From Burkholderia ubonensis subsp. mesacidophila (GTDB lineage Bacteria > Pseudomonadota > Gammaproteobacteria > Burkholderiales > Burkholderiaceae), in NCBI RefSeq assembly GCF_002097715.1, contig NZ_CP020738.1:186001-250000 (forward strand): 64,000 nucleotides of DNA, given 5' to 3'. The position numbers and the translations under genes are program-made. Shown piece after piece: positions 1 through 64,000 of the stretch; the first letter of the stretch is position 1; every line of letters begins with the position of its first letter. The notes below the pieces were generated by a model. It did not search any database, was not told the DNA's origin, and worked only from the letters and a program-made list of their open reading frames with translations.

Positions 1-2746
1 TCGCCGGGCGGCCGATCACGCCGAGGAAGTTGAAGCTGATCTCCGGCAGCCCGGCGGCGTCGAGCCGCTGCCGGGCGTCGGGCGATGCGCCGAGCCAGCG
101 CGCGAGGCCGTATTCGTGCCGGCGCGGCGCGAGCGCGGCGAGCGCGTGCGCGGCGCTCGCGAGCAGGTCGAGCGGCGCGTCGTCGCGCAGGCAGCCGTCG
201 AGCACGATCGGGCTGAGCGCGGTGAACCAGCCGACGAGCGACGACGCGTCGACGCCGTATTCGCCATCCCGGCCGTGATGTTCGAGCGTCAGCGCGACGC
301 GCTCGCTGTCGAGCGCGGGCGCGAGCGCCGCGCACAGCGACGCGATCAGGATCGCCTGGGTGCGCGAGCGGCGGCCGGCCGGGCCGCTGTCGAGCAGGCG
401 CGCGGTTTGCTGCGGTGACAGGCGCCACGTGTCGACGCGCGTGTCGGCTTCAAGCCCCGGGGCCTTGGTATCCGCACGCGTTGGCAGCGTCGCGAAGCCG
501 CGCTCGGCGAGCGCGAGCCACGGCGCGGGGTCGGCCGCCAGCGCGGCGGCGCTCGCCGCGCGATGCCAGTCCGCGAGCGACACGGCCGGGGCGGGCGGCG
601 GCGCGTCGCCCGCGAGCGACGCGGCGAGCTGGTGCAGCAGCACCGACCACGAGAACGCGTCGACGGCGACGTGATGCACGGCGAGCGCGAGCAGTGCCGG
701 CGCGCCGTCGCGGCGGATCAGCGCGGCGCGCGCGAGCGGGCCGTTTCGCAGGTCGAGCCGCGCGGCGAGCGACGCGATCGCCGAGCGCGCGTCGTCGTCG
801 TTCGCGGCCGTGCGGACGTCGAGCGGAAAGCGCTCCGGCGCGTCGTCCGGCGCGAACGCGACGCTCGCGCGGCCCGCGTCGAGCGTCACGCGCTGGCGCA
901 GCGCCGCGTGCTGCGCGGCCAGCTGCCGCAACGCGTCGCGCAGCGGCTCGGGTGCGATCGCGTGGGTCGTCTCGACGACGATCGTCTGCGCCCAGTGATT
1001 CGGCTCGGCGAGACCGAGCTGCGCGAACCACGCGACGATCGGCGTCGGCGGCAGCGCGTCGTCCACGTGCGGCTCGCCGGCGGCTTGCGTCGCGGCAAGC
1101 GGCGCGTGAGCGCGCGGCGCGCGATCGAGTGCTTCCGCGAGCGCGCGCAGGCTGGCGCCGCCGAGCATCTGGGCGGGCGTCAGGTGTAGTCCCTTGCCGC
1201 GCGCCTCGACGATCGCGCGCAGCGCGCTCAGGCTGTCGCCGCCGAGCGAGAAGAAGCTGTCGTCGCGGCCGGGCTCGCGGCCGAGGATGCGGGCCCAGAC
1301 TTCGGCGAGCGCTTGCTCGGTCGGGGTGGCGGGCGGCGTGGGCGCGGCGTCGGCGTGGCAGGCGTCGTCGCTTTCGTGCGTCGTCGCGTCAGCGGCCGGC
1401 GCGATCGGCTGCGGCGCCGCGAGTCCCGGCAGCGGCAATTGCGCGATCGGCGCGTGCGGATCGCGCAGCGCCGCGTCGAGCAGCTCGGCGAAGCTTGCGA
1501 GCCAGGTGTCGGCGGCCTGCGCGTCGAGCACGTCGCAGCGATGCTCGAGCGCCGCATGCAGCGCGTCCGCGCGCGGCTCGACCATCATCGTCAGGTCGAA
1601 TTTCGCGGTGGCCGGATACACGGGCACGACGTCGATCGACAGCGTGCCGAGCCGCGGCGCGCGCAGCGGCGCGCTCTGCAGCGCGAACAGCGCGTGGAAG
1701 AGCGGCGTGTCGACCGCGTCGCGCGCATGCCGCCGCGCGACCTCGTCGAACGGCGCGCGCGAATGCGCGAACGCCTCGAGCACGACGCCGCGGCAGCGCG
1801 CGACCAGCGTCGCGAAATCGGGCTCGCCCGACACGTCGATGTCGAGCACGAGCGTATTCGCGAAGAAGCCGATCATCGGCTCGAACTCCGGGCGCAGCCG
1901 GTTCGCGACCGGCGTGCCGATCGCGAGCCGCGTCGCGCCGCTCGCGCGATGCAGCAGCGCGGCGAACGCGGCGAGCAGCACGACGAACGGCGTCGTGTCG
2001 GCTGCGCGCGCGTGCTGCTCGACGCGCCCGCCGCGCATCGTGGCGAGCGGGCGCTGTGTCGTCCTGCCTTGGGCCGTGCGCCGCGTTGCAGGATCGGCCG
2101 CGCGTGGAAACGGCAACGGCGCGAGCGGCGCAAGCCGGCCCGCCCAGAAATCGACGTCGGCGGTCAGCACGTCGCCGGCTTCTTCTTCCCAGCTCGCGTA
2201 GTCGCCGTACTGGAGCAACGGCTCGTCGGGCGCGCTTGCCGCCGCGCCGGTTTCGAACGCGTATTGCGCGTCGAGCTCGCCGACGATCCGGTCGAGCGAC
2301 CAGCCGTCGCACGCGATGTGATGGATCACGAGCGACAGCACGTGCTCGTCCGGCGCAAGCGCGAACAGCGTCGCGCGCAGCATCTGCGGGCGACGCAGGT
2401 CGAACGGCGTCGCCGCTTCGTCGGCGAGGCGCGCGTGCAGCGCGTCGCGCGCGAGCGGCTCGCGTGCGAGCTCGAATGCCGCATCCTCGTGCACGAACTG
2501 CATCGGCTCGCCGTCGACCGCGCCGTAGCTCGTGCGCAGGATTTCATGGCGGCGCACGAGCGCGTCGAGGCTGCGCGCGAGCGCGTCGGCGTCGAGCGCG
2601 CCGACGATGCGCAGCGCGAGCGGGATCGCGTAGGCGGTCGAGCTCGGGTCGAGCTCGGCCAGCATCCACAGGCGCCGCTGCGCGCGCGCTTGCGGATAGA
2701 CGAAGACGTCGTGCGTGTCGAGCGGATCGCGGTTCGTTTGCGTCAT
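1..2746 (-). CDS. NRPS, C-T-E architecture without an A domain (3' end beyond window)
   Basis: A non-ribosomal peptide synthetase subunit. Read from ATG at 2746, one base after the stop of the upstream NRPS (TGA-a-ATG), so the two are co-transcribed and probably translationally coupled. Domains seen: a condensation domain (about residues 10-440, catalytic motif HHIACDGWS near nt 2320-2345), then directly a carrier domain (about 470-540, DSFFSLGGDSLSAL, phosphopantetheine serine near nt 1240). An epimerization-type domain follows (about 570 to the window edge; HHVAVDAFSW, VGWFT near nt 215, NFLG near nt 25). The adenylation domain expected between C and T is absent: the linker runs straight from the end of C into TPTEQALAEVW and the T domain. 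The carrier must therefore be loaded in trans or left unused. Family and domain order are firm; the product is unknown. Confidence 0.9.
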   Translation of the reverse strand, partial: MTQTNRDPLDTHDVFVYPQARAQRRLWMLAELDPSSTAYAIPLALRIVGALDADALARSLDALVRRHEILRTSYGAVDGEPMQFVHEDAAFELAREPLARDALHARLADEAATPFDLRRPQMLRATLFALAPDEHVLSLVIHHIACDGWSLDRIVGELDAQYAFETGAAASAPDEPLLQYGDYASWEEEAGDVLTADVDFWAGRLAPLAPLPFPRAADPATRRTAQGRTTQRPLATMRGGRVEQHARAADTTPFVVLLAAFAALLHRASGATRLAIGTPVANRLRPEFEPMIGFFANTLVLDIDVSGEPDFATLVARCRGVVLEAFAHSRAPFDEVARRHARDAVDTPLFHALFALQSAPLRAPRLGTLSIDVVPVYPATAKFDLTMMVEPRADALHAALEHRCDVLDAQAADTWLASFAELLDAALRDPHAPIAQLPLPGLAAPQPIAPAADATTHESDDACHADAAPTPPATPTEQALAEVWARILGREPGRDDSFFSLGGDSLSALRAIVEARGKGLHLTPAQMLGGASLRALAEALDRAPRAHAPLAATQAAGEPHVDDALPPTPIVAWFAQLGLAEPNHWAQTIVVETTHAIAPEPLRDALRQLAAQHAALRQRVTLDAGRASVAFAPDDAPERFPLDVRTAANDDDARSAIASLAARLDLRNGPLARAALIRRDGAPALLALAVHHVAVDAFSWSVLLHQLAASLAGDAPPPAPAVSLADWHRAASAAALAADPAPWLALAERGFATLPTRADTKAPGLEADTRVDTWRLSPQQTARLLDSGPAGRRSRTQAILIASLCAALAPALDSERVALTLEHHGRDGEYGVDASSLVGWFTALSPIVLDGCLRDDAPLDLLASAAHALAALAPRRHEYGLARWLGASPDARQRLDAAGLPEISFNFLGVIGRPA

Positions 2747-2747
2747 T

Positions 2748-5700
2748 TCAGGGGGCGTTTTCGAGAGTCGTGAGGTGCGAGCCGTCGGGCCCGGCGGAAA
2801 TCCGTGCGCGGACGCGGGGCGCGCGGCGCACCGGCGTGGGCGTCGACGCGCCCGCCGCGCCCGCATCGGCCGCGAGCGAATCGATCCACGCGGCGAGCGC
2901 GTGCAGCGTCGGCTGCGTGAACATCCCTTGCAGCGGCAGATCGAGACCCGTGGCGAGACGCGCCGCGTTCAGCGCCTTGAGCGACGCGATGCTGTCGCCG
3001 CCTAGCGCGAAGAAGCTGTCGTGGCGGGCGGGCTCGCGGCCGAGGACGCGGGCCCAGATGTCGGCGAGCAGGCGCTCGGTGGGCGTGGCGGGCGGCTCGC
3101 GATTGGCGTCGTCGGAGACGGCTTCCGGCTTGGGCAGCGCGCGGCGGTCGAGCTTGCCGTTGACGGTGAGGGGCAGCGCGTCGAGGACGACGAAGTGCGC
3201 GGGAATCATGTGAGCCGGCAGGTGCGCGGCGAGGTGGGCGCGCAGCGCGGCGGGATCGAGTTCGTCGTGCGCCGCGTCATCCGCATGCCGCTGCGTGACG
3301 TAAGCGACGAGCCGCGCATTGCCGTGCGCATCGTCGTCGGCGACCACGGCTGCATCGCGCACGCGCGGATGGTCGCGCAACGCGGCTTCGATTTCGCCGG
3401 GCTCGATGCGGAAGCCGCGAATCTTGATCTGCTGGTCGGCGCGGCCGAGATAGACGATCTCGCCGTCGGCGCGGCGTCGCGCGAGGTCGCCTGCGCGATA
3501 GCGCCGTGCGCCCGGCGCGCCGTCCGGATCGGGGACGAAGCGGGCTGCGGTGAGGCCGGGACGATTCAGATAGCCGCGCGCGACGCCCGCGCCGCCGACG
3601 TGGATCTCGCCGGCGACGCCGTCGAGAACCGGCTCGCCGTGGCGATCGAGCAACTGCAACGAGAGATCGGCCAGCGGCGCGCCGATCGGGCTGAAGGGTG
3701 CGTCGGCATCAGCACGGCACAGCGTGCGCGCGGTGACGTGGACGGTGGTCTCGGTGATGCCGTACATGTTGACGAGGCGGGGCCGCTCGTCGCCGTAGCG
3801 GTCAAACCAGTCGCGCAGCGCGGCGGGGTCGAGCGCTTCGCCGCCGAACACGACGAGGCGCAGCGCGGAGAGCGTGCCGGGCTGCCGGTCGAGCAGACGG
3901 AAGGCCGACGGCGTCTGGCTGAGGACGGACACGCGATGCACACGCAGGAAGTCGGCGAACGCGAGCGGATCGCGGCTCGTCTCGAAAGGGACGAAGACCG
4001 CTTGCGCGCCGTGCAGCAGCGCACCCCACAGCTCCCACACGGAGAAGTCGAACGCGGTGGAATGGAAGACGCTCCACACGTCGTGCTCGGAAAGCGAGAA
4101 CGGTTCACGAGTAACGTCGAACAGGCGCAGCACGTTCGCGTGAGTGACGACGCAGCCCTTGGGCGTGCCGGTGGAGCCGGACGTGTAGATCACATAGGCG
4201 GCTTGCGCGGCGCAGACGGCGCGGGGCGGAGCCGTTCGGGCGCGGTCGCCACCGACATCGTCGAGACTGATCGCACTGCGCGGCAGATCGCCTGAGCGCG
4301 GTAGGCGTTCGAGCTCGTCGTTGGTTCCGACGATGGCGATCATCGCGCTGTCGTCGATGAGGAAATGCAGTCGCTCGTCGGGATAGGCGGAATCGAGCGG
4401 CACATAGGCAGCGCCGGTCTTGAGGATCGCGAGCATGCCGATCGCGAAATGGATATCGCGTCCGGACGCGAGACCGACGCGCAACTCGGGGCCGGCGCCG
4501 AGATCGCGCAACGTCCAGGCAAGTGCGTTGGCGTGCGCGTCGAGTTGCGCATAGGTAAGCGAGCCGGCGTCGCCCGACACGGCAACCGCATCCGGATCGT
4601 GCGCGGCGATCTGCTCGAACGCATCGCACAGATTCGCGTGCCGCAGCGTCGGCGCGATCGGCGTGCGCGTCGTCGCCGGCAAGCCGCGCACGCCGGCGAC
4701 CGGCATCGCGAGCCACGGCGCGTCGACGTCGGCCGCGATGTCGCGCAGCGCCGCGTCGAGCACCGCGACGTGCCGCTCGACCTGCGCCGCGCGAAACTGC
4801 GCGACGTCGTAATGCAGCGACACGTCGAACCCGTCGCCGGCCGGGTCGCGCGCGAACTGCACGAGCAGCGGGAAGTCGGTTTCCTCGTGCGCGTCGAAGT
4901 CGACCACCGCGACGCCGGGCAGATCGAGCGCGTCGCGATAGACGTGGAAATGGATGTAGTTGAACGCGACGTCGAACAGGCGGCCCGCGCCGGCCTCGTC
5001 GGCGATCGCGGCGAGCGGCAGGCGCTTGAGCGCGTCGAGCTCGCGCTCGGCGGCGGCGACCTGCCGGATCAGCCCGGCCCATGAACCGGGCGCGAGACGC
5101 GCGCCGAACGGCACGGTGTTCAGGAAGAGGCCGGTCGCCCGCGTGCTGTGCGCGTGATCGGGCCGGTTGTGGACGACGTAGCCCGTCACCGGGCAGTCCG
5201 ATCCCGTCAGCATCGACAGCGTGCGCAGATGCGCGGCGAGCAGCAGCGTGCGCAGCTCGACGCCGAGCGTGCGGGCGCGCGCGGCGAGCGACGCCGACAA
5301 CGGCGGCGACACGCGCCGGACGATGCGCTCGACCGTGCGTCGTCCATCGGTCCGGGTCGCGTCGTCGCCGCCGTTCGCACCGCCGCCGCCGTCCGCACCG
5401 TCGCTGCCGGCGAGCAGCGTCGCGGGCCGGCGGGAAAGCCGCTCGCGCCACGCGCGGCGCAGCGCGTCGTCCGCGAGCGCGTCGCGCTCGGCGGCAGCGT
5501 GCAGCGCCAGCACCGGCGCGTCGCTCGCGGGCTCGGCGAGCGGGCCGCCGCATGCGTTGCCGATGATCTCCGTCATCAGCGTCGCGACACTCCAGCCGTC
5601 GACGATCGCGTGATGAAAGCTCAGTGTCACGTGGATCGCGTCGTCGGCGACGCGATGGATGAACAGCCGCAGCATCGGGCCGTGCGCGACGTCGAAGTCG

Positions 5701-8700
5701 TGCTGCTGCTCGGCGGCGACGAACGCGTCGAGCTCGGCTTGCCGCGCAGCGTTGTCCAGCGTGCGGCAATCGAACACCTCAAGCGCCGGGGCGGCTTCGC
5801 GCCGGATCAGTTGCAGCGGCGTCGAGAAGCCGTCGAGCGCGAACACGGTGCGCAGCGTCGCGTGCGCGCGCGTCACGGCTGCGAGCGCGCGGCGCCATGC
5901 GGCTTCGTCCCACGCGGGAATCCGCAGGCGATAGCGGAACACGTCGTGGAAGACCGTGCCGCCGTCGCGTTCGCGATGGAACAGCATCCCGAGTTGCAGG
6001 CGGGACATCGGCAGCGCGTCTTCGAGCCCGTCGGGCAGCAACGCGCGGTCGGCGTCCGACAGCAGCGCGAATGGCGCGGGCGCGGCGGACACCGACAGCG
6101 GCGGCAACGGGTCGCGATCGACGGCTTCGGCGAGCGCGGCGAGCGTCGGGCATTCGCGCAACTGGCGCGGCGACACGTATACGCCCTGCGCACGTGCGTC
6201 GGTGACGACTTCGAGCGAATTGAGGCTGTCGCCGCCGAGCGCGAAGAAACTGTCGTGGCGGGCGGGGGCACGGCCGAGGACGCGGGTCCAGATGTCGGCG
6301 AGCAGACGCTCGGTGGGCGTGGCGGGCGGCTCGCGATTGGTGTCGTCGGAGACGGCTTCCGGCTTGGGCAGCGCGCGGCGGTCGAGCTTGCCGTTGACGG
6401 TGAGCGGCAGCGCGTCGAGGACGACGAGGTGCGCGGGAATCATGTGAGCCGGCAGGTGCGCGGCGAGGTGGGCGCGCAGCGCGGCGGGATCGAGTCCGTC
6501 GTGCGCCGCGTCATCCGCATGCCGCTGCGTGACGTAAGCGACGAGCCGCGCATTGCCGTGCGCATCGTCGTCGGCGACCACGGCCGCATCGCGCACGCGC
6601 GGATGGTCGCGCAACGCGGCTTCGATCTCGCCGGGCTCGATGCGGAAGCCGCGAATCTTGATCTGCTGGTCGGCGCGGCCGAGATAGACGATCTCGCCGT
6701 CGGCGCGGCGTCGCGCGAGGTCGCCTGCGCGATAGCGCCGCGCGCCCGGCGCGCCGTCCGGATCAGGCACGAAGCGGGCTGCGGTGAGGCCGGGACGATT
6801 CAGATAGCCGCGCGCGACGCCCGCACCGCCAACGTGAATCTCGCCGGCGACGCCGTCGAGAACCGGCTCGCCGTGGCGATCGAGCAGTTGCAGCGAGAGA
6901 TCGGCCAGCGGCGCGCCGATCGGGCTGAGCGGTGCGTCGGCGTCAGCACGGCACAGCGTGCGCGCGGTGACATGGACGGTGGTCTCGGTGATGCCGTACA
7001 TGTTGACGAGGCGGGGCCGCTCGTCGCCGTAGCGGTCGAACCAGTCGCGCAGCGCGGCGGGGTCGAGCGCTTCGCCGCCGAACACGACGAGGCGCAGCGC
7101 GGAGAGCGTGCCGGGCTGCCGGTCGAGCAGGCGGAAGGCCGACGGCGTCTGGCTCAGGACGGACACGCGATGCACACGCAGGAAATCGGCGAACGCGAGC
7201 GGATCGCGGCTCGTCTCGAAGGGGACGAAGACCGCTTGCGCGCCGTGCAGCAGCGCGCCCCAGAGTTCCCACACGGAGAAGTCGAACGCGGTGGAGTGGA
7301 AGACGCTCCACACGTCGTCACTGGCGAGCGAGAACGGCTCACGCGTGACGTCGAACAGGCGCAGCACGTTCGCGTGAGTAACGACGCAGCCTTTAGGTGT
7401 GCCGGTGGAGCCGGATGTGTAGATCACATAGGCGGCTTGCGCGGCGCAGACGGCGCGGGGCGGAGCCGTTCGGGCGCGGTCGCCACCAACATCGTCGAGA
7501 CTGATCGCACAGCGCGGCAGATCACCCGAGCGCGGCAGGCGTTCTAGCTCGTCGTTGGTTCCGACGATGGCGATCATCGCGCTGTCGTCGATGAGGAAAC
7601 GCAGTCGCTCGTCGGGATAGGCGGAATCGAGCGGCACATAGGCAGCGCCGGTCTTGAGGATCGCGAGCATGCCGATCGCGAAATGGATGTCGCGTCCGGA
7701 CGCGAGACCGATGCGCAACTCGGGGCCGGCGCCAAGATCGCGCAACGTCCAGGCAAGTGCGTTGGCGCGCGCGTCGAGCTGCGCATAGGTAAGCGAGCCG
7801 GCGTCGCCCGACACGGCAACCGCATCCGGATAGTGCGCGGCGATCCGCTCGAACGCATCACTCAGGTTCGCGCGTGACAGCGCCGGAAGGCCGCTCACAA
7901 GCGCCGCTCGAGCATCGAGAACCGTCGGCTTCACCGGAACGAGCCGCGCGTTCGCGTCGTCGAGCGCTTCGTGCAGCACGTCCCGGAACGTATCGACGAG
8001 CGTCTGCGGCGCGAGATCGCCGAAGCAAGAATCGTTCGTGTCGAAGTCGATGTAGATCGGCCGTCGCGCGCTGAAGTCGCGCACGTAGACGCGCAGCGGA
8101 TAGCTTTGCGCGGGCGTGCGCAGCGGCGTCACCGTCGTCGACGTGCCGTCGAACGTCGCGTCGTAGTCGTGCCGCTCGTACGACAGGCTCACTTCGAACG
8201 GCAGCCGGCCCTGGTCGCCCGACAGCGCGTCGAGCGGATAGCGCTGATGGCGGAAATCGGCCTTCAGCTGCGCGCCGATCCGCGCGACGAGATCCGCGAA
8301 CGTGTCGGCGGGCGCCGCCGGCGTGCGCAGCACGCAAAAGCCGAGAAAAAGCCCGATCGTCTGCTTGTCCGTCGCGGTGCGCCGGTTCAGGATCGGCAGG
8401 CCGATCGCGAGATCGCGTGCGCCGACGACGCGAAACAGCGTCGCCTGCAGGACCGCCGCGAAGAAATGGAACGGGCTCGCGCGCTGCGCGTCGGACCACG
8501 CGTGCAGCGCGGCGGTGTCGGCCGCGCTCAGCTCGAGCACCGTGCGACGGTTCGATTGCGACGTCGCGCGCGGGAAATACTCGCTGTCATACGACGCGAG
8601 GCGCTCGGCCCAGTAGCGGCGCGACGCGTCGCATTTGTCGGAGGCCAGATACGCGCGCTCGTCCGCGAGCATCGCGTCGACGCGGGTCTCGTGCCACGCA

Positions 8701-9194
8701 GACGGCGTCTCGCCCGCCCGCAGCCGGTTGTACGCTTCGCAGATGCGTGCGTAGAAGAGGGACGTGCCCCATCCGTCGAACAGCGCGTGATGGAATTTCG
8801 TATAGGCGACGTAGTCGTCGTCGCCAACCTGCATCAGCACCATCCGGCAGGCGATTTCGCGACCGTCGGTCGCAAAGCGGTGATTCACGAAATCGTCGTC
8901 GATGAAGCGCTGCGCTTCGGCATGCGGATCGGCGTGCGCGCGCAGGTCGAGCATCTCGCGCACGAAGCGCGCGTCGTCGTGCACGATCTGGAACAGGCCG
9001 TCGTCGCCGTCATGCAGCGACGAGCGCACCGCGGCGCTGTGCTGCGCGACGAAGTCCGCCGCGCGCCAGAACAGCGCGACATCGAGCGCGCCGACGATGC
9101 GCGACGACGCGCCGATGTGCGCGAGCCGATGGTCTTCATGGATGTTTTGCGCCGCGAGGATGTTGCGCTGTGCCGCCCGGAGGGGGTATTTCAT
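2748..9194 (-). CDS. Dimodular NRPS, C-A-T-C-A-T, threonine-like A domains
   Basis: Builds two residues of a peptide. Start chosen at ATG 9194 (MKYPLRAAQ, the usual beginning of a C domain); an in-frame ATG at 9257 would add 21 residues. Length about 2148 aa. Domains: C1 (HHALFDGWG, residues 135-143), A1 (about 450-960), T1 (GGDSL near 988), C2 (FHHAIVDGWS near 1193), A2 (about 1530-2030), T2 (GGDSI near 2066). Both A domains carry YTSGSTGTPKG and NMYGITETT. My reading of the specificity residues against GrsA is D-F-W-S-V-G-M-V-H-K for each, close to the known threonine code DFWNIGMVHK. A1-T1 and A2-T2 DNA is nearly identical at an offset of 3234 bp. Upstream of the C-T-E subunit and divergent from an exporter. 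Starting with a C domain suggests an acylated first residue or an upstream partner. Confidence 0.93.
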   Translation of the reverse strand: MKYPLRAAQRNILAAQNIHEDHRLAHIGASSRIVGALDVALFWRAADFVAQHSAAVRSSLHDGDDGLFQIVHDDARFVREMLDLRAHADPHAEAQRFIDDDFVNHRFATDGREIACRMVLMQVGDDDYVAYTKFHHALFDGWGTSLFYARICEAYNRLRAGETPSAWHETRVDAMLADERAYLASDKCDASRRYWAERLASYDSEYFPRATSQSNRRTVLELSAADTAALHAWSDAQRASPFHFFAAVLQATLFRVVGARDLAIGLPILNRRTATDKQTIGLFLGFCVLRTPAAPADTFADLVARIGAQLKADFRHQRYPLDALSGDQGRLPFEVSLSYERHDYDATFDGTSTTVTPLRTPAQSYPLRVYVRDFSARRPIYIDFDTNDSCFGDLAPQTLVDTFRDVLHEALDDANARLVPVKPTVLDARAALVSGLPALSRANLSDAFERIAAHYPDAVAVSGDAGSLTYAQLDARANALAWTLRDLGAGPELRIGLASGRDIHFAIGMLAILKTGAAYVPLDSAYPDERLRFLIDDSAMIAIVGTNDELERLPRSGDLPRCAISLDDVGGDRARTAPPRAVCAAQAAYVIYTSGSTGTPKGCVVTHANVLRLFDVTREPFSLASDDVWSVFHSTAFDFSVWELWGALLHGAQAVFVPFETSRDPLAFADFLRVHRVSVLSQTPSAFRLLDRQPGTLSALRLVVFGGEALDPAALRDWFDRYGDERPRLVNMYGITETTVHVTARTLCRADADAPLSPIGAPLADLSLQLLDRHGEPVLDGVAGEIHVGGAGVARGYLNRPGLTAARFVPDPDGAPGARRYRAGDLARRRADGEIVYLGRADQQIKIRGFRIEPGEIEAALRDHPRVRDAAVVADDDAHGNARLVAYVTQRHADDAAHDGLDPAALRAHLAAHLPAHMIPAHLVVLDALPLTVNGKLDRRALPKPEAVSDDTNREPPATPTERLLADIWTRVLGRAPARHDSFFALGGDSLNSLEVVTDARAQGVYVSPRQLRECPTLAALAEAVDRDPLPPLSVSAAPAPFALLSDADRALLPDGLEDALPMSRLQLGMLFHRERDGGTVFHDVFRYRLRIPAWDEAAWRRALAAVTRAHATLRTVFALDGFSTPLQLIRREAAPALEVFDCRTLDNAARQAELDAFVAAEQQHDFDVAHGPMLRLFIHRVADDAIHVTLSFHHAIVDGWSVATLMTEIIGNACGGPLAEPASDAPVLALHAAAERDALADDALRRAWRERLSRRPATLLAGSDGADGGGGANGGDDATRTDGRRTVERIVRRVSPPLSASLAARARTLGVELRTLLLAAHLRTLSMLTGSDCPVTGYVVHNRPDHAHSTRATGLFLNTVPFGARLAPGSWAGLIRQVAAAERELDALKRLPLAAIADEAGAGRLFDVAFNYIHFHVYRDALDLPGVAVVDFDAHEETDFPLLVQFARDPAGDGFDVSLHYDVAQFRAAQVERHVAVLDAALRDIAADVDAPWLAMPVAGVRGLPATTRTPIAPTLRHANLCDAFEQIAAHDPDAVAVSGDAGSLTYAQLDAHANALAWTLRDLGAGPELRVGLASGRDIHFAIGMLAILKTGAAYVPLDSAYPDERLHFLIDDSAMIAIVGTNDELERLPRSGDLPRSAISLDDVGGDRARTAPPRAVCAAQAAYVIYTSGSTGTPKGCVVTHANVLRLFDVTREPFSLSEHDVWSVFHSTAFDFSVWELWGALLHGAQAVFVPFETSRDPLAFADFLRVHRVSVLSQTPSAFRLLDRQPGTLSALRLVVFGGEALDPAALRDWFDRYGDERPRLVNMYGITETTVHVTARTLCRADADAPFSPIGAPLADLSLQLLDRHGEPVLDGVAGEIHVGGAGVARGYLNRPGLTAARFVPDPDGAPGARRYRAGDLARRRADGEIVYLGRADQQIKIRGFRIEPGEIEAALRDHPRVRDAAVVADDDAHGNARLVAYVTQRHADDAAHDELDPAALRAHLAAHLPAHMIPAHFVVLDALPLTVNGKLDRRALPKPEAVSDDANREPPATPTERLLADIWARVLGREPARHDSFFALGGDSIASLKALNAARLATGLDLPLQGMFTQPTLHALAAWIDSLAADAGAAGASTPTPVRRAPRVRARISAGPDGSHLTTLENAP
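3001..7884. repeat. Internal duplicated A-T coding segment (3001-4650 and 6235-7884)
   Basis: About 1.65 kb of the NRPS gene occurs twice in direct orientation, 3234 bp apart, with only scattered substitutions. For example the stretch starting at 4561 matches that starting at 7795, and 3047 matches 6281. The C domains between them are not similar to this degree. This fits module duplication followed by gene conversion of the A domains. Confidence 0.85.
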
Positions 9195-9494
9195 CGGACT
9201 GCCCGCCGTAGATGGATTCGCTGTAGAGGGTTCTTCGGATGCCGATACATTGCGCACGCGTCGCCGGATGCGGCCATTCGCAAGTGACGGAAATTAAAAC
9301 ACCGCGCCGGCCGAGCGTCTGTCCCCCCAACGCCGGACAATGCGCGCGCGGTCCGTCATGCATTCCCATGACAGACATCGTCCGTCGCCGGTGCTCTAAT
9401 CCGGCAGGCCTGTTCGCGCGGCTGCCGCACGAACGTCGAATCCGGCGCGTTCGCGCCGCGTGAGCTTCATCGCGCTCAAACCGGGAAGGAATGC
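9195..9494. promoter_or_regulatory. Divergent promoter region, NRPS / MFS exporter
   Basis: Roughly 300 bp between the NRPS start (minus strand) and the exporter start (plus strand). It must hold promoters for both. I see no convincing -35/-10 pair or operator palindrome in it and no gene. Confidence 0.5.
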
Positions 9495-10799
9495 ATGTCG
9501 CCGGGTCGTCGTTTCTTTTTTTTCTGGCTGGGCGAATCGTCGATGCAATTCGCCGCCGCGCTGATGTCGTTCGCACTCGGCGTGTGGGTCTATCGGCATT
9601 CCGGCTCGGTGACGGCCTTTTCGAATACGGTGATCGCCGCGACGCTGCCGTCGGTGCTGATCCTGCCGTTCGCGGGCGGCCTGGCCGACCGGATCGACCG
9701 CAAGCTCATCATCGTGTCGGCCAACGCGGCGCTCGCGTTGCTGACGCTGCTGCTGCTCGCGCTGTTGTTCGCAGGCAAGCTGCAGCCGGTACATCTTTAC
9801 GCGTTCAACGCGTGCGCGTCGGCGGTCGGCGCATTTCGGACACCTTCCTGTCAGGCATCGATCCATTCAATTGTCGAGAACGGCGCGCTGACTCGCGCGA
9901 ACGGCCTGATGGGCATCGGCAAGAACGTGTCGACGCTCGTCGCGCCGCTGCTCGGCGGGATCATCATGGGCGGCGCCGGCCTGAACGCGGTATTCGCGAT
10001 CCATTTCTTCGCGAACCTCGCGGCGATGCTGTGCGTGTTCAGGGCGCTTGCGCATCTCGGCACGGCGTCCGCCGAGCCGGCCCGCGCGAAGCGGCCGCTG
10101 CTGCGCGACGTGCTGTCGGGCATCGCGAGCGCGCTGCGCTTCTTCGAAGCGGAGCCGCTGATGCTCGGGCTGCTCGGGTACGTGATGATCCAGAGCGCGC
10201 TGCTCTCGCTCGCGACGATGATGATCGCGCCGCTCGTGCTCTCGAATCATTCGAGCGCGCAGCTCGGGCTCGTCTACACGTCAGCCGCGATCGGCGGGCT
10301 CGCCGGCATGTCGCTCCTCATCGCGACGACCAATCCGCAGCGCCTGATGCTGATCGTCGTGTGCGCGGATGCGGTGCTGTCGCTGTGCATGCTGTCGATC
10401 GGCCTCGTGTCGGACACGTCGGCGTACTGCGCGATCGCGTTCGTCGCGCTGGCGGTGGGCAGCGTCGCCGAGGGGTGCTGCAACGCGCTGTGGATGCGCA
10501 AGATCCCGGCGCGCAACAAGGCCAGCGTGCTGTCGTTCGTCAGCATGCTGATGATCGCGACGATGACGGTCGTCGTCGCGGTGGGCGGGTTCGTCGTCGA
10601 TCGTGTGCTGGAGCCCGCGCTGTCGGCGGGCGGGCCGTTCGCGCAGGCGGCGAACGCGTGGTTCGGGATCGGCAAGGGCGGCGGCGTCGCGCTGCTGTTC
10701 GTCGCGGTGGGCGCGACGAGCGTGCTGCTGTGCGCGTGCATGTTCGCCCATCCGCGCATGCGGCGGATCGATCTGCTGGTGCCGGATGGCGCGGGATGA
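9495..10799 (+). CDS. MFS exporter of the EntS-like type
   Basis: Integral inner-membrane transporter of 434 aa with about 12 hydrophobic segments. It has the MFS loop motif GGLADRIDRK after TM2 and an N-terminal half resembling the MFS_3 / enterobactin-exporter group. It is transcribed away from the NRPS genes with only 300 bp between them, so the most likely job is export of the NRPS product; this is inferred from position. Start at ATG 9495, preceded by GGGAAGGA; an overlapping ATG at 9491 is in another frame. The gene ends in a strong hairpin shared with the convergent regulator gene. Substrate unknown. Confidence 0.88.
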   Translation: MSPGRRFFFFWLGESSMQFAAALMSFALGVWVYRHSGSVTAFSNTVIAATLPSVLILPFAGGLADRIDRKLIIVSANAALALLTLLLLALLFAGKLQPVHLYAFNACASAVGAFRTPSCQASIHSIVENGALTRANGLMGIGKNVSTLVAPLLGGIIMGGAGLNAVFAIHFFANLAAMLCVFRALAHLGTASAEPARAKRPLLRDVLSGIASALRFFEAEPLMLGLLGYVMIQSALLSLATMMIAPLVLSNHSSAQLGLVYTSAAIGGLAGMSLLIATTNPQRLMLIVVCADAVLSLCMLSIGLVSDTSAYCAIAFVALAVGSVAEGCCNALWMRKIPARNKASVLSFVSMLMIATMTVVVAVGGFVVDRVLEPALSAGGPFAQAANAWFGIGKGGGVALLFVAVGATSVLLCACMFAHPRMRRIDLLVPDGAG

Positions 10800-10828
10800 G
10801 CGGGCGCGGCGGAAGGCGTCGCGACCTT

Positions 10829-10861
10829 GCCGCCGCGCATCGTCGACCGATGCGCGGCGGC
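10829..10861. terminator. Bidirectional hairpin between convergent genes
   Basis: Perfect 14-bp inverted repeat GCCGCCGCGCATCG / CGATGCGCGGCGGC with a 5-base loop. It sits 30 bp after the exporter stop and 48 bp after the regulator stop. No long T run, so function as terminator is inferred from position and stability. Confidence 0.7.
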
Positions 10862-10908
10862 GGCCGTTCGGGCGGCCGTCCTGATTCAGCGCGGCACGGC
10901 CGTCGCGA

Positions 10909-12357
10909 TCAGGCCTGCGCGTCGGCCAGCATCTGGCCGGCGATTTCGCCGACGCGCTCCAGCGCGCGCCGATGCTCGGCGCTCCACGGTCCCGGCAGGC
11001 TGATCCGGATGCAGTTCCGATAGGTGTCCGACGCGCTGAACATCGTCCCGGGAGCGATCAGGATCTGTTCTTCGAGGCAGGCCTTGAACAGGGTCAACGA
11101 ATCCAGCTTGCCCGGCAGTTCGACCCACAACATCGATCCGCCGACCGGGTCGGTCATGCGCGTGCCGGTCGGAAACGCGCGGGCAATGATCCGGCGGGCG
11201 TCGCCGACGCTGTTGCTGTTCGCCTTGTGCAACTGGCGGAGCCGGCGGTTGTAGCTGGATTCCGTCAACAGTTCGGCCAGCGCGAGCTCGTTGAGCGAGC
11301 AGTTGCCGCCCGACGTCGCCGATTTCAGCATCCTTACCCTGGCCGCAAAGCGCCCGGCGTGCAGCCAGCCGACGCGCAAGCCCGGGGCGATCGTCTTCGA
11401 ATAGGAGCCGCACGGCAGCACCCAGCCGTCCGCGTCGAACGACCTCACCGCGCGGGAATAGGCATCGCCCGTGACGAGGTCGCTGTAGATCACGTCCTCG
11501 ATCATCGGAACCCCGTGGTTCGCCAGCAGCTGCGCCAGGCGCTCGCGTTCCGCGAGCGGCATGCAGGTGCCCATCGGATTCGACAGCGTCGGCGTCGCCA
11601 GCACCGCACTCACCTGGCACGTGCGCAACGCCAACGCCAGCGCATCGACGGAAAGACCGTCGCGAGGGTGAGCGGGGATCTCCAGGACGCGCAGCCCGAG
11701 CGCGTCCAGTATCCGCAGGAAGCCGAACGACGTCGGCGATTCCACTGCAATCGTGTCCCCGGGTTTCGACAAGGCCATCAGGCAGAGGCTGACGGATTCG
11801 GTCGTGCCGGTCGTCAGCACGATCTCGCGAGGATCGAGCGTGCATCCCATCGCGAGCGTGCGCCGGGCGATCGCCTTGCGCAGCGCGTCCTCGCCGGGCG
11901 GCGTCGGGTAGCGCGCCAGCGAGGTGCCGCTGCGCTGGATGGCGCGCAGCACCGCGCGCCTCGTCTTGTCGGACTGCATCAGCCCGCTCGACGGATAGCC
12001 CGATCCGAACGACACGAGGTTCGGCGCGCTGGCCGAGTACATCATCGTTTCGATGAGCGTTGCCGCCTCGACCGCGGCCGACAACGCGGGGGGCGGGCTT
12101 GCCTCGGGCTCCGGCAGCTCGCGCGAGCGTTGTGCAACGTAATGCCCCGCTTTCGGCCGGGACTCGATCAGCCGCGCGTCCTCGAGATTCCTGTACGCCT
12201 CCAGTACCGTCGACAGCGATACCGCGTGTTCCTTCGCACACTTTCGCAACGAAGGCAGGCGATCGCCGCTGGCGTATGTGCCTAGCCGGATTGCCGATTC
12301 GATCTGATGAGCCAGTTGCAAATAAAGGGGCTGGTTTCGTTTTGGATTTTCTTGCAT
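10909..12357 (-). CDS. MocR-type transcriptional regulator (GntR HTH + aminotransferase fold)
   Basis: About 482 aa. The N-terminus (about 12-85) is a GntR-type winged helix (QPLYLQLAHQIESAI, GDRLPSLRKCA, LSTVLEAYRNLE). The rest (about 115-480) is a fold-type I aminotransferase domain with the PLP lysine in SYSKTIAPGLRVGW near residue 320. MocR proteins sense PLP or amino-acid ligands and usually control an adjacent divergent gene. Here the neighbour is the chorismate-branch operon starting at 12611, so this is probably its regulator. ATG 12357 (MQENPKR) is preferred, with AAAGAGAA upstream; the frame stays open to 12441 but those residues look unlike the family. Twin CAGTACAGA repeats in the intergenic region are the likely operator. 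Confidence 0.9.
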   Translation of the reverse strand: MQENPKRNQPLYLQLAHQIESAIRLGTYASGDRLPSLRKCAKEHAVSLSTVLEAYRNLEDARLIESRPKAGHYVAQRSRELPEPEASPPPALSAAVEAATLIETMMYSASAPNLVSFGSGYPSSGLMQSDKTRRAVLRAIQRSGTSLARYPTPPGEDALRKAIARRTLAMGCTLDPREIVLTTGTTESVSLCLMALSKPGDTIAVESPTSFGFLRILDALGLRVLEIPAHPRDGLSVDALALALRTCQVSAVLATPTLSNPMGTCMPLAERERLAQLLANHGVPMIEDVIYSDLVTGDAYSRAVRSFDADGWVLPCGSYSKTIAPGLRVGWLHAGRFAARVRMLKSATSGGNCSLNELALAELLTESSYNRRLRQLHKANSNSVGDARRIIARAFPTGTRMTDPVGGSMLWVELPGKLDSLTLFKACLEEQILIAPGTMFSASDTYRNCIRISLPGPWSAEHRRALERVGEIAGQMLADAQA

Positions 12358-12452
12358 CGGGCGATTCTCTTTATTTGATATGCCGCAACTCGAATACCCA
12401 TACTTGCGAATCGTTAATGTGACGTGGCGCGTCATTTTCAATCCGCTTCAAT

Positions 12453-12486
12453 CAGTACAGATACCCGGATCCGGAACCAGTACAGA
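12453..12486. promoter_or_regulatory. Direct-repeat operator candidate for the MocR-type regulator
   Basis: CAGTACAGA occurs at 12453-12461 and again at 12478-12486 in the same orientation, 25 bp apart. A related TTGTACATA lies near 12503. MocR regulators such as GabR and PdxR bind direct repeats about two helical turns apart. Position, between the regulator and the trpE-like gene, fits an autoregulated divergent operator. Confidence 0.55.
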
Positions 12487-12610
12487 ACGCCGGCCGGCCG
12501 TGTTGTACATACGCGAGTTTATCTCCCGTGTGCCTAGCGCCTTTGTCCGGCAACCCCGAACATTTCGAGTCCATTACACGGGGTGCTGCCAAACGACCGC
12601 ATTATTAACG

Positions 12611-14071
12611 ATGCTCACCATCCAGACCGAAACCATCCGAATCAAGGCAGCACCTGACGTCGATCCATTCAGCGTATATCGCATGGCTGTAGAGCGATTC
12701 GGCGCGGAACACGTATTCCTGGCCGAATCGGTCAGCGGCCCCGAAATCGATTGCAAGCAGTCTTTCGTCGCGATACGACGAATTGCGTCCATCCGCTTCA
12801 CTGCGGATTCGGTCAATATCGACGCGGCTCCCGAAATTAGGGGGCATTTGACGCACACCGCCGAGACCCTGCCGGACGCGCCCCGATTCGATCCCGACGG
12901 CCGCGCGGACCTCGATTCCCCGGACCAGTTGTGGCGCCTGATGCGCGCGTTCCTGTTTTCCAGCTATCGCGTCGCAACCACCACGGACGAATTCGCGGCC
13001 GGCTTCGTCGTGCGGCTCGATTACGACACGGCGGCGCTGATCGAGCGCCTGCCGCGCCGGTTGCCGCGCACGAACGCGACACTCGTTCGCCTCGATCTGT
13101 ACCAGCACGTGGTGGCGTTTCATCGCGACAGGGTCGCGCTTCACGTGAACTATGGCCCCGGCTTCGGCGAACCCGACATTCCGTCGCTTCGACAGCTGCT
13201 CACGGCTGCGCCGCCGTTTCGGCCCGCCGCGCCGGAGGCGTCCGGCATCCGGTTCTCGACGACGAAGGAACGCTATCTCGACGCCTGCCGGACCGCGCTG
13301 GACCATATCCATGCGGGCGACATCTACCAGGTGCAGCTCGGCCACGAGATCCGCGTCAGGACCGGCATGGACCCGGTGTCGCTCTACGCGCATCTCAGGG
13401 CGCAGAACCCGTCGCCATACATGTTCCTGCATCAGGTCGACGACATGACGCTGGTGGGCGCGAGTCCCGAGAACTACGTTCGGCTCGAAGGGCGTCGCCT
13501 GTCGATGCGGCCGATCGCCGGCACGCTGGCGAAATCGCCGGCCGTCGACGGGGATACGCTGCGGCGCGAATTGTGTGCGTCCGTGAAGGAGAACGCGGAA
13601 CACGTGATGCTGGTCGATCTGTGCCGCAATGACATCGGACGCCTGTGCGAACCCGGTTCGCTCGACGTTCCGAGCCTGATGGCGATGGAGGAGTTTCCGT
13701 CTCTCTATCACCTGGTTTCCACCGTGACCGGCGAGCTGCGGGCCGGATGCGACGCCGTGGATGTCCTGCGCGCGACGTTTCCCGCCGGGACCATGGTGGG
13801 GGCGCCGAAGATCAGGGCCATGGAGATCATCGAGCAACTGGAAGCGTCGCCGCGCGGCCAATATGCCGGCGCGATCGGCCTGATCGATTTCCGGGGCGGG
13901 ATGAACATGGCGCTGTGCATTCGGATGGCTTGCCGGATCGACGGCGAATACCGGTTGAGGGCGAGCGCGGGCGTGGTGTTCGATTCGGAGCCGGAGCGGG
14001 AATGGCTCGAAACGCTGGCCAAGATGCGGCTGGCTTATCGCATTCTGACGGGACAGGAGCTCGTGGCATGA
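12611..14071 (+). CDS. Anthranilate synthase component I-like chorismate enzyme
   Basis: 486 aa, TrpE/PabB/PhzE superfamily. The C-terminal chorismate-binding domain is complete: YLDACRTALDHIHAGDIYQVQL, GASPENYVR, RPIAGT (residues 302-306), ENAEHVMLVDL, GTMVGAPKIRAMEIIE, and a final AGVVFDSEP. Alanine in PIAGT is typical of enzymes that aminate C2 (anthranilate or aminodeoxyisochorismate); 4-aminodeoxychorismate synthases carry PIKGT. So it likely converts chorismate to anthranilate or to the unaromatised ADIC. Start ATG 12611 has no clear ribosome binding site. Its stop overlaps the amidotransferase start (ATGA), so the two form the usual heterodimer. Surrounded by tailoring enzymes and not by trpD/trpC, so a secondary role is likely. 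Confidence 0.88.
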   Translation: MLTIQTETIRIKAAPDVDPFSVYRMAVERFGAEHVFLAESVSGPEIDCKQSFVAIRRIASIRFTADSVNIDAAPEIRGHLTHTAETLPDAPRFDPDGRADLDSPDQLWRLMRAFLFSSYRVATTTDEFAAGFVVRLDYDTAALIERLPRRLPRTNATLVRLDLYQHVVAFHRDRVALHVNYGPGFGEPDIPSLRQLLTAAPPFRPAAPEASGIRFSTTKERYLDACRTALDHIHAGDIYQVQLGHEIRVRTGMDPVSLYAHLRAQNPSPYMFLHQVDDMTLVGASPENYVRLEGRRLSMRPIAGTLAKSPAVDGDTLRRELCASVKENAEHVMLVDLCRNDIGRLCEPGSLDVPSLMAMEEFPSLYHLVSTVTGELRAGCDAVDVLRATFPAGTMVGAPKIRAMEIIEQLEASPRGQYAGAIGLIDFRGGMNMALCIRMACRIDGEYRLRASAGVVFDSEPEREWLETLAKMRLAYRILTGQELVA

Positions 14072-14685
14072 ACGTCGCACTTGTGGATGCTTACGACAGT
14101 TTCGTATACGTCATCGACTTGTATCTCCGGACGATGGGCCTGCAGACCCGCGTGCTGCGATGCGACGATCCGCGCATCGATCGCCTGCTGGCCGAGCCGC
14201 CGTCCGCGGTGGTGCTGGGGCCCGGGCCGGGCCGCCCGGAAGACGCGGGCTACCCGCAGATGATCCGCGCACTCGAAGGGCGCGTGCCGGTCATGGGCGT
14301 GTGCCTGGGCCATCAGGCGATCGGCCTCGCCTATGGCGGGGAGGTCGTGCGGGCAGGCACCTGCATGCACGGCAAGACGAGCGTCGTCGCCAATGACGGG
14401 ACGGGCGTCTTCGCCAAGACGTCGGGCAAGCCGTTCTCGGCGACCCGCTACCACTCGCTCGTGATCGCGCGCGACAGCGTGCCCGACCCGCTGGTCGTCA
14501 GCGCGCATGCGCTCGACGACAACGAGGTGATGGGCGTGCGCCATCGGCGCTATCCGATCGAAGGGGTGCAATTCCATCCGGAGAGCATTTCCACCGAGAA
14601 CGGCATGTCGATCTTCAGCAGTTTCTTCGAGTACTACCTGGGCGCCGACGCGCCATTCTCAACCGCATCATCAACCCATTCGTAG
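14068..14685 (+). CDS. Glutamine amidotransferase, anthranilate synthase component II-like
   Basis: 205 aa, class I glutamine amidotransferase. It has the oxyanion loop GPGPGRPEDAG, the nucleophile Cys79 in GVCLGHQ, and the His-Glu pair in GVQFHPESI. It releases ammonia from glutamine for the component I partner. ATG 14068 overlaps the previous stop by ATGA, which decides this start although the frame is open far upstream. N-terminal NVALVDAYDSFVYVI is a TrpG-like opening with Ala-Tyr where most have Asn-Tyr. Next gene follows after 9 bp. Confidence 0.9.
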   Translation: MNVALVDAYDSFVYVIDLYLRTMGLQTRVLRCDDPRIDRLLAEPPSAVVLGPGPGRPEDAGYPQMIRALEGRVPVMGVCLGHQAIGLAYGGEVVRAGTCMHGKTSVVANDGTGVFAKTSGKPFSATRYHSLVIARDSVPDPLVVSAHALDDNEVMGVRHRRYPIEGVQFHPESISTENGMSIFSSFFEYYLGADAPFSTASSTHS

Positions 14686-14694
14686 AGCGACCCG

Positions 14695-15048
14695 ATGAAC
14701 ACTGTTTCGTACGACGACGTTTCCTTCGACACGGAAAGCGCGCCTTGGGCGAGCTGGAGCAAACCCGGCGCGGACGGCCGCGTCAAGACCTTCTTTTCCA
14801 ACGGCAAGCGCTTGCGCCTGCTCGAGCTGCCCGCCGGCTTCGATGAGGCGCACTGGTGCACGGTGGGTCACCAGGGGTTCGTTTTCGAGGGGTGCTTCAC
14901 GATCATCTTCGACGACCGAACCTTCGAGTGCCGGCCGGGCACGGTATTTTCGATCCCGGACGGCGTGCGTCATCGGTCCAGGGGCGCGGCCGACGGCCAA
15001 ACGCTCGTGTTCGTCGTCGACGACCAGGGCGATCAGGCGCAGCGATAA
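14695..15048 (+). CDS. Small cupin-domain protein
   Basis: 117 aa single-domain cupin. The barrel motifs are seen as VGHQGFVFEGCFTIIFDD and CRPGTVFSIPDGVRHRSRG, with PDGVRH matching the second cupin motif. The first motif has a single histidine (GHQG), so metal ligation may be incomplete. Such cupins act as isomerases, dioxygenases or binding proteins; in bacilysin synthesis a cupin (BacB) isomerises a prephenate-derived intermediate, a useful precedent given the chorismate context. Three bases separate it from the next start, so it is in the middle of a tight operon. Exact reaction unknown. Confidence 0.82.
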   Translation: MNTVSYDDVSFDTESAPWASWSKPGADGRVKTFFSNGKRLRLLELPAGFDEAHWCTVGHQGFVFEGCFTIIFDDRTFECRPGTVFSIPDGVRHRSRGAADGQTLVFVVDDQGDQAQR

Positions 15049-15051
15049 CCC

Positions 15052-16458
15052 ATGCCATCCACCATGACGCTCCCGTCCCGCTCGCTGCGGGACGCACTCG
15101 ATGCCTGTCGCGCGCGCGGCGGCTCCGTGGTGGAGATCGACGCCGGGCTCGACCCGCGCGTCGAAATCGCCGCCCACTATCGCGCGCATTTCGCGACGTC
15201 GCCGGGCAGTTCCCGCAGCGGCGACGAGCCTGTCGTGCTCTACGCCGGCGGGAACGGACGCATGCCGGTGCTGATGGGATTGTTCGGCTCGCGCGCGCGC
15301 AACGAATGGCTGCTCGGCGCGGAGCCGGGGGGCGGGGCGCGGCACTTCGCGCAACTGCTCGGCTCGCGCGTCGCGCCCGAATGGCGCGACGCGCCGCCGT
15401 GTCGCGAGCGCCAGGCGCCGGAGCGGCTGCGCGCGCTGCCGGTCCCGACCACCACCGCCGTCGATGCCGGGCCTTACCTGACGGCCGGCATCGTCTGCGC
15501 AGGCGACCCCGACAGCGGTTTCGCGAGCGTGTCGATTCACCGGATGCGTGTGCTCGACGATTCGCGCCTGACGATCTGGATTTTTCCCGGACGCGATCTC
15601 GACCGGCTGTACCGGAAGGCGCTCGACGCAGGGCGGACGCTGCCCGTGTCGATCAATATCGGCGCGCCGCCGGCCGTGTACCTGACGTCGAGCCTGAGCG
15701 CGCCGTTCGTCGAGCCGGGAAGCGGCGAGATCGAAGCGGCGGGCGCGATGCTCGGCGCACCGCTCGAGCTTGCGCGCTGCGCGACGAACGACACGTTCTG
15801 CTTCGCCCGCAGCGAGATCGTGATCGAGGGAACGCTGCTGGCGGACACGGCGGACGAATATGCGAACGCGGCCAACCGCTTCGCGATGCCCGAATTCCTG
15901 GGCTATATGGGCGAAGCGCGCGCGTCGCTTCCGGTGGTCGAGGTCAGCGCGGTGTTTCATCGGCGTGACGCGATCTTTCAGGCGTTTCTCGGCCCCGGAA
16001 AGGAGCAGTCGGAGCTGCTCGCGTTGCCCGCCGAGGCCGGCATGCTCCGTCACCTGAGCCAACTGGCGCCGGAGGATGCGACGCTGCTCGACGCGCACTA
16101 CCTGTCGGCGGGCGGCGGGCAACTGATCCTCGTGCTGCGCGTCCGCAAGCACCGCGACACGCCCGGTGCGATGGAGCGGATCCGTCGCGCGGTCATCGAG
16201 CGGCACGCGCTCGTCAAGGCGATCTGGATCGTCGACGAGGATATCGACATTCACTCTCCCGAAGACGTGCTCTGGGCGGCGGCGACGCGTTTTCAGCCGA
16301 GCCGCGACCTCTACATGCAGACGCGCGTTGCCGGCTTTCCGCTCGATCCGTCGCAAGGCATCGGCTATCTCGACGCATCCGCATGCGTGACCGACAAATA
16401 TCTGCTGGACCTGACCGCGCCGGTGGCGCTTGCGCAGCGATTCCGGCGCACCTGGTAA
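15052..16458 (+). CDS. UbiD-family prenyl-FMN decarboxylase
   Basis: 468 aa. The prenylated-FMN/metal-binding signature is seen as SIHRMRVLD (His163, Arg164, Met165). The C-terminal family stretch with acidic residues reads DEDIDIHSPEDVLWAAATR near residue 396. These are the hallmarks of UbiD enzymes, which reversibly (de)carboxylate aromatic or alpha,beta-unsaturated acids and need prFMN from a UbiX. No UbiX-like gene is in the window, so the cofactor must come from elsewhere. Next to anthranilate-synthase-like genes, an aromatic acid of that branch is the likely substrate (inference). Follows the cupin by 3 bp. Confidence 0.88.
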   Translation: MPSTMTLPSRSLRDALDACRARGGSVVEIDAGLDPRVEIAAHYRAHFATSPGSSRSGDEPVVLYAGGNGRMPVLMGLFGSRARNEWLLGAEPGGGARHFAQLLGSRVAPEWRDAPPCRERQAPERLRALPVPTTTAVDAGPYLTAGIVCAGDPDSGFASVSIHRMRVLDDSRLTIWIFPGRDLDRLYRKALDAGRTLPVSINIGAPPAVYLTSSLSAPFVEPGSGEIEAAGAMLGAPLELARCATNDTFCFARSEIVIEGTLLADTADEYANAANRFAMPEFLGYMGEARASLPVVEVSAVFHRRDAIFQAFLGPGKEQSELLALPAEAGMLRHLSQLAPEDATLLDAHYLSAGGGQLILVLRVRKHRDTPGAMERIRRAVIERHALVKAIWIVDEDIDIHSPEDVLWAAATRFQPSRDLYMQTRVAGFPLDPSQGIGYLDASACVTDKYLLDLTAPVALAQRFRRTW

Positions 16459-16483
16459 AGGCTTTGACCGACTGGACAAGAAC

Positions 16484-17137
16484 ATGAACCCACCTGAATC
16501 GAATCCGCTGCATTTCACCATTGTCACCGGCTCGGAGCGCGCCTCGGGGAACACCGAGCAAGTGGCCGAGCACATCGGCGCGCTGCTGGCCGACGAGGGC
16601 TGCACGATCGACATCGTGCGCCTGCGCGAACACCGGATTGCGCCGTGCGGCGCGTGCGGCGAATGCAATACGCGCACGTCGGCGTGCGAGCAGGACGACG
16701 ACATGCCCGCGATCATCGCGCGGCTGCGCAAAGCCGACGGCATCGTGTACGCGGTGCCCGTGCACGGCTACGGCATGGCGCATCCGATGCAGATCTTCAT
16801 CGAACGGGCGGGCGTCGGCTACCTGCGCTTCGAGCGGCCGCTGGCCAACAAGGTCGCGGGCGCCGTCGTCACGGGCCGGCGCTATGCGCACGAAACGGTA
16901 TTCCACCAGCTCGTCAGCAATTTCCTGCTCAACCGGATGATTCTCGTCGGCAGCGGGTATCCGGTCGTCATCCACGGCGGTTCGCCGGGAGCCGGCATGC
17001 AGGACCGCGAAGGCCTTGCGTCGGTCCGTTCGATGATCGCGCGCATGACCGGCATGGCGCGCCTGCTGCGCGCGACGCCCGCGGCGCTGCGCGCGCAATG
17101 CCTCGTTCTGGACACCGTCAACGAGCGTGCGGCGTAG
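16484..17137 (+). CDS. Flavodoxin-like NAD(P)H-dependent flavin reductase
   Basis: 217 aa, NADPH-dependent FMN reductase / iron-sulfur flavoprotein group. The FMN phosphate loop is seen as GSERASGNTEQ. A cysteine-rich CGACGECN follows around residues 55-62, and VPVHGYGMAHPMQIFIER resembles the family's second flavin loop. It could supply reduced flavin, reduce a ring or nitro/quinone intermediate, or support the prFMN enzyme. ATG 16484, 25 bp after the decarboxylase stop, is preferred over in-frame codons inside that gene. The ribosome binding site is weak. Confidence 0.82.
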   Translation: MNPPESNPLHFTIVTGSERASGNTEQVAEHIGALLADEGCTIDIVRLREHRIAPCGACGECNTRTSACEQDDDMPAIIARLRKADGIVYAVPVHGYGMAHPMQIFIERAGVGYLRFERPLANKVAGAVVTGRRYAHETVFHQLVSNFLLNRMILVGSGYPVVIHGGSPGAGMQDREGLASVRSMIARMTGMARLLRATPAALRAQCLVLDTVNERAA

Positions 17138-17193
17138 GCCACCCGCACCGATTTTTCCCCGCACGCATTCATCTCATTTCTGGAGGGATTCAC

Positions 17194-17484
17194 ATGCACG
17201 CAGCAGAACAGTTGGCGGACATCCGCCGGCAAATCGACGGCATCGACGATCAGATCGTGCCGTTGCTCGCGAAACGCATCTCGCTCGCGCTGGAAGCGTC
17301 GCGATACAAGCACTCCGTCGACGAGATTCGCGGCTGCGACCGGGTGCAGCAGGTGCTCGACGCCGTGGCGGCGCGGGTGCGCCAGGCCGACGGCGACGTC
17401 GACACGATCGTCGCGATCTACCGCTTCATCATCGAGGCGCTCACCGAGCTTCAACTGCGCGAGAAGGGGCTGGCGAACTCATGA
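17194..17484 (+). CDS. Chorismate mutase type II / PchB-like protein
   Basis: 96 aa all-helical AroQ-fold protein: LADIRRQIDGIDDQIVPLLAKRISLALEASRYK, then RVQQVLDAV and a C-terminal helix ending ELQLREKG. The Arg and Lys of helix 1 and the ASRYK lysine match the active site of AroQ and of isochorismate pyruvate lyase (PchB). It may turn chorismate into prephenate or, in this setting, rearrange or split an aminated isochorismate made by the upstream pair. Excellent ribosome binding site TGGAGGGA 7 bases before ATG 17194. Stop overlaps the next start. Confidence 0.85.
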   Translation: MHAAEQLADIRRQIDGIDDQIVPLLAKRISLALEASRYKHSVDEIRGCDRVQQVLDAVAARVRQADGDVDTIVAIYRFIIEALTELQLREKGLANS

Positions 17485-18197
17485 TGCGCGGCTTTCGCTA
17501 CTCCGACGCGCTGGCCGCCGATTTTCCCGGCTTGTCCTCGCTCGTGTGCATGGTCGACGGCATTTCCGCGGAGCCGGTCGTCAGCGACACGGTGGAGCGC
17601 AATCTGGCGATCGCGCGCGAACAGCTGCAGCGGCACGGATCGGAAAGTCAGCTCGAGTCTGTCCGCCACTGGCGCGCCGCCTACCGGAAAACCGGCGTCG
17701 ACCCGACCAAGTTCCGGATGGCGGCCGAATCGATTCTGCGGCGGCTGCGCGCCAGCGACGCATTCACCACCGGATTGCACCCGTTCGTCACGCTCTGCAA
17801 TGCGTTGTCCGCCCGGTTCGCGGTGCCGGTCGCCGGACTCGACATCGACCGCATCGACGGGCGGCTCGAAGTGGGCTACGCGTCCGGCCGGTCGGAATAC
17901 GACGGGTTCGACGGCGTGGTGTCCGTCGTGCCCGCCGGCGAAGTGACGTTCGAGGACGAGGCGAACCGTGCGCATGCGCGCAAATGGTCGCATCGGCAGA
18001 GCGGCCTGTCCGCGATATCGCCGTCGACGACGCGTGCGTTCGTCATCGCTGAAGCGTTGCATCCGGAGGGGGAGCGCGATCTGCTCGCCCTGTCGGAGGC
18101 GCTGAGCTACGCCATCCACACGCACTGGCCGGGCGCGACGTGCGCAAGCCGGATGCTTGCCGGCGATGCGCTGACTGCCGGGTTTTCCTATCCCTGA
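17481..18197 (+). CDS. Stand-alone B3/4-domain protein (PheRS editing-domain homologue)
   Basis: 238 aa. It resembles the B3/4 tRNA-editing domain of phenylalanyl-tRNA synthetase beta as found in free-standing proteins. Family-typical stretches are the WRAAYRKTGVDPTKFRMAAE segment, HPFVTLCNALSARFAVPVAGLDIDRIDG, and the C-terminal ALSYAIHTHWPG. The PheRS domain hydrolyses misacylated Tyr-tRNA(Phe); free-standing copies are mostly uncharacterised. Starts within the previous stop (ATGATGA), so it is translationally coupled to the mutase. In an operon that seems to make an aromatic amino acid, clearing of mischarged tRNA as self-protection is an attractive role, but it is inference. Direct action on a pathway intermediate is the alternative. 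Confidence 0.78.
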   Translation: MMRGFRYSDALAADFPGLSSLVCMVDGISAEPVVSDTVERNLAIAREQLQRHGSESQLESVRHWRAAYRKTGVDPTKFRMAAESILRRLRASDAFTTGLHPFVTLCNALSARFAVPVAGLDIDRIDGRLEVGYASGRSEYDGFDGVVSVVPAGEVTFEDEANRAHARKWSHRQSGLSAISPSTTRAFVIAEALHPEGERDLLALSEALSYAIHTHWPGATCASRMLAGDALTAGFSYP

Positions 18198-18215
18198 AGT
18201 TTTCGGAACGATCAA

Positions 18216-19577
18216 ATGACTCAGACCACTCGCTTTATCCTTGATGAATCGCGGCTTCCGCATACGTGGTACAACCTCGCCGCGGACTTGCCGAAGCCGA
18301 TGCCGCCGATGCTTCACCCCGACACCCGGCAGCCCGTGCAGGCGGACGATCTCGCACGGCTGTTTCCGCCGGCAATCGTCGAGCAGGAACTGTCGGTCGA
18401 GCGGGATATTCCGATTCCCGAGGCCGTGCGCGATATCTATCGTCTGTGGCGGCCGTCCCCGCTCATGCGCGCGCATCGGCTGGAGCGGGCGCTCGATACG
18501 CCGGCGCGGATCTACTACAAATACGAAGGCGTGTCGCCGGCCGGCTCCCACAAGCCCAATTCGGCGATACCGCAGGCCTGGTACAACAAGCAGGCCGGCG
18601 TGAAACGGCTGGTGACGGAGACCGGCGCCGGCCAGTGGGGAACGTCGCTCGCGTTCGCCGGCCAGCTTTTCGGGCTGGACGTCACGGTGTTCCAGGTGCG
18701 CGTGTCGTTCGATCAGAAACCTTATCGCCGGGCGGTCATGGAAACCTACGGCGCGCGCTGCGTGGCGTCGCCGTCGACGCTGACCGAGTTCGGCCGCAAC
18801 GTGCTGTCGACTCAGCCCGATCATCCGGGGTCGTTGGGCATCGCGATTTCCGAGGCGGTCGAAGCGGCGGTGACGACGGACGACGCGCGGTATGCGCTCG
18901 GGTCGGTCCTGAATCACGTGCTGCTTCACCAGACGATCATCGGGCAGGAAGCGCTGATGCAGATGGAAATGGCGGGCGACGATCCTGACGTGATCGTTGC
19001 GTGCACCGGAGGCGGTTCCAATTTCGCGGGCCTCGTGTTTCCGTTCCTGGGCGTGCAGCTGCGCGGCGGACGGTCCCGCCGCTACGTCGCCGCCGAGCCG
19101 GCCGCATGTCCGTCATTGACGCGCGGGCGCTACGCGTATGACTTCGGCGACACGGCCGGCATTACGCCGCTTGCGAAGATGCATACGCTGGGCTCGACGT
19201 TCACGCCGCCGGGCGTTCATGCCGGCGGGTTGCGCTATCACGGCATGGCGCCGATGGTGTCGCACCTGCGCGAACTCGGCCTCATCGAGGCGATGGCGTT
19301 CCAGCAGACCGAGTGCTTCGGCGCAGGACAGCTGTTTGCGCGATGCGAGGGCATCATCCCGGCGCCGGAGGCGAACCATGCGATCGCCGGCGCCATTCAT
19401 GAAGCGTTGCGGTGCAAGCGCGAAGGCCGGCCGGAGGCGATTCTGTTCAACCTGTCGGGGCACGGCCACTTCGATATGAACGCCTACCAGACCTTCAACG
19501 CGCAGAAGCTGACGGACCAGGCCTACGACGAAACCGAACTGGCTGCGGCGCTCGCCAGCCTGCCGACCGTGTCGTGA
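18216..19577 (+). CDS. TrpB-like (TrpB2-type) PLP-dependent beta-substitution enzyme
   Basis: 453 aa, long tryptophan-synthase-beta-like form. The PLP lysine is Lys113 in SPAGSHKPNSA. The phosphate-binding loop is GGGSNF, and the family stretch TETGAGQWGTSLAFAG is intact. TrpB enzymes replace the hydroxyl of serine with a nucleophile, normally indole. No trpA or trpC is adjacent, so either free indole or another aromatic nucleophile is used. Last gene of the operon, 18 bp after the B3/4 gene, followed by a strong hairpin. A role in joining a chorismate-derived aromatic to a C3 amino-acid unit is inferred. Confidence 0.88.
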   Translation: MTQTTRFILDESRLPHTWYNLAADLPKPMPPMLHPDTRQPVQADDLARLFPPAIVEQELSVERDIPIPEAVRDIYRLWRPSPLMRAHRLERALDTPARIYYKYEGVSPAGSHKPNSAIPQAWYNKQAGVKRLVTETGAGQWGTSLAFAGQLFGLDVTVFQVRVSFDQKPYRRAVMETYGARCVASPSTLTEFGRNVLSTQPDHPGSLGIAISEAVEAAVTTDDARYALGSVLNHVLLHQTIIGQEALMQMEMAGDDPDVIVACTGGGSNFAGLVFPFLGVQLRGGRSRRYVAAEPAACPSLTRGRYAYDFGDTAGITPLAKMHTLGSTFTPPGVHAGGLRYHGMAPMVSHLRELGLIEAMAFQQTECFGAGQLFARCEGIIPAPEANHAIAGAIHEALRCKREGRPEAILFNLSGHGHFDMNAYQTFNAQKLTDQAYDETELAAALASLPTVS

Positions 19578-19590
19578 TGCTGCGTCGATG

Positions 19591-19616
19591 ACGCGCCGGC
19601 CGCATGGCCGGCGCGT
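19591..19616. terminator. Bidirectional terminator hairpin
   Basis: Perfect 11-bp stem ACGCGCCGGCC / GGCCGGCGCGT with loop GCAT. It lies 14 bp after the TrpB-like stop and 17 bp after the LysE stop, between convergent genes. Confidence 0.75.
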
Positions 19617-19632
19617 TGTCATGCGCGAACGT

Positions 19633-20268
19633 TCAGCTTCCCGCGCCGCGCCGATACAGGCTGAGCGCAACCGCCAGGCCCGCCAGCATGCCGGCGCAGC
19701 CGCGGTTGAGCCATTGCAGCGCCTTCCCGGACAGCACCCTCATCGCATGATGACCGCCGACCGCGTACACGCTCATCAGCGCGATATCGATCAACGCGGT
19801 CGTGATCGCGAGCGTGATGTACTGGGGGGTGACTGCCGCGCGGGCCTGAATGAACTGCGGCAGGAACGCGGAGAAGAACAGCAGGCCCTTGGGATTGGAT
19901 AGCGCGACCAGCAGCGAACGCCTGAATGCGGACCAGCCGTCGGATGCCGCGATCGTCTCGGTGATGTCGGGCTGGGCGAGCATCGCCGGCGCACGCCAGA
20001 GCGCCCACGCGAGATACAGCAGGTAGGCGGCGCCTACCCATTTCACGGCGGCAAACAATTGTTCCGATGCTTGCAGGATCGCGCCCAGGCCGCAGCCCAC
20101 GGCGCCGATCAGGATCAGATCGGACAAGGCGGCGCCGGCGATGCCATAGGCGGCGACACGCAGGCCGCGCGTCGCGCCGTTGTTCAGCGCCAGCAGCATC
20201 GTGGGACCGGGGGTGATGGTGACGGCAGAGACCGCAACCACGTACAGCAGAAGTGTCGTTGAATCCAA
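19633..20268 (-). CDS. LysE/RhtB-family amino-acid exporter
   Basis: 211 aa inner-membrane protein with about six hydrophobic segments. It shows the family N-terminus (VSAVTITPGPTMLLALNNGATRG) and SNPKGLLFFSAFLPQF before TM4. RhtB proteins export amino acids such as threonine, homoserine or aromatic analogues. It is convergent with the chorismate-branch operon and may export that pathway's amino-acid product; position is the only evidence for this link. Confidence 0.88.
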   Translation of the reverse strand: MDSTTLLLYVVAVSAVTITPGPTMLLALNNGATRGLRVAAYGIAGAALSDLILIGAVGCGLGAILQASEQLFAAVKWVGAAYLLYLAWALWRAPAMLAQPDITETIAASDGWSAFRRSLLVALSNPKGLLFFSAFLPQFIQARAAVTPQYITLAITTALIDIALMSVYAVGGHHAMRVLSGKALQWLNRGCAGMLAGLAVALSLYRRGAGS

Positions 20269-20594
20269 GTTTCGGCTCCGAAATGGATGGACAAACGTCG
20301 TTCAGCAGATTCGGCAGCGGAATATTGTCGTCGAATTTCGGGTTCTCGTGGTGTGGCGTTGCACGGCGGCGTGACGACGGGCGGCTGCGGCTACGTCATC
20401 GCGCGGAAGCGGCGAGCGCTTGAAGCGTGTCGGCAGGCGATGGAGCGGATGGAGAGGGAGAGCGCTTGCGCCGATCCGGCTGTGCCAGCGTCATCGAGAG
20501 GGAGGCGACCGCAAGCGATCCGCAAGCGGCCGAATTCGACGCGACGATCGCGTCGATCGGCGCGGCCCGTTGCCCGGGCCGCGCCATCACTGCG
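20269..20594. other. Intergenic region with no recognised gene
   Basis: Upstream region of the LysE gene. Frames here are open on both strands but have no ribosome binding sites or recognisable protein. It presumably holds the exporter promoter. Confidence 0.5.
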
Positions 20595-21983
20595 TCACTT
20601 CTTCTCGGGCAGGAACCAGTTCATCACCAGCGCGCAGATGCCGCCCGTCGCGACGCCCGATTCCAGCACGTTCTTGAGCGCGTGCGGCAGGCTGGCGAGG
20701 ATCTCCGGCACCTGCGACACGCCGAGGCCGAGGGCCAGCGACACCGCGATGATCAGCAGCGCGCGGCGGTCCAGCCGGATGCCGGCGAGGATGTTGATGC
20801 CGGACGCGGCCACCGCGCCGAACATCACCATCGCGGCGCCGCCGAGCACGGGCTCGGGCACGGCCTGCAGCACGCCGGCCACCGGCGGGAACAGGCCCAG
20901 CACGACGAGCATGCCCGCGATCCAGAGGCCGACGTGACGGCTCGCGATGCCGGTGAGCTGGATCACGCCGTTGTTCTGCGCGAACACGGAGCTGGGAAAG
21001 GTATTGAACATGCCGGCCAGCAGCGAGTTGGCGCCGTTGACCAGCACGCCGCCCTTGATGCGCTGCATCCATAGCGGGCCTTCGACGGGCTGCTTCGAGA
21101 TCTTGCTGGTGGCGGTGACGTCGCCGATCGCTTCGAGCGACGTGACGAGGTAGATGATCAGCATCGGCACGAACAGCGACCACGAGAAGCTCAGGCCGAA
21201 GTGCAGCGGGGTCGGAATCTGGAACAGCGCGGCTTCGCGCGCGCCGGTGAAGTCGAGCCGGCCCATGAACGCGGCCGCGAGATAGCCGACCGCGAGCGCG
21301 ATGACGAGCGCGGTGCTGCGCACCCAGACGACGGGCACCCGGTTCAGCAGGATGATGGTGCCGAGGACGAGCCCGGAGAGCGTCAGGTTGTCGATGCTGG
21401 CGAAATTGCCCTTGGCCATCGCGCCGTAGCCGCCGCCCATGCTGACGAGGCCGACCTTGATCAGCGTGAGGCCGATCAGCAGCACCACGATGCCGGTGAC
21501 CAGCGGCGTGATGAGGCGCTTGATGAACGGCAGGATGCGCGACACGCCCATCTCGACGAACGAGCCGGCGATCACGACGCCGAAGATGGCGGCCATCACG
21601 GTCTCGACCGGGGTGCCTTGCTTGACCATCAGGCTGCCGCCGGCGATCAGCGGGCCGACGAAGTTGAAGCTGGTGCCCTGGACGATCAGCAGGCCCGCGC
21701 CGAGCGGGCCGAAGCGCCGGCACTGGACGAAGGTCGCGATGCCGGAGATCACCAGCGACATCGACACGATCAGCGTCGTGTCGCGGCTGGGCACGCCGAG
21801 GGCCTGGCAGATCAGCAGGCCGGGCGTGACGATCGGCACCAGGATCGCCAGCAGGTGCTGCAGGGCGGCCACGAACGCGACGGTCGGGGCCGGCCGGTCG
21901 TCGGGGCCGTAGACGAGGTCGCGTGTGGCTTCGGCGTCGTCGGCGCCGTGGGAAGCGGGTTGGTCGAGGGAGGCGGGTTGCAT
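20595..21983 (-). CDS. NCS2-family xanthine/uric acid permease
   Basis: 462 aa with about 14 membrane segments. The NAT/NCS2 signature is seen as QNNGVIQLTGIASRHVG, and TSLEAIGDVTATSKIS carries the substrate-binding glutamate region. GTSFNFVGPLIAGG fits the TM3 motif. Proton-coupled uptake of xanthine or urate is the usual role of this XanP/UacT-like group. The precise purine cannot be told from sequence. Separated by about 80 bp from the upstream EmrB-type gene on the same strand. Confidence 0.9.
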   Translation of the reverse strand: MQPASLDQPASHGADDAEATRDLVYGPDDRPAPTVAFVAALQHLLAILVPIVTPGLLICQALGVPSRDTTLIVSMSLVISGIATFVQCRRFGPLGAGLLIVQGTSFNFVGPLIAGGSLMVKQGTPVETVMAAIFGVVIAGSFVEMGVSRILPFIKRLITPLVTGIVVLLIGLTLIKVGLVSMGGGYGAMAKGNFASIDNLTLSGLVLGTIILLNRVPVVWVRSTALVIALAVGYLAAAFMGRLDFTGAREAALFQIPTPLHFGLSFSWSLFVPMLIIYLVTSLEAIGDVTATSKISKQPVEGPLWMQRIKGGVLVNGANSLLAGMFNTFPSSVFAQNNGVIQLTGIASRHVGLWIAGMLVVLGLFPPVAGVLQAVPEPVLGGAAMVMFGAVAASGINILAGIRLDRRALLIIAVSLALGLGVSQVPEILASLPHALKNVLESGVATGGICALVMNWFLPEKK

Positions 21984-22064
21984 GGCGGAGCGGCCGGTCG
22001 GGGATGGAAAGTGCAGGATTTTAACGGGAAGGCCCGCCGCCCTCCCGGAAACGGCCGCCGAACG

Positions 22065-23618
22065 TCAGTGCGCGCCGGCCGCCGCGTCGGCGCCACCCGC
22101 CGCCTTCGACGGCTTCGTGATCCAGATCAGCGGGATGATCGCGATGAAGACGACCGCCGAAATGTAGAAGATGTCGTTCAGCCCCATCACGGCCGCCTGC
22201 GCGTCGACCGAGGCGTTGAACAGCGCGTGCGCCGAGTCCAGGTTCAGGTGCAGCATCGAGCGCGTCGCGTCGATCTGCTGCGCGAACGCCGGATTGCCGA
22301 CGCTCGCCTGCTCGCTGAGCCGCACGTGATGCAGGATGGTCCGGTCGTTCCATGCGTTGCCGATCACCGACGTGCCGACCGCGCCGCAGAACGTCCGGCC
22401 GAAATTGGACAGGCCCGCCGCCGCCGGAATCTTCTCCGGCGGCAGGCCGGACAGGATGATCGACGTCAGCGGCACGAAGAACATCGCCATTGGAATCCCT
22501 TGCAGCAGCGTCGGCAGCACGAGGTCCCAGCGCGACACGTCGGTATAGAACTGCGTGCGCATCATGAACACGACCGCGAAGCCGATGAAGGCCAGCGTCG
22601 CGATATAGCGCGGATCGGTGCGCGGCAGGATGCGGCCCATGATCGGCGTGAGCACCACGGCGAACAGGCCGAGCGGCGCGGTCGTGAGCCCGGAATCGAC
22701 CGCCCGGTAGCCGAGATAGCCCTGCATCCATTGCGGCAGCAGCACGAGCGTGCCGAAGAACATCCCGTATGCGACCGAGATCGCGATCGTGCCGCCCGCG
22801 AAGTTGCGTTGCGTGAACAGCCGGATGTCGACGACCGGATTCTGTTCGGTCAGCTCCCAGACGAGGAAGAACGCGAAGCCGATCAGCGCGACGATGCCGA
22901 GCGCGACGATCACGGGCGAGTTGAACCAGTCGAGGTCCTTGCCCTTGTCGAGCATGATCTGCAGCGACGCGACCCAGACGACCAGCAGCACGAGGCCGAC
23001 CGTATCGATCGGCAGGCGGCGCGTCGCCGATTCGCGATCGCGGAACACGGCCCAGGTGACGGCGGCCGCGAAGATGCCGACCGGGATGTTGATGTAGAAG
23101 ATCCACGACCAGTTGTAGTCGTAGGTGATCCAGCCGCCGAGCGACGGCCCGGCGATCGGGCCGACGAGCGCCGTCATCGACCATAGCGCGAGCGCGCTCG
23201 ACGATTTCTGCTTCGGCCACGCGCCGAGCAGCAGCGCCTGCGACAGCGGCGCGAGCGGCCCGGCGACCACGCCTTGCAGGATCCGTGCGGCGAGCAGCGT
23301 CGGCAGGTTCGGCGCGATCCCGCACATCCACGACGCGATCACGAACAGCAGGATGGATGTGACGAACAGGCGCACCTGGCCGAAGCGCTGCGTCAGCCAG
23401 CCGGTCAGCGGGATCGACACCGCGTTTGCGGCCGCGAAGATCGTGATGACCCAGGTGCCTTCGTCGACGGAGACGCCGAGGTCGCCGGAGATCGTCGGAA
23501 TCGCGACGTTCGCGATCGACGAGTCCAGCACGTTCATGAACATGGCCAGCGAAACCGCCAGCGTGCCGAGCGCCAGCTTGCCGCCCGTCAGCGGACGCGG
23601 AGTGGAATGGGGAGACAT
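22065..23618 (-). CDS. EmrB/QacA-type (DHA2) MFS drug exporter
   Basis: 517 aa with 14 predicted membrane segments. Typical DHA2 motifs are LDSSIANVAIPTISGDLG in TM1, LTGWLTQRFGQVRLF in the first loop, and GPIAGPSLGGWI (motif C, antiporter) in TM5. EmrB-type pumps usually work with an EmrA adaptor and a TolC porin; no EmrA gene is adjacent here. A LysR gene lies upstream on the same strand and a 16-bp palindrome lies in the gap. Substrate unknown. Confidence 0.9.
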   Translation of the reverse strand: MSPHSTPRPLTGGKLALGTLAVSLAMFMNVLDSSIANVAIPTISGDLGVSVDEGTWVITIFAAANAVSIPLTGWLTQRFGQVRLFVTSILLFVIASWMCGIAPNLPTLLAARILQGVVAGPLAPLSQALLLGAWPKQKSSSALALWSMTALVGPIAGPSLGGWITYDYNWSWIFYINIPVGIFAAAVTWAVFRDRESATRRLPIDTVGLVLLVVWVASLQIMLDKGKDLDWFNSPVIVALGIVALIGFAFFLVWELTEQNPVVDIRLFTQRNFAGGTIAISVAYGMFFGTLVLLPQWMQGYLGYRAVDSGLTTAPLGLFAVVLTPIMGRILPRTDPRYIATLAFIGFAVVFMMRTQFYTDVSRWDLVLPTLLQGIPMAMFFVPLTSIILSGLPPEKIPAAAGLSNFGRTFCGAVGTSVIGNAWNDRTILHHVRLSEQASVGNPAFAQQIDATRSMLHLNLDSAHALFNASVDAQAAVMGLNDIFYISAVVFIAIIPLIWITKPSKAAGGADAAAGAH

Positions 23619-23958
23619 GTTGGCCTGGTTTCTCGGGATCGTGTGATGTCACGCGGGCGGCGGGCGGCCGGTTTCGCGTGCTTGCGTGCGGTGTGCGGCG
23701 GGGTGCGGAGCGGGGCGGCTTGAACGTCGCGCCCGCGCGCGGCAGGCGGCGTGCGTGGCGCTGGGGGCGATGTCATGCAGCCGGCTTCGGCGCATGGCCA
23801 TCGTCACCGTGTTCGGACATCCGCACAGACTAGTGACGCGCTCGCGCGCCATCAATGTCGGCGCCGACATCAATCAATAACGAAACTTGCAAGAATCGTT
23901 CCGGAGCGGCACGGTGCGGCGGCCGCACCCGGATGACGTGAACGGGCGGCGAGCGCCG
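23619..23958. promoter_or_regulatory. Upstream region of emrB-like gene with 16-bp palindrome
   Basis: 340 bp without a gene. A perfect palindrome ATGTCGGCGCCGACAT lies at 23855-23870, flanked by ATCA/CAATCAAT. It has the size and symmetry of a TetR- or MarR-type operator. No such regulator gene is adjacent. Confidence 0.45.
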
Positions 23959-24876
23959 TCACGCGGGCGGCGAATGGGGCGTCAGCGCGTCGAAGAATGC
24001 GACGGCATGGTCGATGAACGCCCGCACCTTGGCGGGCAGCAGCGTGCGCGAACTGTACGCGAGACGCAGCTCGGTCGCGGCGTCGACGATCCGGAACGAC
24101 TCGAGCACGCGGACGAGCCGGCCGGACGCCAGATCGTCCTGGACCAGCGGGCTCGGCAGCAGGCCGAGGCCGAAGCCCTGCAGCACCATGCCGAGGTTGA
24201 AGACGGCGTTGTTCGACGCGATCTCGTAGCGAAACGGCACGGTCACGTCGTCTTCGCCGATGCGGAACGTCAGCTCGGCCTTGCGGATCGACGGCGATAT
24301 CGCGACGAACACGTGCGCATCGAGGTCGGCAGGATCCTGCGGCGTCGCGTGCTGTTTCAGATAGTCGGGCGATGCGACGAGCGTAAACGGAATGCGCTCG
24401 ACGAGCCGCGTGACGACCGTGTCGGACGTCAGCATGAACGGCAGCAGCAGGCCCACGTCGAAGCCTTCCGCGACGAGATCGACCGGGCGCTCGGCCAGCG
24501 TCACGTCGATGTCGATCTTCGGGTGCTTGCGCTTGAAGCTCGCCAGCAGCGGCGTGATGCGGCTCGTCGCGGCGGTTGCGTGCGCGATCACGCGCAGCAC
24601 GCCGGTCGGCTCGCGCGCCAGCATCGATGCGCCTTCCTCGAGCGCGTCGAGATCGGCGAGCACGCGCATGCACCCTTCGTAGAACTGTTCGGCGGCTTCC
24701 GTCAGCGAGATCTGGCGCGTCGTGCGATTGAACAGCCGGATGCCGAGCCGCTTCTCGAGCCCGGCGATCGCGCGCGACACCACCGGCGCGGAAAGTCCGA
24801 GGATATCCGCCGCACGCCTGAAGCTGCGCGCTTCGACGACCGAGCAGAAGATCCGTAAGCTATCGATGTACTCCAT
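23959..24876 (-). CDS. LysR-family transcriptional regulator
   Basis: 305 aa. The N-terminal winged helix is MEYIDSLRIFCSVVEARSFRRAA followed by LSAPVVSRAIAGLEKRLGIRLFNRTTRQISLTEA, and then an effector domain. This is the subgroup commonly found beside drug pumps and oxidoreductases. ATG 24876 gives the standard LysR length; the open frame continues far upstream but is antisense to the LysE gene. Same strand as, and 340 bp before, the EmrB-type pump, which it may control (inference). Confidence 0.88.
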   Translation of the reverse strand: MEYIDSLRIFCSVVEARSFRRAADILGLSAPVVSRAIAGLEKRLGIRLFNRTTRQISLTEAAEQFYEGCMRVLADLDALEEGASMLAREPTGVLRVIAHATAATSRITPLLASFKRKHPKIDIDVTLAERPVDLVAEGFDVGLLLPFMLTSDTVVTRLVERIPFTLVASPDYLKQHATPQDPADLDAHVFVAISPSIRKAELTFRIGEDDVTVPFRYEIASNNAVFNLGMVLQGFGLGLLPSPLVQDDLASGRLVRVLESFRIVDAATELRLAYSSRTLLPAKVRAFIDHAVAFFDALTPHSPPA

Positions 24877-24974
24877 TGCAGACCGTAGAGAAGGGCGTCG
24901 TGAAAAGTGTCGTCCCGGCGCTGCGGGTCGGCTTGCACGAATATTACCGTTTCTTGTCGGCGCTGCCGTTCGCG

Positions 24975-25595
24975 TCACCGCAGCTGCACCGCCGCCAGCA
25001 ACAGCACCATGCTGCCGATCGCGCCGTCGAGCATGCGCCACGCGACCGCCTTCCGGAACCACGGCGCGAGCAGCCGCGCACCGTACCCCAGACCGAGGAA
25101 CCACACGACGCTGACCGTCATCGCGCCGATCGCGAACGCGAGCCGCGCGCCTTCCGGCTCGCGCGCGCCGGCCGTGCCGATCAGCAGGAACGTGTCGAGA
25201 TAGACGTGCGGGTTGAGCCACGTGAATGCGAGCGTCATCAGCACGACCGCGAGCGCGCTCTGCGGCGGCGGCGCGACGCCGTCCTCGCGCACGTCGAGCG
25301 TCGCGTGCCCCGGCTTGATCGCGCGCCGCAATGCATTGAGGCCGAACCACGCGAGATAGGCGAGCCCGACGTACAGCACCGCGTGGACGAACGTCGGATA
25401 GCGTTCGACGAGCACCGACGCGCCGCCGACGCCCGCGCCGATCAGGATCATGTCGGACAGCGCGCACAGCAGCACGATCTTGCCGACGTGCGCGCGCATG
25501 ATGCCCTGACGGAGCACGAACGCGTTCTGCGCGCCGATGGTGACGATGAGCGACGCGCACAGCGCCGCGCCATGGGAAAAAGCGAGCCAGTTCAT
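24975..25595 (-). CDS. LysE/ArgO-type basic amino-acid exporter
   Basis: 206 aa. The N-terminus MNWLAFSHGAALCASLIVTIGAQNAFVLRQG with IGAQNAF is diagnostic of the LysE/ArgO branch (arginine and lysine export). TWLNPHVYLDTFLLIG is the second family motif. Divergent from an ArgP/LysG-type activator 100 bp away, the classical regulator-exporter pair induced by excess basic amino acids. Confidence 0.92.
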   Translation of the reverse strand: MNWLAFSHGAALCASLIVTIGAQNAFVLRQGIMRAHVGKIVLLCALSDMILIGAGVGGASVLVERYPTFVHAVLYVGLAYLAWFGLNALRRAIKPGHATLDVREDGVAPPPQSALAVVLMTLAFTWLNPHVYLDTFLLIGTAGAREPEGARLAFAIGAMTVSVVWFLGLGYGARLLAPWFRKAVAWRMLDGAIGSMVLLLAAVQLR

Positions 25596-25696
25596 GGTGG
25601 ATGACAGCAGTAGACGAAAGATTCGAGTGACGCTAGTCTGCGGGAGCTGGCCGGCTAAGAAAAGCTAATTCAGCTAATGTCGATTAAGGAATTCTG

Positions 25697-26590
25697 ATGC
25701 TCGACTATGCATTGCTCGACGCGCTCGCGGCGGTGATCCGGCACGGCTCGTTCGAACGGGCGGCGAAGGAGCTGAACGTCACGCCGTCGGCGGTGTCGCA
25801 GCGCGTGAAACTGCTCGAGGAGCGCGTCGGCAGCGTGATCGTGAAGCGCGGGCAGCCGTGCGTCGCGACCACCTCCGGCGCGCTGCTGTGCCGCCATACC
25901 GAGCGCGTGCAGCTGCTCGAAGCGGAGTTGTCCGGGCGGATGCCCGCGTTGCCGGGCGCGCTCGCGGCCGACTGGCCGACGTTGCGGGTCGCGGTGAACG
26001 ACGACAGCGTCGCGACGTGGTTCATCGACGCGGTGGCGCCGTTCTGCGCGGAGCGCGAGACGCTGCTCGATCTCGTGATCGACGATCAGGACCATACGGC
26101 GTCGCGCATCCGCGACGGCAGCGTGCAGGGCGCGGTGACCGCGCAGGCCGAGCCGATCCAGGGCTGCCGCTCGACGCGGCTCGGGCGCATCCGCTATCAC
26201 GCCGTGTGTTCGCCCGAGTTTCATGCGCGCTATTTCAGCGACGGGATCAATCGCGATGCGCTGCGCCGCGCGCCGTGCGTGATGTTCAATCCCAAGGACG
26301 GCTTGCAGGCGCGCTTCATCCGGCGCGTGACGCGCGCGGATCTCGATCCGCCGCAGCACTGGATACCGCATGTCGCAGGCTATCTGCGCGCGTGCGAAAC
26401 GGGGCTGGGATGGGGGATGTGTCCGGACCGGATGATCGAGCGTCAGCTGGCGGCGGGGGAGCTGGTCGAGATGTCGGCGGGACGCACCGTCGACATCGAG
26501 CTGTACTGGCAGAGCTGGCGCCTGTCGATCGGCTGGCTCGACGATTTCAGCGCGGCGCTCAAGGCGCGGGCCGCGCTGTTTCTCGATTGA
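25697..26590 (+). CDS. argP: ArgP/LysG-type LysR regulator
   Basis: 297 aa. It starts MLDYALLDALAAVIRHGSFERAAKELNVTPSAVSQRVKLLEE, the characteristic ArgP/IciA helix-turn-helix. The effector domain follows to the end. ArgP senses lysine and arginine and activates the exporter gene. It lies divergently next to the LysE/ArgO gene, with the promoters in 25596-25696. Confidence 0.9.
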   Translation: MLDYALLDALAAVIRHGSFERAAKELNVTPSAVSQRVKLLEERVGSVIVKRGQPCVATTSGALLCRHTERVQLLEAELSGRMPALPGALAADWPTLRVAVNDDSVATWFIDAVAPFCAERETLLDLVIDDQDHTASRIRDGSVQGAVTAQAEPIQGCRSTRLGRIRYHAVCSPEFHARYFSDGINRDALRRAPCVMFNPKDGLQARFIRRVTRADLDPPQHWIPHVAGYLRACETGLGWGMCPDRMIERQLAAGELVEMSAGRTVDIELYWQSWRLSIGWLDDFSAALKARAALFLD

Positions 26591-26632
26591 CGCGCGAGCG
26601 GCCGCACGCGGTGCGCGCGGCCGGGTTCGGCG

Positions 26633-27379
26633 TCAGACGTGGCGCAGGCCGTCGAAGTCGACGATGTGCACGAGGCGGCCGTGCATTTCGATCAGGCCGC
26701 GCTTCTGGAATTTCGACAGCGTGCGGCTGACCGTTTCGAGCGTCATGCCGAGATAGCTGCCGATGTCCTCGCGGGTCATCCGCAGGTTGAATTCCGTCGG
26801 CGAATAGCCGCGCTTCAGGTAGCGCGACGACACGTCGAGCAGGAACGCGGCCACCCGCTCCTCGGCGTTCAGCGAACCGAGCAGCATCGTCTGCGACGTT
26901 TCGCGCACGATCTGCTCGCTCATCAGCTTGTGCATGCGCAGCTGCATCGAGCCGGCCTCGGAGCACAGCGACTTGAGCGCGCTGTACGGAATCACGCAGA
27001 CCGAGCTGTCTTCGAGCGCGACCGCGGTGCGCGGGTGCGTGTCGTCGCAGATGCCGTCGAGGCCGAGCGCTTCGCCCGCGAGGTGCAGGCCGGTGACTTG
27101 CTCGCGGCCGTCGTGACGCGTCGCGACGGTCTTCAGTGAACCCGAGCGCACCGCATACAGGTTGTCGAAGGCGTCGCCTTCGCGGAACAGCGCTTCGCCG
27201 CGCTTGACCGCGCGCGCGGCGCAGATGACCGTCTCGAGGCGGCTGAGCGCTTCGGGCGCCAGGCCCTGCGGCATGCACAGGTGCCGCATCGCGCACGACG
27301 AGCAGTGCGCAGCCTGGCGAGGCGCCCAGCTGGCGGCGTGAGTCGTGGTGGCGTGGCGTGGGGCGACGGGCGTCAACAT
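26633..27379 (-). CDS. Fnr-type oxygen-responsive regulator
   Basis: 248 aa. Cysteines 26, 29, 35 and 111 have the spacing of the four [4Fe-4S] ligands of FNR. A cyclic-nucleotide-type beta roll follows, then the HTH LRMTREDIGSYLGMTLETVSRTLSKFQ with the FNR-type E-SR recognition residues. ATG 27379 is chosen because GGAGAA stands 9 bases upstream; the frame is open further. It should activate genes from TTGAT-N4-ATCAA sites under low oxygen. The universal stress gene upstream is a plausible target. Confidence 0.92.
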   Translation of the reverse strand: MLTPVAPRHATTTHAASWAPRQAAHCSSCAMRHLCMPQGLAPEALSRLETVICAARAVKRGEALFREGDAFDNLYAVRSGSLKTVATRHDGREQVTGLHLAGEALGLDGICDDTHPRTAVALEDSSVCVIPYSALKSLCSEAGSMQLRMHKLMSEQIVRETSQTMLLGSLNAEERVAAFLLDVSSRYLKRGYSPTEFNLRMTREDIGSYLGMTLETVSRTLSKFQKRGLIEMHGRLVHIVDFDGLRHV

Positions 27380-27515
27380 GATCGGTTTCTCCGGCGTTGA
27401 ATCGACGGAATCATTGTCCCACCGCAAGTTGGGGCGGTCGGGTGACAAAACGTCGCGATTCGTTGTAGGCATGACCGGCGGCGCGACGGCGTCCGTGGCG
27501 CGCGCCGGACGGGGT

Positions 27516-27983
27516 TCAGTTCGGCTGTTCGCCGGCGTGCGCGGCGGCGGGAATCAGCAGCACGGGCAGCGTCGCGTGCCGCACGCATTGCTCGGCGATG
27601 CTGCCGAGCACGAGCCGGCGGAAGCCGCGGCGGCCATGCGTGCCGAGCACGAGCAGGTCGGCGCCGAACGCGGTCGCGCCTTCGAGGATCAGCGACGACA
27701 CGTCCGCGATCGACGTCGCTTCGCCGAACCGGGCTTCGCCCTTCACGTCGGCGGCCTGCATCCGCTGCGTGTATTCCTTCGCGAGTTCGTTGCCCTGCTC
27801 GACGAGCTGGTCGCGCAGCACGGAAGGATCGTAGCCGGGCACGTTGTAGTAGATCGCGGCGTTCTCGACGACGTAATACGGCTGCAGCTGCGCGCCGTGC
27901 GCTTGCGCGAGCGCAAGCGCGGCATCGAACGCGTGGCGGGAGGTATCGCTGCCGTCGACGGCAACCAGAATACGCTTGTACAT
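27516..27983 (-). CDS. Universal stress protein (UspA family)
   Basis: 155 aa, MYKRILVAVDGSDTSRHAFD at the N-terminus and the ATP-binding pattern GTHGRRGFRRLVLGS near the C-terminus, so the nucleotide-binding type. The start at 27983 has GGAGAAGCC immediately before ATG. These proteins support survival under stress and low oxygen. A Fnr/Anr-like half-palindrome lies about 250 bp upstream. Confidence 0.93.
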   Translation of the reverse strand: MYKRILVAVDGSDTSRHAFDAALALAQAHGAQLQPYYVVENAAIYYNVPGYDPSVLRDQLVEQGNELAKEYTQRMQAADVKGEARFGEATSIADVSSLILEGATAFGADLLVLGTHGRRGFRRLVLGSIAEQCVRHATLPVLLIPAAAHAGEQPN

Positions 27984-28567
27984 GGCTTCTCCGAGATGCG
28001 GGTTGAAAAGGAACCGGCCGGAGGCCGGTTGCACGGCGCGCTGCTGCGACGCAGATTAAACGAATGGCGGCGACCTTGCAGTGCCGTCAGGTCGTGCAGC
28101 ACGCCGCCGGCAACGCCGCGCTCGATTGCTTCGCAGGACGATACGCACGTCGGTGTTGGGTGCCTGCGCAACGATCGTCGGATCGGCGATGCGCGGGCTT
28201 CGCCATTGAAGCGCAAACGACGTCACGCGACCTGACGTCGATCAAACGATGTGCACGTTGGGTACGCTCGGCGACATGCCGGATGCGGCATGGACATGGT
28301 AGGAAAGCGGCGGCTCGGGCGCCGGTGATGGCGGAGCGCGTGAAGGCGCGACAGGACGTCGCAGCTTCCGGCGTCCGGGCGTCGCGATGGGGATGGACCG
28401 ACCGTCCGGTGCGGCCGCTCGAGCAGCTGGAATGCCTGCTGCCGCGGACGCTGTCGCAAGCGTGTGCAGGTCGCCGCGCGCCAAGATGGTGCGTGTCGTT
28501 TCACGGCGAGCCGACGTCGCGACGCGCGCGGCAACCGCCGCGCAAACGCTTGCTTCAAACGCCGCGG
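27984..28567. promoter_or_regulatory. Gene-free region with a Fnr/Anr-like box
   Basis: About 580 bp without a convincing gene. At 28232-28245 the sequence CTGACGTCGATCAA reads, on the minus strand, TTGAT-CGAC-GTCAG. One half matches the Fnr/Anr consensus exactly and the other has two mismatches. It could serve the universal stress gene. No other feature seen. Confidence 0.35.
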
Positions 28568-28978
28568 CTAGCGCGGCGCCGCCTTCAGCTCGATCACCCG
28601 TTCCGGCCGGCGCGCGTGGCCCGGCCAGTGCTCGCGCCCCCGCATCCGGCGCACCGGGTTCACGACCTCTGCGTCGATCGGCTGCGGCGCATCGAAGCCC
28701 TTTTCGATCATCACGTAGCCCGCGCGCAGCGCAAGCGCCGGATGATTGCCGCCCGGCCGGCTGTCGTAGCCCGCGAGGCCGTCGCCGGATTCGGGCATCG
28801 CGTTGTCGAGCGACGCATTGCTCGTCGTGACCTGGTCGGGCGACATCGGCTCGCCCCGCGCGAGGCGTGCCGCTTCGCGATTCTTGCCGTCCGTGTCGAC
28901 GGTGCTGTCGTGCGCATCGTCGTTGTACAACTCGATGCTGCGCGGATGCGTGGAACGCATTTGTGCAGACGATTGCAT
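28568..28978 (-). CDS. Conserved Burkholderia-type hypothetical protein (DUF3005-like)
   Basis: 136 aa, starting MQSSAQMRSTHPRS. It contains NASLDNAMPESGDGLAGYDSRPGG followed by HPALALRAGYVMIEKGFD. I recall this pattern from a Burkholderia-restricted family (DUF3005), but the assignment is from memory. No signal peptide or membrane segment. Good ribosome binding site GGAGATCCGCG before ATG 28978; the open frame upstream is disregarded for that reason. Confidence 0.7.
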   Translation of the reverse strand: MQSSAQMRSTHPRSIELYNDDAHDSTVDTDGKNREAARLARGEPMSPDQVTTSNASLDNAMPESGDGLAGYDSRPGGNHPALALRAGYVMIEKGFDAPQPIDAEVVNPVRRMRGREHWPGHARRPERVIELKAAPR

Positions 28979-29258
28979 CGCGGATCTCCTGGCGGCGATT
29001 CTCTCCGGATCGTAGCAAGTCCCGTTCCGGACGCGACGGGAAAAGGCGCGCGCGCGGTCGCCGCGGCCGTGCTGCGCGCGCTGATTTGTCATGATTTATT
29101 TCAGCTAGAAGATGCGTTTTCTACAGAGTATGATTCTTTTCCGACGAAGCGGCGACAGGGGATGCAGCATGGCCGCTTCCGCCCCGACCAGGGCGCCGCA
29201 ACGCCCTGACGGACGGGCAGTGAACAAAAGAAAGCAAGGGACTTGAGGTGGCGGACTC

Positions 29259-29492
29259 ATGCAAGCGACTACTGCCTTCACGCATCGCGGTTACCTGTTG
29301 AACTGCGCGCCGGCGCGCGCCGGCGACGGTTCGTTCAAGCCCTATGTCGTGATCTCGCGATCGAGCGACGGGGAGCTCGTCGCCAATCGTTTCTTTCCGT
29401 CGGAACTCCAGTTCAACGACGCGGACGCCGCGATCGCGCACGCGCGCGACTGGGCGGTGCGCTGGATCGACGCGAGCAGCGTCACGATCTGA
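29259..29492 (+). CDS. Short conserved hypothetical protein, alpha/beta type
   Basis: 77 aa. Beta-strand-rich first half (FKPYVVISRSSDGELVANRFF), then a helix DADAAIAHARDWAVRWIDA. It resembles the 79-aa protein at 55575-55814, which has the same strand pattern and the ending A-x3-A-x-(N/D)WA-x2-W(L/I)DA. Function unknown. Upstream CTTGAGG acts as a modest ribosome binding site. Confidence 0.7.
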   Translation: MQATTAFTHRGYLLNCAPARAGDGSFKPYVVISRSSDGELVANRFFPSELQFNDADAAIAHARDWAVRWIDASSVTI

Positions 29493-29586
29493 CGCCGGCC
29501 CCCGGCTGAAAAACGCGGTAATCTTGGCAGACCCGTCACTTTTATTTGCGGCCGCGCGCGCAGCGCCGGCTGCCCGCTTTTTGCAT

Positions 29587-30507
29587 ATGTCGAAATCGCC
29601 TGTCCGTCAGTGGGGCCTCGAAGAGATCGTCGCCGGTTTGCGCGAGTCGCGCGAGGAACTGCATCGTACGCGCCATCCGCGCGGCATTCGTGAACTCCCG
29701 TCCCGCGACGCGATCTGCAAGATCGTGACCGGCCTGCGCGCGTCGATGTTCCCGACGCATTACGGCGCGCCGGACCTGACCGACGAGACCGTCGACTATT
29801 ACGTCGGCCATACGCTGGAGAGCACGTTGCGCGTGCTGTCCGAGCAGATCCGCCGCGCGCTGCCGTTCCTGCCCGAGCAGGCGGATACGCCGGCCGCGGA
29901 ACTCGACGAACGCGCGTTCGATATCGCGCGCAAGTTCGGGAAGCAACTGCCGGCGATCCGCGCGCTGCTCGTCAGCGACATCCAGGCTGCGTATGCGGGC
30001 GATCCGGCCGCGCAGCACATCACGGAAATCCTGCTGTGCTACCCCGGCGTGCTGGCGATGATGCATCACCGGCTCGCGCATGCGCTGCATCGTCTCGGCG
30101 TGCCGCTGCTCGCACGTTTCATCAATGAAATCGCGCATTCGGCCACCGGCATCGACATCCACCCCGGCGCGCAGATCGGGCCGAGCTTCTTCATCGACCA
30201 CGGCACCGGCGTCGTGATCGGCGAAACGGCGATCATCGGCGAGCGCGTGCGCGTGTACCAGGCCGTCACGCTCGGCGCGAAGAGCTTCCCGGCCGACGGC
30301 GACGGCGCGCTCGTCAAGGGCAATGCGCGCCACCCGATCGTCGAGGACGACGTGGTGATCTACGCGGGCGCGACGATTCTCGGCCGCGTGACGATCGGCC
30401 GCGGCTCGGTGATCGGCGGCAACGTGTGGCTCACGCACAGCGTGCCGCCGGGCACGAGCGTCGCGCAGAGCAAGGCGCGCGAGGGCGACCGCGCGGAGAA
30501 GCCGTAA
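29587..30507 (+). CDS. Serine O-acetyltransferase (EpsC/CysE type)
   Basis: 306 aa. Acetylates serine with acetyl-CoA, the first step of cysteine synthesis. An N-terminal helical domain (to about 185) is followed by the left-handed beta helix of hexapeptide repeats: GIDIHPGAQIG, FFIDHGTGVVIGETAIIG, VIYAGATILGRVTIG. Catalytic Asp-His appear in IDHGTG. Long N-terminal part matches the EpsC-type group. ATG 29587 is chosen; an in-frame TTG at 29524 is possible. Confidence 0.92.
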   Translation: MSKSPVRQWGLEEIVAGLRESREELHRTRHPRGIRELPSRDAICKIVTGLRASMFPTHYGAPDLTDETVDYYVGHTLESTLRVLSEQIRRALPFLPEQADTPAAELDERAFDIARKFGKQLPAIRALLVSDIQAAYAGDPAAQHITEILLCYPGVLAMMHHRLAHALHRLGVPLLARFINEIAHSATGIDIHPGAQIGPSFFIDHGTGVVIGETAIIGERVRVYQAVTLGAKSFPADGDGALVKGNARHPIVEDDVVIYAGATILGRVTIGRGSVIGGNVWLTHSVPPGTSVAQSKAREGDRAEKP

Positions 30508-30570
30508 CGGCGGCGCCGGCCCGCGCGTGACGGTCGCATTGACGTGGCTACGGCGCGCCACGCGTGCGCG

Positions 30571-31374
30571 TCAGCGCTTGCCCGCCGGCGAACGGTGCTT
30601 GTACAGCACGTCCTGATCGACGCGGATCAGGTTCTGTCCCGCATCGACGACGAAATCCACGCCGTTGTACGCCGCGCCGGTCAGCAGCAGGATCGCGCGC
30701 GCGACGTCGTTCGGCCCCGCGATGCGCGCGAGCGGCGTCGACGCGCGGCTCGCGTGTTCGAAGTCCGCCTGGGTCTGGTCGTCGCTCGGCAGCATCAGGC
30801 CCGGAAACACCGCGTTCACGCGCAGCACCGGCGATGCCGACAGCGCGAGCATCTGCGTCAGGTTGCCGAGCGCCGCCTTCGCGACCGTGTAGCTGAAGTG
30901 GTCGCGATGGAAGTTCTCCTTGATCTTCTGGTCGACCACGTTTACGACGACGCCCTGCGCGCCCGCCGCGCGCGCGCGCTCGTAGAACGCGCGCGTGAGC
31001 AGGATCGGCGCGCGGCAATTGACGGCCCACGCCTGGTCGAGCGCGGCGAGGTCGAAGCTCGGGAAGTGGTCCTGCCAGAACACCGACGCGTTGTTGACCA
31101 GCACGTCGAGGCGGCCGAAGCGCGCATAGACGGCGTCGATCAGCGCGGCCACCTGCGCGGCGTCCGACAGGTCCGCCTGCAGCGCCACCGAGTCCGGGCC
31201 GCGTTCGGCAATCGCGTCGGCCGCCGCGTGCGCGGCGTCGGCCGAGCGGTCGAAGTGGATCGCGGTGCGATAGCCCTGCGCGGCGAAATACTCGGCGAAT
31301 GCGCGCCCTGCCCGGCGCGCTGCGCCGGTCACGAGCACCACGGGCGCATCCGCCGTCTGCTTCGTAGGCTCCAT
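30571..31374 (-). CDS. SDR family, pteridine-reductase-like
   Basis: 267 aa short-chain dehydrogenase. It has the nucleotide motif VTGAARRAGRAFA (TGxxxRxG form typical of pteridine reductases/FolM), NNAS, and the catalytic Tyr-Lys in YTVAKAA. ATG directly follows the TAA of folE with no gap, so both are made from one transcript. Role in reducing dihydropteridines (folate or tetrahydromonapterin) is inferred from the TGxxxRxG motif and folE context. Confidence 0.87.
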   Translation of the reverse strand: MEPTKQTADAPVVLVTGAARRAGRAFAEYFAAQGYRTAIHFDRSADAAHAAADAIAERGPDSVALQADLSDAAQVAALIDAVYARFGRLDVLVNNASVFWQDHFPSFDLAALDQAWAVNCRAPILLTRAFYERARAAGAQGVVVNVVDQKIKENFHRDHFSYTVAKAALGNLTQMLALSASPVLRVNAVFPGLMLPSDDQTQADFEHASRASTPLARIAGPNDVARAILLLTGAAYNGVDFVVDAGQNLIRVDQDVLYKHRSPAGKR

Positions 31375-32004
31375 TTACGTATTCGTCAGGTTCACTGAAG
31401 AAGGATTCGCGACGATCGACAGGAATTCGCGCCGCGTCGACGGATCGGTGCGGAACGTGCCGAGCATGCGCGACGTGACCATCTCGACGCCCGGCTTGTG
31501 GATGCCGCGCGTCGAGATGCACTGGTGCGCGGCTTCGAGAATCACGCCGACGCCCTTCGGCTGCAGCACGTCGAACAGCGTGTCGGCGATCTGCACGGTC
31601 ATCTTTTCCTGGATCTGCAGACGCTTCGCGAACGCATCGACGAGCCGCGCGAGCTTCGAGATGCCGACGACGCGGTGGTTCGGCAGGTACGCGACGTGCG
31701 CGCGGCCGATGATCGGCACCATGTGGTGCTCGCAGTAGCTTTCGAAGCGGATGTCCTTCAGCACGATCATCTCGTCGTAGCCGTCGACCTCGCTGAACGT
31801 GCGCGCGAGGATGTCGCGCGGTTCGTGCCCATAGCCGGAGAAGAACTCCTCGTACGCGCGCACGACGCGCGCCGGCGTGTCGACGAGGCCTTCGCGCGCC
31901 GGATCGTCGCCGGCCCAGCGCAGCAGCACGCGGACGGCTTCCTCGGCCTCCGAACGGCTCGGCCGGGACGCGGCCGGTTCGGGCCGCGAGGATTTTTTAC
32001 CCAT
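31375..32004 (-). CDS. folE: GTP cyclohydrolase I
   Basis: 209 aa. Converts GTP to dihydroneopterin triphosphate. Zinc ligands are visible in [13 protein letters not shown] and AAHQCIS. Family strings [36 protein letters not shown] and GVGVILEA are intact. An N-terminal basic tail ([11 protein letters not shown]) precedes the fold. First gene of a two-gene pterin operon. Confidence 0.95.
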
Positions 32005-32116
32005 GTATTCGCTCCATCGAGTACGGCCGCCTGCGGCGGCGCGATGGGGAGCATTGTTTCATGCTTTCGGCGGTCGTGCGTCGCGCGGCCGCCATGTGTC
32101 GCCATGCGTTGCCGGT

Positions 32117-33043
32117 TCACTTCGGCCACTCGTCCTGCTCGTCGTTGAACAGCGACGCGACGACGCCGCGCAGCCACGCCGTGCGCGGATCGTTGTGAAA
32201 CTTGCGATGCCAGTGCTGCTTCAGGTCGAAGCGCGGCAACGCGAGCGGCGGCTCGACGGGCGTGATGAACGCGTGCTCGGCCGCATACGCGTAGCCGATC
32301 GCGTGCGGCACCGTCGCGATCAGGTCGGTGCGGCTCAGGATGAACGGCAGGCTCATGAAGTGCGGCGTCTCGAGCACCGCGCGCCGATGCATCCGCTGTT
32401 TCGCGAGATATTTCTCGAGCACTTCCTGGCTGCGTCCTTCCGCGCGCACCACCGCATGCCCGCACGCGAGGTACTGCTCGACCGTGAACGGCCGCGCCTG
32501 TTCGAGCGGATGGCCGCGTCGCATCAGGCACACGAAGCGGTGCGTGAAGAGCCGCTGCTGGAAGAAGTTGTTGCCGTCGAGATCGGGGAAGTAGCCGACC
32601 GCGAGATCGAGCGAGCCGGCTTCGAGACCGCGCCCGACTTCGTCGTGCGCGAGCGACACCGAGCGCAGGTTCGCATGCGGCGCGCGCGTCGCGAGCGCCT
32701 GCAGCAGCTTCGGCAGGAACACGATCTCGCCGACGTCCGACAGCGCGATCGAGAACGTATGCGTGCTGACCGCCGGATCGAAGTCGTGCGGCGCGACGAG
32801 GCCGCGCTCGATCTGCGCGAGCGCGTCGCGCGCGGCGGGCAGGAGCGCCAGCGCGCGCGGCGTCGGCTCCATCCCGCGCGACGTGCGCACGAACAGCGGA
32901 TCGCCGAAGTATTCGCGCAGGCGGCCGAGCGCCGCGCTCACACGCGGCTGGCTGACGCCGAGCCGGTCGCCGGCGCGGCTCACGTTGCGCGTGTCGTCGA
33001 GCGCGACGAGGTAGGGAATCAGGTTCAGATCGAGCGCATCCAT
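32117..33043 (-). CDS. LysR-family regulator divergent from pobA
   Basis: 308 aa. HTH DLNLIPYLVALDDTRNVSRAGDRLGVSQPRVSAALGRLREYFGDPLFVR, then an effector domain. ATG 33043 is taken; GTG 33046 would add one residue. It lies divergently 165 bp from pobA. In proteobacteria pobA is controlled by a neighbouring PobR/PobC of the AraC, IclR or LysR class, so this is the probable pobA regulator. The class differs from the AraC-type PobR, so no symbol is given. Confidence 0.88.
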   Translation of the reverse strand: MDALDLNLIPYLVALDDTRNVSRAGDRLGVSQPRVSAALGRLREYFGDPLFVRTSRGMEPTPRALALLPAARDALAQIERGLVAPHDFDPAVSTHTFSIALSDVGEIVFLPKLLQALATRAPHANLRSVSLAHDEVGRGLEAGSLDLAVGYFPDLDGNNFFQQRLFTHRFVCLMRRGHPLEQARPFTVEQYLACGHAVVRAEGRSQEVLEKYLAKQRMHRRAVLETPHFMSLPFILSRTDLIATVPHAIGYAYAAEHAFITPVEPPLALPRFDLKQHWHRKFHNDPRTAWLRGVVASLFNDEQDEWPK

Positions 33044-33208
33044 CACGGCACCAATATTCGCGAAACGTATACAACTTATCTCCTGAATCGCGTTGCCGCA
33101 TAGTCGGGAAAGCGCTCAAATTCGTTTCACTATTCGAATCAATGTTCAGCTTTGCATGGGACCGGAGTAAGCGCTGAAGCGCTAACTCCGGTCGACAAGG
33201 AGACAAAC

Positions 33209-34438
33209 ATGCGCACCCAAGTCGCGATCATCGGCGCCGGTCCGTCCGGCCTTCTGCTTTCCCATCTGCTGCGCCTGCAAGGCGTCGATTCCATCCTCGT
33301 CGAGGCGCGTTCGCGCGAATACTGCGAGAACCGGATTCGCGCCGGCGTGCTAGAGCAGGGCACGGTCGACACGCTGAACGCGGCCGGCCTCGGCGACCGG
33401 ATGCGTCGCGAAGGGCTCGAGCATCACGGCATCGAGCTGCTGTTCGGCGGCCAGCGGCACCGCATCGACCTGACCGGGCTCACCGGCGGGCGCGCGATCA
33501 CCGTCTACAGCCAGCACGAAGTGGTGCGCGACCTGATCGCGGCCGGCGATGCGCATGGGCACGCGATGCATTTCGAGGTCGTCGACGTCGCGCTGCACGA
33601 CGTCGACGGCGACAAGCCGTTCGTCACCTTCAAGCACGCGGACGGCCGCGCGGACCGCATCGACTGCGACTACGTCGCCGGCTGCGACGGCTTTCACGGC
33701 ATCGCGCGGCAGACCATTCCCGCCGAGCGGCAGCGCACGTTCGAGCGCGTCTACCCGTACGCGTGGCTCGGCATCCTCGCCGACGCGGCGCCATCGCTCG
33801 ACGAACTCGTCTATGCGCACCACGAGCGCGGCTTCGCGCTGTTCTCGATGCGCTCGCCCGCCGTCACGCGCCTCTACCTGCAATGCAAGCCGGACGAGAA
33901 CCTCGACGAATGGTCCGACGCGCGAATCTGGGACGAGCTGCACACGCGCTTCTCGAACGACACGGGCTGGACGCCGGCCGAGGGCCGGATCACGCAGAGG
34001 AGCGTGACGCCGATGCGCAGCTTCGTGTCGGAGACGATGCAGTACGGGCGCCTCTTCCTTGCCGGCGATGCCGCGCACATCGTGCCGCCGACCGGCGCGA
34101 AGGGGATGAACCTCGCGGTGGCCGACGTCCGCGCGCTGGCCCGTGCGCTCGGCGCGCACTACCGGCACGGCGACGCCGCGCTGCTCGACGCGTATTCGGC
34201 GACCTGCCTCGATCGCATCTGGCGCGCCGAGCATTTCTCATACTTCATGACGAACATGCTGCATCCGTCCACGGACGACACGCCGTTCGTCAACCGCCTG
34301 AAGCTCGCCGAACTCAAGTATGTGACGCGTTCCCGGGCCGCCGCGCAGGCGCTCGCGGAGAACTACGTCGGGCTGCCGTTCGACGACGAGACCCCTGGGG
34401 CATCCCGCCTTGACAACGCGCTGTGCGCGACTCTATGA
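33209..34438 (+). CDS. pobA: 4-hydroxybenzoate 3-monooxygenase
   Basis: 409 aa flavoprotein that makes protocatechuate from 4-hydroxybenzoate using NADPH and oxygen. FAD motifs: IIGAGPSGLLLSHLL (residues 7-21), CDYVAGCDGFHG, and LFLAGDAAHIVPPTGAKGMNLA. Start ATG 33209 with AAGGAGACAA just upstream. It feeds the pca genes that follow on the same strand. Confidence 0.96.
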   Translation: MRTQVAIIGAGPSGLLLSHLLRLQGVDSILVEARSREYCENRIRAGVLEQGTVDTLNAAGLGDRMRREGLEHHGIELLFGGQRHRIDLTGLTGGRAITVYSQHEVVRDLIAAGDAHGHAMHFEVVDVALHDVDGDKPFVTFKHADGRADRIDCDYVAGCDGFHGIARQTIPAERQRTFERVYPYAWLGILADAAPSLDELVYAHHERGFALFSMRSPAVTRLYLQCKPDENLDEWSDARIWDELHTRFSNDTGWTPAEGRITQRSVTPMRSFVSETMQYGRLFLAGDAAHIVPPTGAKGMNLAVADVRALARALGAHYRHGDAALLDAYSATCLDRIWRAEHFSYFMTNMLHPSTDDTPFVNRLKLAELKYVTRSRAAAQALAENYVGLPFDDETPGASRLDNALCATL

Positions 34439-34447
34439 TCGGCCATC

Positions 34448-34481
34448 GTTCGCTAATCGAATCTAGGTTCGATTAGCGAAC
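34448..34481. promoter_or_regulatory. PcaR-like operator, perfect 14-bp inverted repeat
   Basis: GTTCGCTAATCGAA at 34448-34461 and its exact reverse complement at 34468-34481, six bases apart. Each arm resembles the PcaR site known from Pseudomonas putida pcaIJ (GTTCGATAATCGCAC). It lies about 100 bp before pcaI, right after pobA. PcaR is an IclR-type activator responding to 3-oxoadipate; its gene is not in the window. It could also double as the pobA terminator stem. Confidence 0.65.
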
Positions 34482-34579
34482 AAAGCCGGGTTCGGACACG
34501 GGCCCGGCGCGGCACGCGAGACGCGCGTGTTCCCTCGACAGGCCGCGCCTCGTGCCGCGGGTACGTATCAGGAAGAGAC

Positions 34580-35296
34580 ATGGTCAACAAGATTTTCGAA
34601 TCGCTTCAGTCGGCGGTCGCCGACGTTCACGACGGCGCGACGATCATGATCGGCGGCTTCGGCACGGCCGGCATGCCGTCCGAGCTGATCGACGCGCTGA
34701 TCGAGCAGGGCGCGCGCGACCTGACGATCGTCAACAACAACGCGGGCAACGGCGAGACCGGTCTCGCCGCGCTGCTGAACGCGAAGCGGGTGCGCAAGAT
34801 CATCTGCTCGTTCCCGCGCCAGAGCGACTCGCAGGTGTTCGACGCGCTGTACCGCGCGGGCGAGATCGAGCTCGAGCTGGTGCCGCAAGGCAACCTCGCC
34901 GAGCGCATCCGCGCGGCGGGCGCCGGCATCGGCGGGTTCTTCACGCCGACCGGCTACGGCACGACGCTCGCCGAAGGCAAGGAAACGCGCGAGATCGACG
35001 GCAAGCTCTATGTGTTCGAGAAGCCGATCCACGCCGATTTCGCGCTCGTGAAGGCGTACAAGGGCGACCGCTGGGGCAACCTCGTGTACCGCAAGACCGC
35101 GCGCAACTTCGGGCCGATCATGGCGAGCGCCGCGAAGGTGTCGATCGTGCAGGTGTCGGAAGTCGTGCCGCTCGGCGGGCTGAACCCGGAGCACATCGTG
35201 ACGCCGGGCATTTTCGTGCAGCGCATCGTCGAAGTGCCCCAGGCCGCGCATGCGGCCGAGTTGGCCACCGAACGCGCCGCGTCCCAAGCCGCCTGA
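34580..35296 (+). CDS. pcaI: 3-oxoadipate CoA-transferase subunit A
   Basis: 238 aa. Transfers CoA from succinyl-CoA to 3-oxoadipate, together with PcaJ. Family motif IMIGGFGTAGMPSELIDAL and GFFTPTGYGT are present. First gene after the PcaR-like repeat. pcaJ follows after 16 bp. Confidence 0.95.
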   Translation: MVNKIFESLQSAVADVHDGATIMIGGFGTAGMPSELIDALIEQGARDLTIVNNNAGNGETGLAALLNAKRVRKIICSFPRQSDSQVFDALYRAGEIELELVPQGNLAERIRAAGAGIGGFFTPTGYGTTLAEGKETREIDGKLYVFEKPIHADFALVKAYKGDRWGNLVYRKTARNFGPIMASAAKVSIVQVSEVVPLGGLNPEHIVTPGIFVQRIVEVPQAAHAAELATERAASQAA

Positions 35297-35312
35297 CTCG
35301 AGGAAAACCGAC

Positions 35313-35969
35313 ATGAAACGACTGACCCGCGATGAAATGGCCAAGCGCGTCGCCCAGGACATCCCCGAAGGCGCGTACGTGAACCTCGGCATCGGCGTGC
35401 CGACGCTGGTGGGCAACCACCTCGACCCGAGCAAGGAAATCTTCCTGCACAGCGAGAACGGCCTGCTCGGCATGGGCCCGGCGCCCGCGCCCGGTGACGA
35501 AGACGACGAGCTGATCAACGCCGGCAAGCAGCACGTGACGCTGCTCACGGGCGGCGCGTATTTCCACCACGCCGATTCGTTCGCGATGATGCGCGGCGGC
35601 CATCTCGACTACTGCGTGCTCGGTGCGTTCCAGGTGTCCGCGACGGGCGACCTCGCGAACTGGCATACCGGCGCACCCGACGCGATTCCGGCCGTCGGCG
35701 GCGCGATGGACCTCGCGATCGGCGCGAAGCAGGTGTTCGTGATGATGGAGCACCTGACGAAGCAGGGCGAGAGCAAGATCGTCGCGCAATGCTCGTATCC
35801 GGTCACGGGCATCCGTTGCGTGAGCCGCATCTATACGGATCTCGCCGTGCTCGACGTGACGCGCGACGGCCTCGCGGTGACGGAGATCTTCACCGACCTG
35901 TCGTTCGACGCGCTGCAGCAGCTGACCGGCGTGCCGCTGATCGACGCGACGCAGAAGGCCGCGGCCTGA
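35313..35969 (+). CDS. pcaJ: 3-oxoadipate CoA-transferase subunit B
   Basis: 218 aa. Catalytic glutamate in HSENGLLGMGP; GIGVPTLVGN near the N-terminus. Start ATG 35313 (MKRLTRDEMAKRV) with AGGAAA ahead of it. Partner of PcaI. A hairpin at 35977-36004 follows. Confidence 0.95.
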   Translation: MKRLTRDEMAKRVAQDIPEGAYVNLGIGVPTLVGNHLDPSKEIFLHSENGLLGMGPAPAPGDEDDELINAGKQHVTLLTGGAYFHHADSFAMMRGGHLDYCVLGAFQVSATGDLANWHTGAPDAIPAVGGAMDLAIGAKQVFVMMEHLTKQGESKIVAQCSYPVTGIRCVSRIYTDLAVLDVTRDGLAVTEIFTDLSFDALQQLTGVPLIDATQKAAA

Positions 35970-35976
35970 ACCGGAT

Positions 35977-36004
35977 GCCGGCGTGCGTGCCCGCGCACGC
36001 CGGC
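35977..36004 (+). terminator. Hairpin between pcaJ and pcaB
   Basis: Eleven-base-pair stem GCCGGCGTGCG / CGCACGCCGGC with a 6-base loop, starting 7 bp after the pcaJ stop. Suggests that pcaIJ and pcaBDC may be partly separate transcripts. No T run. Confidence 0.6.
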
Positions 36005-36050
36005 GCGCTTCGTTGGACAATAAGCGCACCCTGTATCCCGACCTGACGCC

Positions 36051-37424
36051 ATGCTCGAAGACAGCGCCCGCCTGACCTCCCTCATCTGCGGCACCGAGCC
36101 GCTCAACCGGATCTGGTCCCCCCGCGCGACGATCCAGCGCATGCTCGACGTCGAGGCGGCGCTCGCGCGCGCGCTCGCCGCGCGGCAGGTGATTCCCGCT
36201 GCCGCGGTCGCGCCGATCGAACGCGCGTGCGATGCCGGCCAGCTCGACGCCGACGCACTCGCGCGCGATGCCGCGCTCGGCGGCAACCTCGCGATTCCGC
36301 TCGTCAAGCAACTCACCGCGCGCGTGAAGGCCGACGACCCCGAAGCCGCGAAATTCGTGCACTGGGGCGCGACGAGCCAGGACATCATCGATACCGCGAC
36401 GGTCCTGCAGCTGCGTGACACGCTCGACGTGCTCGAACCGCTGCTCGACACCGCCTGCGCGTCGCTTGCCGAGCTTGCACGCACGCATCGCGCGACGCCC
36501 GCGATCGGTCGCACGTGGCTGCAGCAGGCGCTGCCGATCACGCTCGGCCTGAAGTTCGCGCAATGGCTCGACGCGCTGCTGCGTCACCGCGCGCGTTTCG
36601 CGGAGCTGCGCGCGCGTGCGCTGGTGCTGCAGTTCGGCGGCGCGGCGGGCACGCTCGCGAGCCTGCGCGAGCACGCGCAGGGTGTCGCGGCCGCGCTCGC
36701 CGACGACCTGAAGCTCGCGCTGCCGGCGGTGCCGTGGCACACGCAGCGCGACCGCATCGCCGAAGCGGCCGCGTGCTTCGGCATGCTGACCGGCACGCTC
36801 GGCAAGATCGCGCGCGACGTGTCGCTGCAGATGCAGACCGAAGTCGGCGAGCTTGGCGAGCCGGCCGCGGCCGGCAAGGGCGGCTCGTCGACGATGCCGC
36901 ACAAGCGCAATCCGGTCGGCTGCGCGGCGGTGCTGACGGCCGCGGTGCGCGCGCCGGGCCTCGTCGCGACGGTGTTCGCCGGCATGGTCCAGGAGCACGA
37001 GCGCGCGCTCGGCGGCTGGCAGGCCGAATGGGACGCGCTGCCCGACCTCGCGCGCCTGACGGGCGGCGCGCTCGCGCAGATCGCGCAGATCGTCGCGGGC
37101 CTCGACGTCAACACCGAACGCCTGGCCGCCAATCTCGACCTGACGCGCGGCCTGATCCTCGGCGAAGCGGTGATGCTCGCGCTCGGCGACCGGATCGGCC
37201 GGCTCGATGCGCACCATCTCGTCGAGCACGCGTCGAAGGAAGCGGTGCGCACCGGCGCGACGCTGTTCGACGTGCTCGCCGCCGATCCGGCCGTGTCCGC
37301 CCACCTGTCGCGCGACGCGCTCGCAAGCCTGCTCGATCCCGCCCATTACGTCGGCGAGGCGCACGCCTATGTCGATGCCGTGCTCGCCGCGTGCGCGAGC
37401 GCGAACCTTCAAGGAGAACACTGA
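36051..37424 (+). CDS. pcaB: 3-carboxy-cis,cis-muconate cycloisomerase
   Basis: 457 aa, fumarase/aspartase superfamily. Signature GSSTMPHKRNP at about residues 280-290 and the WGATSQDIIDTA active-site stretch. Converts 3-carboxymuconate (from protocatechuate dioxygenase, pcaGH, not in this window) to 4-carboxymuconolactone. Stop overlaps the pcaD start (TGATG). Confidence 0.95.
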   Translation: MLEDSARLTSLICGTEPLNRIWSPRATIQRMLDVEAALARALAARQVIPAAAVAPIERACDAGQLDADALARDAALGGNLAIPLVKQLTARVKADDPEAAKFVHWGATSQDIIDTATVLQLRDTLDVLEPLLDTACASLAELARTHRATPAIGRTWLQQALPITLGLKFAQWLDALLRHRARFAELRARALVLQFGGAAGTLASLREHAQGVAAALADDLKLALPAVPWHTQRDRIAEAAACFGMLTGTLGKIARDVSLQMQTEVGELGEPAAAGKGGSSTMPHKRNPVGCAAVLTAAVRAPGLVATVFAGMVQEHERALGGWQAEWDALPDLARLTGGALAQIAQIVAGLDVNTERLAANLDLTRGLILGEAVMLALGDRIGRLDAHHLVEHASKEAVRTGATLFDVLAADPAVSAHLSRDALASLLDPAHYVGEAHAYVDAVLAACASANLQGEH

Positions 37425-38209
37425 TGCCTTTCGCCACTGTCAACGGCGTGCAACTGCATTACCGGATCGATCGCGCCGCGCGCGACGACGCGCCGTGGCT
37501 CGTCTTCTCGAACTCGCTCGGCGCCGACCTGCAGATGTGGGCGCCGCAGATCCGCCCGCTCGCGCAGCACTTCAACATCCTGCGCTACGACACGCGCGGC
37601 CACGGCCATTCGGCCGCGCCGGCCGGCTCGTACACGATCGACCAGCTCGCGGGCGACGTGATCGGCCTGCTCGATCATGTCGGCATCGTGCGCGCGCATT
37701 TCTGCGGGATCTCGATGGGCGGCCTGACGGGCGCGGCGCTCGCCGCGCGCTTCCCGTCGCGGATCGGCCGCGCGGTGCTCGCGAACACGTCCGCGAAGAT
37801 CGGTTCGCCGGAAGTGTGGACGCCGCGCGCGCAGAAGGCGCGCACCGAAGGAATGACCGCGCTCGCCGACGCCGTGCTGCCGCGCTGGTTCACGGCCGCG
37901 TTCGTCGAGCGCGAGCCGCGCCTGATCGACGCGATCCGCGACACGTTCGTGCATACCGACAACGACGGCTACGCGGCGAACTGCGACGCGCTGAACGCGG
38001 CCGACCTGCGCGACGAAGTGAAGGGCATCGCGCTCCCGGTGCTCGTCGTGACGGGCACGCATGACCTGTCGACGCCGCCCGACCAGGGCCGCGCGCTCGC
38101 GGCGGCGATTCCCGGCGCGAAGCACGTCGAATTCGACGCCGCGCACATCTCGAACATCGAATGCACCGACGGCTTCAACCGCGCGCTGCTCGATTTCCTG
38201 ACTGCCTGA
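37424..38209 (+). CDS. pcaD: 3-oxoadipate enol-lactonase
   Basis: 261 aa alpha/beta hydrolase. Nucleophile elbow GISMGG (Ser near residue 97), oxyanion region FSNSLGADLQMW, and catalytic His in AAHISNIE. Hydrolyses 3-oxoadipate enol-lactone. ATG 37424 overlaps the pcaB stop and has AAGGAGAA upstream. Confidence 0.95.
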   Translation: MPFATVNGVQLHYRIDRAARDDAPWLVFSNSLGADLQMWAPQIRPLAQHFNILRYDTRGHGHSAAPAGSYTIDQLAGDVIGLLDHVGIVRAHFCGISMGGLTGAALAARFPSRIGRAVLANTSAKIGSPEVWTPRAQKARTEGMTALADAVLPRWFTAAFVEREPRLIDAIRDTFVHTDNDGYAANCDALNAADLRDEVKGIALPVLVVTGTHDLSTPPDQGRALAAAIPGAKHVEFDAAHISNIECTDGFNRALLDFLTA

Positions 38210-38219
38210 GGAGGCCGCG

Positions 38220-38606
38220 ATGGATGACCAGCAACGTTACGAAGCGGGGATGACGGTGCGCCGCGCGGTGCTCGGCGACGCGCACGTCGACCGTTCGATC
38301 GAGAACCGCACCGAAGTCACCGAAGAATTCCAGAACCTGATCACGCGCTATGCATGGGGCGAGATCTGGACGCGCGACGGGCTGCCGCGCCACACGCGCA
38401 GCCTGCTGACGATCGCGATGATGGTCGCGCTGAATCGCGGCGAGGAGCTCGCGCTGCATCTGCGCGCGGCGCGCAACAACGGCGTGACGCGCGACGAGAT
38501 CAAGGAAGTGCTGCTGCAGACCGCGATCTACTGCGGCGTGCCGGCGGCGAACTCGGCGTTCCATCTCGCGGACCGGATCTTCAAGGAGCAGGATGGGGCC
38601 GCCTAG
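38220..38606 (+). CDS. pcaC: 4-carboxymuconolactone decarboxylase
   Basis: 128 aa, CMD/AhpD fold: VTEEFQNLITRYAWGEIWTRDGL, LRAARNNGVTRDEIKEVLLQTAIYCGVPAAN. Decarboxylates 4-carboxymuconolactone to the enol-lactone used by PcaD. Eleven bases after pcaD. Free-standing, unlike the fused PcaL form of some bacteria. Confidence 0.95.
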   Translation: MDDQQRYEAGMTVRRAVLGDAHVDRSIENRTEVTEEFQNLITRYAWGEIWTRDGLPRHTRSLLTIAMMVALNRGEELALHLRAARNNGVTRDEIKEVLLQTAIYCGVPAANSAFHLADRIFKEQDGAA

Positions 38607-38609
38607 GAC

Positions 38610-38631
38610 GGCCGGCCAGGCACGGCCGGCC
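38610..38631. terminator. Hairpin after pcaC
   Basis: GGCCGGCC repeated at 38610-38617 and 38624-38631; because it is palindromic the two copies can form an 8-bp stem with a 6-base loop. Just after pcaC stop and before pcaK. Confidence 0.45.
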
Positions 38632-38746
38632 ATCGATGACAAACGCGCCGGCAGAGCATCGGCGCGCAGCGCACCGTGAAGGATGCGCAATAAAGGAAGG
38701 GCGCGGCAGAGAGGCCGCGCCGCATACATATATCAGGAGACTAGCG

Positions 38747-40105
38747 ATGAATCGCGCCCCGGTCGTCAACGTACAGACCTTCATCAACGAGCAGCCGTTC
38801 GGCGGCTTCCAGTGGCTCATCTTCCTCATGTGTTTCGTGATCGTCCTGCTGGACGGTTTCGATACCGCCGCGATTGGCTTCATTGCGCCGTCGCTGCTGA
38901 CCGAATGGCATCTGACCAAGCCCGATCTCGCGCCCGTGCTCAGCGCCGCGCTGTTCGGCCTCGCGTGCGGCGCGCTCGTGTCGGGCCCGCTGTCCGACCG
39001 CCTCGGGCGCCGCGCGCTGCTGCTCGGCTCGGTGTTCCTGTTCGGCGCGGCGTGTCTTGCCTCCGCGTTCTCGTCGGGCATCGAACAGCTGACGGTCCTG
39101 CGTTTCGTGACCGGCGTCGGCCTGGGCGCGGCGATGCCGAACGCCGTCACGATGATGGGCGAGTTCTGCCCCGACCAGCGCCGCGCGACCGTGATCAACC
39201 TGATGTTCTGCGGCTTTCCGCTCGGCGCCGCGTTCGGCGGCTTCCTCGCCGCGTGGATGATTCCGCATTTCGGCTGGCGCAGCGTGCTGATGCTGGGCGG
39301 CGTGACGCCGTTGCTGCTCGGCGTGCTGCTGCTCGTCAAGATGCCGGAGTCGGTGCGCTTCATGGTCGCGAACAGCCGGCCCGTCGACCACATCCGCGCG
39401 ACGCTGGCGCGCATTTCGCGCGACGCGCTGAACGCCGGCTCGTTCGTGATGACGGAGACCGCGCCGCAGACGGGCGGCAAGGGCGTCGGCGTCGTGCTGT
39501 CGCGCTCGTATGTCGTCGGCTCCGTGATGCTGTGGCTGGCCTACTTCATGGGCCTCGTGATCTTCTACGCGTCGATCAACTGGATGCCGATCCTGCTGAA
39601 GGAGGCCGGCCTGACGCCGAAAAGCGCGACGCTGATCTCGGCGCTGTTCCCGCTCGGCGGCGTCGGCGCCGTGCTGTGCGGCGTGCTGATGGACCGCTTC
39701 AATGCGAACCGCGTGATTGCCGTGTGCTATGCGCTGACGGCCGTCAGCGTGTACGCGATCGGGCAGGCGGTCGGCAACGTCGGGCTGCTCGTGCTGATCG
39801 TGTTCGTCGCCGGCGTGCTGATGAACACCGCGCAATCGTCGATGCCCGCGCTGGCCGCGGCGTTCTATCCGACCGAGGGGCGCGGCACCGGCGTCGCGTG
39901 GATGCTCGGCGTCGGGCGCTTCGGCGGGATTGCCGGCTCGTTTCTCGTCGCCGAGCTGACGCGCCGCCACTTCACGTTCGCGGGCGTGTTCGCGACGATC
40001 GCCGTCGCCGGCGTGCTGTCCTGCGTCGCGCTGCTGATCAAGCAGACGGCGCGGCCGTATGAGGCCGCGCCGTCGTCGGGCAACGCGAAGCCGCTCGGCC
40101 ACTGA
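38747..40105 (+). CDS. pcaK: 4-hydroxybenzoate/protocatechuate transporter, AAHS-type MFS
   Basis: 452 aa with 12 membrane segments. It has the aromatic-acid transporter TM1 motif DGFDTAAIGFIAPSL and GPLSDRLGRRALL in the loop after TM2. Takes up 4-hydroxybenzoate and protocatechuate. ATG 38747 with CAGGAGA upstream. Last gene of the catabolic block. Confidence 0.92.
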   Translation: MNRAPVVNVQTFINEQPFGGFQWLIFLMCFVIVLLDGFDTAAIGFIAPSLLTEWHLTKPDLAPVLSAALFGLACGALVSGPLSDRLGRRALLLGSVFLFGAACLASAFSSGIEQLTVLRFVTGVGLGAAMPNAVTMMGEFCPDQRRATVINLMFCGFPLGAAFGGFLAAWMIPHFGWRSVLMLGGVTPLLLGVLLLVKMPESVRFMVANSRPVDHIRATLARISRDALNAGSFVMTETAPQTGGKGVGVVLSRSYVVGSVMLWLAYFMGLVIFYASINWMPILLKEAGLTPKSATLISALFPLGGVGAVLCGVLMDRFNANRVIAVCYALTAVSVYAIGQAVGNVGLLVLIVFVAGVLMNTAQSSMPALAAAFYPTEGRGTGVAWMLGVGRFGGIAGSFLVAELTRRHFTFAGVFATIAVAGVLSCVALLIKQTARPYEAAPSSGNAKPLGH

Positions 40106-40119
40106 TCGAGGAAGCCGGC

Positions 40120-40139
40120 GCGCTGCCGCGTGGCAGCGC
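40120..40139. terminator. Hairpin between pcaK and convergent small gene
   Basis: GCGCTGCC / GGCAGCGC, 8-bp stem with loop GCGT, 15 bp after the pcaK stop and just before the stop of the minus-strand gene. Confidence 0.65.
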
Positions 40140-40141
40140 CG

Positions 40142-40390
40142 CTATTCTTCCGCGTCGTGCTGCTTGACGAAGTTGCGCAGATACGCGAGCAGCGCAGCAT
40201 CGCGGCTGCGATGGTCGGCGAGGTTGGGGGCGCCCACGTCTTCCTCCTCGCCGAACAGGCTTGGCGGCGCGCGATACGTGCCGACCTCGATGTCCTCGCG
40301 CAGAATCCGGATGTCGTGGGTTTCCTGGTGATATTCGGCGACCCAGTGCATCCCTTCGATGTGCTCGCCTGCCCTCAGCGTTGGATTCAT
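40142..40390 (-). CDS. Hypothetical protein, 82 aa
   Basis: Acidic, soluble small protein beginning MNPTLRAGEHIEGMHWVAEY, with a middle EEEDVGAPNLADH and a C-terminal helix ending NFVKQHDAEE. ATG 40390 has GGGAGACAAACC ahead. Not recognised. Convergent with pcaK and upstream of nothing on its own strand. Confidence 0.65.
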   Translation of the reverse strand: MNPTLRAGEHIEGMHWVAEYHQETHDIRILREDIEVGTYRAPPSLFGEEEDVGAPNLADHRSRDAALLAYLRNFVKQHDAEE

Positions 40391-40489
40391 CGGTTTGTCT
40401 CCCGGCAGCAGCGGCTTCACCGGCGAAGCGGTGTTGCGCGCCTGGAATCCAAGCGTACGCCAGCACGTGGCGAATCTCAACGGGTGCGC

Positions 40490-41107
40490 TTAGTGCGGCA
40501 GCAGGTGCGCGACGAGCGGATACAGGGACAGAATCAACAGCACGGCCATCGTCACGTTGAACATGCGCAGCGCGCGCGGGTTCGACAGGAAGCGTCGCAG
40601 GCCCTGGCCGAACGCCGCCCACAGGCAGATGCACGGAAAGCCGATCAGGATGAACACGACGGCCATCCACGCGGCGTTCATGCCGTAGTCGGCGGACAGC
40701 CGGACCGTCGTGGCCGCGGTCAGCACCATCATCCATGCCTTCGGATTGACCCATTGGAACGCGGCGGCTTCGACGAACGTCATCGGCCGCGCCTTGCCGC
40801 CGTGCGCGCTGACCTCGCCGGACGTGCCGATCCGCCATGCGAGATACAGCAGGTACGCGACGCTTGCGGCCTCGAGGATCGTGTACAGCGTCGGGACGCG
40901 CTTGAACGCCTCGCCGAGACCGAAGCCGACGCACAGCATCAGGATCGCGACGCCGATGCTGATGCCGAACAGATGCGGCATCGTGCGGCGGAAACCGAAA
41001 TTGACGCCGGACGCGAGCAGCATCGTGTTGTTCGGGCCGGGCGTGATCGACGTGACGAGCGCGAACAGCATGCCGGCGGGCAGTGCGCTCAGGGTGAGGA
41101 ATTCCAT
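40490..41107 (-). CDS. LysE/RhtB-family amino-acid exporter
   Basis: 205 aa with six hydrophobic segments. Family motifs are VTSITPGPNNTMLLASGVNFG and QWVNPKAWMM. ATG 41107 is preferred because GGAGAA lies 9 bases ahead; ATG 41122 is in frame. A MocR-type direct-repeat site lies at 41165-41180 upstream, but no regulator gene is there. The region where it would be is occupied by an insertion sequence. Confidence 0.88.
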   Translation of the reverse strand: MEFLTLSALPAGMLFALVTSITPGPNNTMLLASGVNFGFRRTMPHLFGISIGVAILMLCVGFGLGEAFKRVPTLYTILEAASVAYLLYLAWRIGTSGEVSAHGGKARPMTFVEAAAFQWVNPKAWMMVLTAATTVRLSADYGMNAAWMAVVFILIGFPCICLWAAFGQGLRRFLSNPRALRMFNVTMAVLLILSLYPLVAHLLPH

Positions 41108-41164
41108 TGCGTGATTCTCCATCGGTGAGGCGGGGGATGGAGGCAGTCTAGCGACAGTTGGCTA

Positions 41165-41180
41165 TACAGTACCGGTACAG
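41165..41180. promoter_or_regulatory. MocR-like operator candidate upstream of lysE-type gene
   Basis: TACAGTACCGGTACAG reads as two TACAG units 11 bp apart, about 60 bp before the exporter start. Related to the CAGTACAGA repeats at 12453-12486. MocR-controlled LysE genes often have such sites. Confidence 0.4.
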
Positions 41181-41240
41181 TTGGTTTGACGGATGCCGGT
41201 ACGGGGACGGTGGCTGGATTCCGGTAACTTCTACGCGAGT

Positions 41241-41273
41241 GTTGTCTTTCAGAAAAGGTGTCCGCAGTCTCGA
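41241..41273 (+). repeat. Left copy of imperfect 33-bp flanking repeat
   Basis: Starts GTTGTCTTTCAGAAAAGGTG and ends CCGCAGTCTCGAT. The same sequence, with about four mismatches and one gap, lies in the same orientation at 60824-60856. It marks the left edge of the accessory island. Probably an old insertion-sequence end. Confidence 0.65.
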
Positions 41274-41363
41274 TACAGAGGTGGCAGCGCGAATTCGGAC
41301 AGTCGGATAAGTGGAGCGACCGGGGCCTGAGCCAGCGATAACGCCGGCAAAGGAACCCGGAAG

Positions 41364-41672
41364 ATGACAAAGAGAACCCGACGGACGCACTCAGCGGCGT
41401 TCAAACCGAAGGTGGCACTGGCAGCGGTCAAAGGCGAGCGGACGCCGTCCGAATTGGCGCAGCAGTTCGATGTACATCCGAACCAGATCACGGAATGAAA
41501 GCGGCAGCTGCAAGAGCGTGCGGCGGATGTGTTTGGCGCGGCCGGTGCGCCCTCGAACGAGCCGCCGGTTGATCTGAAATCGTTGCACGCGAAGATCGGG
41601 CAGTTGACGCTTGAGAACGATTTTTTAGAAGGCGCGCTCACCAAAGCAGGATTGTTGAGCGCAAAGCGATGA
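41364..41672 (+). pseudogene. IS3-family orfA with premature TGA
   Basis: Reads MTKRTRRTHSAAFKPKVALA, then ELAQQFDVHPNQITE, then TGA (41498-41500) where the family has tryptophan (TEWKRQL). After it the frame continues KRQLQERAADVFG and LTLENDFLEGALTKAGLLSAKR to a stop just before orfB. The first part is the HTH, the second the leucine-zipper-like segment. A single G-to-A change explains the stop. Confidence 0.8.
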
Positions 41673-42500
41673 TCGACCGTAACCATGCGTTGCCGGTTTC
41701 GCAGCAGGCCCGACTCGTCGGCATCGCGAGATCGAGCGTGTATTACCAGCGGCAGCCGGTGCGTGAGGCGGATCAGTTGTTGATGCGGCGGATCGACGAG
41801 CTGCACATGGAGTTTCCGTTTGCCGGCGCGCGGATGCTGGCGCGTCTGTTGCGCCGGGAGGGCCATGAGGTCGGCCGCCGGCGCGTGCGCACGCTGATGA
41901 AGCGCATGGGCGTGGAAGCGCTGTACTGCAAGCCGAACACGAGCCGGCGCAATGCGCAGCACAAGATCTGGCCGTACCTGCTGCGCGGCATGAAGATCGA
42001 CCGGGGCAATCAGGCGTGGGCACTGGACACGACCTACATTCCGATGGCGCGAGGCTTCGTGTACCTGAACGGCGGTGGTGGACTGGGCGAGCCGCAAGGT
42101 TCTCGCGCACCGAGTGGCCATCACGCTGGAAGCGGTGCATGCTGTTGAAGCGCTTGAAGAAGCGTTCGCCCGGTACGGGCAGCCCGACGTCGTGAATACG
42201 GATCAGGGCAGTCGGTTCACGGCGAATGCGTTCACGCAAGCCATTCTGGGCCGAGGCGTCCGGCTGTCGATGGACGGCAAGGGAAGCTGGCGGGACAACG
42301 TGTTCGTCGAGCGAGTGTGGCGCAGCATCAAGTACGAAGAGGTCTACCTGAAAGCGTACGAGTCGGTCAGCCATGCACGGCGCTCCATCGGCGAGTACAT
42401 CAGCTTGTACAACCGGAAACGGCCCCATTCGAGCCTGGCGGATCAGACGCCGGATGAGGCATACTTGGCGACGCTGCCTGCGATCAAATCGGCAGCATGA
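41669..42500 (+). pseudogene. IS3-family orfB transposase with one-base insertion
   Basis: The first part, to about 42068, reads MIDRNHALPVSQQARLVGIA and carries the first catalytic Asp in WALDTTYIPMA. At 42068-42069 an extra A shifts the frame (GTGTACCTGAACGGCGG where CTGACGGCGG is expected). The rest continues in another frame from VVDWASRKVLAHR, with the second Asp in VNTDQGSRFTA and the Glu in DNVFVERVWRSIKYEE, ending at 42500. All DDE residues survive but on two frames; in IS3 elements the programmed shift is between orfA and orfB, not here. Confidence 0.85.
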
Positions 42501-42544
42501 TTGTCTCGGACGTTCCACTTAAAAATCTCAGAAGACTGTCCGAA

Positions 42545-43073
42545 CGAGCGAGGCCACCTCTCTGCGACTCCGTAGGCTGACTTGAGATAATCCTGAGGCT
42601 GACCCGTTGAACAAGCCGCCGCGCGCACTGCGCTTCGCCTGGTCGTAGGACTGCGAAAAACGCTGGCCGGCGGCCGCCATGCCCGAGTTGGTGACGGTTA
42701 GTGTTGCTTGGGATGATCATGCGGATCATGGCCCTGACGCGAGATAGCGCTTGCATGGCTGTGGGATAGGGCGCACTCTCATCATGTTCGATGTGCGCGA
42801 CCGATGGTTTTGCGTCGACACCTTGCGATTCCCCCGGTCAGCACGGCTCCCCAGAAAGCTCACCACAACGATCCCGCGAGCGAACGTCGAAGCTGCGAAC
42901 TTCGCGCGTCAACCGAGCCTCCCTCTGAGGCTCGATCCGGCAGTTCAGCGCGCGAGAGATGCCGTCGGCGGCAAGCCCGCGGGTAGTCGTCCGCGCCTCC
43001 TATAGGGCGGACGACGACTAAATTCGGTCACCGCGACGGTCCTGACAATTGATTTCTTTTTTTGGGAACCGAC
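42545..43073. other. Gene-free region right of the insertion sequence
   Basis: About 530 bp with no recognised gene. A short minus-strand stretch (about 42545-42680) reads like a protein fragment (AAAGQRFSQSYDQAKRSA) that the insertion may have cut, but it is too short to name. A 9-bp stem GTCGTCCGC / GCGGACGAC lies at 42986-43015 just before the next small gene. Confidence 0.4.
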
Positions 43074-43259
43074 ATGCCTAAGCAAACCGAACTGAAGTCA
43101 GCCAGGCCCGTCAGGCAAAGCGATTACGTTGACGTGCAAAAGGCGCGCGCTTTGGAACTGAAGCGCGCGGACAGCGAGCGCGCCCAGAAACGGCGTGAAA
43201 ATGACGCCTGCATCAATGTCAACGCGAGCAAGTGGCGTTATATCGGTCAGGAGGGTTAG
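43074..43259 (+). CDS. 61-aa protein with NASKWRY motif
   Basis: Very polar and charged; middle part is a predicted helix (ARALELKRADSERAQKRREND) and the end is INVNASKWRYIGQEG. A second member, 59 aa on the minus strand at 50459-50638, shares the charged helix and the N-x-NASKWRY block. Directly followed by the DUF1488 gene. Function unknown. Confidence 0.7.
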   Translation: MPKQTELKSARPVRQSDYVDVQKARALELKRADSERAQKRRENDACINVNASKWRYIGQEG

Positions 43260-43526
43260 ATGGGGCATAGTGCCGTGACACTCAACTTTCCTAATCCCAG
43301 TCGCACCTACGACGCTTCCAGACACTGTGTGTGCTTCTGGGGCTACGACAATTCTCGCGAGATTACCTTTCTGGTCGACGATGCGATGCTGGCGAAACTG
43401 AACTCCGACATGGGTTCTGGCGAGCCCGCCTTGCTTGCGGCCTTCGACCGCAATCGCGACCGGATTCTGGGACTTGCCAGAGACCTTTACAAGGGAGGTC
43501 CCCAGAACTGGTACACGATCTCGTGA
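43260..43526 (+). CDS. DUF1488-family small protein
   Basis: 88 aa. N-terminal LNFPNPSRTYDASRHCVCFWGYDNSREI, then a helix with LLAAFDRNRDRILGLARDLY and final GPQNWYTIS. This matches my memory of DUF1488, common in Burkholderia and relatives. Begins at the base after the preceding stop, so probably one operon with the NASKWRY protein. Function unknown. Confidence 0.75.
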   Translation: MGHSAVTLNFPNPSRTYDASRHCVCFWGYDNSREITFLVDDAMLAKLNSDMGSGEPALLAAFDRNRDRILGLARDLYKGGPQNWYTIS

Positions 43527-43860
43527 GAGTGGTCCCCGTTCGCGCGCGCATCCCATGTACGCCTTCTTTCCGACCTGCACTAGCCGCAGGTAGTTGCTTG
43601 CTCGCGTAGGGACCCGCTAATCGTTCGGGCGTGCGGCCCGGGCGGCTCGGTCAGGCGGGCGCATACGACTATTTCCTGGCGAACGTCACTGGTGCGAGTA
43701 TGCGGAAGTTCGAACGGCAACCTGCGGAACTTTGAGGGAGCGCGTGGGGGTGCGCTCGGTGGGGAGCGACTGGTGGCTAACCTGGTATGACCGCGCTCCA
43801 ACGTTGAGCCATCCAGTTTTGTATCGCCGCGTGCGCGGGTATGCCGGGTCTGAGGGGGAC
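43527..43860. other. Gene-free region
   Basis: About 330 bp upstream of the SagB-type gene. The frame of that gene is open to 43732, but those residues do not look like the family and GAGGGGG precedes ATG 43861. No other feature seen. Confidence 0.45.
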
Positions 43861-45462
43861 ATGGATCGGTCAAAGCATGCGCTGCTTGATTATCACGAAC
43901 GCAGCAAGCACCGTCTCAACTTCTACGCTCCCGGCCCTGGGGGGCTCGACTGGACAACCCAGCCGGATCCGTTTCGGGTATTTCACGGCACACCGCGCGT
44001 TGCTCTGCCGTTAGCCGCGGACACCCTGGCCACGCGCTACAACGCGTTACGCTGCGGCACCCTGCCGCCCGCGCAGGGATTCGATCTATCCAATCTGGCG
44101 ATCCTGTTCGAACTCTCGCTCGGCTTGTCGGCGTGGAAATCCTATGGCGCCCAGCGGTGGGCACTGCGCTGCAACCCTTCGAGCGGAAATCTGCATCCGA
44201 CCGAGGGCTATCTTCTGTGTCCGGCTCTGCCCGGCTTGTCCGCAGGCGTCTACCACTACTTGAGCCGGGATCATGCGCTTGAACAGCGCGCTGCGGTGGA
44301 CGAGCCGCAATGGACTGAGGCGTTTTCGGAAAGCGGCGTCCTGGTCGGCATAAGCTCGATCCACTGGCGCGAGGCGTGGAAATACGGCATGCGCGCCTGG
44401 CGCTACTGCCAGCAGGATTGCGGCCATGTCATCGCTGCGATGAGTTACGCAGCCGCAGCGCTCGGCTGGCAGACGCGGTTGATGGAGTCGGCTGCGGATG
44501 ATGCAGTGGCCGGCTTGCTTGGCGTGGACCGCCGCGAAGATTTCAAGGAAGCCGAAACGGAGGCGCCGGATCTCGTGCTCTGGATTGGTAACCCTGACAC
44601 GCGGCCAGATCTCGAGAGCATGCTGATCGCTTTGGACAGGGCACAGTGGCACGGCCGCGCCAATCAACTGAGTTCGGGACATGTGGCGTGGCCGGACATC
44701 GATTCGATTCATCGCGCCACACACAAGACCCATACTCGCGAACCACCCTCGCCACCGAATCCGGAGCAGTGTTCAGCGCCGGCGATGCCAACCCTCGATC
44801 TCAGCTTCGCCCGAATCGCCAGACAGCGTCGCAGCGCCGTGAATTTCGATGGCACAACGCGCATCAGCGACGCGGCTTTTTTCAGCATGCTGGCGTGCCT
44901 GCTGACACATCCCGACACGCCGCCGTGGAATGCGCTGACGTCTCCTGCCACAGTACACGCGGCGCTATTGGTGCACCGCGTCGACGGCCTGGAGCCGGGC
45001 CTGTATATGCTCGTAAGAACGCCGGGTGCACTGCCGGATCTCAAGCGATCTCTGCGTCCAGAATGGCTGTGGCAAAAGATCGGGCCGGACCATCTGCCGC
45101 TCTATCTTCTACTGCCTTACGATTTGCGCGCGGCGGCAAAGTTGATTTGCTGCCACCAGGATATCGGTGCTGATTCCTGCTTTGCGCTTGGAATGATCGC
45201 GAGATTCGAAATCGCGTTGAAGCAACCATGGCGTTATCGCCATCTGTTCTGGGAATGCGGCATGCTTGGCCAAGCGCTTTATCTCGAAGCAGAAGCCGCC
45301 GGCGTGTGCGCGACGGGGATTGGCTGTTTTTTCGATGATGAAATGCACGCATTGCTTGGAGTGAAGGATCATGTCTGGCAATCCCTGTATCACTTCACCG
45401 TCGGTGGCGCGGTGGACGATCCACGCCTGTCGGCGTTTCCGCCGTACGAAATTCAGCCCTGA
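43861..45462 (+). CDS. SagB-type dehydrogenase (tandem nitroreductase domains)
   Basis: 533 aa. Two nitroreductase-like halves: about 60-270 (NPSSGNLHPTEGYLL, a SagB hallmark) and about 340-533 (RRSAVNFDGTTRISDAAFF, then GALYLEAEAAGVCATGIGCF-like ending). SagB/ThcOx proteins are FMN enzymes that oxidise azolines in thiazole/oxazole-modified peptides. Free-standing doubled forms in proteobacteria have no assigned function. No YcaO cyclodehydratase or obvious precursor peptide is recognised beside it. Start ATG 43861 with GAGGGGGAC upstream. Confidence 0.85.
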   Translation: MDRSKHALLDYHERSKHRLNFYAPGPGGLDWTTQPDPFRVFHGTPRVALPLAADTLATRYNALRCGTLPPAQGFDLSNLAILFELSLGLSAWKSYGAQRWALRCNPSSGNLHPTEGYLLCPALPGLSAGVYHYLSRDHALEQRAAVDEPQWTEAFSESGVLVGISSIHWREAWKYGMRAWRYCQQDCGHVIAAMSYAAAALGWQTRLMESAADDAVAGLLGVDRREDFKEAETEAPDLVLWIGNPDTRPDLESMLIALDRAQWHGRANQLSSGHVAWPDIDSIHRATHKTHTREPPSPPNPEQCSAPAMPTLDLSFARIARQRRSAVNFDGTTRISDAAFFSMLACLLTHPDTPPWNALTSPATVHAALLVHRVDGLEPGLYMLVRTPGALPDLKRSLRPEWLWQKIGPDHLPLYLLLPYDLRAAAKLICCHQDIGADSCFALGMIARFEIALKQPWRYRHLFWECGMLGQALYLEAEAAGVCATGIGCFFDDEMHALLGVKDHVWQSLYHFTVGGAVDDPRLSAFPPYEIQP

Positions 45463-45716
45463 TGCGAAAGCCCACGCATCGATCTTGGCGAGGGAATATC
45501 CGCAAGGATCGCTCGCTGCCCGAACATCGCACGTAGTCGTCATGTTCCCGATCGCGCGTCATGTCGATGCGATGAACGCCGCGGAAGCGATCACCATGAC
45601 CCGTGCGTAGTGAGCGACGGGCATATTGGTCCGATGTCGCTGGGTCGTCCTTGCCAGCTTCCCGTCGATCTGTCCGGATTCGACCGCATCCGTTCCATTT
45701 CACCCAGAGTGCTAGG

Positions 45717-45953
45717 ATGATTGAGCACACGCAGAAAGTCATCATGGACGATCTCACATTCAGTACCAAAACACACTTCGCACGCATTCGTGTGATGGAA
45801 TCTGCGTGTGGTTTGTACCGAGGCTAAGTGTATCGGCGCCGCGACACTGAGGGACCGAACGATGATCCGCCATACCAGACTGACACCGATCGAGAGCAGT
45901 ACGGTCTCGCGCTCGAAGACGCCAAGATCCTCGCGCAACGTCTGCTTCGCTAG
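45717..45953 (+). pseudogene. Small conserved protein interrupted by an in-frame TAA
   Basis: Frame from ATG 45717 (or 45744) reads MDDLTFSTKTHFARIRVMESACGLYRG, then TAA at 45825-45827, then continues in the same frame as VYRRRDTEGPNDDPP to LALEDAKILAQRLLR and TAG at 45953. The intact homologue on the minus strand at 58921-59169 (HVARLRVMKTVSGRYRG, then DAARALARTLLEEQ) shows that both halves belong together. Confidence 0.75.
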
Positions 45954-46030
45954 TTCGAGTCTTAAGCCGATGACTCTTCGCGTCGTTGGGTCGTCTTAGG
46001 TAGACGCCGCAGCCACTGGAGGAGTCACGT

Positions 46031-46750
46031 ATGTCGGGTCAGCCGTCCATGATCGAAAACCATCTGCTAGCAGCATTACCGGCAGATGATCTGGCGCATA
46101 TTTCTCAGCAGCTCGCGTTGGTTGACATGCCGTTGGGGAAGGTGCTGTACGAGTCGGGTGGTGCTCTCAGTCACGTCTATTTTCCGACGACGTCCATCGT
46201 GTCGCTGTTGTACGTGATGGAAGACGGTTCGTCAGCCGAAATTGCCATCGTCGGCAACGACGGGTTGATCGGCATCGCGCTATTCATGGGGGGCGAAACA
46301 ACCCCGAGCCGCGCGATCGTCCAAAGCGCAGGACACGCTTACCGACTCGATGCACGCATCCTGAAAGACGAGTTCCGTCGAGGTGGCTCGATGCAGCGGC
46401 TGTTGCTACGCTACACCCAGGCGCTCATCACTCAGATGGCGCAGACGGCCGTATGCAATCGGCATCACTCGATCGATCAGCAACTCTGTCGATGGCTCCT
46501 GCTCAGCCTCGATCGCCTGCCATCGAGCGAACTGAAAATGACGCAGGAGCTGATCGCCAACATGCTCGGTGTCCGCCGGTCGGGCGTGACGGAAGCCGCG
46601 CTGAAACTTCAGGATGCCGGGTTGATCCGGTACAACTATGGGCACATCGAGGTATTGGATCGCTCCGGGCTCGAAATGCGCGTGTGTGAATGCTACGGCG
46701 TGGTCAGGCGAGAATTCGACCGCTTGCTCCCTGATTTGAAGCGCCTTTAG
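46031..46750 (+). CDS. Crp/Fnr-superfamily transcriptional regulator
   Basis: 239 aa. N-terminal effector-binding roll (GKVLYESGGALSHVYFPTTSIVSLLYVMEDG, IVGNDGLIGIALFMGG), dimer helix and C-terminal HTH (MTQELIANMLGVRRSGVTEAALKLQ). No FNR-type cysteines, and the cAMP phosphate-binding R-S/T pair is not evident, so the signal is unknown. ATG 46031 with GGAGGAGTCACGT. A decayed second copy of its C-terminus lies at about 50785-50900 on the other strand. Confidence 0.88.
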   Translation: MSGQPSMIENHLLAALPADDLAHISQQLALVDMPLGKVLYESGGALSHVYFPTTSIVSLLYVMEDGSSAEIAIVGNDGLIGIALFMGGETTPSRAIVQSAGHAYRLDARILKDEFRRGGSMQRLLLRYTQALITQMAQTAVCNRHHSIDQQLCRWLLLSLDRLPSSELKMTQELIANMLGVRRSGVTEAALKLQDAGLIRYNYGHIEVLDRSGLEMRVCECYGVVRREFDRLLPDLKRL

Positions 46751-46991
46751 AGCCGGCACAGAGGCCAGCGCGTATCCATGCCATCCGGTCCGTACGGCAG
46801 CGTACCGACTGTCAAAGCCCGCAGGCGCATGGTGAGACATGACGCACAGACTGCAGATCGGCCGCAGACTTCATCGAGATGGAAACGCCGTGATCGAAGT
46901 GGGCCGTCGCGAACCGTATCGCTTGCGCAGTTTTATCTCGACTCGGGCGGCGCGAGCCAAGCAATGACGAAACTGGGGTTGTGGAGGGAGC

Positions 46992-47201
46992 ATGTTGATG
47001 AACGATTACCCGAAACGGGAAAAAAATGCGAAGGACGGGCAACAAGAGCAGGCGGAGGCACGCGCGACCGACGATGGAATGCCCGTGGTTCACCCGGAGC
47101 GGCAGGGAAGCCATGCCCGTTCGTGGAAAGCCGTCACACCCAAGCAACGTATTTCCGATGCAAGGAAACGTCTGGGCATGGGTTTTCTGTCGAACCTATA
47201 A
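46992..47201 (+). CDS. Hypothetical protein, 69 aa
   Basis: Highly charged, starts MLMNDYPKREKNAKDGQQ, ends DARKRLGMGFLSNL. GGAGGGAG stands just before ATG 46992 and a T-tailed hairpin follows at 47269-47290. Composition and good signals support a real gene; no family recognised. Confidence 0.55.
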   Translation: MLMNDYPKREKNAKDGQQEQAEARATDDGMPVVHPERQGSHARSWKAVTPKQRISDARKRLGMGFLSNL

Positions 47202-47268
47202 CGTAGGCGTAGCAAAACTCCGCGCTCTCAAACAGAACGTGGAGCCGCCCCAGCAAGGCGGAACTCGA

Positions 47269-47290
47269 AGCCGGCCAAGCGCCGGCTTTT
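47269..47290 (+). terminator. Rho-independent terminator
   Basis: AGCCGGC / GCCGGCT, 7-bp stem with 5-base loop, followed by TTTT. About 70 bp after the 69-aa gene. Confidence 0.7.
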
Positions 47291-47396
47291 TACTTTGGCA
47301 CGTCGCTCGTTACGACAAACGGCGCATGCAAAGCTTTCCCGCATCAGTGAAGCGACGCAACCCGGGCAGATGAATCCGCTGAGTCGCGTTCGGCAG

Positions 47397-47819
47397 CTAC
47401 GCCAAGACAAGTTCGCGGCAGGAGGACCGCAACGCTGGTACGCCAATTCCTTCCGTACACTCAGCCACCAACGCTTCGCGGCTTATATGGCGCGATTTCG
47501 CCACTGCATCGATCTTTTCGACGAGTTGCTTAGGGAGGCATAGCAAGACCAGCACCGAACACGATGTCGGCCGGGCAATATCGATGAACCTCCAGATTCC
47601 CTCGCCGTCGTCGATGCACGACGCCTGCAATGCCGCCATGTCCGTTGTAGGGGACGGAACGAGGCGCGCGCAATGGTCATACAGTTCATTGACCCGGTCG
47701 TTTGCGGCGTCTGCCAACTCGCTGTACGAGTTGCCCTCCACGTCCACGCCGGGAAAATCCGGCAACCATCCGCGATAGCGTGAGCCTCCCTGTCGGGTGA
47801 TAAAAATGGGGTATTCCAC
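47397..47819 (-). CDS. HicB-like antitoxin, orphan
   Basis: 140 aa. N-terminal HicB fold: EYPIFITRQGGSRYRGWLPDFPGVDVEG and SYSELADAANDRVNELYDHC. The C-terminal part (LVLLCLPKQLVEKIDAVAKSRHISREALVAE) looks like a ribbon-helix-helix DNA-binding segment. GTG start at 47819 with CGGAG 6 bases ahead. No HicA-type mRNA interferase is seen on either side, so it is either solitary or a relic. HicB antitoxins neutralise HicA and repress their own promoter. Confidence 0.78.
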   Translation of the reverse strand: MEYPIFITRQGGSRYRGWLPDFPGVDVEGNSYSELADAANDRVNELYDHCARLVPSPTTDMAALQASCIDDGEGIWRFIDIARPTSCSVLVLLCLPKQLVEKIDAVAKSRHISREALVAECTEGIGVPALRSSCRELVLA

Positions 47820-48199
47820 GATCAGCTCCGAGATTCCTGCGTGACATCTATCATTGTTCTTCCCGGGGCTGGGTGTGTCGGTACGCTAGAGAACGATCTC
47901 GACGGATCCGTCCTCATGCAGGTACGTTCCGCATCCCGACTTGCCGAAAATCGGCGCGACGAGCGCGAGAGCGCCTCCCTTCGGGATTCGATGCCGCCAG
48001 TTTTGCGCATCACTCACAACCGCGGCCGCTCCGTAGCCCTATCCGGGTACGTCACCGTACAGATTTGCATCGCAATCCGGTGCATGTTCACGATCAGCGC
48101 CCAAACCTCCGATGCCTGGGCGCCAGAGGCAACCGGGCGAGTATGTGTAGTGCTTCGTGACTCTTGCCCGAAGTCGGCATCACGGAATGGAGCACCACC
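47820..48199. other. Gene-free region before the slipin gene
   Basis: About 380 bp. Open frames on both strands lack ribosome binding sites and family resemblance. The position where a hicA would be expected is empty. Confidence 0.4.
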
Positions 48200-49072
48200 A
48201 TGAATCCCGTCACACTATTTCTTTCCACCGCCTTTTTGTTAGCGGCGCTGGCCGTCGGCACCTTGGCCAATCCGTATCTCGCGTTACCCCTCTTCATCGT
48301 CGCCGTTCTTATCGCACTCTCCGTGAAAGTGGCCAATGTCTGGGAGAAGTTCGTGATCCTGCGCGTCGGGAAACTGCAGAGCGTCAAGGGTGCCGGTTTT
48401 TTTATGATTATCCCGATACTGGACAACGTTGTCGCGGTGATCGACGAGCGTATTCAAACGACTGCGTTCAACGCACAGGAGGCCCTTACCAGAGATACGG
48501 TGCCGGTCAACGTCGACGCCATCATTTTCTGGCATGTACACGACGCGCAGAAAGCGGCACTCGCCATCACTGATTACCGGCAGGCCATCGATCGCGTCGC
48601 GCAAACCTCGCTGCGGGAGATGATTGGTTCATCGATGCTGGCCACGCTGCTCTCTGATCGAAAAGCTGCCGATGCACACCTGGCAGATGAGATCGGCAGA
48701 AAAACCGCAGATTGGGGTATCACGGTACGGTCCGTGGAAACCCGGGACGTAGCGATCCCCGTCGCGCTGCAGGATTCGATGTCACGGCAGGCGCAAGCCG
48801 AACGCGAGAAGCAGGCGCGCGTGATACTCGGTTCCGCGGAGGCCGAGGTGGCGGCGAAATTCGTCGAAGCTTCGCGAGTCTATGAAAATCATCCGGCCGC
48901 ACTTCAATTGCGGGCAATGAACATCATCTATGAAACGACAAAGGAGCGCGGGGCCACGATCCTGATTCCGAGTTCGATGGTGGACAGCTTGAACCCTGTT
49001 CTGGCGTTGGCAATTGCCGGGCATGACGTGACGGAGTCGACATCGCCGCTGACGCTCAAGACAGCGGCATAG
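48200..49072 (+). CDS. Slipin, SPFH/stomatin-like membrane protein
   Basis: 290 aa. Two hydrophobic stretches near the N-terminus (about 5-45) followed by the SPFH domain: WEKFVILRVGKLQSVKGAGFF, PILDNVVAVIDERIQTT, DTVPVNVDAIIFW, and a coiled-coil C-terminus with SRQAQAEREKQARVILGSAEAE. Slipins form oligomers in membrane microdomains and often pair with an NfeD protease partner, which is absent here. ATG 48200 is chosen over 48164 for its family-like start. Confidence 0.88.
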   Translation: MNPVTLFLSTAFLLAALAVGTLANPYLALPLFIVAVLIALSVKVANVWEKFVILRVGKLQSVKGAGFFMIIPILDNVVAVIDERIQTTAFNAQEALTRDTVPVNVDAIIFWHVHDAQKAALAITDYRQAIDRVAQTSLREMIGSSMLATLLSDRKAADAHLADEIGRKTADWGITVRSVETRDVAIPVALQDSMSRQAQAEREKQARVILGSAEAEVAAKFVEASRVYENHPAALQLRAMNIIYETTKERGATILIPSSMVDSLNPVLALAIAGHDVTESTSPLTLKTAA

Positions 49073-49180
49073 CCACGCAGATAGTGCGTGTCGCTCGTGG
49101 CATTCGATGCGAATCGGAAGGCGCACTCGCCGCCACGACGAAGCCCGCGCGATACGAAGGTGACTCGGAGTGCGACCGTC

Positions 49181-50362
49181 ATGTCGGCATTTCTTCTGAA
49201 CGGTGAGCTGAGACTGTCCTGGTGGCAGCTTGTCTGGGTCGTGCTCGCGCTCACGCATGTCACCATCATCAGCGTGACGGTGTACCTGCACCGCTGTCAG
49301 GCGCACCGGGCGCTGGATTTGCACCCGGGCGTCAGCCACTTCTTCCGGTTCTGGCTGTGGTTGACGACCGGTATGCTGACCACGCAGTGGGTCGCGGTGC
49401 ATCGCAAGCATCACGCCAGGGACGAGACCGGGGAAGATCCGCACAGCCCGCGAATCCGGGGCTTCGCGACCGTGCTGCTCCGCGGCGCGGAACTGTATCG
49501 AGCCGAAGCGCGGAACGAGGAAACGCTACGCAGATATGGGTTGGGCACGCCAGACGACTGGCTCGAACGCCACGTCTACGCTCGCTATCCGAATCTCGGC
49601 GTTGGGCTGCTGGCTGTGATCGACGTCGGGCTGTTCGGGCTACCCGGCGTGTCGGCGTGGGCGATCCAGATGATGTGGATTCCGTTCTGGGCCGGCGGCG
49701 TGGTCAATGGTTGCGGCCACTTCAGCGGTTATCGGAATTTCGCCACGTCCGATGCGAGCACCAACATCTTTCCGCTGGGCATCCTGATCGGCGGAGAAGA
49801 GTTGCATAACAATCACCACGCGTACGTGACGTCCGCCAGGCTGTCGAACCGATGGTTCGAGTTCGACATCGGCTGGCTGTACATTCGCCTGCTGGCAGCA
49901 TTGAGATTGGCGACCATTCGGCGGGTAGCAACGAAGCCGCGCCTGTTCCCGAACAAGGCTGTGGTCGACGACGCGACGCTGCAAGCGATCATCCGCGACC
50001 GACATGAAGTCATGGCCGCCTATGCGCGCATGTTCGAGCGCGCCTGCCGGTGGGAGCTGCGCCGCATCAAGGACATGAGCCGCGACGACAAGCGCGCGTT
50101 CGCGCTTGCTATGAAACGGTGGCTGCGCCAGGCCTGGGGCTATCGGGACAAGCCCGACCTGCAGGCGCTGACGAGCCGCAATGCCAGCCGGCGAATACGC
50201 GTGTACGTGGATATGTATGAGGCTTTGCTCGAGCTATGGGCGTGGTCACACGCATCGCGCGAGCAATTGCTGGTCCACTTGCAAAATTGGTGCCGCTACG
50301 CGGAGCAAAGCGATGTCACCGCGATCGCCGATTTTTCGATACGCCTGCGGCGGTATACCTGA
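49181..50362 (+). CDS. Fatty acyl desaturase (delta-9 type, membrane)
   Basis: 393 aa. Three histidine boxes of the diiron site: HRCQAH (residues 37-42), HRKHH (about 74-78) and HNNHH (about 209-213). Hydrophobic segments surround them. Introduces a double bond into acyl chains of membrane lipids. The last 120 residues are a charged helical tail without a recognised domain. ATG 49181 with GGAG 10 bases ahead. Follows the slipin on the same strand; both are membrane-related. Confidence 0.9.
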   Translation: MSAFLLNGELRLSWWQLVWVVLALTHVTIISVTVYLHRCQAHRALDLHPGVSHFFRFWLWLTTGMLTTQWVAVHRKHHARDETGEDPHSPRIRGFATVLLRGAELYRAEARNEETLRRYGLGTPDDWLERHVYARYPNLGVGLLAVIDVGLFGLPGVSAWAIQMMWIPFWAGGVVNGCGHFSGYRNFATSDASTNIFPLGILIGGEELHNNHHAYVTSARLSNRWFEFDIGWLYIRLLAALRLATIRRVATKPRLFPNKAVVDDATLQAIIRDRHEVMAAYARMFERACRWELRRIKDMSRDDKRAFALAMKRWLRQAWGYRDKPDLQALTSRNASRRIRVYVDMYEALLELWAWSHASREQLLVHLQNWCRYAEQSDVTAIADFSIRLRRYT

Positions 50363-50458
50363 TCCCGGAACGTCCGCGACGCGCCATGCGGGATCGGCGC
50401 GCAACAACGCGAGGGGCGAGCGCCACCCTCTGGCGGCGTCGGGAGCAACGCTGCGCCA

Positions 50459-50638
50459 CTACTTCACCAGACGGTCGGAATCTGAATAGCGCCACTTGCT
50501 CGCATTGGAATTGATGCCGGCGTAGTCGCGGGTACGCTTTTCGTCCCGTTCGATATCGGCTCGGGCCAGATCGTCGCGCTCCTTTTCTCGGGTCGCCTGA
50601 TCGCGCCGATCAGGTAACGTGCTTGGATAATATTTCAT
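50459..50638 (-). CDS. 59-aa protein with NASKWRY motif
   Basis: Reads MKYYPSTLPDRRDQATREK, a charged helix, then GINSNASKWRYSDSDRLVK. Excellent ribosome binding site GGAGGATCT directly before ATG 50638. Shares the charged helix and the N-x-NASKWRY block with the 61-aa protein at 43074-43259, so the two are paralogues. Function unknown. Confidence 0.72.
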   Translation of the reverse strand: MKYYPSTLPDRRDQATREKERDDLARADIERDEKRTRDYAGINSNASKWRYSDSDRLVK

Positions 50639-50784
50639 AGATCCTCCGAAGTGAGGTGTGCTCGCGTAGCGAGGGGCCGCATCGAGTCAGATCGCTCGAA
50701 CAGGATCGCGGTCAGATGCACGGGTGTTGGGCACAGGATGGGCGCGTGGGAAGGGGAAGTCGGTACGTTGCCGTGCAGTGGCTG

Positions 50785-50900
50785 CTCGAGCCGTTTCAAA
50801 TCAGGAAGCAGGCGGTCGAATTCGCGTTTGACCAGGTCATAGCATTCGCACACGCGCTTTTCGAGCCCACGCCGGCCAGCACCTCGACACTCACGGTGAC
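50785..50900 (-). pseudogene. Decayed C-terminus of a Crp-like regulator
   Basis: Encodes GLEKRVCECYDLVKREFDRLLPDLKRL, nearly the C-terminus of the intact regulator at 46031-46750 (GLEMRVCECYGVVRREFDRLLPDLKRL). Just upstream VEVLAG, matching IEVLD, is in another frame, so a frameshift separates them; the rest of the gene is missing. Confidence 0.7.
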
Positions 50901-50999
50901 GTCGACAAGCAATTCCAGTGGTCGTTGCCGACCCGTTTCGGTCGGTCAAGCGGTGCTGCGCTCAAAGGCTGCTTCCAAATGTTGAGCGGCCACCCAAAA

Positions 51000-51235
51000 G
51001 CCTGCTGCGCTACGACGCATAGACGACGCTCGGACCGGATCCCGAAGCAGTAGCCCACAATCAATCATGAGGATCATGAGCTCTGGATCGGCCGATGGCC
51101 AACCCATCGGGCTGTAGAACGGCGCGAGATGGTGGCGCAGATCGCGCGGATCCAGAAAGTGATCGATACTTCTCAGCAGGTGTTCACGAGGGGCGTGACT
51201 AGAGCGGTTGAATTTACCGCTCAGCATGAGGCTGC
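51000..51235 (-). mobile_element. Transposase fragment, IS1182-like
   Basis: A translated minus-strand stretch reads HLLRSIDHFLDPRDLRHHLA, then FYSPMGWPSADPELMILMI, then a degenerate sequence. This is the typical N-terminal region of IS1182-family transposases (DHLLR-IDxxLD, YSxxGRPSxDPELM). The DDE domain is missing, so it is a scrap. Confidence 0.65.
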
Positions 51236-51392
51236 CATAACCATGCCCGCCCTGGTTGAACGATCGAAGATGTACGTACCTGCAGGCACGCCGCCATCGA
51301 CGATTTGTCGGACTGAACGCCTTCGCAAATAGACCTCGTTTCGAATAAGCTGCTGAGCTCGCGGTCCGCAAGGAATGTGCACGGTGGTGCAG

Positions 51393-51677
51393 TCAGAGAG
51401 CGGCCAGTAACCGGAGTTGATGTTCGCTTTCGGCCCCGCGAACCAGTGCGTAGGCCCGCATCTCCATGCGCTCGAGGAGCGAAATGGATTCGGAGCCGGA
51501 AAAGTCGCTCCATGCGTCGTCCGCGATCGAGGTCGGCGCGCCGCGGGCTCTCGCGAACGCTCGCAGGAGAAGGCTTGCCTCGCGGCGCAGGACGTGGCGG
51601 TCAGCGTTCAGAACATACGGCGGATAGTCAGTGCGCAAAACGAGGTAGTACGGAATCGCATTGCGATCACTTTGCAT
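51393..51677 (-). CDS. Hypothetical protein, 94 aa
   Basis: Starts MQSDRNAIPYYLVLRTDYPPYV; the rest is mostly helical and rich in Arg/Ala (LRREASLLLRAFARARG, LLERMEMRAYALVRGAE). No signal peptide. The ribosome binding site is weak. Coding texture and length resemble other Burkholderia hypothetical proteins; not recognised. Confidence 0.6.
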   Translation of the reverse strand: MQSDRNAIPYYLVLRTDYPPYVLNADRHVLRREASLLLRAFARARGAPTSIADDAWSDFSGSESISLLERMEMRAYALVRGAESEHQLRLLAAL

Positions 51678-51885
51678 GGTGGCGATACCAGTGAGGAAGA
51701 ATGCGTGCGTTCAGCTTCTCGCGTCGCGGTGGCCGACCGCTGCGTTTGACCGAACGAAGAAATGTGCCGAAGGATACTCTCCGCCTGTACCATTTTTCTG
51801 AAACAACGACGGTCAAATCGGCCATCAACGAGAGAGCAACTCGCAGCCCGAACAAATCAGCTGATGCCAGACGCCAGCAGCGTTT

Positions 51886-52173
51886 TCACATGTCGATGAC
51901 CGAAGCTCCGCTCACCTTTCCGTCGACGATGTCCATTCCCTGCTGCCGGGCGGCACGCCTTGCCATACCGAAGTCGGAGAATGCATTCGATTGGTCCAGC
52001 CTGAAAACACGGCTCGCGGTGGAGGTTGCTATCGCGCCCGGGCGACATATCCGTACCGCAATGTCATACCCTTCGGCGTAACGGGAATGTCCGTCAAAGC
52101 GACTGAATGTGCGGGCGAAGACGAGGGGATGAAGTTCGTACCCCTTGTAGAGAAGAAGCAGGTGTGTCGACAT
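51886..52173 (-). CDS. Hypothetical protein, 95 aa, paralogue of 58367-58651
   Basis: Starts MSTHLLLLYKGYELHPLVF. Pattern: short strand with (Y/F)-(K/R)-G-(Y/F)-E-(L/I)-x-PL, then GYDIAVRICRPGA, FRLD, and a helix MARRAARQQGMDIVDG. The protein at 58367 has the same order (YRGFEIYPLI, GFDAAVKVCLRG, FKLVDG, DARRASQRYAEDIID). ATG 52173 with GGAG 8 bases upstream. Function unknown. Confidence 0.7.
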   Translation of the reverse strand: MSTHLLLLYKGYELHPLVFARTFSRFDGHSRYAEGYDIAVRICRPGAIATSTASRVFRLDQSNAFSDFGMARRAARQQGMDIVDGKVSGASVIDM

Positions 52174-52518
52174 GTTGGTCACTCCACAGGGGACGACTCA
52201 CTATACCCTCGAACGAGCACCGTAGGGCGGGGCAGAGACTGTTACCAGAATTGAATTGACCGAAGGTGCCCTCGCGCGTATCGCGATCACGAGGTCTGCA
52301 AAGCGGATTGCTGCCCGTACATGACGACGGCTATCGGCCTCGTTCCTCCTCCTCTGTACGCAGCGATCTCGTCTAAACCATTATGCCGGGGACCGTTGCT
52401 CATCCCGGAGGCCAGGGGAGGGAATGACGAGCGGGAGTCTTGTCCAGCAGGCCTCCCGCCCCGCGCTGTAGCAATTTTGCATATGGGCCGCCGGTCAATG
52501 CGGGGCGATTCGCGCGAA
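52174..52518. other. Gene-free region
   Basis: About 345 bp between small genes on the minus strand. No convincing frame or structure seen. Confidence 0.4.
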
Positions 52519-52797
52519 TCACTGATCCTTCGTAACCGCAATGTGTGTCTCAAGCTCCGGCTGTGCCGTTGCCAGTAGCAGCAGCGCCGCTCTGCCGAGC
52601 TTGCGTGCAAACTCATCATCGAGCGCCCCGCCGAAGTCAGCAAGCGTCCGCGGCATGACGAATGCATCGCGGCGCAACTGCTCGACCGCATCACGCGATA
52701 TCGTACAGGTTTCAATCTGCCGACCGCCCACGTCGTATGTGATGATGGCGCGTTTCGGGTTCGATGTCTCCATCTCCGCCCGAACGAGGTTTTTCAT
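52519..52797 (-). CDS. Hypothetical protein, 92 aa
   Basis: Reads MKNLVRAEMETSNPKRAIITYDVGGRQIET in its first strands, then a helical part with DDEFARKLGRAALLLLATAQ. Its start overlaps the stop of the upstream 90-aa gene by four bases, so the two are co-translated. Soluble, not recognised. Confidence 0.68.
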   Translation of the reverse strand: MKNLVRAEMETSNPKRAIITYDVGGRQIETCTISRDAVEQLRRDAFVMPRTLADFGGALDDEFARKLGRAALLLLATAQPELETHIAVTKDQ

Positions 52798-53066
52798 TTC
52801 CGCCGCCGCAGCCGGCTTAGCAGCTCAAGCGCCACCGTGTCAGCGTCGTTGTTGATCATTTCCGCTCGCAACAGCAGGCCGCCAACACGGACGGCTGCAT
52901 CCCAACTATCTTCTGTCATTGCCTGATGGTTGCGTGCAAGCTGCTCGGCAAGCGTCAGGAGCGCCGCCATCCTTGCTGACTCGCCAGAAGTCCGGCGCTC
53001 CTCCCTCCCGGCAATTAGCCGGAACAGACCAAGGACCGACTCGGCGGTAACGGAGGGGATAGTCAT
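52794..53066 (-). CDS. Hypothetical protein, 90 aa
   Basis: Mostly helical: MTIPSVTAESVLGLFRLIAG, ARMAALLTLAEQLARNHQAM, then ADTVALELLSRLRRRK. Overlaps the next gene by ATGA. Not recognised. Probably a two-gene unit with the 92-aa protein. Confidence 0.66.
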   Translation of the reverse strand: MTIPSVTAESVLGLFRLIAGREERRTSGESARMAALLTLAEQLARNHQAMTEDSWDAAVRVGGLLLRAEMINNDADTVALELLSRLRRRK

Positions 53067-53129
53067 TCGGACTTTATACGCCCTTTCGGTCCGCCCCGCC
53101 CATATATTCGCTCTAGCCCCCGAACCTGC

Positions 53130-53327
53130 CTAGTACCGCCTGGCATACCCCTCGCGATACAGCGTAGCGCCGATTGACGTCAGCAGTGCGATCTCATCCT
53201 CACTCAATCGACTCCATGCCTCCGCCAACCAGCCGGCGAACCCGGCACACGCATGGTCCAGATCGGCGGCCGCCTTTCCCTCTGCGTTCATCCGCTCGAA
53301 GGTCGTCATCACGTCATGTGGCGTCAT
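53130..53327 (-). CDS. Hypothetical protein, 65 aa
   Basis: Starts MTPHDVMTTFERMNAEGKAA; two amphipathic helices with FAGWLAEAWSRLSEDEIALL. AAGGAG precedes ATG 53327 by 8 bases, which decides the start over longer frames. Same strand as the 90/92-aa pair. Not recognised. Confidence 0.65.
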   Translation of the reverse strand: MTPHDVMTTFERMNAEGKAAADLDHACAGFAGWLAEAWSRLSEDEIALLTSIGATLYREGYARRY

Positions 53328-53883
53328 AGTCGACTCCTTGTGTGCTTTCAGCATAGTCGATCGGCGGCTTTCGCCCCCTACTCGGTCGCGCGCTCGATGT
53401 TCGCTGTCTGGTGCGCCCGTGGCCACAAGCCGAAACCGGCCAATAGCGGCTCGACCTGGTGTCCCGTTCCGTTGACGTCGACATGCTACGCGCATATGGA
53501 TCGGTTAAGGCCTACCTGCGCCATGTCATCGCTCGCATCGCCGATGCATCCCGTGAACTGCGTCGGCCAGTTGCTGCCATGGGCCATCGCTGATCAGCCT
53601 TGCTCCAATATCGTTTGAGCGCCTCGCCATATCCATTGGCAGTCCTTTATGAATAGTCGATCACGAACGGCGACATCGAATATCTGAGACGGCTGAAACT
53701 CCGTTCTGAGGGAATCGGCCGATCGAGTGTCATGGTGACGTAGGCAACCAACGACAGCTGATGGCCGCCTGTTGCCCGCTGCAGCGACGTATGAAATTTG
53801 ATCCGACGAATGAGCGCTGCGGTCACGGCTCTCATGGTCGCAATGGGACTACACTGAAGACGCTATAGCAGGAGGAGACAGTG
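53328..53883. other. Gene-free region
   Basis: About 555 bp. A 62-codon minus-strand frame (53647-53835) lacks a ribosome binding site and family resemblance. A promoter for the next plus-strand gene should lie near 53840. Confidence 0.4.
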
Positions 53884-54201
53884 ATGACAGACTCTGACCC
53901 CCAAAGCACCTTCCAGGGGCTGCCGCTAACCGCGGAGCAGGACGCGGAAGTGAGGCACTACATAAAGGACCGAACCAGGCGTGGCCTGCCGTGGGACACG
54001 CCGGAGCTGAGCGCGATGCTCAAGGACATGCTGCTACCACCGGGTGACGGCAACAGCGATGCCGACTCCCCGGAAGACGAAACGAAAGCGGCCGCTGAGC
54101 GCGCAACGGCGTCGGTTGACGAAGCGATGGAACCGATCGAGGCGAGTGAGGAGCGGAATGCGGCCATGGAGTCGGAAAGCATGAAAGGCCCCAGACGATA
54201 A
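53884..54201 (+). CDS. Hypothetical protein, 105 aa, acidic
   Basis: Starts MTDSDPQSTFQGLPLTAEQD; the first half is LTAEQDAEVRHYIKDRTRRG with PELSAMLKDMLLPP, the second half is very acidic and low-complexity (SPEDETKAAAERATASVDEA). AGGAGGAGACAGTG precedes ATG 53884. Conserved-looking in Burkholderia by memory; function unknown. Confidence 0.72.
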   Translation: MTDSDPQSTFQGLPLTAEQDAEVRHYIKDRTRRGLPWDTPELSAMLKDMLLPPGDGNSDADSPEDETKAAAERATASVDEAMEPIEASEERNAAMESESMKGPRR

Positions 54202-54364
54202 AGCTGCAGGCAATGACGCTTGCTTCCTGGTAGCTCCGTATTTGGGGGATCGTGAAGTATTCCGCATGGGTTCGGTGCGCATGATTCCAACGCTTGAACG
54301 GGTGCCGTCGGCCCCCGTGACATCGAGCCCCGCGACAACTGCGCTGAACACGAGGGGGCCGGAT

Positions 54365-54625
54365 ATGCGGCTGATCGAACCGGATGAACACAGAGACTTT
54401 CTGGCGACCCTGGAGCGCCGCGGTTTGGCAGAGGGCGACTTCGATCTGCAGGAAACGGATACGACCGACCCGAAGGGTGACGAGAACCTCGGTCTACAAG
54501 GCTATGTCACCATAACCAGGTTCTCGACGCAGATTACGAAGGAATACGTGATCGGCGACGAAAGCGACTGGCTACAGCATTTCAGGAAAGATCTTGAAGC
54601 GGGTGCCTTCGATAGACTGAAATGA
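54365..54625 (+). CDS. Hypothetical protein, 86 aa
   Basis: MRLIEPDEHRDFLATLERRG start, then DFDLQETDTTDPKGDEN, a strand YVTITRFSTQITKEYVIG, and a C-terminal helix WLQHFRKDLEAGAFDRLK. Coherent alpha/beta pattern supports a real gene. The frame is open to 54242 but earlier residues are low quality. Not recognised. Confidence 0.66.
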   Translation: MRLIEPDEHRDFLATLERRGLAEGDFDLQETDTTDPKGDENLGLQGYVTITRFSTQITKEYVIGDESDWLQHFRKDLEAGAFDRLK

Positions 54626-55066
54626 ATATCCCGACGCGACGCGCCGCACTCGGGAGGAAGTTCGCGACCGTTTGCTTGCAGAGGGTGGTCTCGACCGGGG
54701 GATCCGTCACGTCGGCTGTTCTGAACATCACGGAGGGCGCCGGCCTGCGTCATCACCGGCACCAACAGTGCGGCGGCCGTCGTCAACGGCCGACTTGTCG
54801 AGAACTAACTGACCGCTGTGTCGACCGGGCCATGCCGGAGGGCAGCCAGTTCGTAAAAGTGTTGACGGAAACGCTGGGCGCAGCTTGAGGAGGGAAGGCG
54901 CCGAGACAGACGCGGACCACTGCAGCATGATCACCGTACTACACGTGGTGACGAGCCCATTTTAGGGTGTGCTTGCTGCCTTTGTCTGAGGCCAGGCGTC
55001 TTTCCAGACAGGCTGACGATGTCCGACGTTGCAGGGCGACGTCGGACATATTCGATGTCGGTACAA
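54626..55066. other. Gene-free region
   Basis: About 440 bp downstream of two convergent small genes. GACGTCGGACAT and ATGTCCGACGT near 55017-55052 form an interrupted inverted repeat that could act as a terminator for the rpsU-type gene. No protein gene recognised. Confidence 0.45.
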
Positions 55067-55279
55067 TCAGTACATCTTCTTAGGCGGCAGCGAGCGACGT
55101 ATCTGCTTGCGCAATCTCGTCGCGGCCGCCGCTTTCCTTCGCTTTCGGGTCGCCGTCGGCTTCTCATATGCCATGCGCGCACGCAACTCCTTCAACAGGC
55201 CCGTGTTCTCAATGGAACGTCTAAAGCGGCGCAGTGCGACTTCCACAGGCTCATTCGGTTTCAGTATTACGGTAGTCAA
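55067..55279 (-). CDS. rpsU: Ribosomal protein bS21 (accessory copy)
   Basis: 70 aa: [41 protein letters not shown], then the basic tail ending [11 protein letters not shown]. This is a full-length bS21, the small-subunit protein near the anti-Shine-Dalgarno sequence that aids initiation. The family start (M-T-T-V) falls on a TTG codon at 55279; an ATG at 55336 would add 19 unrelated residues. Located in an accessory island, so probably a paralogue of a chromosomal rpsU (inference). Confidence 0.88.
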
Positions 55280-55574
55280 TTTCGACCCTGGTTGCGATCC
55301 GGACGGTGGCGACAAATGCAAACCAAGCGCATTCACCGATCACCATTGGCACGATGGATCAACTGGAAATTAACGACGGCGTGCCTGGCTTCATTCCGTC
55401 GAGAAAGGTTGCACCCGCTGTGGAAATGGCGCAGGTCTGAGCGGTAGGGCTGGCGGAGGTCGCCATCCTGGTTCCTTATGGTGTTTAGGATGGCGAATGT
55501 AATATTGAGCGCTTCACGTACACTCTTCCCCTGCGGCTCCCAAATTGCTGGGCGGTTGGCGTGCCACCCGAAGT

Positions 55575-55814
55575 TCAATTCATCAACGCTGGGAGATCAT
55601 CGGCCACATGCGCGTCGAGCCATTCGAGCGCCCAGTTTTTCGCAAAGGCAATCGCATCCTCGCGCACGTCGAAGCCAGCCAGATCTCCGCTCAGTTGAAC
55701 GTCACACTCACTGCCGTCTGCGCGATTGATGCTGATCCGCGCATGCGCCATGTATTCGCCGTCGGCCCTGCGCGGTGTCGGGTCGATATGGAATCGGGTT
55801 GAATCGAGCTGCAT
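55575..55814 (-). CDS. Hypothetical protein, 79 aa, alpha/beta type
   Basis: MQLDSTRFHIDPTPRRADGE, strands YMAHARISINRADG and CDVQLSGDLAGF, then helix REDAIAFAKNWALEWLDAH. Same layout as the 77-aa protein at 29259-29492. Near-perfect GAAGGAGGA ribosome binding site before ATG 55814. Function unknown. Confidence 0.75.
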   Translation of the reverse strand: MQLDSTRFHIDPTPRRADGEYMAHARISINRADGSECDVQLSGDLAGFDVREDAIAFAKNWALEWLDAHVADDLPALMN

Positions 55815-55883
55815 TTGTGTTCCTCCTTCAGTCGCTGCGGGGGCTAGTGGCCACCGCGAAGCATTTCGTCGCAAGCAGGAACG

Positions 55884-56123
55884 TCAAAGCTTGAGGAGTG
55901 CCATGATCTGGCCTGCTTCCTGGTCCGATTCGCAGCTCGCCATCCCGCCTTTGCGCAACAACGCGCGGATCGAGAAAAACATCAGGAACGCGTCCTCATC
56001 GATTTCATGGCGACGATCGCGAATTACGCCGTCCAGCTCGGCGCGAGCGTCAAACGGCAGGAACTCCTCGATGACACCAGAACCATCGTGTCGAATCCAT
56101 TTCAAGAGGTCTTTCCTGTTCAT
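55884..56123 (-). CDS. Hypothetical protein, 79 aa
   Basis: MNRKDLLKWIRHDGSGVIEE, then FLPFDARAELDGVIRDRRHEIDE, FFSIRALLRKGG and a C-terminal helix. GGGAGGCTGGAT precedes ATG 56123. Same strand and 70 bp before the 79-aa gene at 55575. Not recognised. Confidence 0.7.
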   Translation of the reverse strand: MNRKDLLKWIRHDGSGVIEEFLPFDARAELDGVIRDRRHEIDEDAFLMFFSIRALLRKGGMASCESDQEAGQIMALLKL

Positions 56124-56674
56124 ATCCAGCCTCCCGACGTTGCCGGCGCGCCATGCGCCAGGCGTGTTTGAGTCTGTGGCGGTGCCGCGGACGCAGAAGC
56201 AGGATGGACCGAGGAGGAGATCAGGACGCGTTATCCAGTACGCTCATGTCCCGTAGACACGCATCGATCAGGCGCTTCGCATACGCAGTCGATACGCGTT
56301 GCGCTCGTCCGCATTGCGCGGTTTCGATGAGAGGCCCGATCACGTTCGGGGGGGGCGCCTTGAGTAGCGCGGGAATCGGTAGCGAGTCAGTCAACACATG
56401 CATCTTACGCCCATTGGCGAACTTGTACAGCGAAAGTTCCGCGAGAACTGCCGCGTGGCGTGCTGCACTGATTGGGTGCAGGGCGGGCCGGCTCAGCCAA
56501 GTGTGAACAATCTCCGATACGCGAGAGGATGGTGCCCTGATGGAAGCGTCGAAAATTCACTTAGAAATTCGAAGCAACTCAAAGCCAGGAAGCCAAGGGC
56601 GTACAGCCGGGGCGAGCCTCGCCGATCGCGGCATGTTCTTGCGCGGCCACCCGAAATGCGCTGACCGAAACAGC
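56124..56674. other. Gene-poor region
   Basis: About 550 bp. A 60-codon minus-strand frame at 56221-56403 (MHVLTDSLPIPALLKAPPP...) is possible but has no ribosome binding site. Nothing else convincing. Confidence 0.4.
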
Positions 56675-56703
56675 TTGACAGGGTGTTGGGCCCAGCGTAG
56701 GGT
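56675..56703 (+). promoter_or_regulatory. Candidate promoter of the csp gene
   Basis: TTGACA at 56675-56680, 17-bp spacer, TAGGGT at 56698-56703. It would give a 5' leader of about 135 bases before the cold-shock gene, in line with the long leaders of cspA-type mRNAs. The -10 is weak. Confidence 0.45.
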
Positions 56704-56845
56704 GGGTATCCGAAGCCTTCAAGAAGCGCGATTGCTGCTCATCACTGACCGCGGAACGCGGTATTCGTTGTCCTCTCCCTCCTTGATCCTTTTTCGTGCA
56801 TCCCTATCGGGGTGCATACATTCGTTCAATATCAGGAGAATTTCC

Positions 56846-57049
56846 ATGGATACCGGTACCGTCAAGTGGTTCAACGACAACAAGGGTTTTGGCTTTATCA
56901 CGCCTGACAGCGGCGGCGACGATCTGTTTGCGCATTTCTCGGAGATTCGCGGCGATGGCTTCAAGACGCTGGCTGAAGGTCAAAAGGTCAGCTACGAGAC
57001 GAAGAGCGGGCCCAAGGGGCTGCAGGCCTCGAACATCATTCCTCAGTAA
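56846..57049 (+). CDS. Cold-shock protein (CspA family)
   Basis: 67 aa. [20 protein letters not shown] contains RNP1 (KGFGFI); [10 protein letters not shown] contains RNP2. OB-fold single-stranded RNA/DNA-binding protein acting as RNA chaperone. ATG 56846 with CAGGAGAA upstream. Lies in the same 2.8-kb stretch as bS21 and IF-1 copies. Followed by a 10-bp hairpin at 57117-57146. Confidence 0.95.
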
Positions 57050-57116
57050 TCCACATCATTCGCCGGTCCTTCTTGCGGGATCGGCCACGCAGTGATCGGT
57101 CGGGGGGCTTTCGCAT

Positions 57117-57146
57117 CCGCAGCAGGCGCTCCTAGTCCTGCTGCGG
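57117..57146 (+). terminator. Hairpin after the csp gene
   Basis: CCGCAGCAGG / CCTGCTGCGG, 10-bp stem with a 10-base loop, about 70 bp after the stop. No T run. Confidence 0.55.
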
Positions 57147-57297
57147 CTACCGTTTCGCCTCAAGACGACCCTCGCGGATAAGTGCGAACGTACACCACAA
57201 GGAAGAAAGTGGCGGGATGCCGCGCATCCGGCGGCGAACGATCGGACGCTCATTCATCGTGAGTTCGCGATCGACGCATACAGAGGTAACTTCGACC

Positions 57298-57450
57298 ATG
57301 AGTCAGTTGCGTAACAAGAAATCACTCACGAGACCACGGCGCTCCAAGGATTTGCCGGTGCTCGGCGCGGCACTGAACTGGGTGCCACCCAAGGCACCCT
57401 CTGCGCCCGCCAAATCGAGCGGAAAGAAGCGCTCCACCGAGAAGCGATAA
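57298..57450 (+). CDS. Hypothetical basic protein, 50 aa
   Basis: MSQLRNKKSLTRPRRSKDLP, then VLGAALNWVPPKAPSAP and a lysine-rich end KSSGKKRSTEKR. Strongly basic, possibly nucleic-acid binding. AGAGGTAA about 12 bases before ATG. Between csp and infA copies. Not recognised. Confidence 0.5.
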   Translation: MSQLRNKKSLTRPRRSKDLPVLGAALNWVPPKAPSAPAKSSGKKRSTEKR

Positions 57451-57617
57451 CACGGCACGTTAGCGCCCGGACGAGGTGCGGCCCGCATGTCGCGTTGGTA
57501 CGCGCCTCCATGCATGGGCGTTTCCGACATTTGCACTGAAACCGCTCTCCGTGCTGGGGACCGGAGATCCGCACGCCGCTGCGATTGCGGCGCGTCACAT
57601 TGATTGGAGAAATTGAT

Positions 57618-57884
57618 TTGGCAAAGGAAGAATTGCTGGAACTGGACGGCGTAGTGGATGAGGTGCTTCCGGACAGCAGGTTTCGCGTTACCCTGGAAAA
57701 TGGCGCGGTCGTTGCAGCGTACGCATCGGGCCGCATGCGCAAACATCGCATCCGCATTCTCGCTGGCGATCGGGTCAGGCTGGAACTGTCGGTCTATGAC
57801 CTGACCAAAGGGCGTATCAATTTCCGACACAAAGACGAACGGGCTTCGCCCAGTTCGCCTCGAAACCGATTCGCTCGACGCTAA
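57618..57884 (+). CDS. infA: Translation initiation factor IF-1 (accessory copy)
   Basis: 88 aa. [41 protein letters not shown] and [18 protein letters not shown] are the IF-1 OB-fold. A 15-residue Ser/Arg tail extends past the usual end. The first family residue falls on TTG 57618 with TTGGAGAA 7 bases upstream, so TTG is the likely start. IF-1 binds the 30S A site during initiation. Probably a paralogue of the chromosomal gene (inference). Confidence 0.9.
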
Positions 57885-58366
57885 CCTGTTCGAGTGGCGA
57901 GCCGCCACTCGCGTACGGGCGGCAGCAACCCATCTTGACGCATTCACGCGGCGAAGCACTTAACGCCGCTTTGCCAATCGCAGCGGACAACCTTGCCGAC
58001 GGCGGCACATCGAGCCTCCGTCGTGACATAAAGCCAGCGTCCGTGCAGGGAATTCGCTGGATCATCGCCGAAGTATTCGATCGACGCTACATGGCGCTGA
58101 CACGCGTCGGAAGTGTGTTGGTCGCAGAAAGCAAGCGTTGGACACGTGCCGAGCAACGCGCGTATGATCGATGCATCAAAGCGCAGTCGCCAACCGACCA
58201 ATCCTCTCGACCGCGCGCCGTACCCCCTGCCATTTTGTTGCGTCGCGCCCCGTCCGCGCGCCTTGTTTAATCCCTTTGCCCTTACCTGTCGCGGTATGTA
58301 GCGCCGATACAGGATTGATTGCGCTCGCCTACGCAATTCGCTGCTATCAATCACCAGGAGTTCATC
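57885..58366. other. Region with one doubtful frame
   Basis: About 480 bp. A plus-strand frame from TTG 57935 to 58270 contains a protein-like stretch (GIRWIIAEVFDRRYMALTRVG, then RWTRAEQRAYDRCI), but there is no ribosome binding site. I do not call it a gene. Confidence 0.35.
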
Positions 58367-58651
58367 ATGAGTATGCATATCTATCGCGGATTCGAAATAT
58401 ATCCGTTGATTTACCCTCACTTTCAAGCAGGCGCTGGCCGTACGCACAATTACGAAGCCGGTTTCGACGCGGCGGTCAAGGTTTGCCTTCGCGGCACTGC
58501 CACCACGCTGACCCGGAGCCAGACCTTCAAGCTTGTCGACGGTTCGCCGTTTGCCAGTGCCGGTGACGCACGCCGGGCTTCGCAACGTTATGCAGAAGAC
58601 ATCATCGACCAGAACCGAGGCGAACATTGGATGCTCGACGCAGTACTTTGA
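58367..58651 (+). CDS. Hypothetical protein, 94 aa, paralogue of 51886-52173
   Basis: MSMHIYRGFEIYPLIYPHFQ start, GFDAAVKVCLRGTAT middle, then QTFKLVDGSPF and a helix DARRASQRYAEDIIDQ. Same order of motifs as the 95-aa protein at 51886. CCAGGAG 6 bases ahead of ATG 58367. Function unknown. Confidence 0.72.
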   Translation: MSMHIYRGFEIYPLIYPHFQAGAGRTHNYEAGFDAAVKVCLRGTATTLTRSQTFKLVDGSPFASAGDARRASQRYAEDIIDQNRGEHWMLDAVL

Positions 58652-58920
58652 TGTGGATCTCTGTTGTGCAGCAATGCATGGGAGCGCGCGACAATCGGAG
58701 ACGCGCGTCCCGAACTGAAATTGCGCAAGCCGACGCCATGCTGCCGGTCAACGGAAAACTCGCGTCGAAACACCAACATTCCTTTCTGTCCAGTGCTCTC
58801 AAGGCAGATCAACGGACGAGCGGCCGCATTGTGCAACTGCCGCGCTACGCGCCGATGGACGTCGTGTTGCCAATCGACGCTGCGTAACGACCAAGCCGGA
58901 CCAAGCCGGCCGAGGCAGGT

Positions 58921-59169
58921 TCAATCGATTCCTTGCGTCTTTTCGTGCCCCTGGACTTGTTCTTCGAGCAAAGTGCGCGCGAGCGCTCGAGCGGCGTCAC
59001 GCGCTTCCACGTCCGTCGCAAAATCCCCTTCGGTATCGTATTGCTCAGATGAGCCTGGATCCTCTCCAATGTGGTGCAAGTGGACGATTCCGCGATAGCG
59101 CCCAGACACGGTCTTCATCACGCGAAGGCGCGCCACGTGCGTATGGGTTGTACACACTTCATCATCCAC
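58921..59169 (-). CDS. Hypothetical protein, 82 aa, paralogue of the broken gene at 45717
   Basis: TTHTHVARLRVMKTVSGRYRG, then a loop rich in Asp/Glu, and the helix EARDAARALARTLLEEQVQG. Homologous along its length to the interrupted gene at 45717-45953. Another member of the short strand-then-helix type seen in this island. Function unknown. Confidence 0.7.
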   Translation of the reverse strand: MDDEVCTTHTHVARLRVMKTVSGRYRGIVHLHHIGEDPGSSEQYDTEGDFATDVEARDAARALARTLLEEQVQGHEKTQGID

Positions 59170-59298
59170 GATGCCTTCCTTGCCAAGACCCCGGGTGAGA
59201 CAACGACATAGTCGACTTCACCCGCACGGCCTGCATCTGTGCGTTTGATCCCCGGTAAACTTCGGTAAGGCGGGGTTATCGCCGCCAGCGCGGAGATT

Positions 59299-59454
59299 TC
59301 AATGTTTGCGGTGCATCCACCCCAAGTGATGGGAATCCAACCACTGAACGACTTCCATACTCGGATGTTCGCTCCGGTAACGGCGCGCCAACGCGACTGC
59401 AACCACCGCGACCACCACGAAACCAACCACCCAACCAATCATCGACTGAGTCAT
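59299..59454 (-). CDS. Small single-pass membrane protein, 51 aa
   Basis: MTQSMIGWVVGFVVVAVVAV then ALARRYRSEHPSMEVVQWLD, ending MHRKH. One clear membrane helix (about 5-23) followed by a basic cytoplasmic tail. AAGGAGGCTGTC precedes ATG 59454 at ideal spacing. Unrecognised. Confidence 0.68.
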   Translation of the reverse strand: MTQSMIGWVVGFVVVAVVAVALARRYRSEHPSMEVVQWLDSHHLGWMHRKH

Positions 59455-59718
59455 GACAGCCTCCTTGTGGAATGCAGCCATGACTGAATTCTAGGCGTCT
59501 TGGGGGAAGGATTCTCAAGTCCTGCGCCACGCCGCGCGGCCGAACCACCTCCACATACACGATCCTGGGGAAGGTACGCCCGACCTCCACCTGATCGGTA
59601 GCGCCCCATATCCAAGGATCTGGTTCGCAAGCGATTAAGCAGGTCATAGACTGGAAAAGAGTCGCGTCGGAAAGCGAACCGCTGCTGTCTCGGCACCAGG
59701 ATGTCGGCAAACGCGCGC

Positions 59719-59961
59719 TCATGCGTCTGACGACAGGCTGCGGTTGATCAGCCGCCGGGCCAACAGGCGCCATCCGATCGCGTAGACGCCACCGACACCC
59801 AGACGAATCGCTTTCCTCAGGTCGCCCGGGTGATAGGGGCGCATGCTCGGTCGAATCCGAGATATCTGCCACCATGCGTCAGGCGTCGAGGCGGAAATCC
59901 TGTTGACGTACGAGTCGCGGCGAGGCCTGACCGTCACGCGGCCCACACACCAAATGATCAT
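59719..59961 (-). CDS. Hypothetical protein, 80 aa
   Basis: MIIWCVGRVTVRPRRDSYVN start, SASTPDAWWQISRIRPSMRP middle, and helix LRKAIRLGVGGVYAIGWRLLARR. Basic. No good ribosome binding site; kept only for its coherent C-terminal helix. Confidence 0.35.
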   Translation of the reverse strand: MIIWCVGRVTVRPRRDSYVNRISASTPDAWWQISRIRPSMRPYHPGDLRKAIRLGVGGVYAIGWRLLARRLINRSLSSDA

Positions 59962-60186
59962 GGAAACTGTACTCGATGCGTGAAGCGCTCGAAGCCAAGG
60001 CGGCGAGCCCGGCAGCGCAGCATGCATACCTGCCCGATACAGACGCCGTTCGCGACGCCGTCCCAATTGTGCGCTACACCCGATGTTGAGGTCCGCAAAC
60101 TACCGTTCGTTGTGTGCGAGCGGGTGCGAAGTACACACTTTCGCGCGGACATACGGACGAATGGGAGCGAAAAAGAAAATACCCGC

Positions 60187-60530
60187 TCACCAAGCGGGCA
60201 TTTGAAGAGGTGGGGCGGGAACATACCACGGAACCACGTCCAATCCGGTAAGCCCTGCATCGAGCGATGTGACGTAACGCAGCAGGTCTTCGATGCGCCC
60301 TTCTGACACGAACTGCTCGGCAGTCTTGTAATCAAAGGCCGGCAACGGTTCACTGCGATATCAGAAGAGCGTCCTCTGAACATCGCCGGAGATACCGGTA
60401 GCCGCTCGGATGATCCGAAGCGCGTCCCGAAGGAACTGCTGCACACTTTCGGAGCCCGCCAGGCGGCTCACCGTATTGCGATGTACGTGGGCCAGCCGTG
60501 CGAGCGTCAGCATATCGATATGAAGGCAAT
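60187..60530 (-). pseudogene. Broken MbcA/ParS/Xre-type antitoxin
   Basis: The minus strand reads DMLTLARLAHVHRNTVSRLA, SVQQFLRDALRIIRAATG, then TGA (60361-60363) after RTLF, and in the same frame YRSEPLPAFDYKTAEQFVSE, GRIEDLLRYVTSLDAG, ending 60187. The family has Trp at the stop position. The HTH and the toxin-binding domain (DUF2384-like) are both recognisable. No RES-type toxin gene is beside it. Confidence 0.7.
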
Positions 60531-60823
60531 AGCAAACCGGCGAGCCGAAATGATTGGCGTGGTGCTATCCGGGTCTCGCAAGGACGCCATGAATTGATCG
60601 AAACTGCTTGGCGGCGCTGAGCCGCGGGCGACATCTGGGTCCATAGCAGGTTACTCGGTGCACACGATTTGCGTCCCATCAGGTGCTTGCGCGCATCTCT
60701 GAGGTGGCGTTCGTCGCCAAATTCTGCCGGGATACGCGACGTAGATGGGCAACCTTCCCAAGGGACGACTTTTCGGAGAATTCCCGTGCCCGAGGACACT
60801 TTTTCTGAGACGGGTGCCATGCG
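60531..60823. other. Gene-free region at the right island edge
   Basis: No gene. GACACTTTTTCTGAG at about 60795-60809 is roughly the inverse of TCAGAAAAGATGCCC at 60831-60845, like two insertion-sequence ends facing each other. Confidence 0.45.
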
Positions 60824-60856
60824 GTTGTCATCAGAAAAGATGCCCGCAGTCTCAAT
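60824..60856 (+). repeat. Right copy of imperfect 33-bp flanking repeat
   Basis: Starts GTTGTCATCAGAAAAGATGC and ends CCGCAGTCTCAAT. Direct repeat of 41241-41273. The adjacent NRPS stop codon is at 60857-60859. Confidence 0.65.
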
Positions 60857-63800
60857 TTATCCCGGGCAGGCCGTGGCCGCGGCCGTCGTGCGGCGCGCGA
60901 TCCGCTCCAGCTCGTCGAGCAAGTACCCGATCAACCGGGAACGCCCGTCACGTGAGAGGACATCGTCATCCGCGACGATGCGGATGTGGTTGACCCCGTC
61001 GGACCGATCGACGCCAATGGCCAGGTTGACGGGATAGTGAAAGCGATCCTGACCTTCCCAGTTCGACGATTCCAGCCGCCCCGGCCGTTGCACGCCATCG
61101 AAATTGGTGAAGTTCATCGAGTAGCGGAAATCGCGTCCGCCGTGCGCATGCAGGATGCGCGACAGCGGGTAAAGCGAGAAATCCGCGACCGTGTTCAATT
61201 CACGATGCACGTCCACCAGATCCTGCTCGACCTCCGCCGCCGGATCCACCCGCATCGAGAACGGCAGGATGTTCCAGTACAGCCCTGCGGATTCCAGCGA
61301 TCCGTCGATGTCGGCCGTCCGGCCGTTCGTCACCGCGCCGAACGTGACGTGTCGATCGCCTTCGAGCGCCGCGATCGCCCGGCACGCGGCCACAAAAAAG
61401 GCCGCCTTGGTCTGCACGCGCAACCCCTGGCACAGCCGGTACAGCGCGTCGACGGTGCGCGCGTCGATCGCGCCGTCCGTTTCGCCGATTCGCGCCGCCC
61501 GCCTGCCGGGCGCGCGCAGGAAGCCGGGATTGATCGCGTAGTCGGCCCAGAACGCGCGCGCGCGCGTCGAGCGGCTCATGTCCTGCTGCGCCAGCACGTA
61601 AGCATCGAACGGATCCGGCCGCGACGTGGTCGGGCGTGGCGGCTGCCCATAGCGGTCGAGCGCGTCGGCGAGCAGCCGCTGCTGCCCCCAGCCGTCGTCG
61701 ACCGCGTGATGCGTCTCGAGCGTCACGCGGGCGCGCCGCGGCGACACGCGCGTCAGGCTGGCATACAGCAGCGGACTTTCCGCGTCGAACGGATTGATGA
61801 CCGTCACCGCCTGTCCGCCCGCACCCGTCGCCGGCCGCGCGTGGCCGGCGGGCGAGACGGTGACGGCCAGCCTGGGCCGGCTCGCGCGCGTCCTGACGAT
61901 CCCGCCGTCGCGCCGGGCGAACACGGCGCTGAACACCGGCTGTTCCGACAAGGTCTCGACCAGGCAGCGTCGCAGCGCGTCGACGTCGATCTCCGCATGA
62001 GGATCGTGCACGTCGAACGATTGAACGACGTGATAGACGCCGTTGCGGTGGGCGAGATTCTCGTCGTAGGCGTTCAGCATGATGGTCTGCATGTCCGACG
62101 CGCTCGCGCTGCCGCGGGCGGCCGGCGCGGCGGCGGGCGGATCGGCGCGCTTGCACGCTGCCGCGAGGTTCGCGACGTTGCCGTGCACGAAGATGTCCTG
62201 CACGCCGACACGCCACCCGGCGCGCGCCATCGCGAGCGCGAGATCGACGGCCCGGATCGAGTCGCCGCCGGCTTCGAAGAAATCGGTGTCGATCGATGCG
62301 TGCGGGCTGCCCAGCACGGTTCGCCAGATCGACAGCAGCGCCGCCTCGTTGTCGGACATGGCCGTGTCGCGACGCGCCGACAGCGCGACGGAGCGCGCCC
62401 GCATCGTGTCGAAATCGACCTTGCCGTTGCGCGTCAGCGCGACCGAGTCGATCACGTAGAAATGCTGCGGCATGCAGAAACCCGGCAGCCTGCGCCCGAA
62501 TTGCGCGCGCAGGTCCGCGATCGTCAGCGTGGCGCGGCCGTCCGGCATCACGTAGGCGTCGAGCACGTCCACGCCGTCGACGGCGCGCGCCGACACATAG
62601 GCGTCCTGCACGCCGTCGCACGCGCGCAGGGTCGATTCGATCTCGCCGAGCGACACGCGAAAGCCGCGCAGCTTCAGGTAGCCGTTCTTTCTCGACACGT
62701 AGGCAACCCGGCCGTCGGGCAAATAGCGCGCCAGATCGCCGGTGCGATACATGCGTTCGCCGGGGCGCCCGGCGAACGGGCAGGGCACGAACGCATCGGC
62801 GGTCAGGTCGGCTCGCGCGTGATAGCCGCGCGCGAGCCCCGGCCCGCTGACGAACAGTTCACCGACGACGCCTGGCGGCACGGGTGCGCCATGCTCGTCG
62901 AGGATGTACATCCGCAGGTCGGGAATCGGGTCGCCGATCAGGCTCTCGCTGGCCTCCAGCTCCGTGTCGGGGTCGACCGGATGCAAGGTCACGTGCACGG
63001 TCGTCTCGGTGATGCCGTACATGTTGACGACGACCGGGCCCGCCGGGCCGGCCAGCGCGTACCAGCGCGCCAGTTGCCGGAAATCCAGCCGCTCGCCGCC
63101 GAAGATGATCAGCTTGAGCGTCGCCAGCCGGCGAAATGCGTCGGGATACTGCTCCAGATAGGCGCACAGCCGGTAGAAGGACGACGGCGTCTGGTTGAGC
63201 ACGGTGATGTTCGCGCTCGCGATGAAGTCGCACAGCGCGGCCGGGTCGCGGATGTCACGTTCCGCCGGAATCGCCAGCAAGCCGCCGTACAGCAGCGCGC
63301 CCCAGATCTCCCACACCGAGAAATCGAACGCGATGGTATGCAGCAGCGGCCATGCGTCGTCCTCGGAAAACTCGAAGCTCGGCGCGGTCTCGTGGAACAG
63401 GCGCATCACGCTGCGGTGCGAAATCATCACGCCCTTGGGTTGGCCGGTCGAACCGGACGTGTAGATGACGTAGGCCAGCGTGTCGGGATGAACCTTCGGC
63501 ATCGGCGCGACGGGGGCGGCGTCGGCGAGCGCCGCGTCGTCGTCGATGACGACGATCGGCGCGCCGCCGGCCCGGCCGAGCGATTCGGCGCGTTCGAGCG
63601 CATCGCGCGGCGCGACGATCGCGCCCAGGCCGGCTTCGCGAACCAGCTCCAGCAGGCGCGCGGGCGGATAGCCAAGATCCAGCGGAACGTAGGCTGCTCC
63701 GCATTTCATCGCGGCGAGCATCGAGATCACGGCTTTCGGCCTGTCCTCGATGACGACGCCGACCCGGTCGTCCGGCGCGATGCCGGCGCGGATCAGGCGC

Positions 63801-63937
63801 GCGGCGAGCCGGTCGCTTTGCGCGTCCAGTCCGCCGTAGCTGAGGGTGGTCGTGCCGTACGCGAGCGCCGGCGCATCGGGGCGGGCGCGCGCGACGTCCC
63901 GGAATCGTTCGCTGACGGTCAGCGCTTCGTCGTTCAT
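60857..63937 (-). CDS. NRPS, A-T-C architecture, threonine-activating
   Basis: 1026 aa from ATG 63937 (GTG 63946 is in frame). A domain about 1-500 with YVIYTSGSTGQPKGV and NMYGITETT; my reading of the specificity residues gives D-F-W-N-I-G-M-V-H-K, the published threonine code. T domain near 550 (FFEAGGDSIRAV). The condensation domain is about 605-1010 (THHAVDDGWG near 745). The gene ends straight after the C domain at the edge of an insertion-sequence-like repeat, so it may be naturally A-T-C or cut at its 3' end. An upstream partner, if any, is beyond the window. Confidence 0.9.
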   Translation of the reverse strand: MNDEALTVSERFRDVARARPDAPALAYGTTTLSYGGLDAQSDRLAARLIRAGIAPDDRVGVVIEDRPKAVISMLAAMKCGAAYVPLDLGYPPARLLELVREAGLGAIVAPRDALERAESLGRAGGAPIVVIDDDAALADAAPVAPMPKVHPDTLAYVIYTSGSTGQPKGVMISHRSVMRLFHETAPSFEFSEDDAWPLLHTIAFDFSVWEIWGALLYGGLLAIPAERDIRDPAALCDFIASANITVLNQTPSSFYRLCAYLEQYPDAFRRLATLKLIIFGGERLDFRQLARWYALAGPAGPVVVNMYGITETTVHVTLHPVDPDTELEASESLIGDPIPDLRMYILDEHGAPVPPGVVGELFVSGPGLARGYHARADLTADAFVPCPFAGRPGERMYRTGDLARYLPDGRVAYVSRKNGYLKLRGFRVSLGEIESTLRACDGVQDAYVSARAVDGVDVLDAYVMPDGRATLTIADLRAQFGRRLPGFCMPQHFYVIDSVALTRNGKVDFDTMRARSVALSARRDTAMSDNEAALLSIWRTVLGSPHASIDTDFFEAGGDSIRAVDLALAMARAGWRVGVQDIFVHGNVANLAAACKRADPPAAAPAARGSASASDMQTIMLNAYDENLAHRNGVYHVVQSFDVHDPHAEIDVDALRRCLVETLSEQPVFSAVFARRDGGIVRTRASRPRLAVTVSPAGHARPATGAGGQAVTVINPFDAESPLLYASLTRVSPRRARVTLETHHAVDDGWGQQRLLADALDRYGQPPRPTTSRPDPFDAYVLAQQDMSRSTRARAFWADYAINPGFLRAPGRRAARIGETDGAIDARTVDALYRLCQGLRVQTKAAFFVAACRAIAALEGDRHVTFGAVTNGRTADIDGSLESAGLYWNILPFSMRVDPAAEVEQDLVDVHRELNTVADFSLYPLSRILHAHGGRDFRYSMNFTNFDGVQRPGRLESSNWEGQDRFHYPVNLAIGVDRSDGVNHIRIVADDDVLSRDGRSRLIGYLLDELERIARRTTAAATACPG

Positions 63938-64000
63938 GATGGGCACCGAGCAGGCAGGTTGAAGGTCCGCCCGGCGGGCGAGACCGGGCGTTCAGGCGAC

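What the first reader, a model, noticed from the sequence alone, without database searches (positions are those of the whole stretch)
12611..20268. Unfamiliar chorismate-branch operon that looks like an aromatic amino-acid antimetabolite pathway
Seen: eight tightly spaced or overlapping genes encode an anthranilate-synthase-like pair, a cupin, a UbiD-family decarboxylase, a flavodoxin-like reductase, an AroQ/PchB-like protein, a free B3/4 domain and a TrpB2-like enzyme. A MocR regulator lies in front and a LysE exporter behind. Known: each family has an established chemistry (C2 amination of chorismate, prFMN decarboxylation, Claisen rearrangement or lyase, serine beta-substitution). Inference: together they could make a non-protein aromatic amino acid that is exported. 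I know no described pathway with this set.
Basis: partly seen in the sequence, partly recalled or inferred. Interest (0 to 1): 0.88.

Follow-up and report, generated by a model that had tools for sequence, protein, structure and literature searches.

The report
ADIC-branch operon for toxic amino acid
A rare set of bacterial genes seems to turn the aromatic precursor chorismate into an unusual amino acid that is pumped out of the cell, and it includes a tRNA-proofreading protein that would keep the maker from poisoning its own protein synthesis.

Summary
The eight-gene operon is real, and its gene set is conserved. The complete set recurs in a second species of the genus and in Herbaspirillum. 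A six-gene core (TrpE, TrpG, SgcG-like flavoprotein, cupin, UbiD, AroQ) is present in all seven genomes where the cupin was found, from Burkholderiales and Enterobacterales to Clostridia and an Actinomycetes-labelled MAG.

The first two steps can be assigned. TrpE groups with SgcD, the 2-amino-2-deoxyisochorismate (ADIC) synthase of C-1027, apart from housekeeping TrpE and PabB. The flavoprotein is 47% identical to SgcG, the ADIC dehydrogenase. So the pathway leaves chorismate through ADIC, probably to 3-enolpyruvoylanthranilate, not through anthranilate and tryptophan.

The last module is a TrpB-type enzyme, a B3/4 protein whose nearest solved structures are canavanyl-tRNA deacylases, and a LysE exporter. 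It occurs in 4 of 7 loci. Mixta fills the TrpB slot with a canonical-type TrpB instead of TrpB2, which argues for serine beta-substitution.

Best reading: a free non-protein aromatic amino acid, perhaps an amino-hydroxyphenylalanine made from 2-aminophenol, exported, with tRNA editing as self-protection. The order of the UbiD, AroQ and cupin steps, and the product, are inference. My ten searches of open-licence papers listed no described pathway with this set.

The parts
10909..12357 (-). MocR-type regulator (GntR + aminotransferase fold), divergent from the operon; start codon chosen by me
   Evidence: Pfam GntR + Aminotran_1_2. Also present and divergent in G048 (70%) and Herbaspirillum (59%).
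12611..14071 (+). TrpE-like chorismate aminating subunit, SgcD-type ADIC synthase
   Evidence: Chorismate_bind; 42.9% to SgcD over 471 aa; in one group (support 99/98) with SgcD and the other cluster TrpEs, apart from housekeeping TrpE and PabB.
14068..14685 (+). TrpG-like glutamine amidotransferase subunit
   Evidence: GATase, NCBIfam subfamily trpG_papA over cut-off; 46.9% to the SgcD partner of C-1027.
14695..15048 (+). Small cupin, used as marker of the cluster, role unknown
   Evidence: 53-74% identity of the window copy to the other 6 loci; predicted model (pLDDT 86) nearest to Sthe2323, TM1459 and KdgF cupins.
15052..16458 (+). UbiD-family prFMN decarboxylase
   Evidence: All three UbiD domains; nearest solved relative AroY; E..E and R motif residues kept, AroY His327 replaced by Gln and His436 by Phe/Trp in 7 of 7 cluster members.
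16484..17137 (+). SgcG-type FMN and Fe-S flavoprotein, predicted ADIC dehydrogenase
   Evidence: FMN_red; 47.2% to SgcG of C-1027 over 214 aa; four Cys invariant in 6 of 6 aligned.
17194..17484 (+). AroQ-fold protein of the PchB (isochorismate lyase) type
   Evidence: CM_2, best NCBIfam isochorismate lyase but below cut-off, PchB among 4 PDB hits (the top hit there is a designed protein); Val where the two E. coli mutase domains have Glu in 7 of 7, as in PchB.
17481..18197 (+). Free-standing B3/4 protein, predicted aminoacyl-tRNA deacylase
   Evidence: B3_4; CtdA best PDB sequence hit and best fold hit, PheRS next (model pLDDT 75.6, residues 134-175 poor).
18216..19577 (+). TrpB2-type PLP enzyme, predicted serine (or O-phosphoserine) beta-substitution
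   Evidence: NCBIfam TrpB-like over cut-off; TrpB2-type chains best in PDB; GSHK and ETGAGQ motifs kept.
19633..20268 (-). LysE/RhtB-family amino acid exporter
   Evidence: LysE; beside the operon in G048 and Herbaspirillum and, split between two frames, in Mixta.

Best explanation
The operon makes and exports a non-protein aromatic amino acid. (1) TrpE/TrpG aminate chorismate at C2 to ADIC and keep the enolpyruvyl group. (2) The SgcG-type flavoprotein dehydrogenates the dihydroaromatic ring to 3-enolpyruvoylanthranilate (OPA). (3) UbiD removes the ring carboxylate, and AroQ and/or the cupin remove pyruvate, leaving a simple amino-arene, most simply 2-aminophenol. (4) TrpB2 (in Mixta a canonical-type TrpB) joins this to the aminoacrylate from serine, giving an alanine side chain, for example an amino-hydroxyphenylalanine. 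(5) LysE exports it, and the B3/4 protein hydrolyses any tRNA charged with it, protecting the producer. Steps 1-2 rest on homology to characterised enzymes. Steps 4-5 rest on family, fold and repeated co-occurrence. Step 3, its order and the identity of the product are inference.
For: TrpE groups (99/98) with SgcD, apart from E. coli TrpE and PabB and 17 paralog rows from the same genomes. 47% to SgcG, 43% to SgcD, 47% to the SgcD partner over most of each protein (C-1027 locus; function of SgcD/SgcG read in passages of PMC10098953). AroQ has Val in place of the mutase Glu, as PchB does, in 7 of 7; that this points to a C2-substituted, isochorismate-like substrate rests on recall of that residue's role. 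Core of six genes in 7 of 7 cupin-positive genomes. TrpB-type enzyme, B3/4 and LysE in 4 of 7 loci and no match in the stretches held for the other 3. Mixta's TrpB-like gene is over the canonical trpB cut-off and under that of TrpB2, and the genome has another TrpB 46% identical to it. B3/4 nearest to CtdA by sequence and fold, an editing protein shown to deacylate canavanyl-tRNA (abstract and two sections of PMC10018355). 'Engineered tyrosine synthase' structures of the TrpB fold exist (PDB molecule name), so phenol-type nucleophiles look feasible for this fold. A B3/4 homolog (40.8%) overlaps a LysE translocator gene on a Roseomonas plasmid.
Against: An aromatic vinyl ether such as OPA cannot undergo the pericyclic reactions of AroQ enzymes (established chemistry), so either AroQ acts before the dehydrogenation or it does something new; step 3 is unresolved. 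Both His residues that I recall as AroY's catechol contacts are replaced in the cluster UbiDs, so the substrate cannot be read from AroY; the Gln is not unique to the cluster, since three same-genus paralogs have it too, with Thr at the second place. The three Clostridia/MAG loci have the core without TrpB, B3/4 or LysE beside it, so the core alone serves another end there, or uses a distant gene: all three genomes have TrpB and TrpB2 copies elsewhere, and one TrpB match of G537 lies about 25 kb beyond the stretch fetched. The flavoprotein gene is split between frames in Herbaspirillum and LysE in Mixta. No metabolite is known. In this genome an NRPS lies next to the operon, so the product might be a peptide building block. 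Nine of 62 plasmid records with a B3/4 homolog were opened; of the 7 with annotation, 1 lists LysE and 1 a DMT transporter next to it, and the other 5 list neither. Whether the window genome has a UbiX was not searched.
Confidence: 0.6

Rival explanations
1. Claisen route: AroQ rearranges ADIC ([3,3], like an isochorismate mutase), the SgcG-type flavoprotein aromatises the rearranged dihydro ring, and UbiD removes the carboxylate, giving 4-aminophenylpyruvate and then 4-aminophenylalanine by a host aminotransferase.
For: Uses AroQ and the flavoprotein in their native chemistries; AroQ keeps the catalytic Arg/Lys/Gln set and is PchB-like at the mutase Glu position in 7 of 7.
Against: Leaves the TrpB-type enzyme without a job, yet it is in 4 of 4 loci that have B3/4 and LysE, and is of a different TrpB kind in Mixta. 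No PapC-type dehydrogenase or aminotransferase among the eight operon genes.
Confidence: 0.17
2. The operon supplies an unusual amino acid to the NRPS that lies to its left, and the free amino acid is not the end product.
For: An NRPS gene at 2748-9257(-) with two each of Condensation, AMP-binding and PP-binding, and an MFS gene at 9495-10799(+), adjoin the MocR gene; NRPS-like reading frames run on to the left.
Against: tblastn of the NRPS and MFS finds nothing in the stretches held for G048, Herbaspirillum and Mixta. The two window A domains share a binding motif that I recall as threonine-like (sequence; assignment recalled, not tested). B3/4 and LysE fit a free amino acid.
Confidence: 0.1
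3. It is a benzoxazolinate pathway like that of C-1027.
For: SgcD, partner and SgcG homologs present. R. hungatei and G537 also have an AMP ligase, 41% to the C-1027 one.
Against: tblastn with the C-1027 and R. hungatei ligases finds no match at E 1e-4 in the window or in the Herbaspirillum, Mixta, G048 and MAG stretches held. UbiD, AroQ, cupin and TrpB do not appear in the three-gene cassette described in PMC10098953 (passages).
Confidence: 0.05
4. It is an alternative or duplicated tryptophan pathway.
For: TrpE-, TrpG- and TrpB-like genes together.
Against: No trpD, trpC/F or trpA among the eight genes; the genome has a canonical-type TrpB and TrpE paralogs elsewhere; the operon TrpE is not in the group of E. 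coli TrpE.
Confidence: 0.03

Closest known systems
SgcD/SgcG (ADIC synthase and ADIC dehydrogenase) of the C-1027 benzoxazolinate pathway
   Same: Homologous aminating pair and Fe-S flavoprotein at 43-47% identity; TrpE in the same group.
   Different: No AMP-ligase cyclase; instead UbiD, AroQ, cupin and a TrpB-type enzyme.
CtdA, canavanyl-tRNA(Arg) deacylase (free B3/4 protein)
   Same: Same family and nearest solved fold; proposed job of clearing a tRNA charged with an antimetabolite.
   Different: CtdA sits with canavanine degradation and protects from an outside toxin (PMC10018355, sections seen); here the B3/4 gene lies in what looks like the maker's own operon and the substrate would be aromatic.
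PchB isochorismate pyruvate lyase (AroQ fold)
   Same: Catalytic positions and the Val in place of the mutase Glu.
   Different: Substrate here would be an amino analogue; no salicylate pathway gene in the operon.
AroY-type UbiD protocatechuate decarboxylase
   Same: Nearest solved relative; R and E..E motif residues kept.
   Different: His327 and His436 (5ny5 numbering) replaced by Gln and Phe/Trp in all 7 cluster members, kept in 4 AroY-like controls.
PapABC 4-aminophenylalanine pathway (recalled)
   Same: TrpE/TrpG-type pair followed by an AroQ-fold enzyme.
   Different: No PapC-type dehydrogenase or aminotransferase in the operon; TrpE is SgcD-like, not in the PabB group.

Membership tests
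ADIC/OPA cassette (SgcD, partner, SgcG) | TrpE homolog related to SgcD rather than to housekeeping TrpE or PabB | tested here: met
   Group of 9 cluster TrpEs + SgcD + P. syringae relative, support 99/98; E. coli TrpE and PabB and 17 paralog rows from the seven genomes fall outside (drawn with a midpoint root, with long-branch and composition warnings).
ADIC/OPA cassette (SgcD, partner, SgcG) | SgcG homolog with Fe-S cysteines | tested here: met
   47.2% over 214 aa; 4 Cys invariant in 6 of 6 aligned rows; Herbaspirillum left out because its gene is split.
ADIC/OPA cassette (SgcD, partner, SgcG) | ADIC made without loss of pyruvate, then OPA | not testable with these tools
   Needs enzyme assay.
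Benzoxazolinate pathway | Acyl-AMP ligase that cyclises OPA | tested here: not met
   No tblastn match in the whole window; present beside the two clostridial loci.
Canonical trp operon | trpD, trpC/F and trpA with trpE/G/B | tested here: not met
   None among the eight operon genes.
CtdA / free B3/4 deacylases | B3/4 domain alone, CtdA-like fold | tested here: met
   Pfam B3_4 only; 9f7e and 9mkl best by sequence and fold.
CtdA / free B3/4 deacylases | Canavanine or tRNA(Arg) context | tested here: inconclusive
   No canavanine gene among the operon families; flanks were not searched for them and activity is not testable.
PchB-type AroQ | Active-site Arg, Lys, Gln kept and mutase Glu absent | tested here: met
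   R11, R28, K39, R50, Q87 in 7 of 7 and Val at the Glu position. Roles of these residues are recalled. NCBIfam's isochorismate lyase cut-off is not reached (52 of 126 bits).
AroY protocatechuate decarboxylase | His327 and His436 | tested here: not met
   Gln and Phe/Trp in 7 of 7 cluster members; the importance of these His is recalled.
TrpB / TrpB2 synthases | Schiff-base Lys and catalytic Glu motifs | tested here: met
   GSHK/GAHK and ETGAGQ in the 4 cluster TrpB-type proteins; roles recalled.
PapABC pathway | PapC-like dehydrogenase and aminotransferase | tested here: not met
   Not among the eight operon genes; MocR has an aminotransferase-like domain but also a GntR domain, so I read it as a regulator.

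The most novel reading that the evidence does not exclude
A new branch of aromatic metabolism: ADIC/OPA is stripped to 2-aminophenol (or a like amino-arene) and a natural TrpB-type enzyme, recruited from two different TrpB families, couples it to serine, acting as a 'phenol-alanine synthase'. The producer makes itself immune with its own trans-editing tRNA deacylase, a self-resistance mechanism I do not know from any biosynthetic operon.
Probability: 0.35. Interest if true: 0.87.

Novelty: new variant of a known kind. Interest (0 to 1): 0.74.

Why it matters
If right, it shows a further fate of the ADIC node (besides phenazines, pyrrolobenzodiazepines and benzoxazolinate), an exported amino-acid antimetabolite made from chorismate and serine, and proofreading in trans as producer immunity. 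It would also supply natural TrpB-type enzymes for unusual aromatic nucleophiles and explain why some free B3/4 proteins exist. The cupin gives a specific probe to find more producers, and each claim can be tested with purified enzymes.

Tried and rejected
Protein-database search for UbiD homologs was not possible: the service is switched off. The cupin as a probe of plasmids gave no hit. UbiD as a probe of plasmids gave 409 records, all under 60% identity; of the 20 listed I opened two (H1 and H13), and neither lists another operon family beside UbiD, though PLSDB's gene table is incomplete. Ten paper searches were run; one search found nothing, and none of the lists shows a pathway with this gene set. 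Only open-licence PMC papers are held, I saw listings and abstract beginnings, and three papers were opened (PMC10098953 passages; PMC10018355 abstract and two sections; PMC13336041 passages). The last, met through 'self-resistance' and 'nonproteinogenic amino acid', deals with stravidin/amiclenomycin, whose chorismate plus branched-chain chemistry does not match.

Anthranilate as the intermediate, aniline as the nucleophile, ADC (C4 amination) and a cupin oxygenase were considered. ADC is disfavoured by the SgcD grouping; anthranilate and aniline leave the SgcG-type enzyme idle; an oxygenase is unlikely because the cupin is conserved in Ruminiclostridium, an anaerobe by recall. The PIAGT motif of TrpE was not used as proof, because aminodeoxychorismate synthases in the PDB alignments carry it too. 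KdgF-like enol-ether chemistry for the cupin is only a fold resemblance shared with many cupins.
Full report
OBSERVATION. The window lies in a 7.84 Mb genome of four contigs (G000:C2:186001-250000). No call names the organism; I take it for Burkholderia-like from size, 66% GC and gene content (inference). Pfam and NCBIfam name the families. For TrpE, none of the 25 NCBIfam models shown (of 26) reaches its cut-off; TrpG reaches only the subfamily model trpG_papA; TrpB2 passes two.

CO-OCCURRENCE. UbiD was used to scan one genome for each of 84,980 species with peptide patterns that find close relatives (5 loci) and 150 relatives (matches in 5 of 150 genomes, own included; G048 has a 77% copy). 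The small cupin was used as a second, more specific probe. Counts include the query's own genome: 1 of 369 in the class, 2 of 65 in the genus, 2 of 58 in the order of Ruminiclostridium hungatei, 1 of 295 in the family of Mixta, 2 of 341 in the class of R. hungatei, 1 of 296 in the phylum of the MAG and 1 of 294 in the family of Herbaspirillum. Cut-offs were 1e-20 and 1e-12 in the others; some samples were drawn from larger groups. The pathway is rare and scattered.

Seven cupin-positive genomes are known: the window's, G048 (same genus), Herbaspirillum sp. ASV7 (L009), Mixta theicola (L010), R. hungatei (L011), G537 (found by the cupin alone) and an Actinomycetes-labelled MAG (L012). All 7 carry TrpE, TrpG, the flavoprotein, UbiD and AroQ next to the cupin. 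G048 and Herbaspirillum carry the complete set with MocR and LysE; in Herbaspirillum the flavoprotein gene is split between two frames. As negative controls, the UbiD relatives in G025 and G048 (39-40%, 16 kb each) and on a Pantoea edessiphila plasmid (32%, L013) have no other operon gene beside them.

TWO MODULES. The TrpB-type enzyme, B3/4 and LysE go together: present in 4 of 7 loci (window, G048, Herbaspirillum, Mixta), with no tblastn match in the stretches held for the other 3 (L011 21 kb, L012 15.9 kb, L026 19 kb). Those three genomes do have TrpB and TrpB2 copies elsewhere, and one TrpB match of G537 lies about 25 kb beyond L026, so a distant partner is not excluded. In Mixta the gene order is cupin, TrpB, UbiD, AroQ, B3/4 with the flavoprotein, TrpE and TrpG on the other strand. 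Its LysE is split between frames, and integrase- and transposase-like ORFs (by eye) flank the locus. There the TrpB is not TrpB2: it is over the canonical trpB cut-off (544 against 392 bits) and far below that of trpB_rel (180 against 519). It is 53% identical to a TrpB of G000, and another TrpB in the Mixta genome is 46% identical to it. So the same slot is filled by two different TrpB families, which is the best evidence that a serine beta-substitution belongs to the pathway. All four keep the GSHK/GAHK and ETGAGQ motifs. Clostridial loci have other partners: R. hungatei has a UbiX (ubiX_pad over cut-off), a Flavodoxin_2 protein, an ApbA-type reductase, a second TrpG-TrpE fusion and a PaaK-type AMP ligase. 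In the MAG a DAHP synthase gene lies just before the flavoprotein gene.

STEPS 1 AND 2. tblastn of the flavoprotein on plasmids hit SgcG of Streptomyces globisporus C-1027. Directly compared, it is 47.2% identical to SgcG over 214 aa, TrpE is 42.9% to SgcD over 471 aa, and TrpG is 46.9% to the amidotransferase beside SgcD over 207 aa. A maximum-likelihood tree of 30 TrpE-type proteins puts the 9 cluster copies, SgcD and a Pseudomonas syringae plasmid relative in one group (99/98), outside which fall E. coli TrpE and PabB and the 17 paralog rows from the seven genomes. Within this group cluster members, SgcD and the P. syringae copy are interleaved (the cluster copies alone are not one side of a branch), the branch of Mixta is long, the root is a midpoint, and the tree tool warned of long branches and uneven composition, so I use only the outer grouping. 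According to passages of PMC10098953, SgcD makes ADIC without cleaving pyruvate and SgcG, an FMN and Fe-S enzyme, makes OPA. The four cysteines are invariant in the 6 flavoproteins aligned.

STEP 3, UNRESOLVED. UbiD keeps the arginine and the two glutamates of the family motif but has Gln and Phe/Trp where AroY has His327 and His436; four AroY-like controls keep both His, while three same-genus paralogs have Gln and Thr. AroQ keeps Arg, Arg, Lys, Arg and Gln and has Val where the two E. coli chorismate mutase domains have Glu, as PchB does, in 7 of 7. By recall of that residue's role this fits an isochorismate-like substrate such as ADIC. It does not fit OPA well, because an aromatic ring cannot take part in the pericyclic reactions of this fold. 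The cupin model is nearest to Sthe2323, TM1459 and KdgF, which does not give a function. Net loss of the carboxylate and of pyruvate would give 2-aminophenol. If AroQ rearranges ADIC first, 4-aminophenylpyruvate would result, but then the TrpB-type enzyme has no task.

STEPS 4 AND 5. The B3/4 model (mean pLDDT 75.6; residues 134-175 unreliable) matches CtdA structures best (TM-score to the query 0.63-0.67) and PheRS next. Sequence also puts CtdA first. CtdA deacylates canavanyl-tRNA(Arg) and protects cells (abstract and two sections of PMC10018355). Of 62 plasmid records with a B3/4 homolog I opened 9; 2 carry no annotation. Of the 7 annotated ones, 1 pairs B3/4 with LysE (Roseomonas), 1 with a DMT transporter (Rhizobium), the other 5 list neither, and 5 of the 7 have a GNAT acetyltransferase gene within a few genes. 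This is mild support for a role in amino-acid antimetabolite defence.

NEIGHBOURHOOD. To the left lie an MFS gene and an NRPS gene with two each of Condensation, AMP-binding and PP-binding, and NRPS-like frames run on beyond the window. tblastn of the NRPS, the MFS and the two transporter genes to the right finds nothing in the stretches held for G048, Herbaspirillum and Mixta. In these the operon stands without the NRPS.

COMPARISON AND NOVELTY. It works like the SgcD/SgcG branch for its first two steps but is not a benzoxazolinate pathway in this window (no AMP-ligase match). It is not a trp operon and not a PapABC pathway. The B3/4 protein belongs to the CtdA-like fold class; its substrate is unknown. 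The paper searches in the held library listed no pathway with this set; most subscription journals are not covered. I rate it a new variant of a known kind (an ADIC-branch pathway) with an unusual and testable self-resistance idea.

Noticed in passing
window 2748-9257 (-) and 2-2866 (-), continuing into L089: A large NRPS locus directly left of the operon (first gene by Pfam, the rest by eye), not found beside the operon in the stretches held for G048, Herbaspirillum and Mixta.
   Followed up: partly
window 60857-63946 (-): A second NRPS gene (AMP-binding, PP-binding, Condensation domains) near the right edge of the window.
   Followed up: no
L011 14858-18440 and L026 1056-4638: R. hungatei and G537 carry, beside the core, a second SgcD-group TrpG-TrpE fusion and an AMP ligase 41% identical to the C-1027 one: a likely benzoxazolinate cassette.
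   Followed up: partly
L044 3722-11466: A Pseudomonas syringae pv. actinidiae plasmid holds TrpE/TrpG, AMP ligase, an iron-containing redox enzyme, an SgcG-type flavoprotein and an EamA transporter: another ADIC-branch cassette.
   Followed up: partly
L011 3352-6041: Two genes just upstream of the R. hungatei cluster resemble nitrogenase component 1; the first has Oxidored_nitro, the second is by eye. Role with the cluster unknown.
   Followed up: no
L045 6989-8274: Roseomonas mucosa plasmid with a B3/4 protein (40.8%) overlapping a LysE translocator gene: a possible stand-alone resistance pair.
   Followed up: no
L090 3650-8604: In G025 the 40% UbiD paralog stands beside genes that look by eye like anthranilate phosphoribosyltransferase and phosphoribosylanthranilate isomerase, with an MFS gene.
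   Followed up: no
L009 11409-12063 and L010 7591-8207: The SgcG-type gene of Herbaspirillum and the LysE gene of Mixta each appear in two frames; assembly error or decay cannot be told apart.
   Followed up: no
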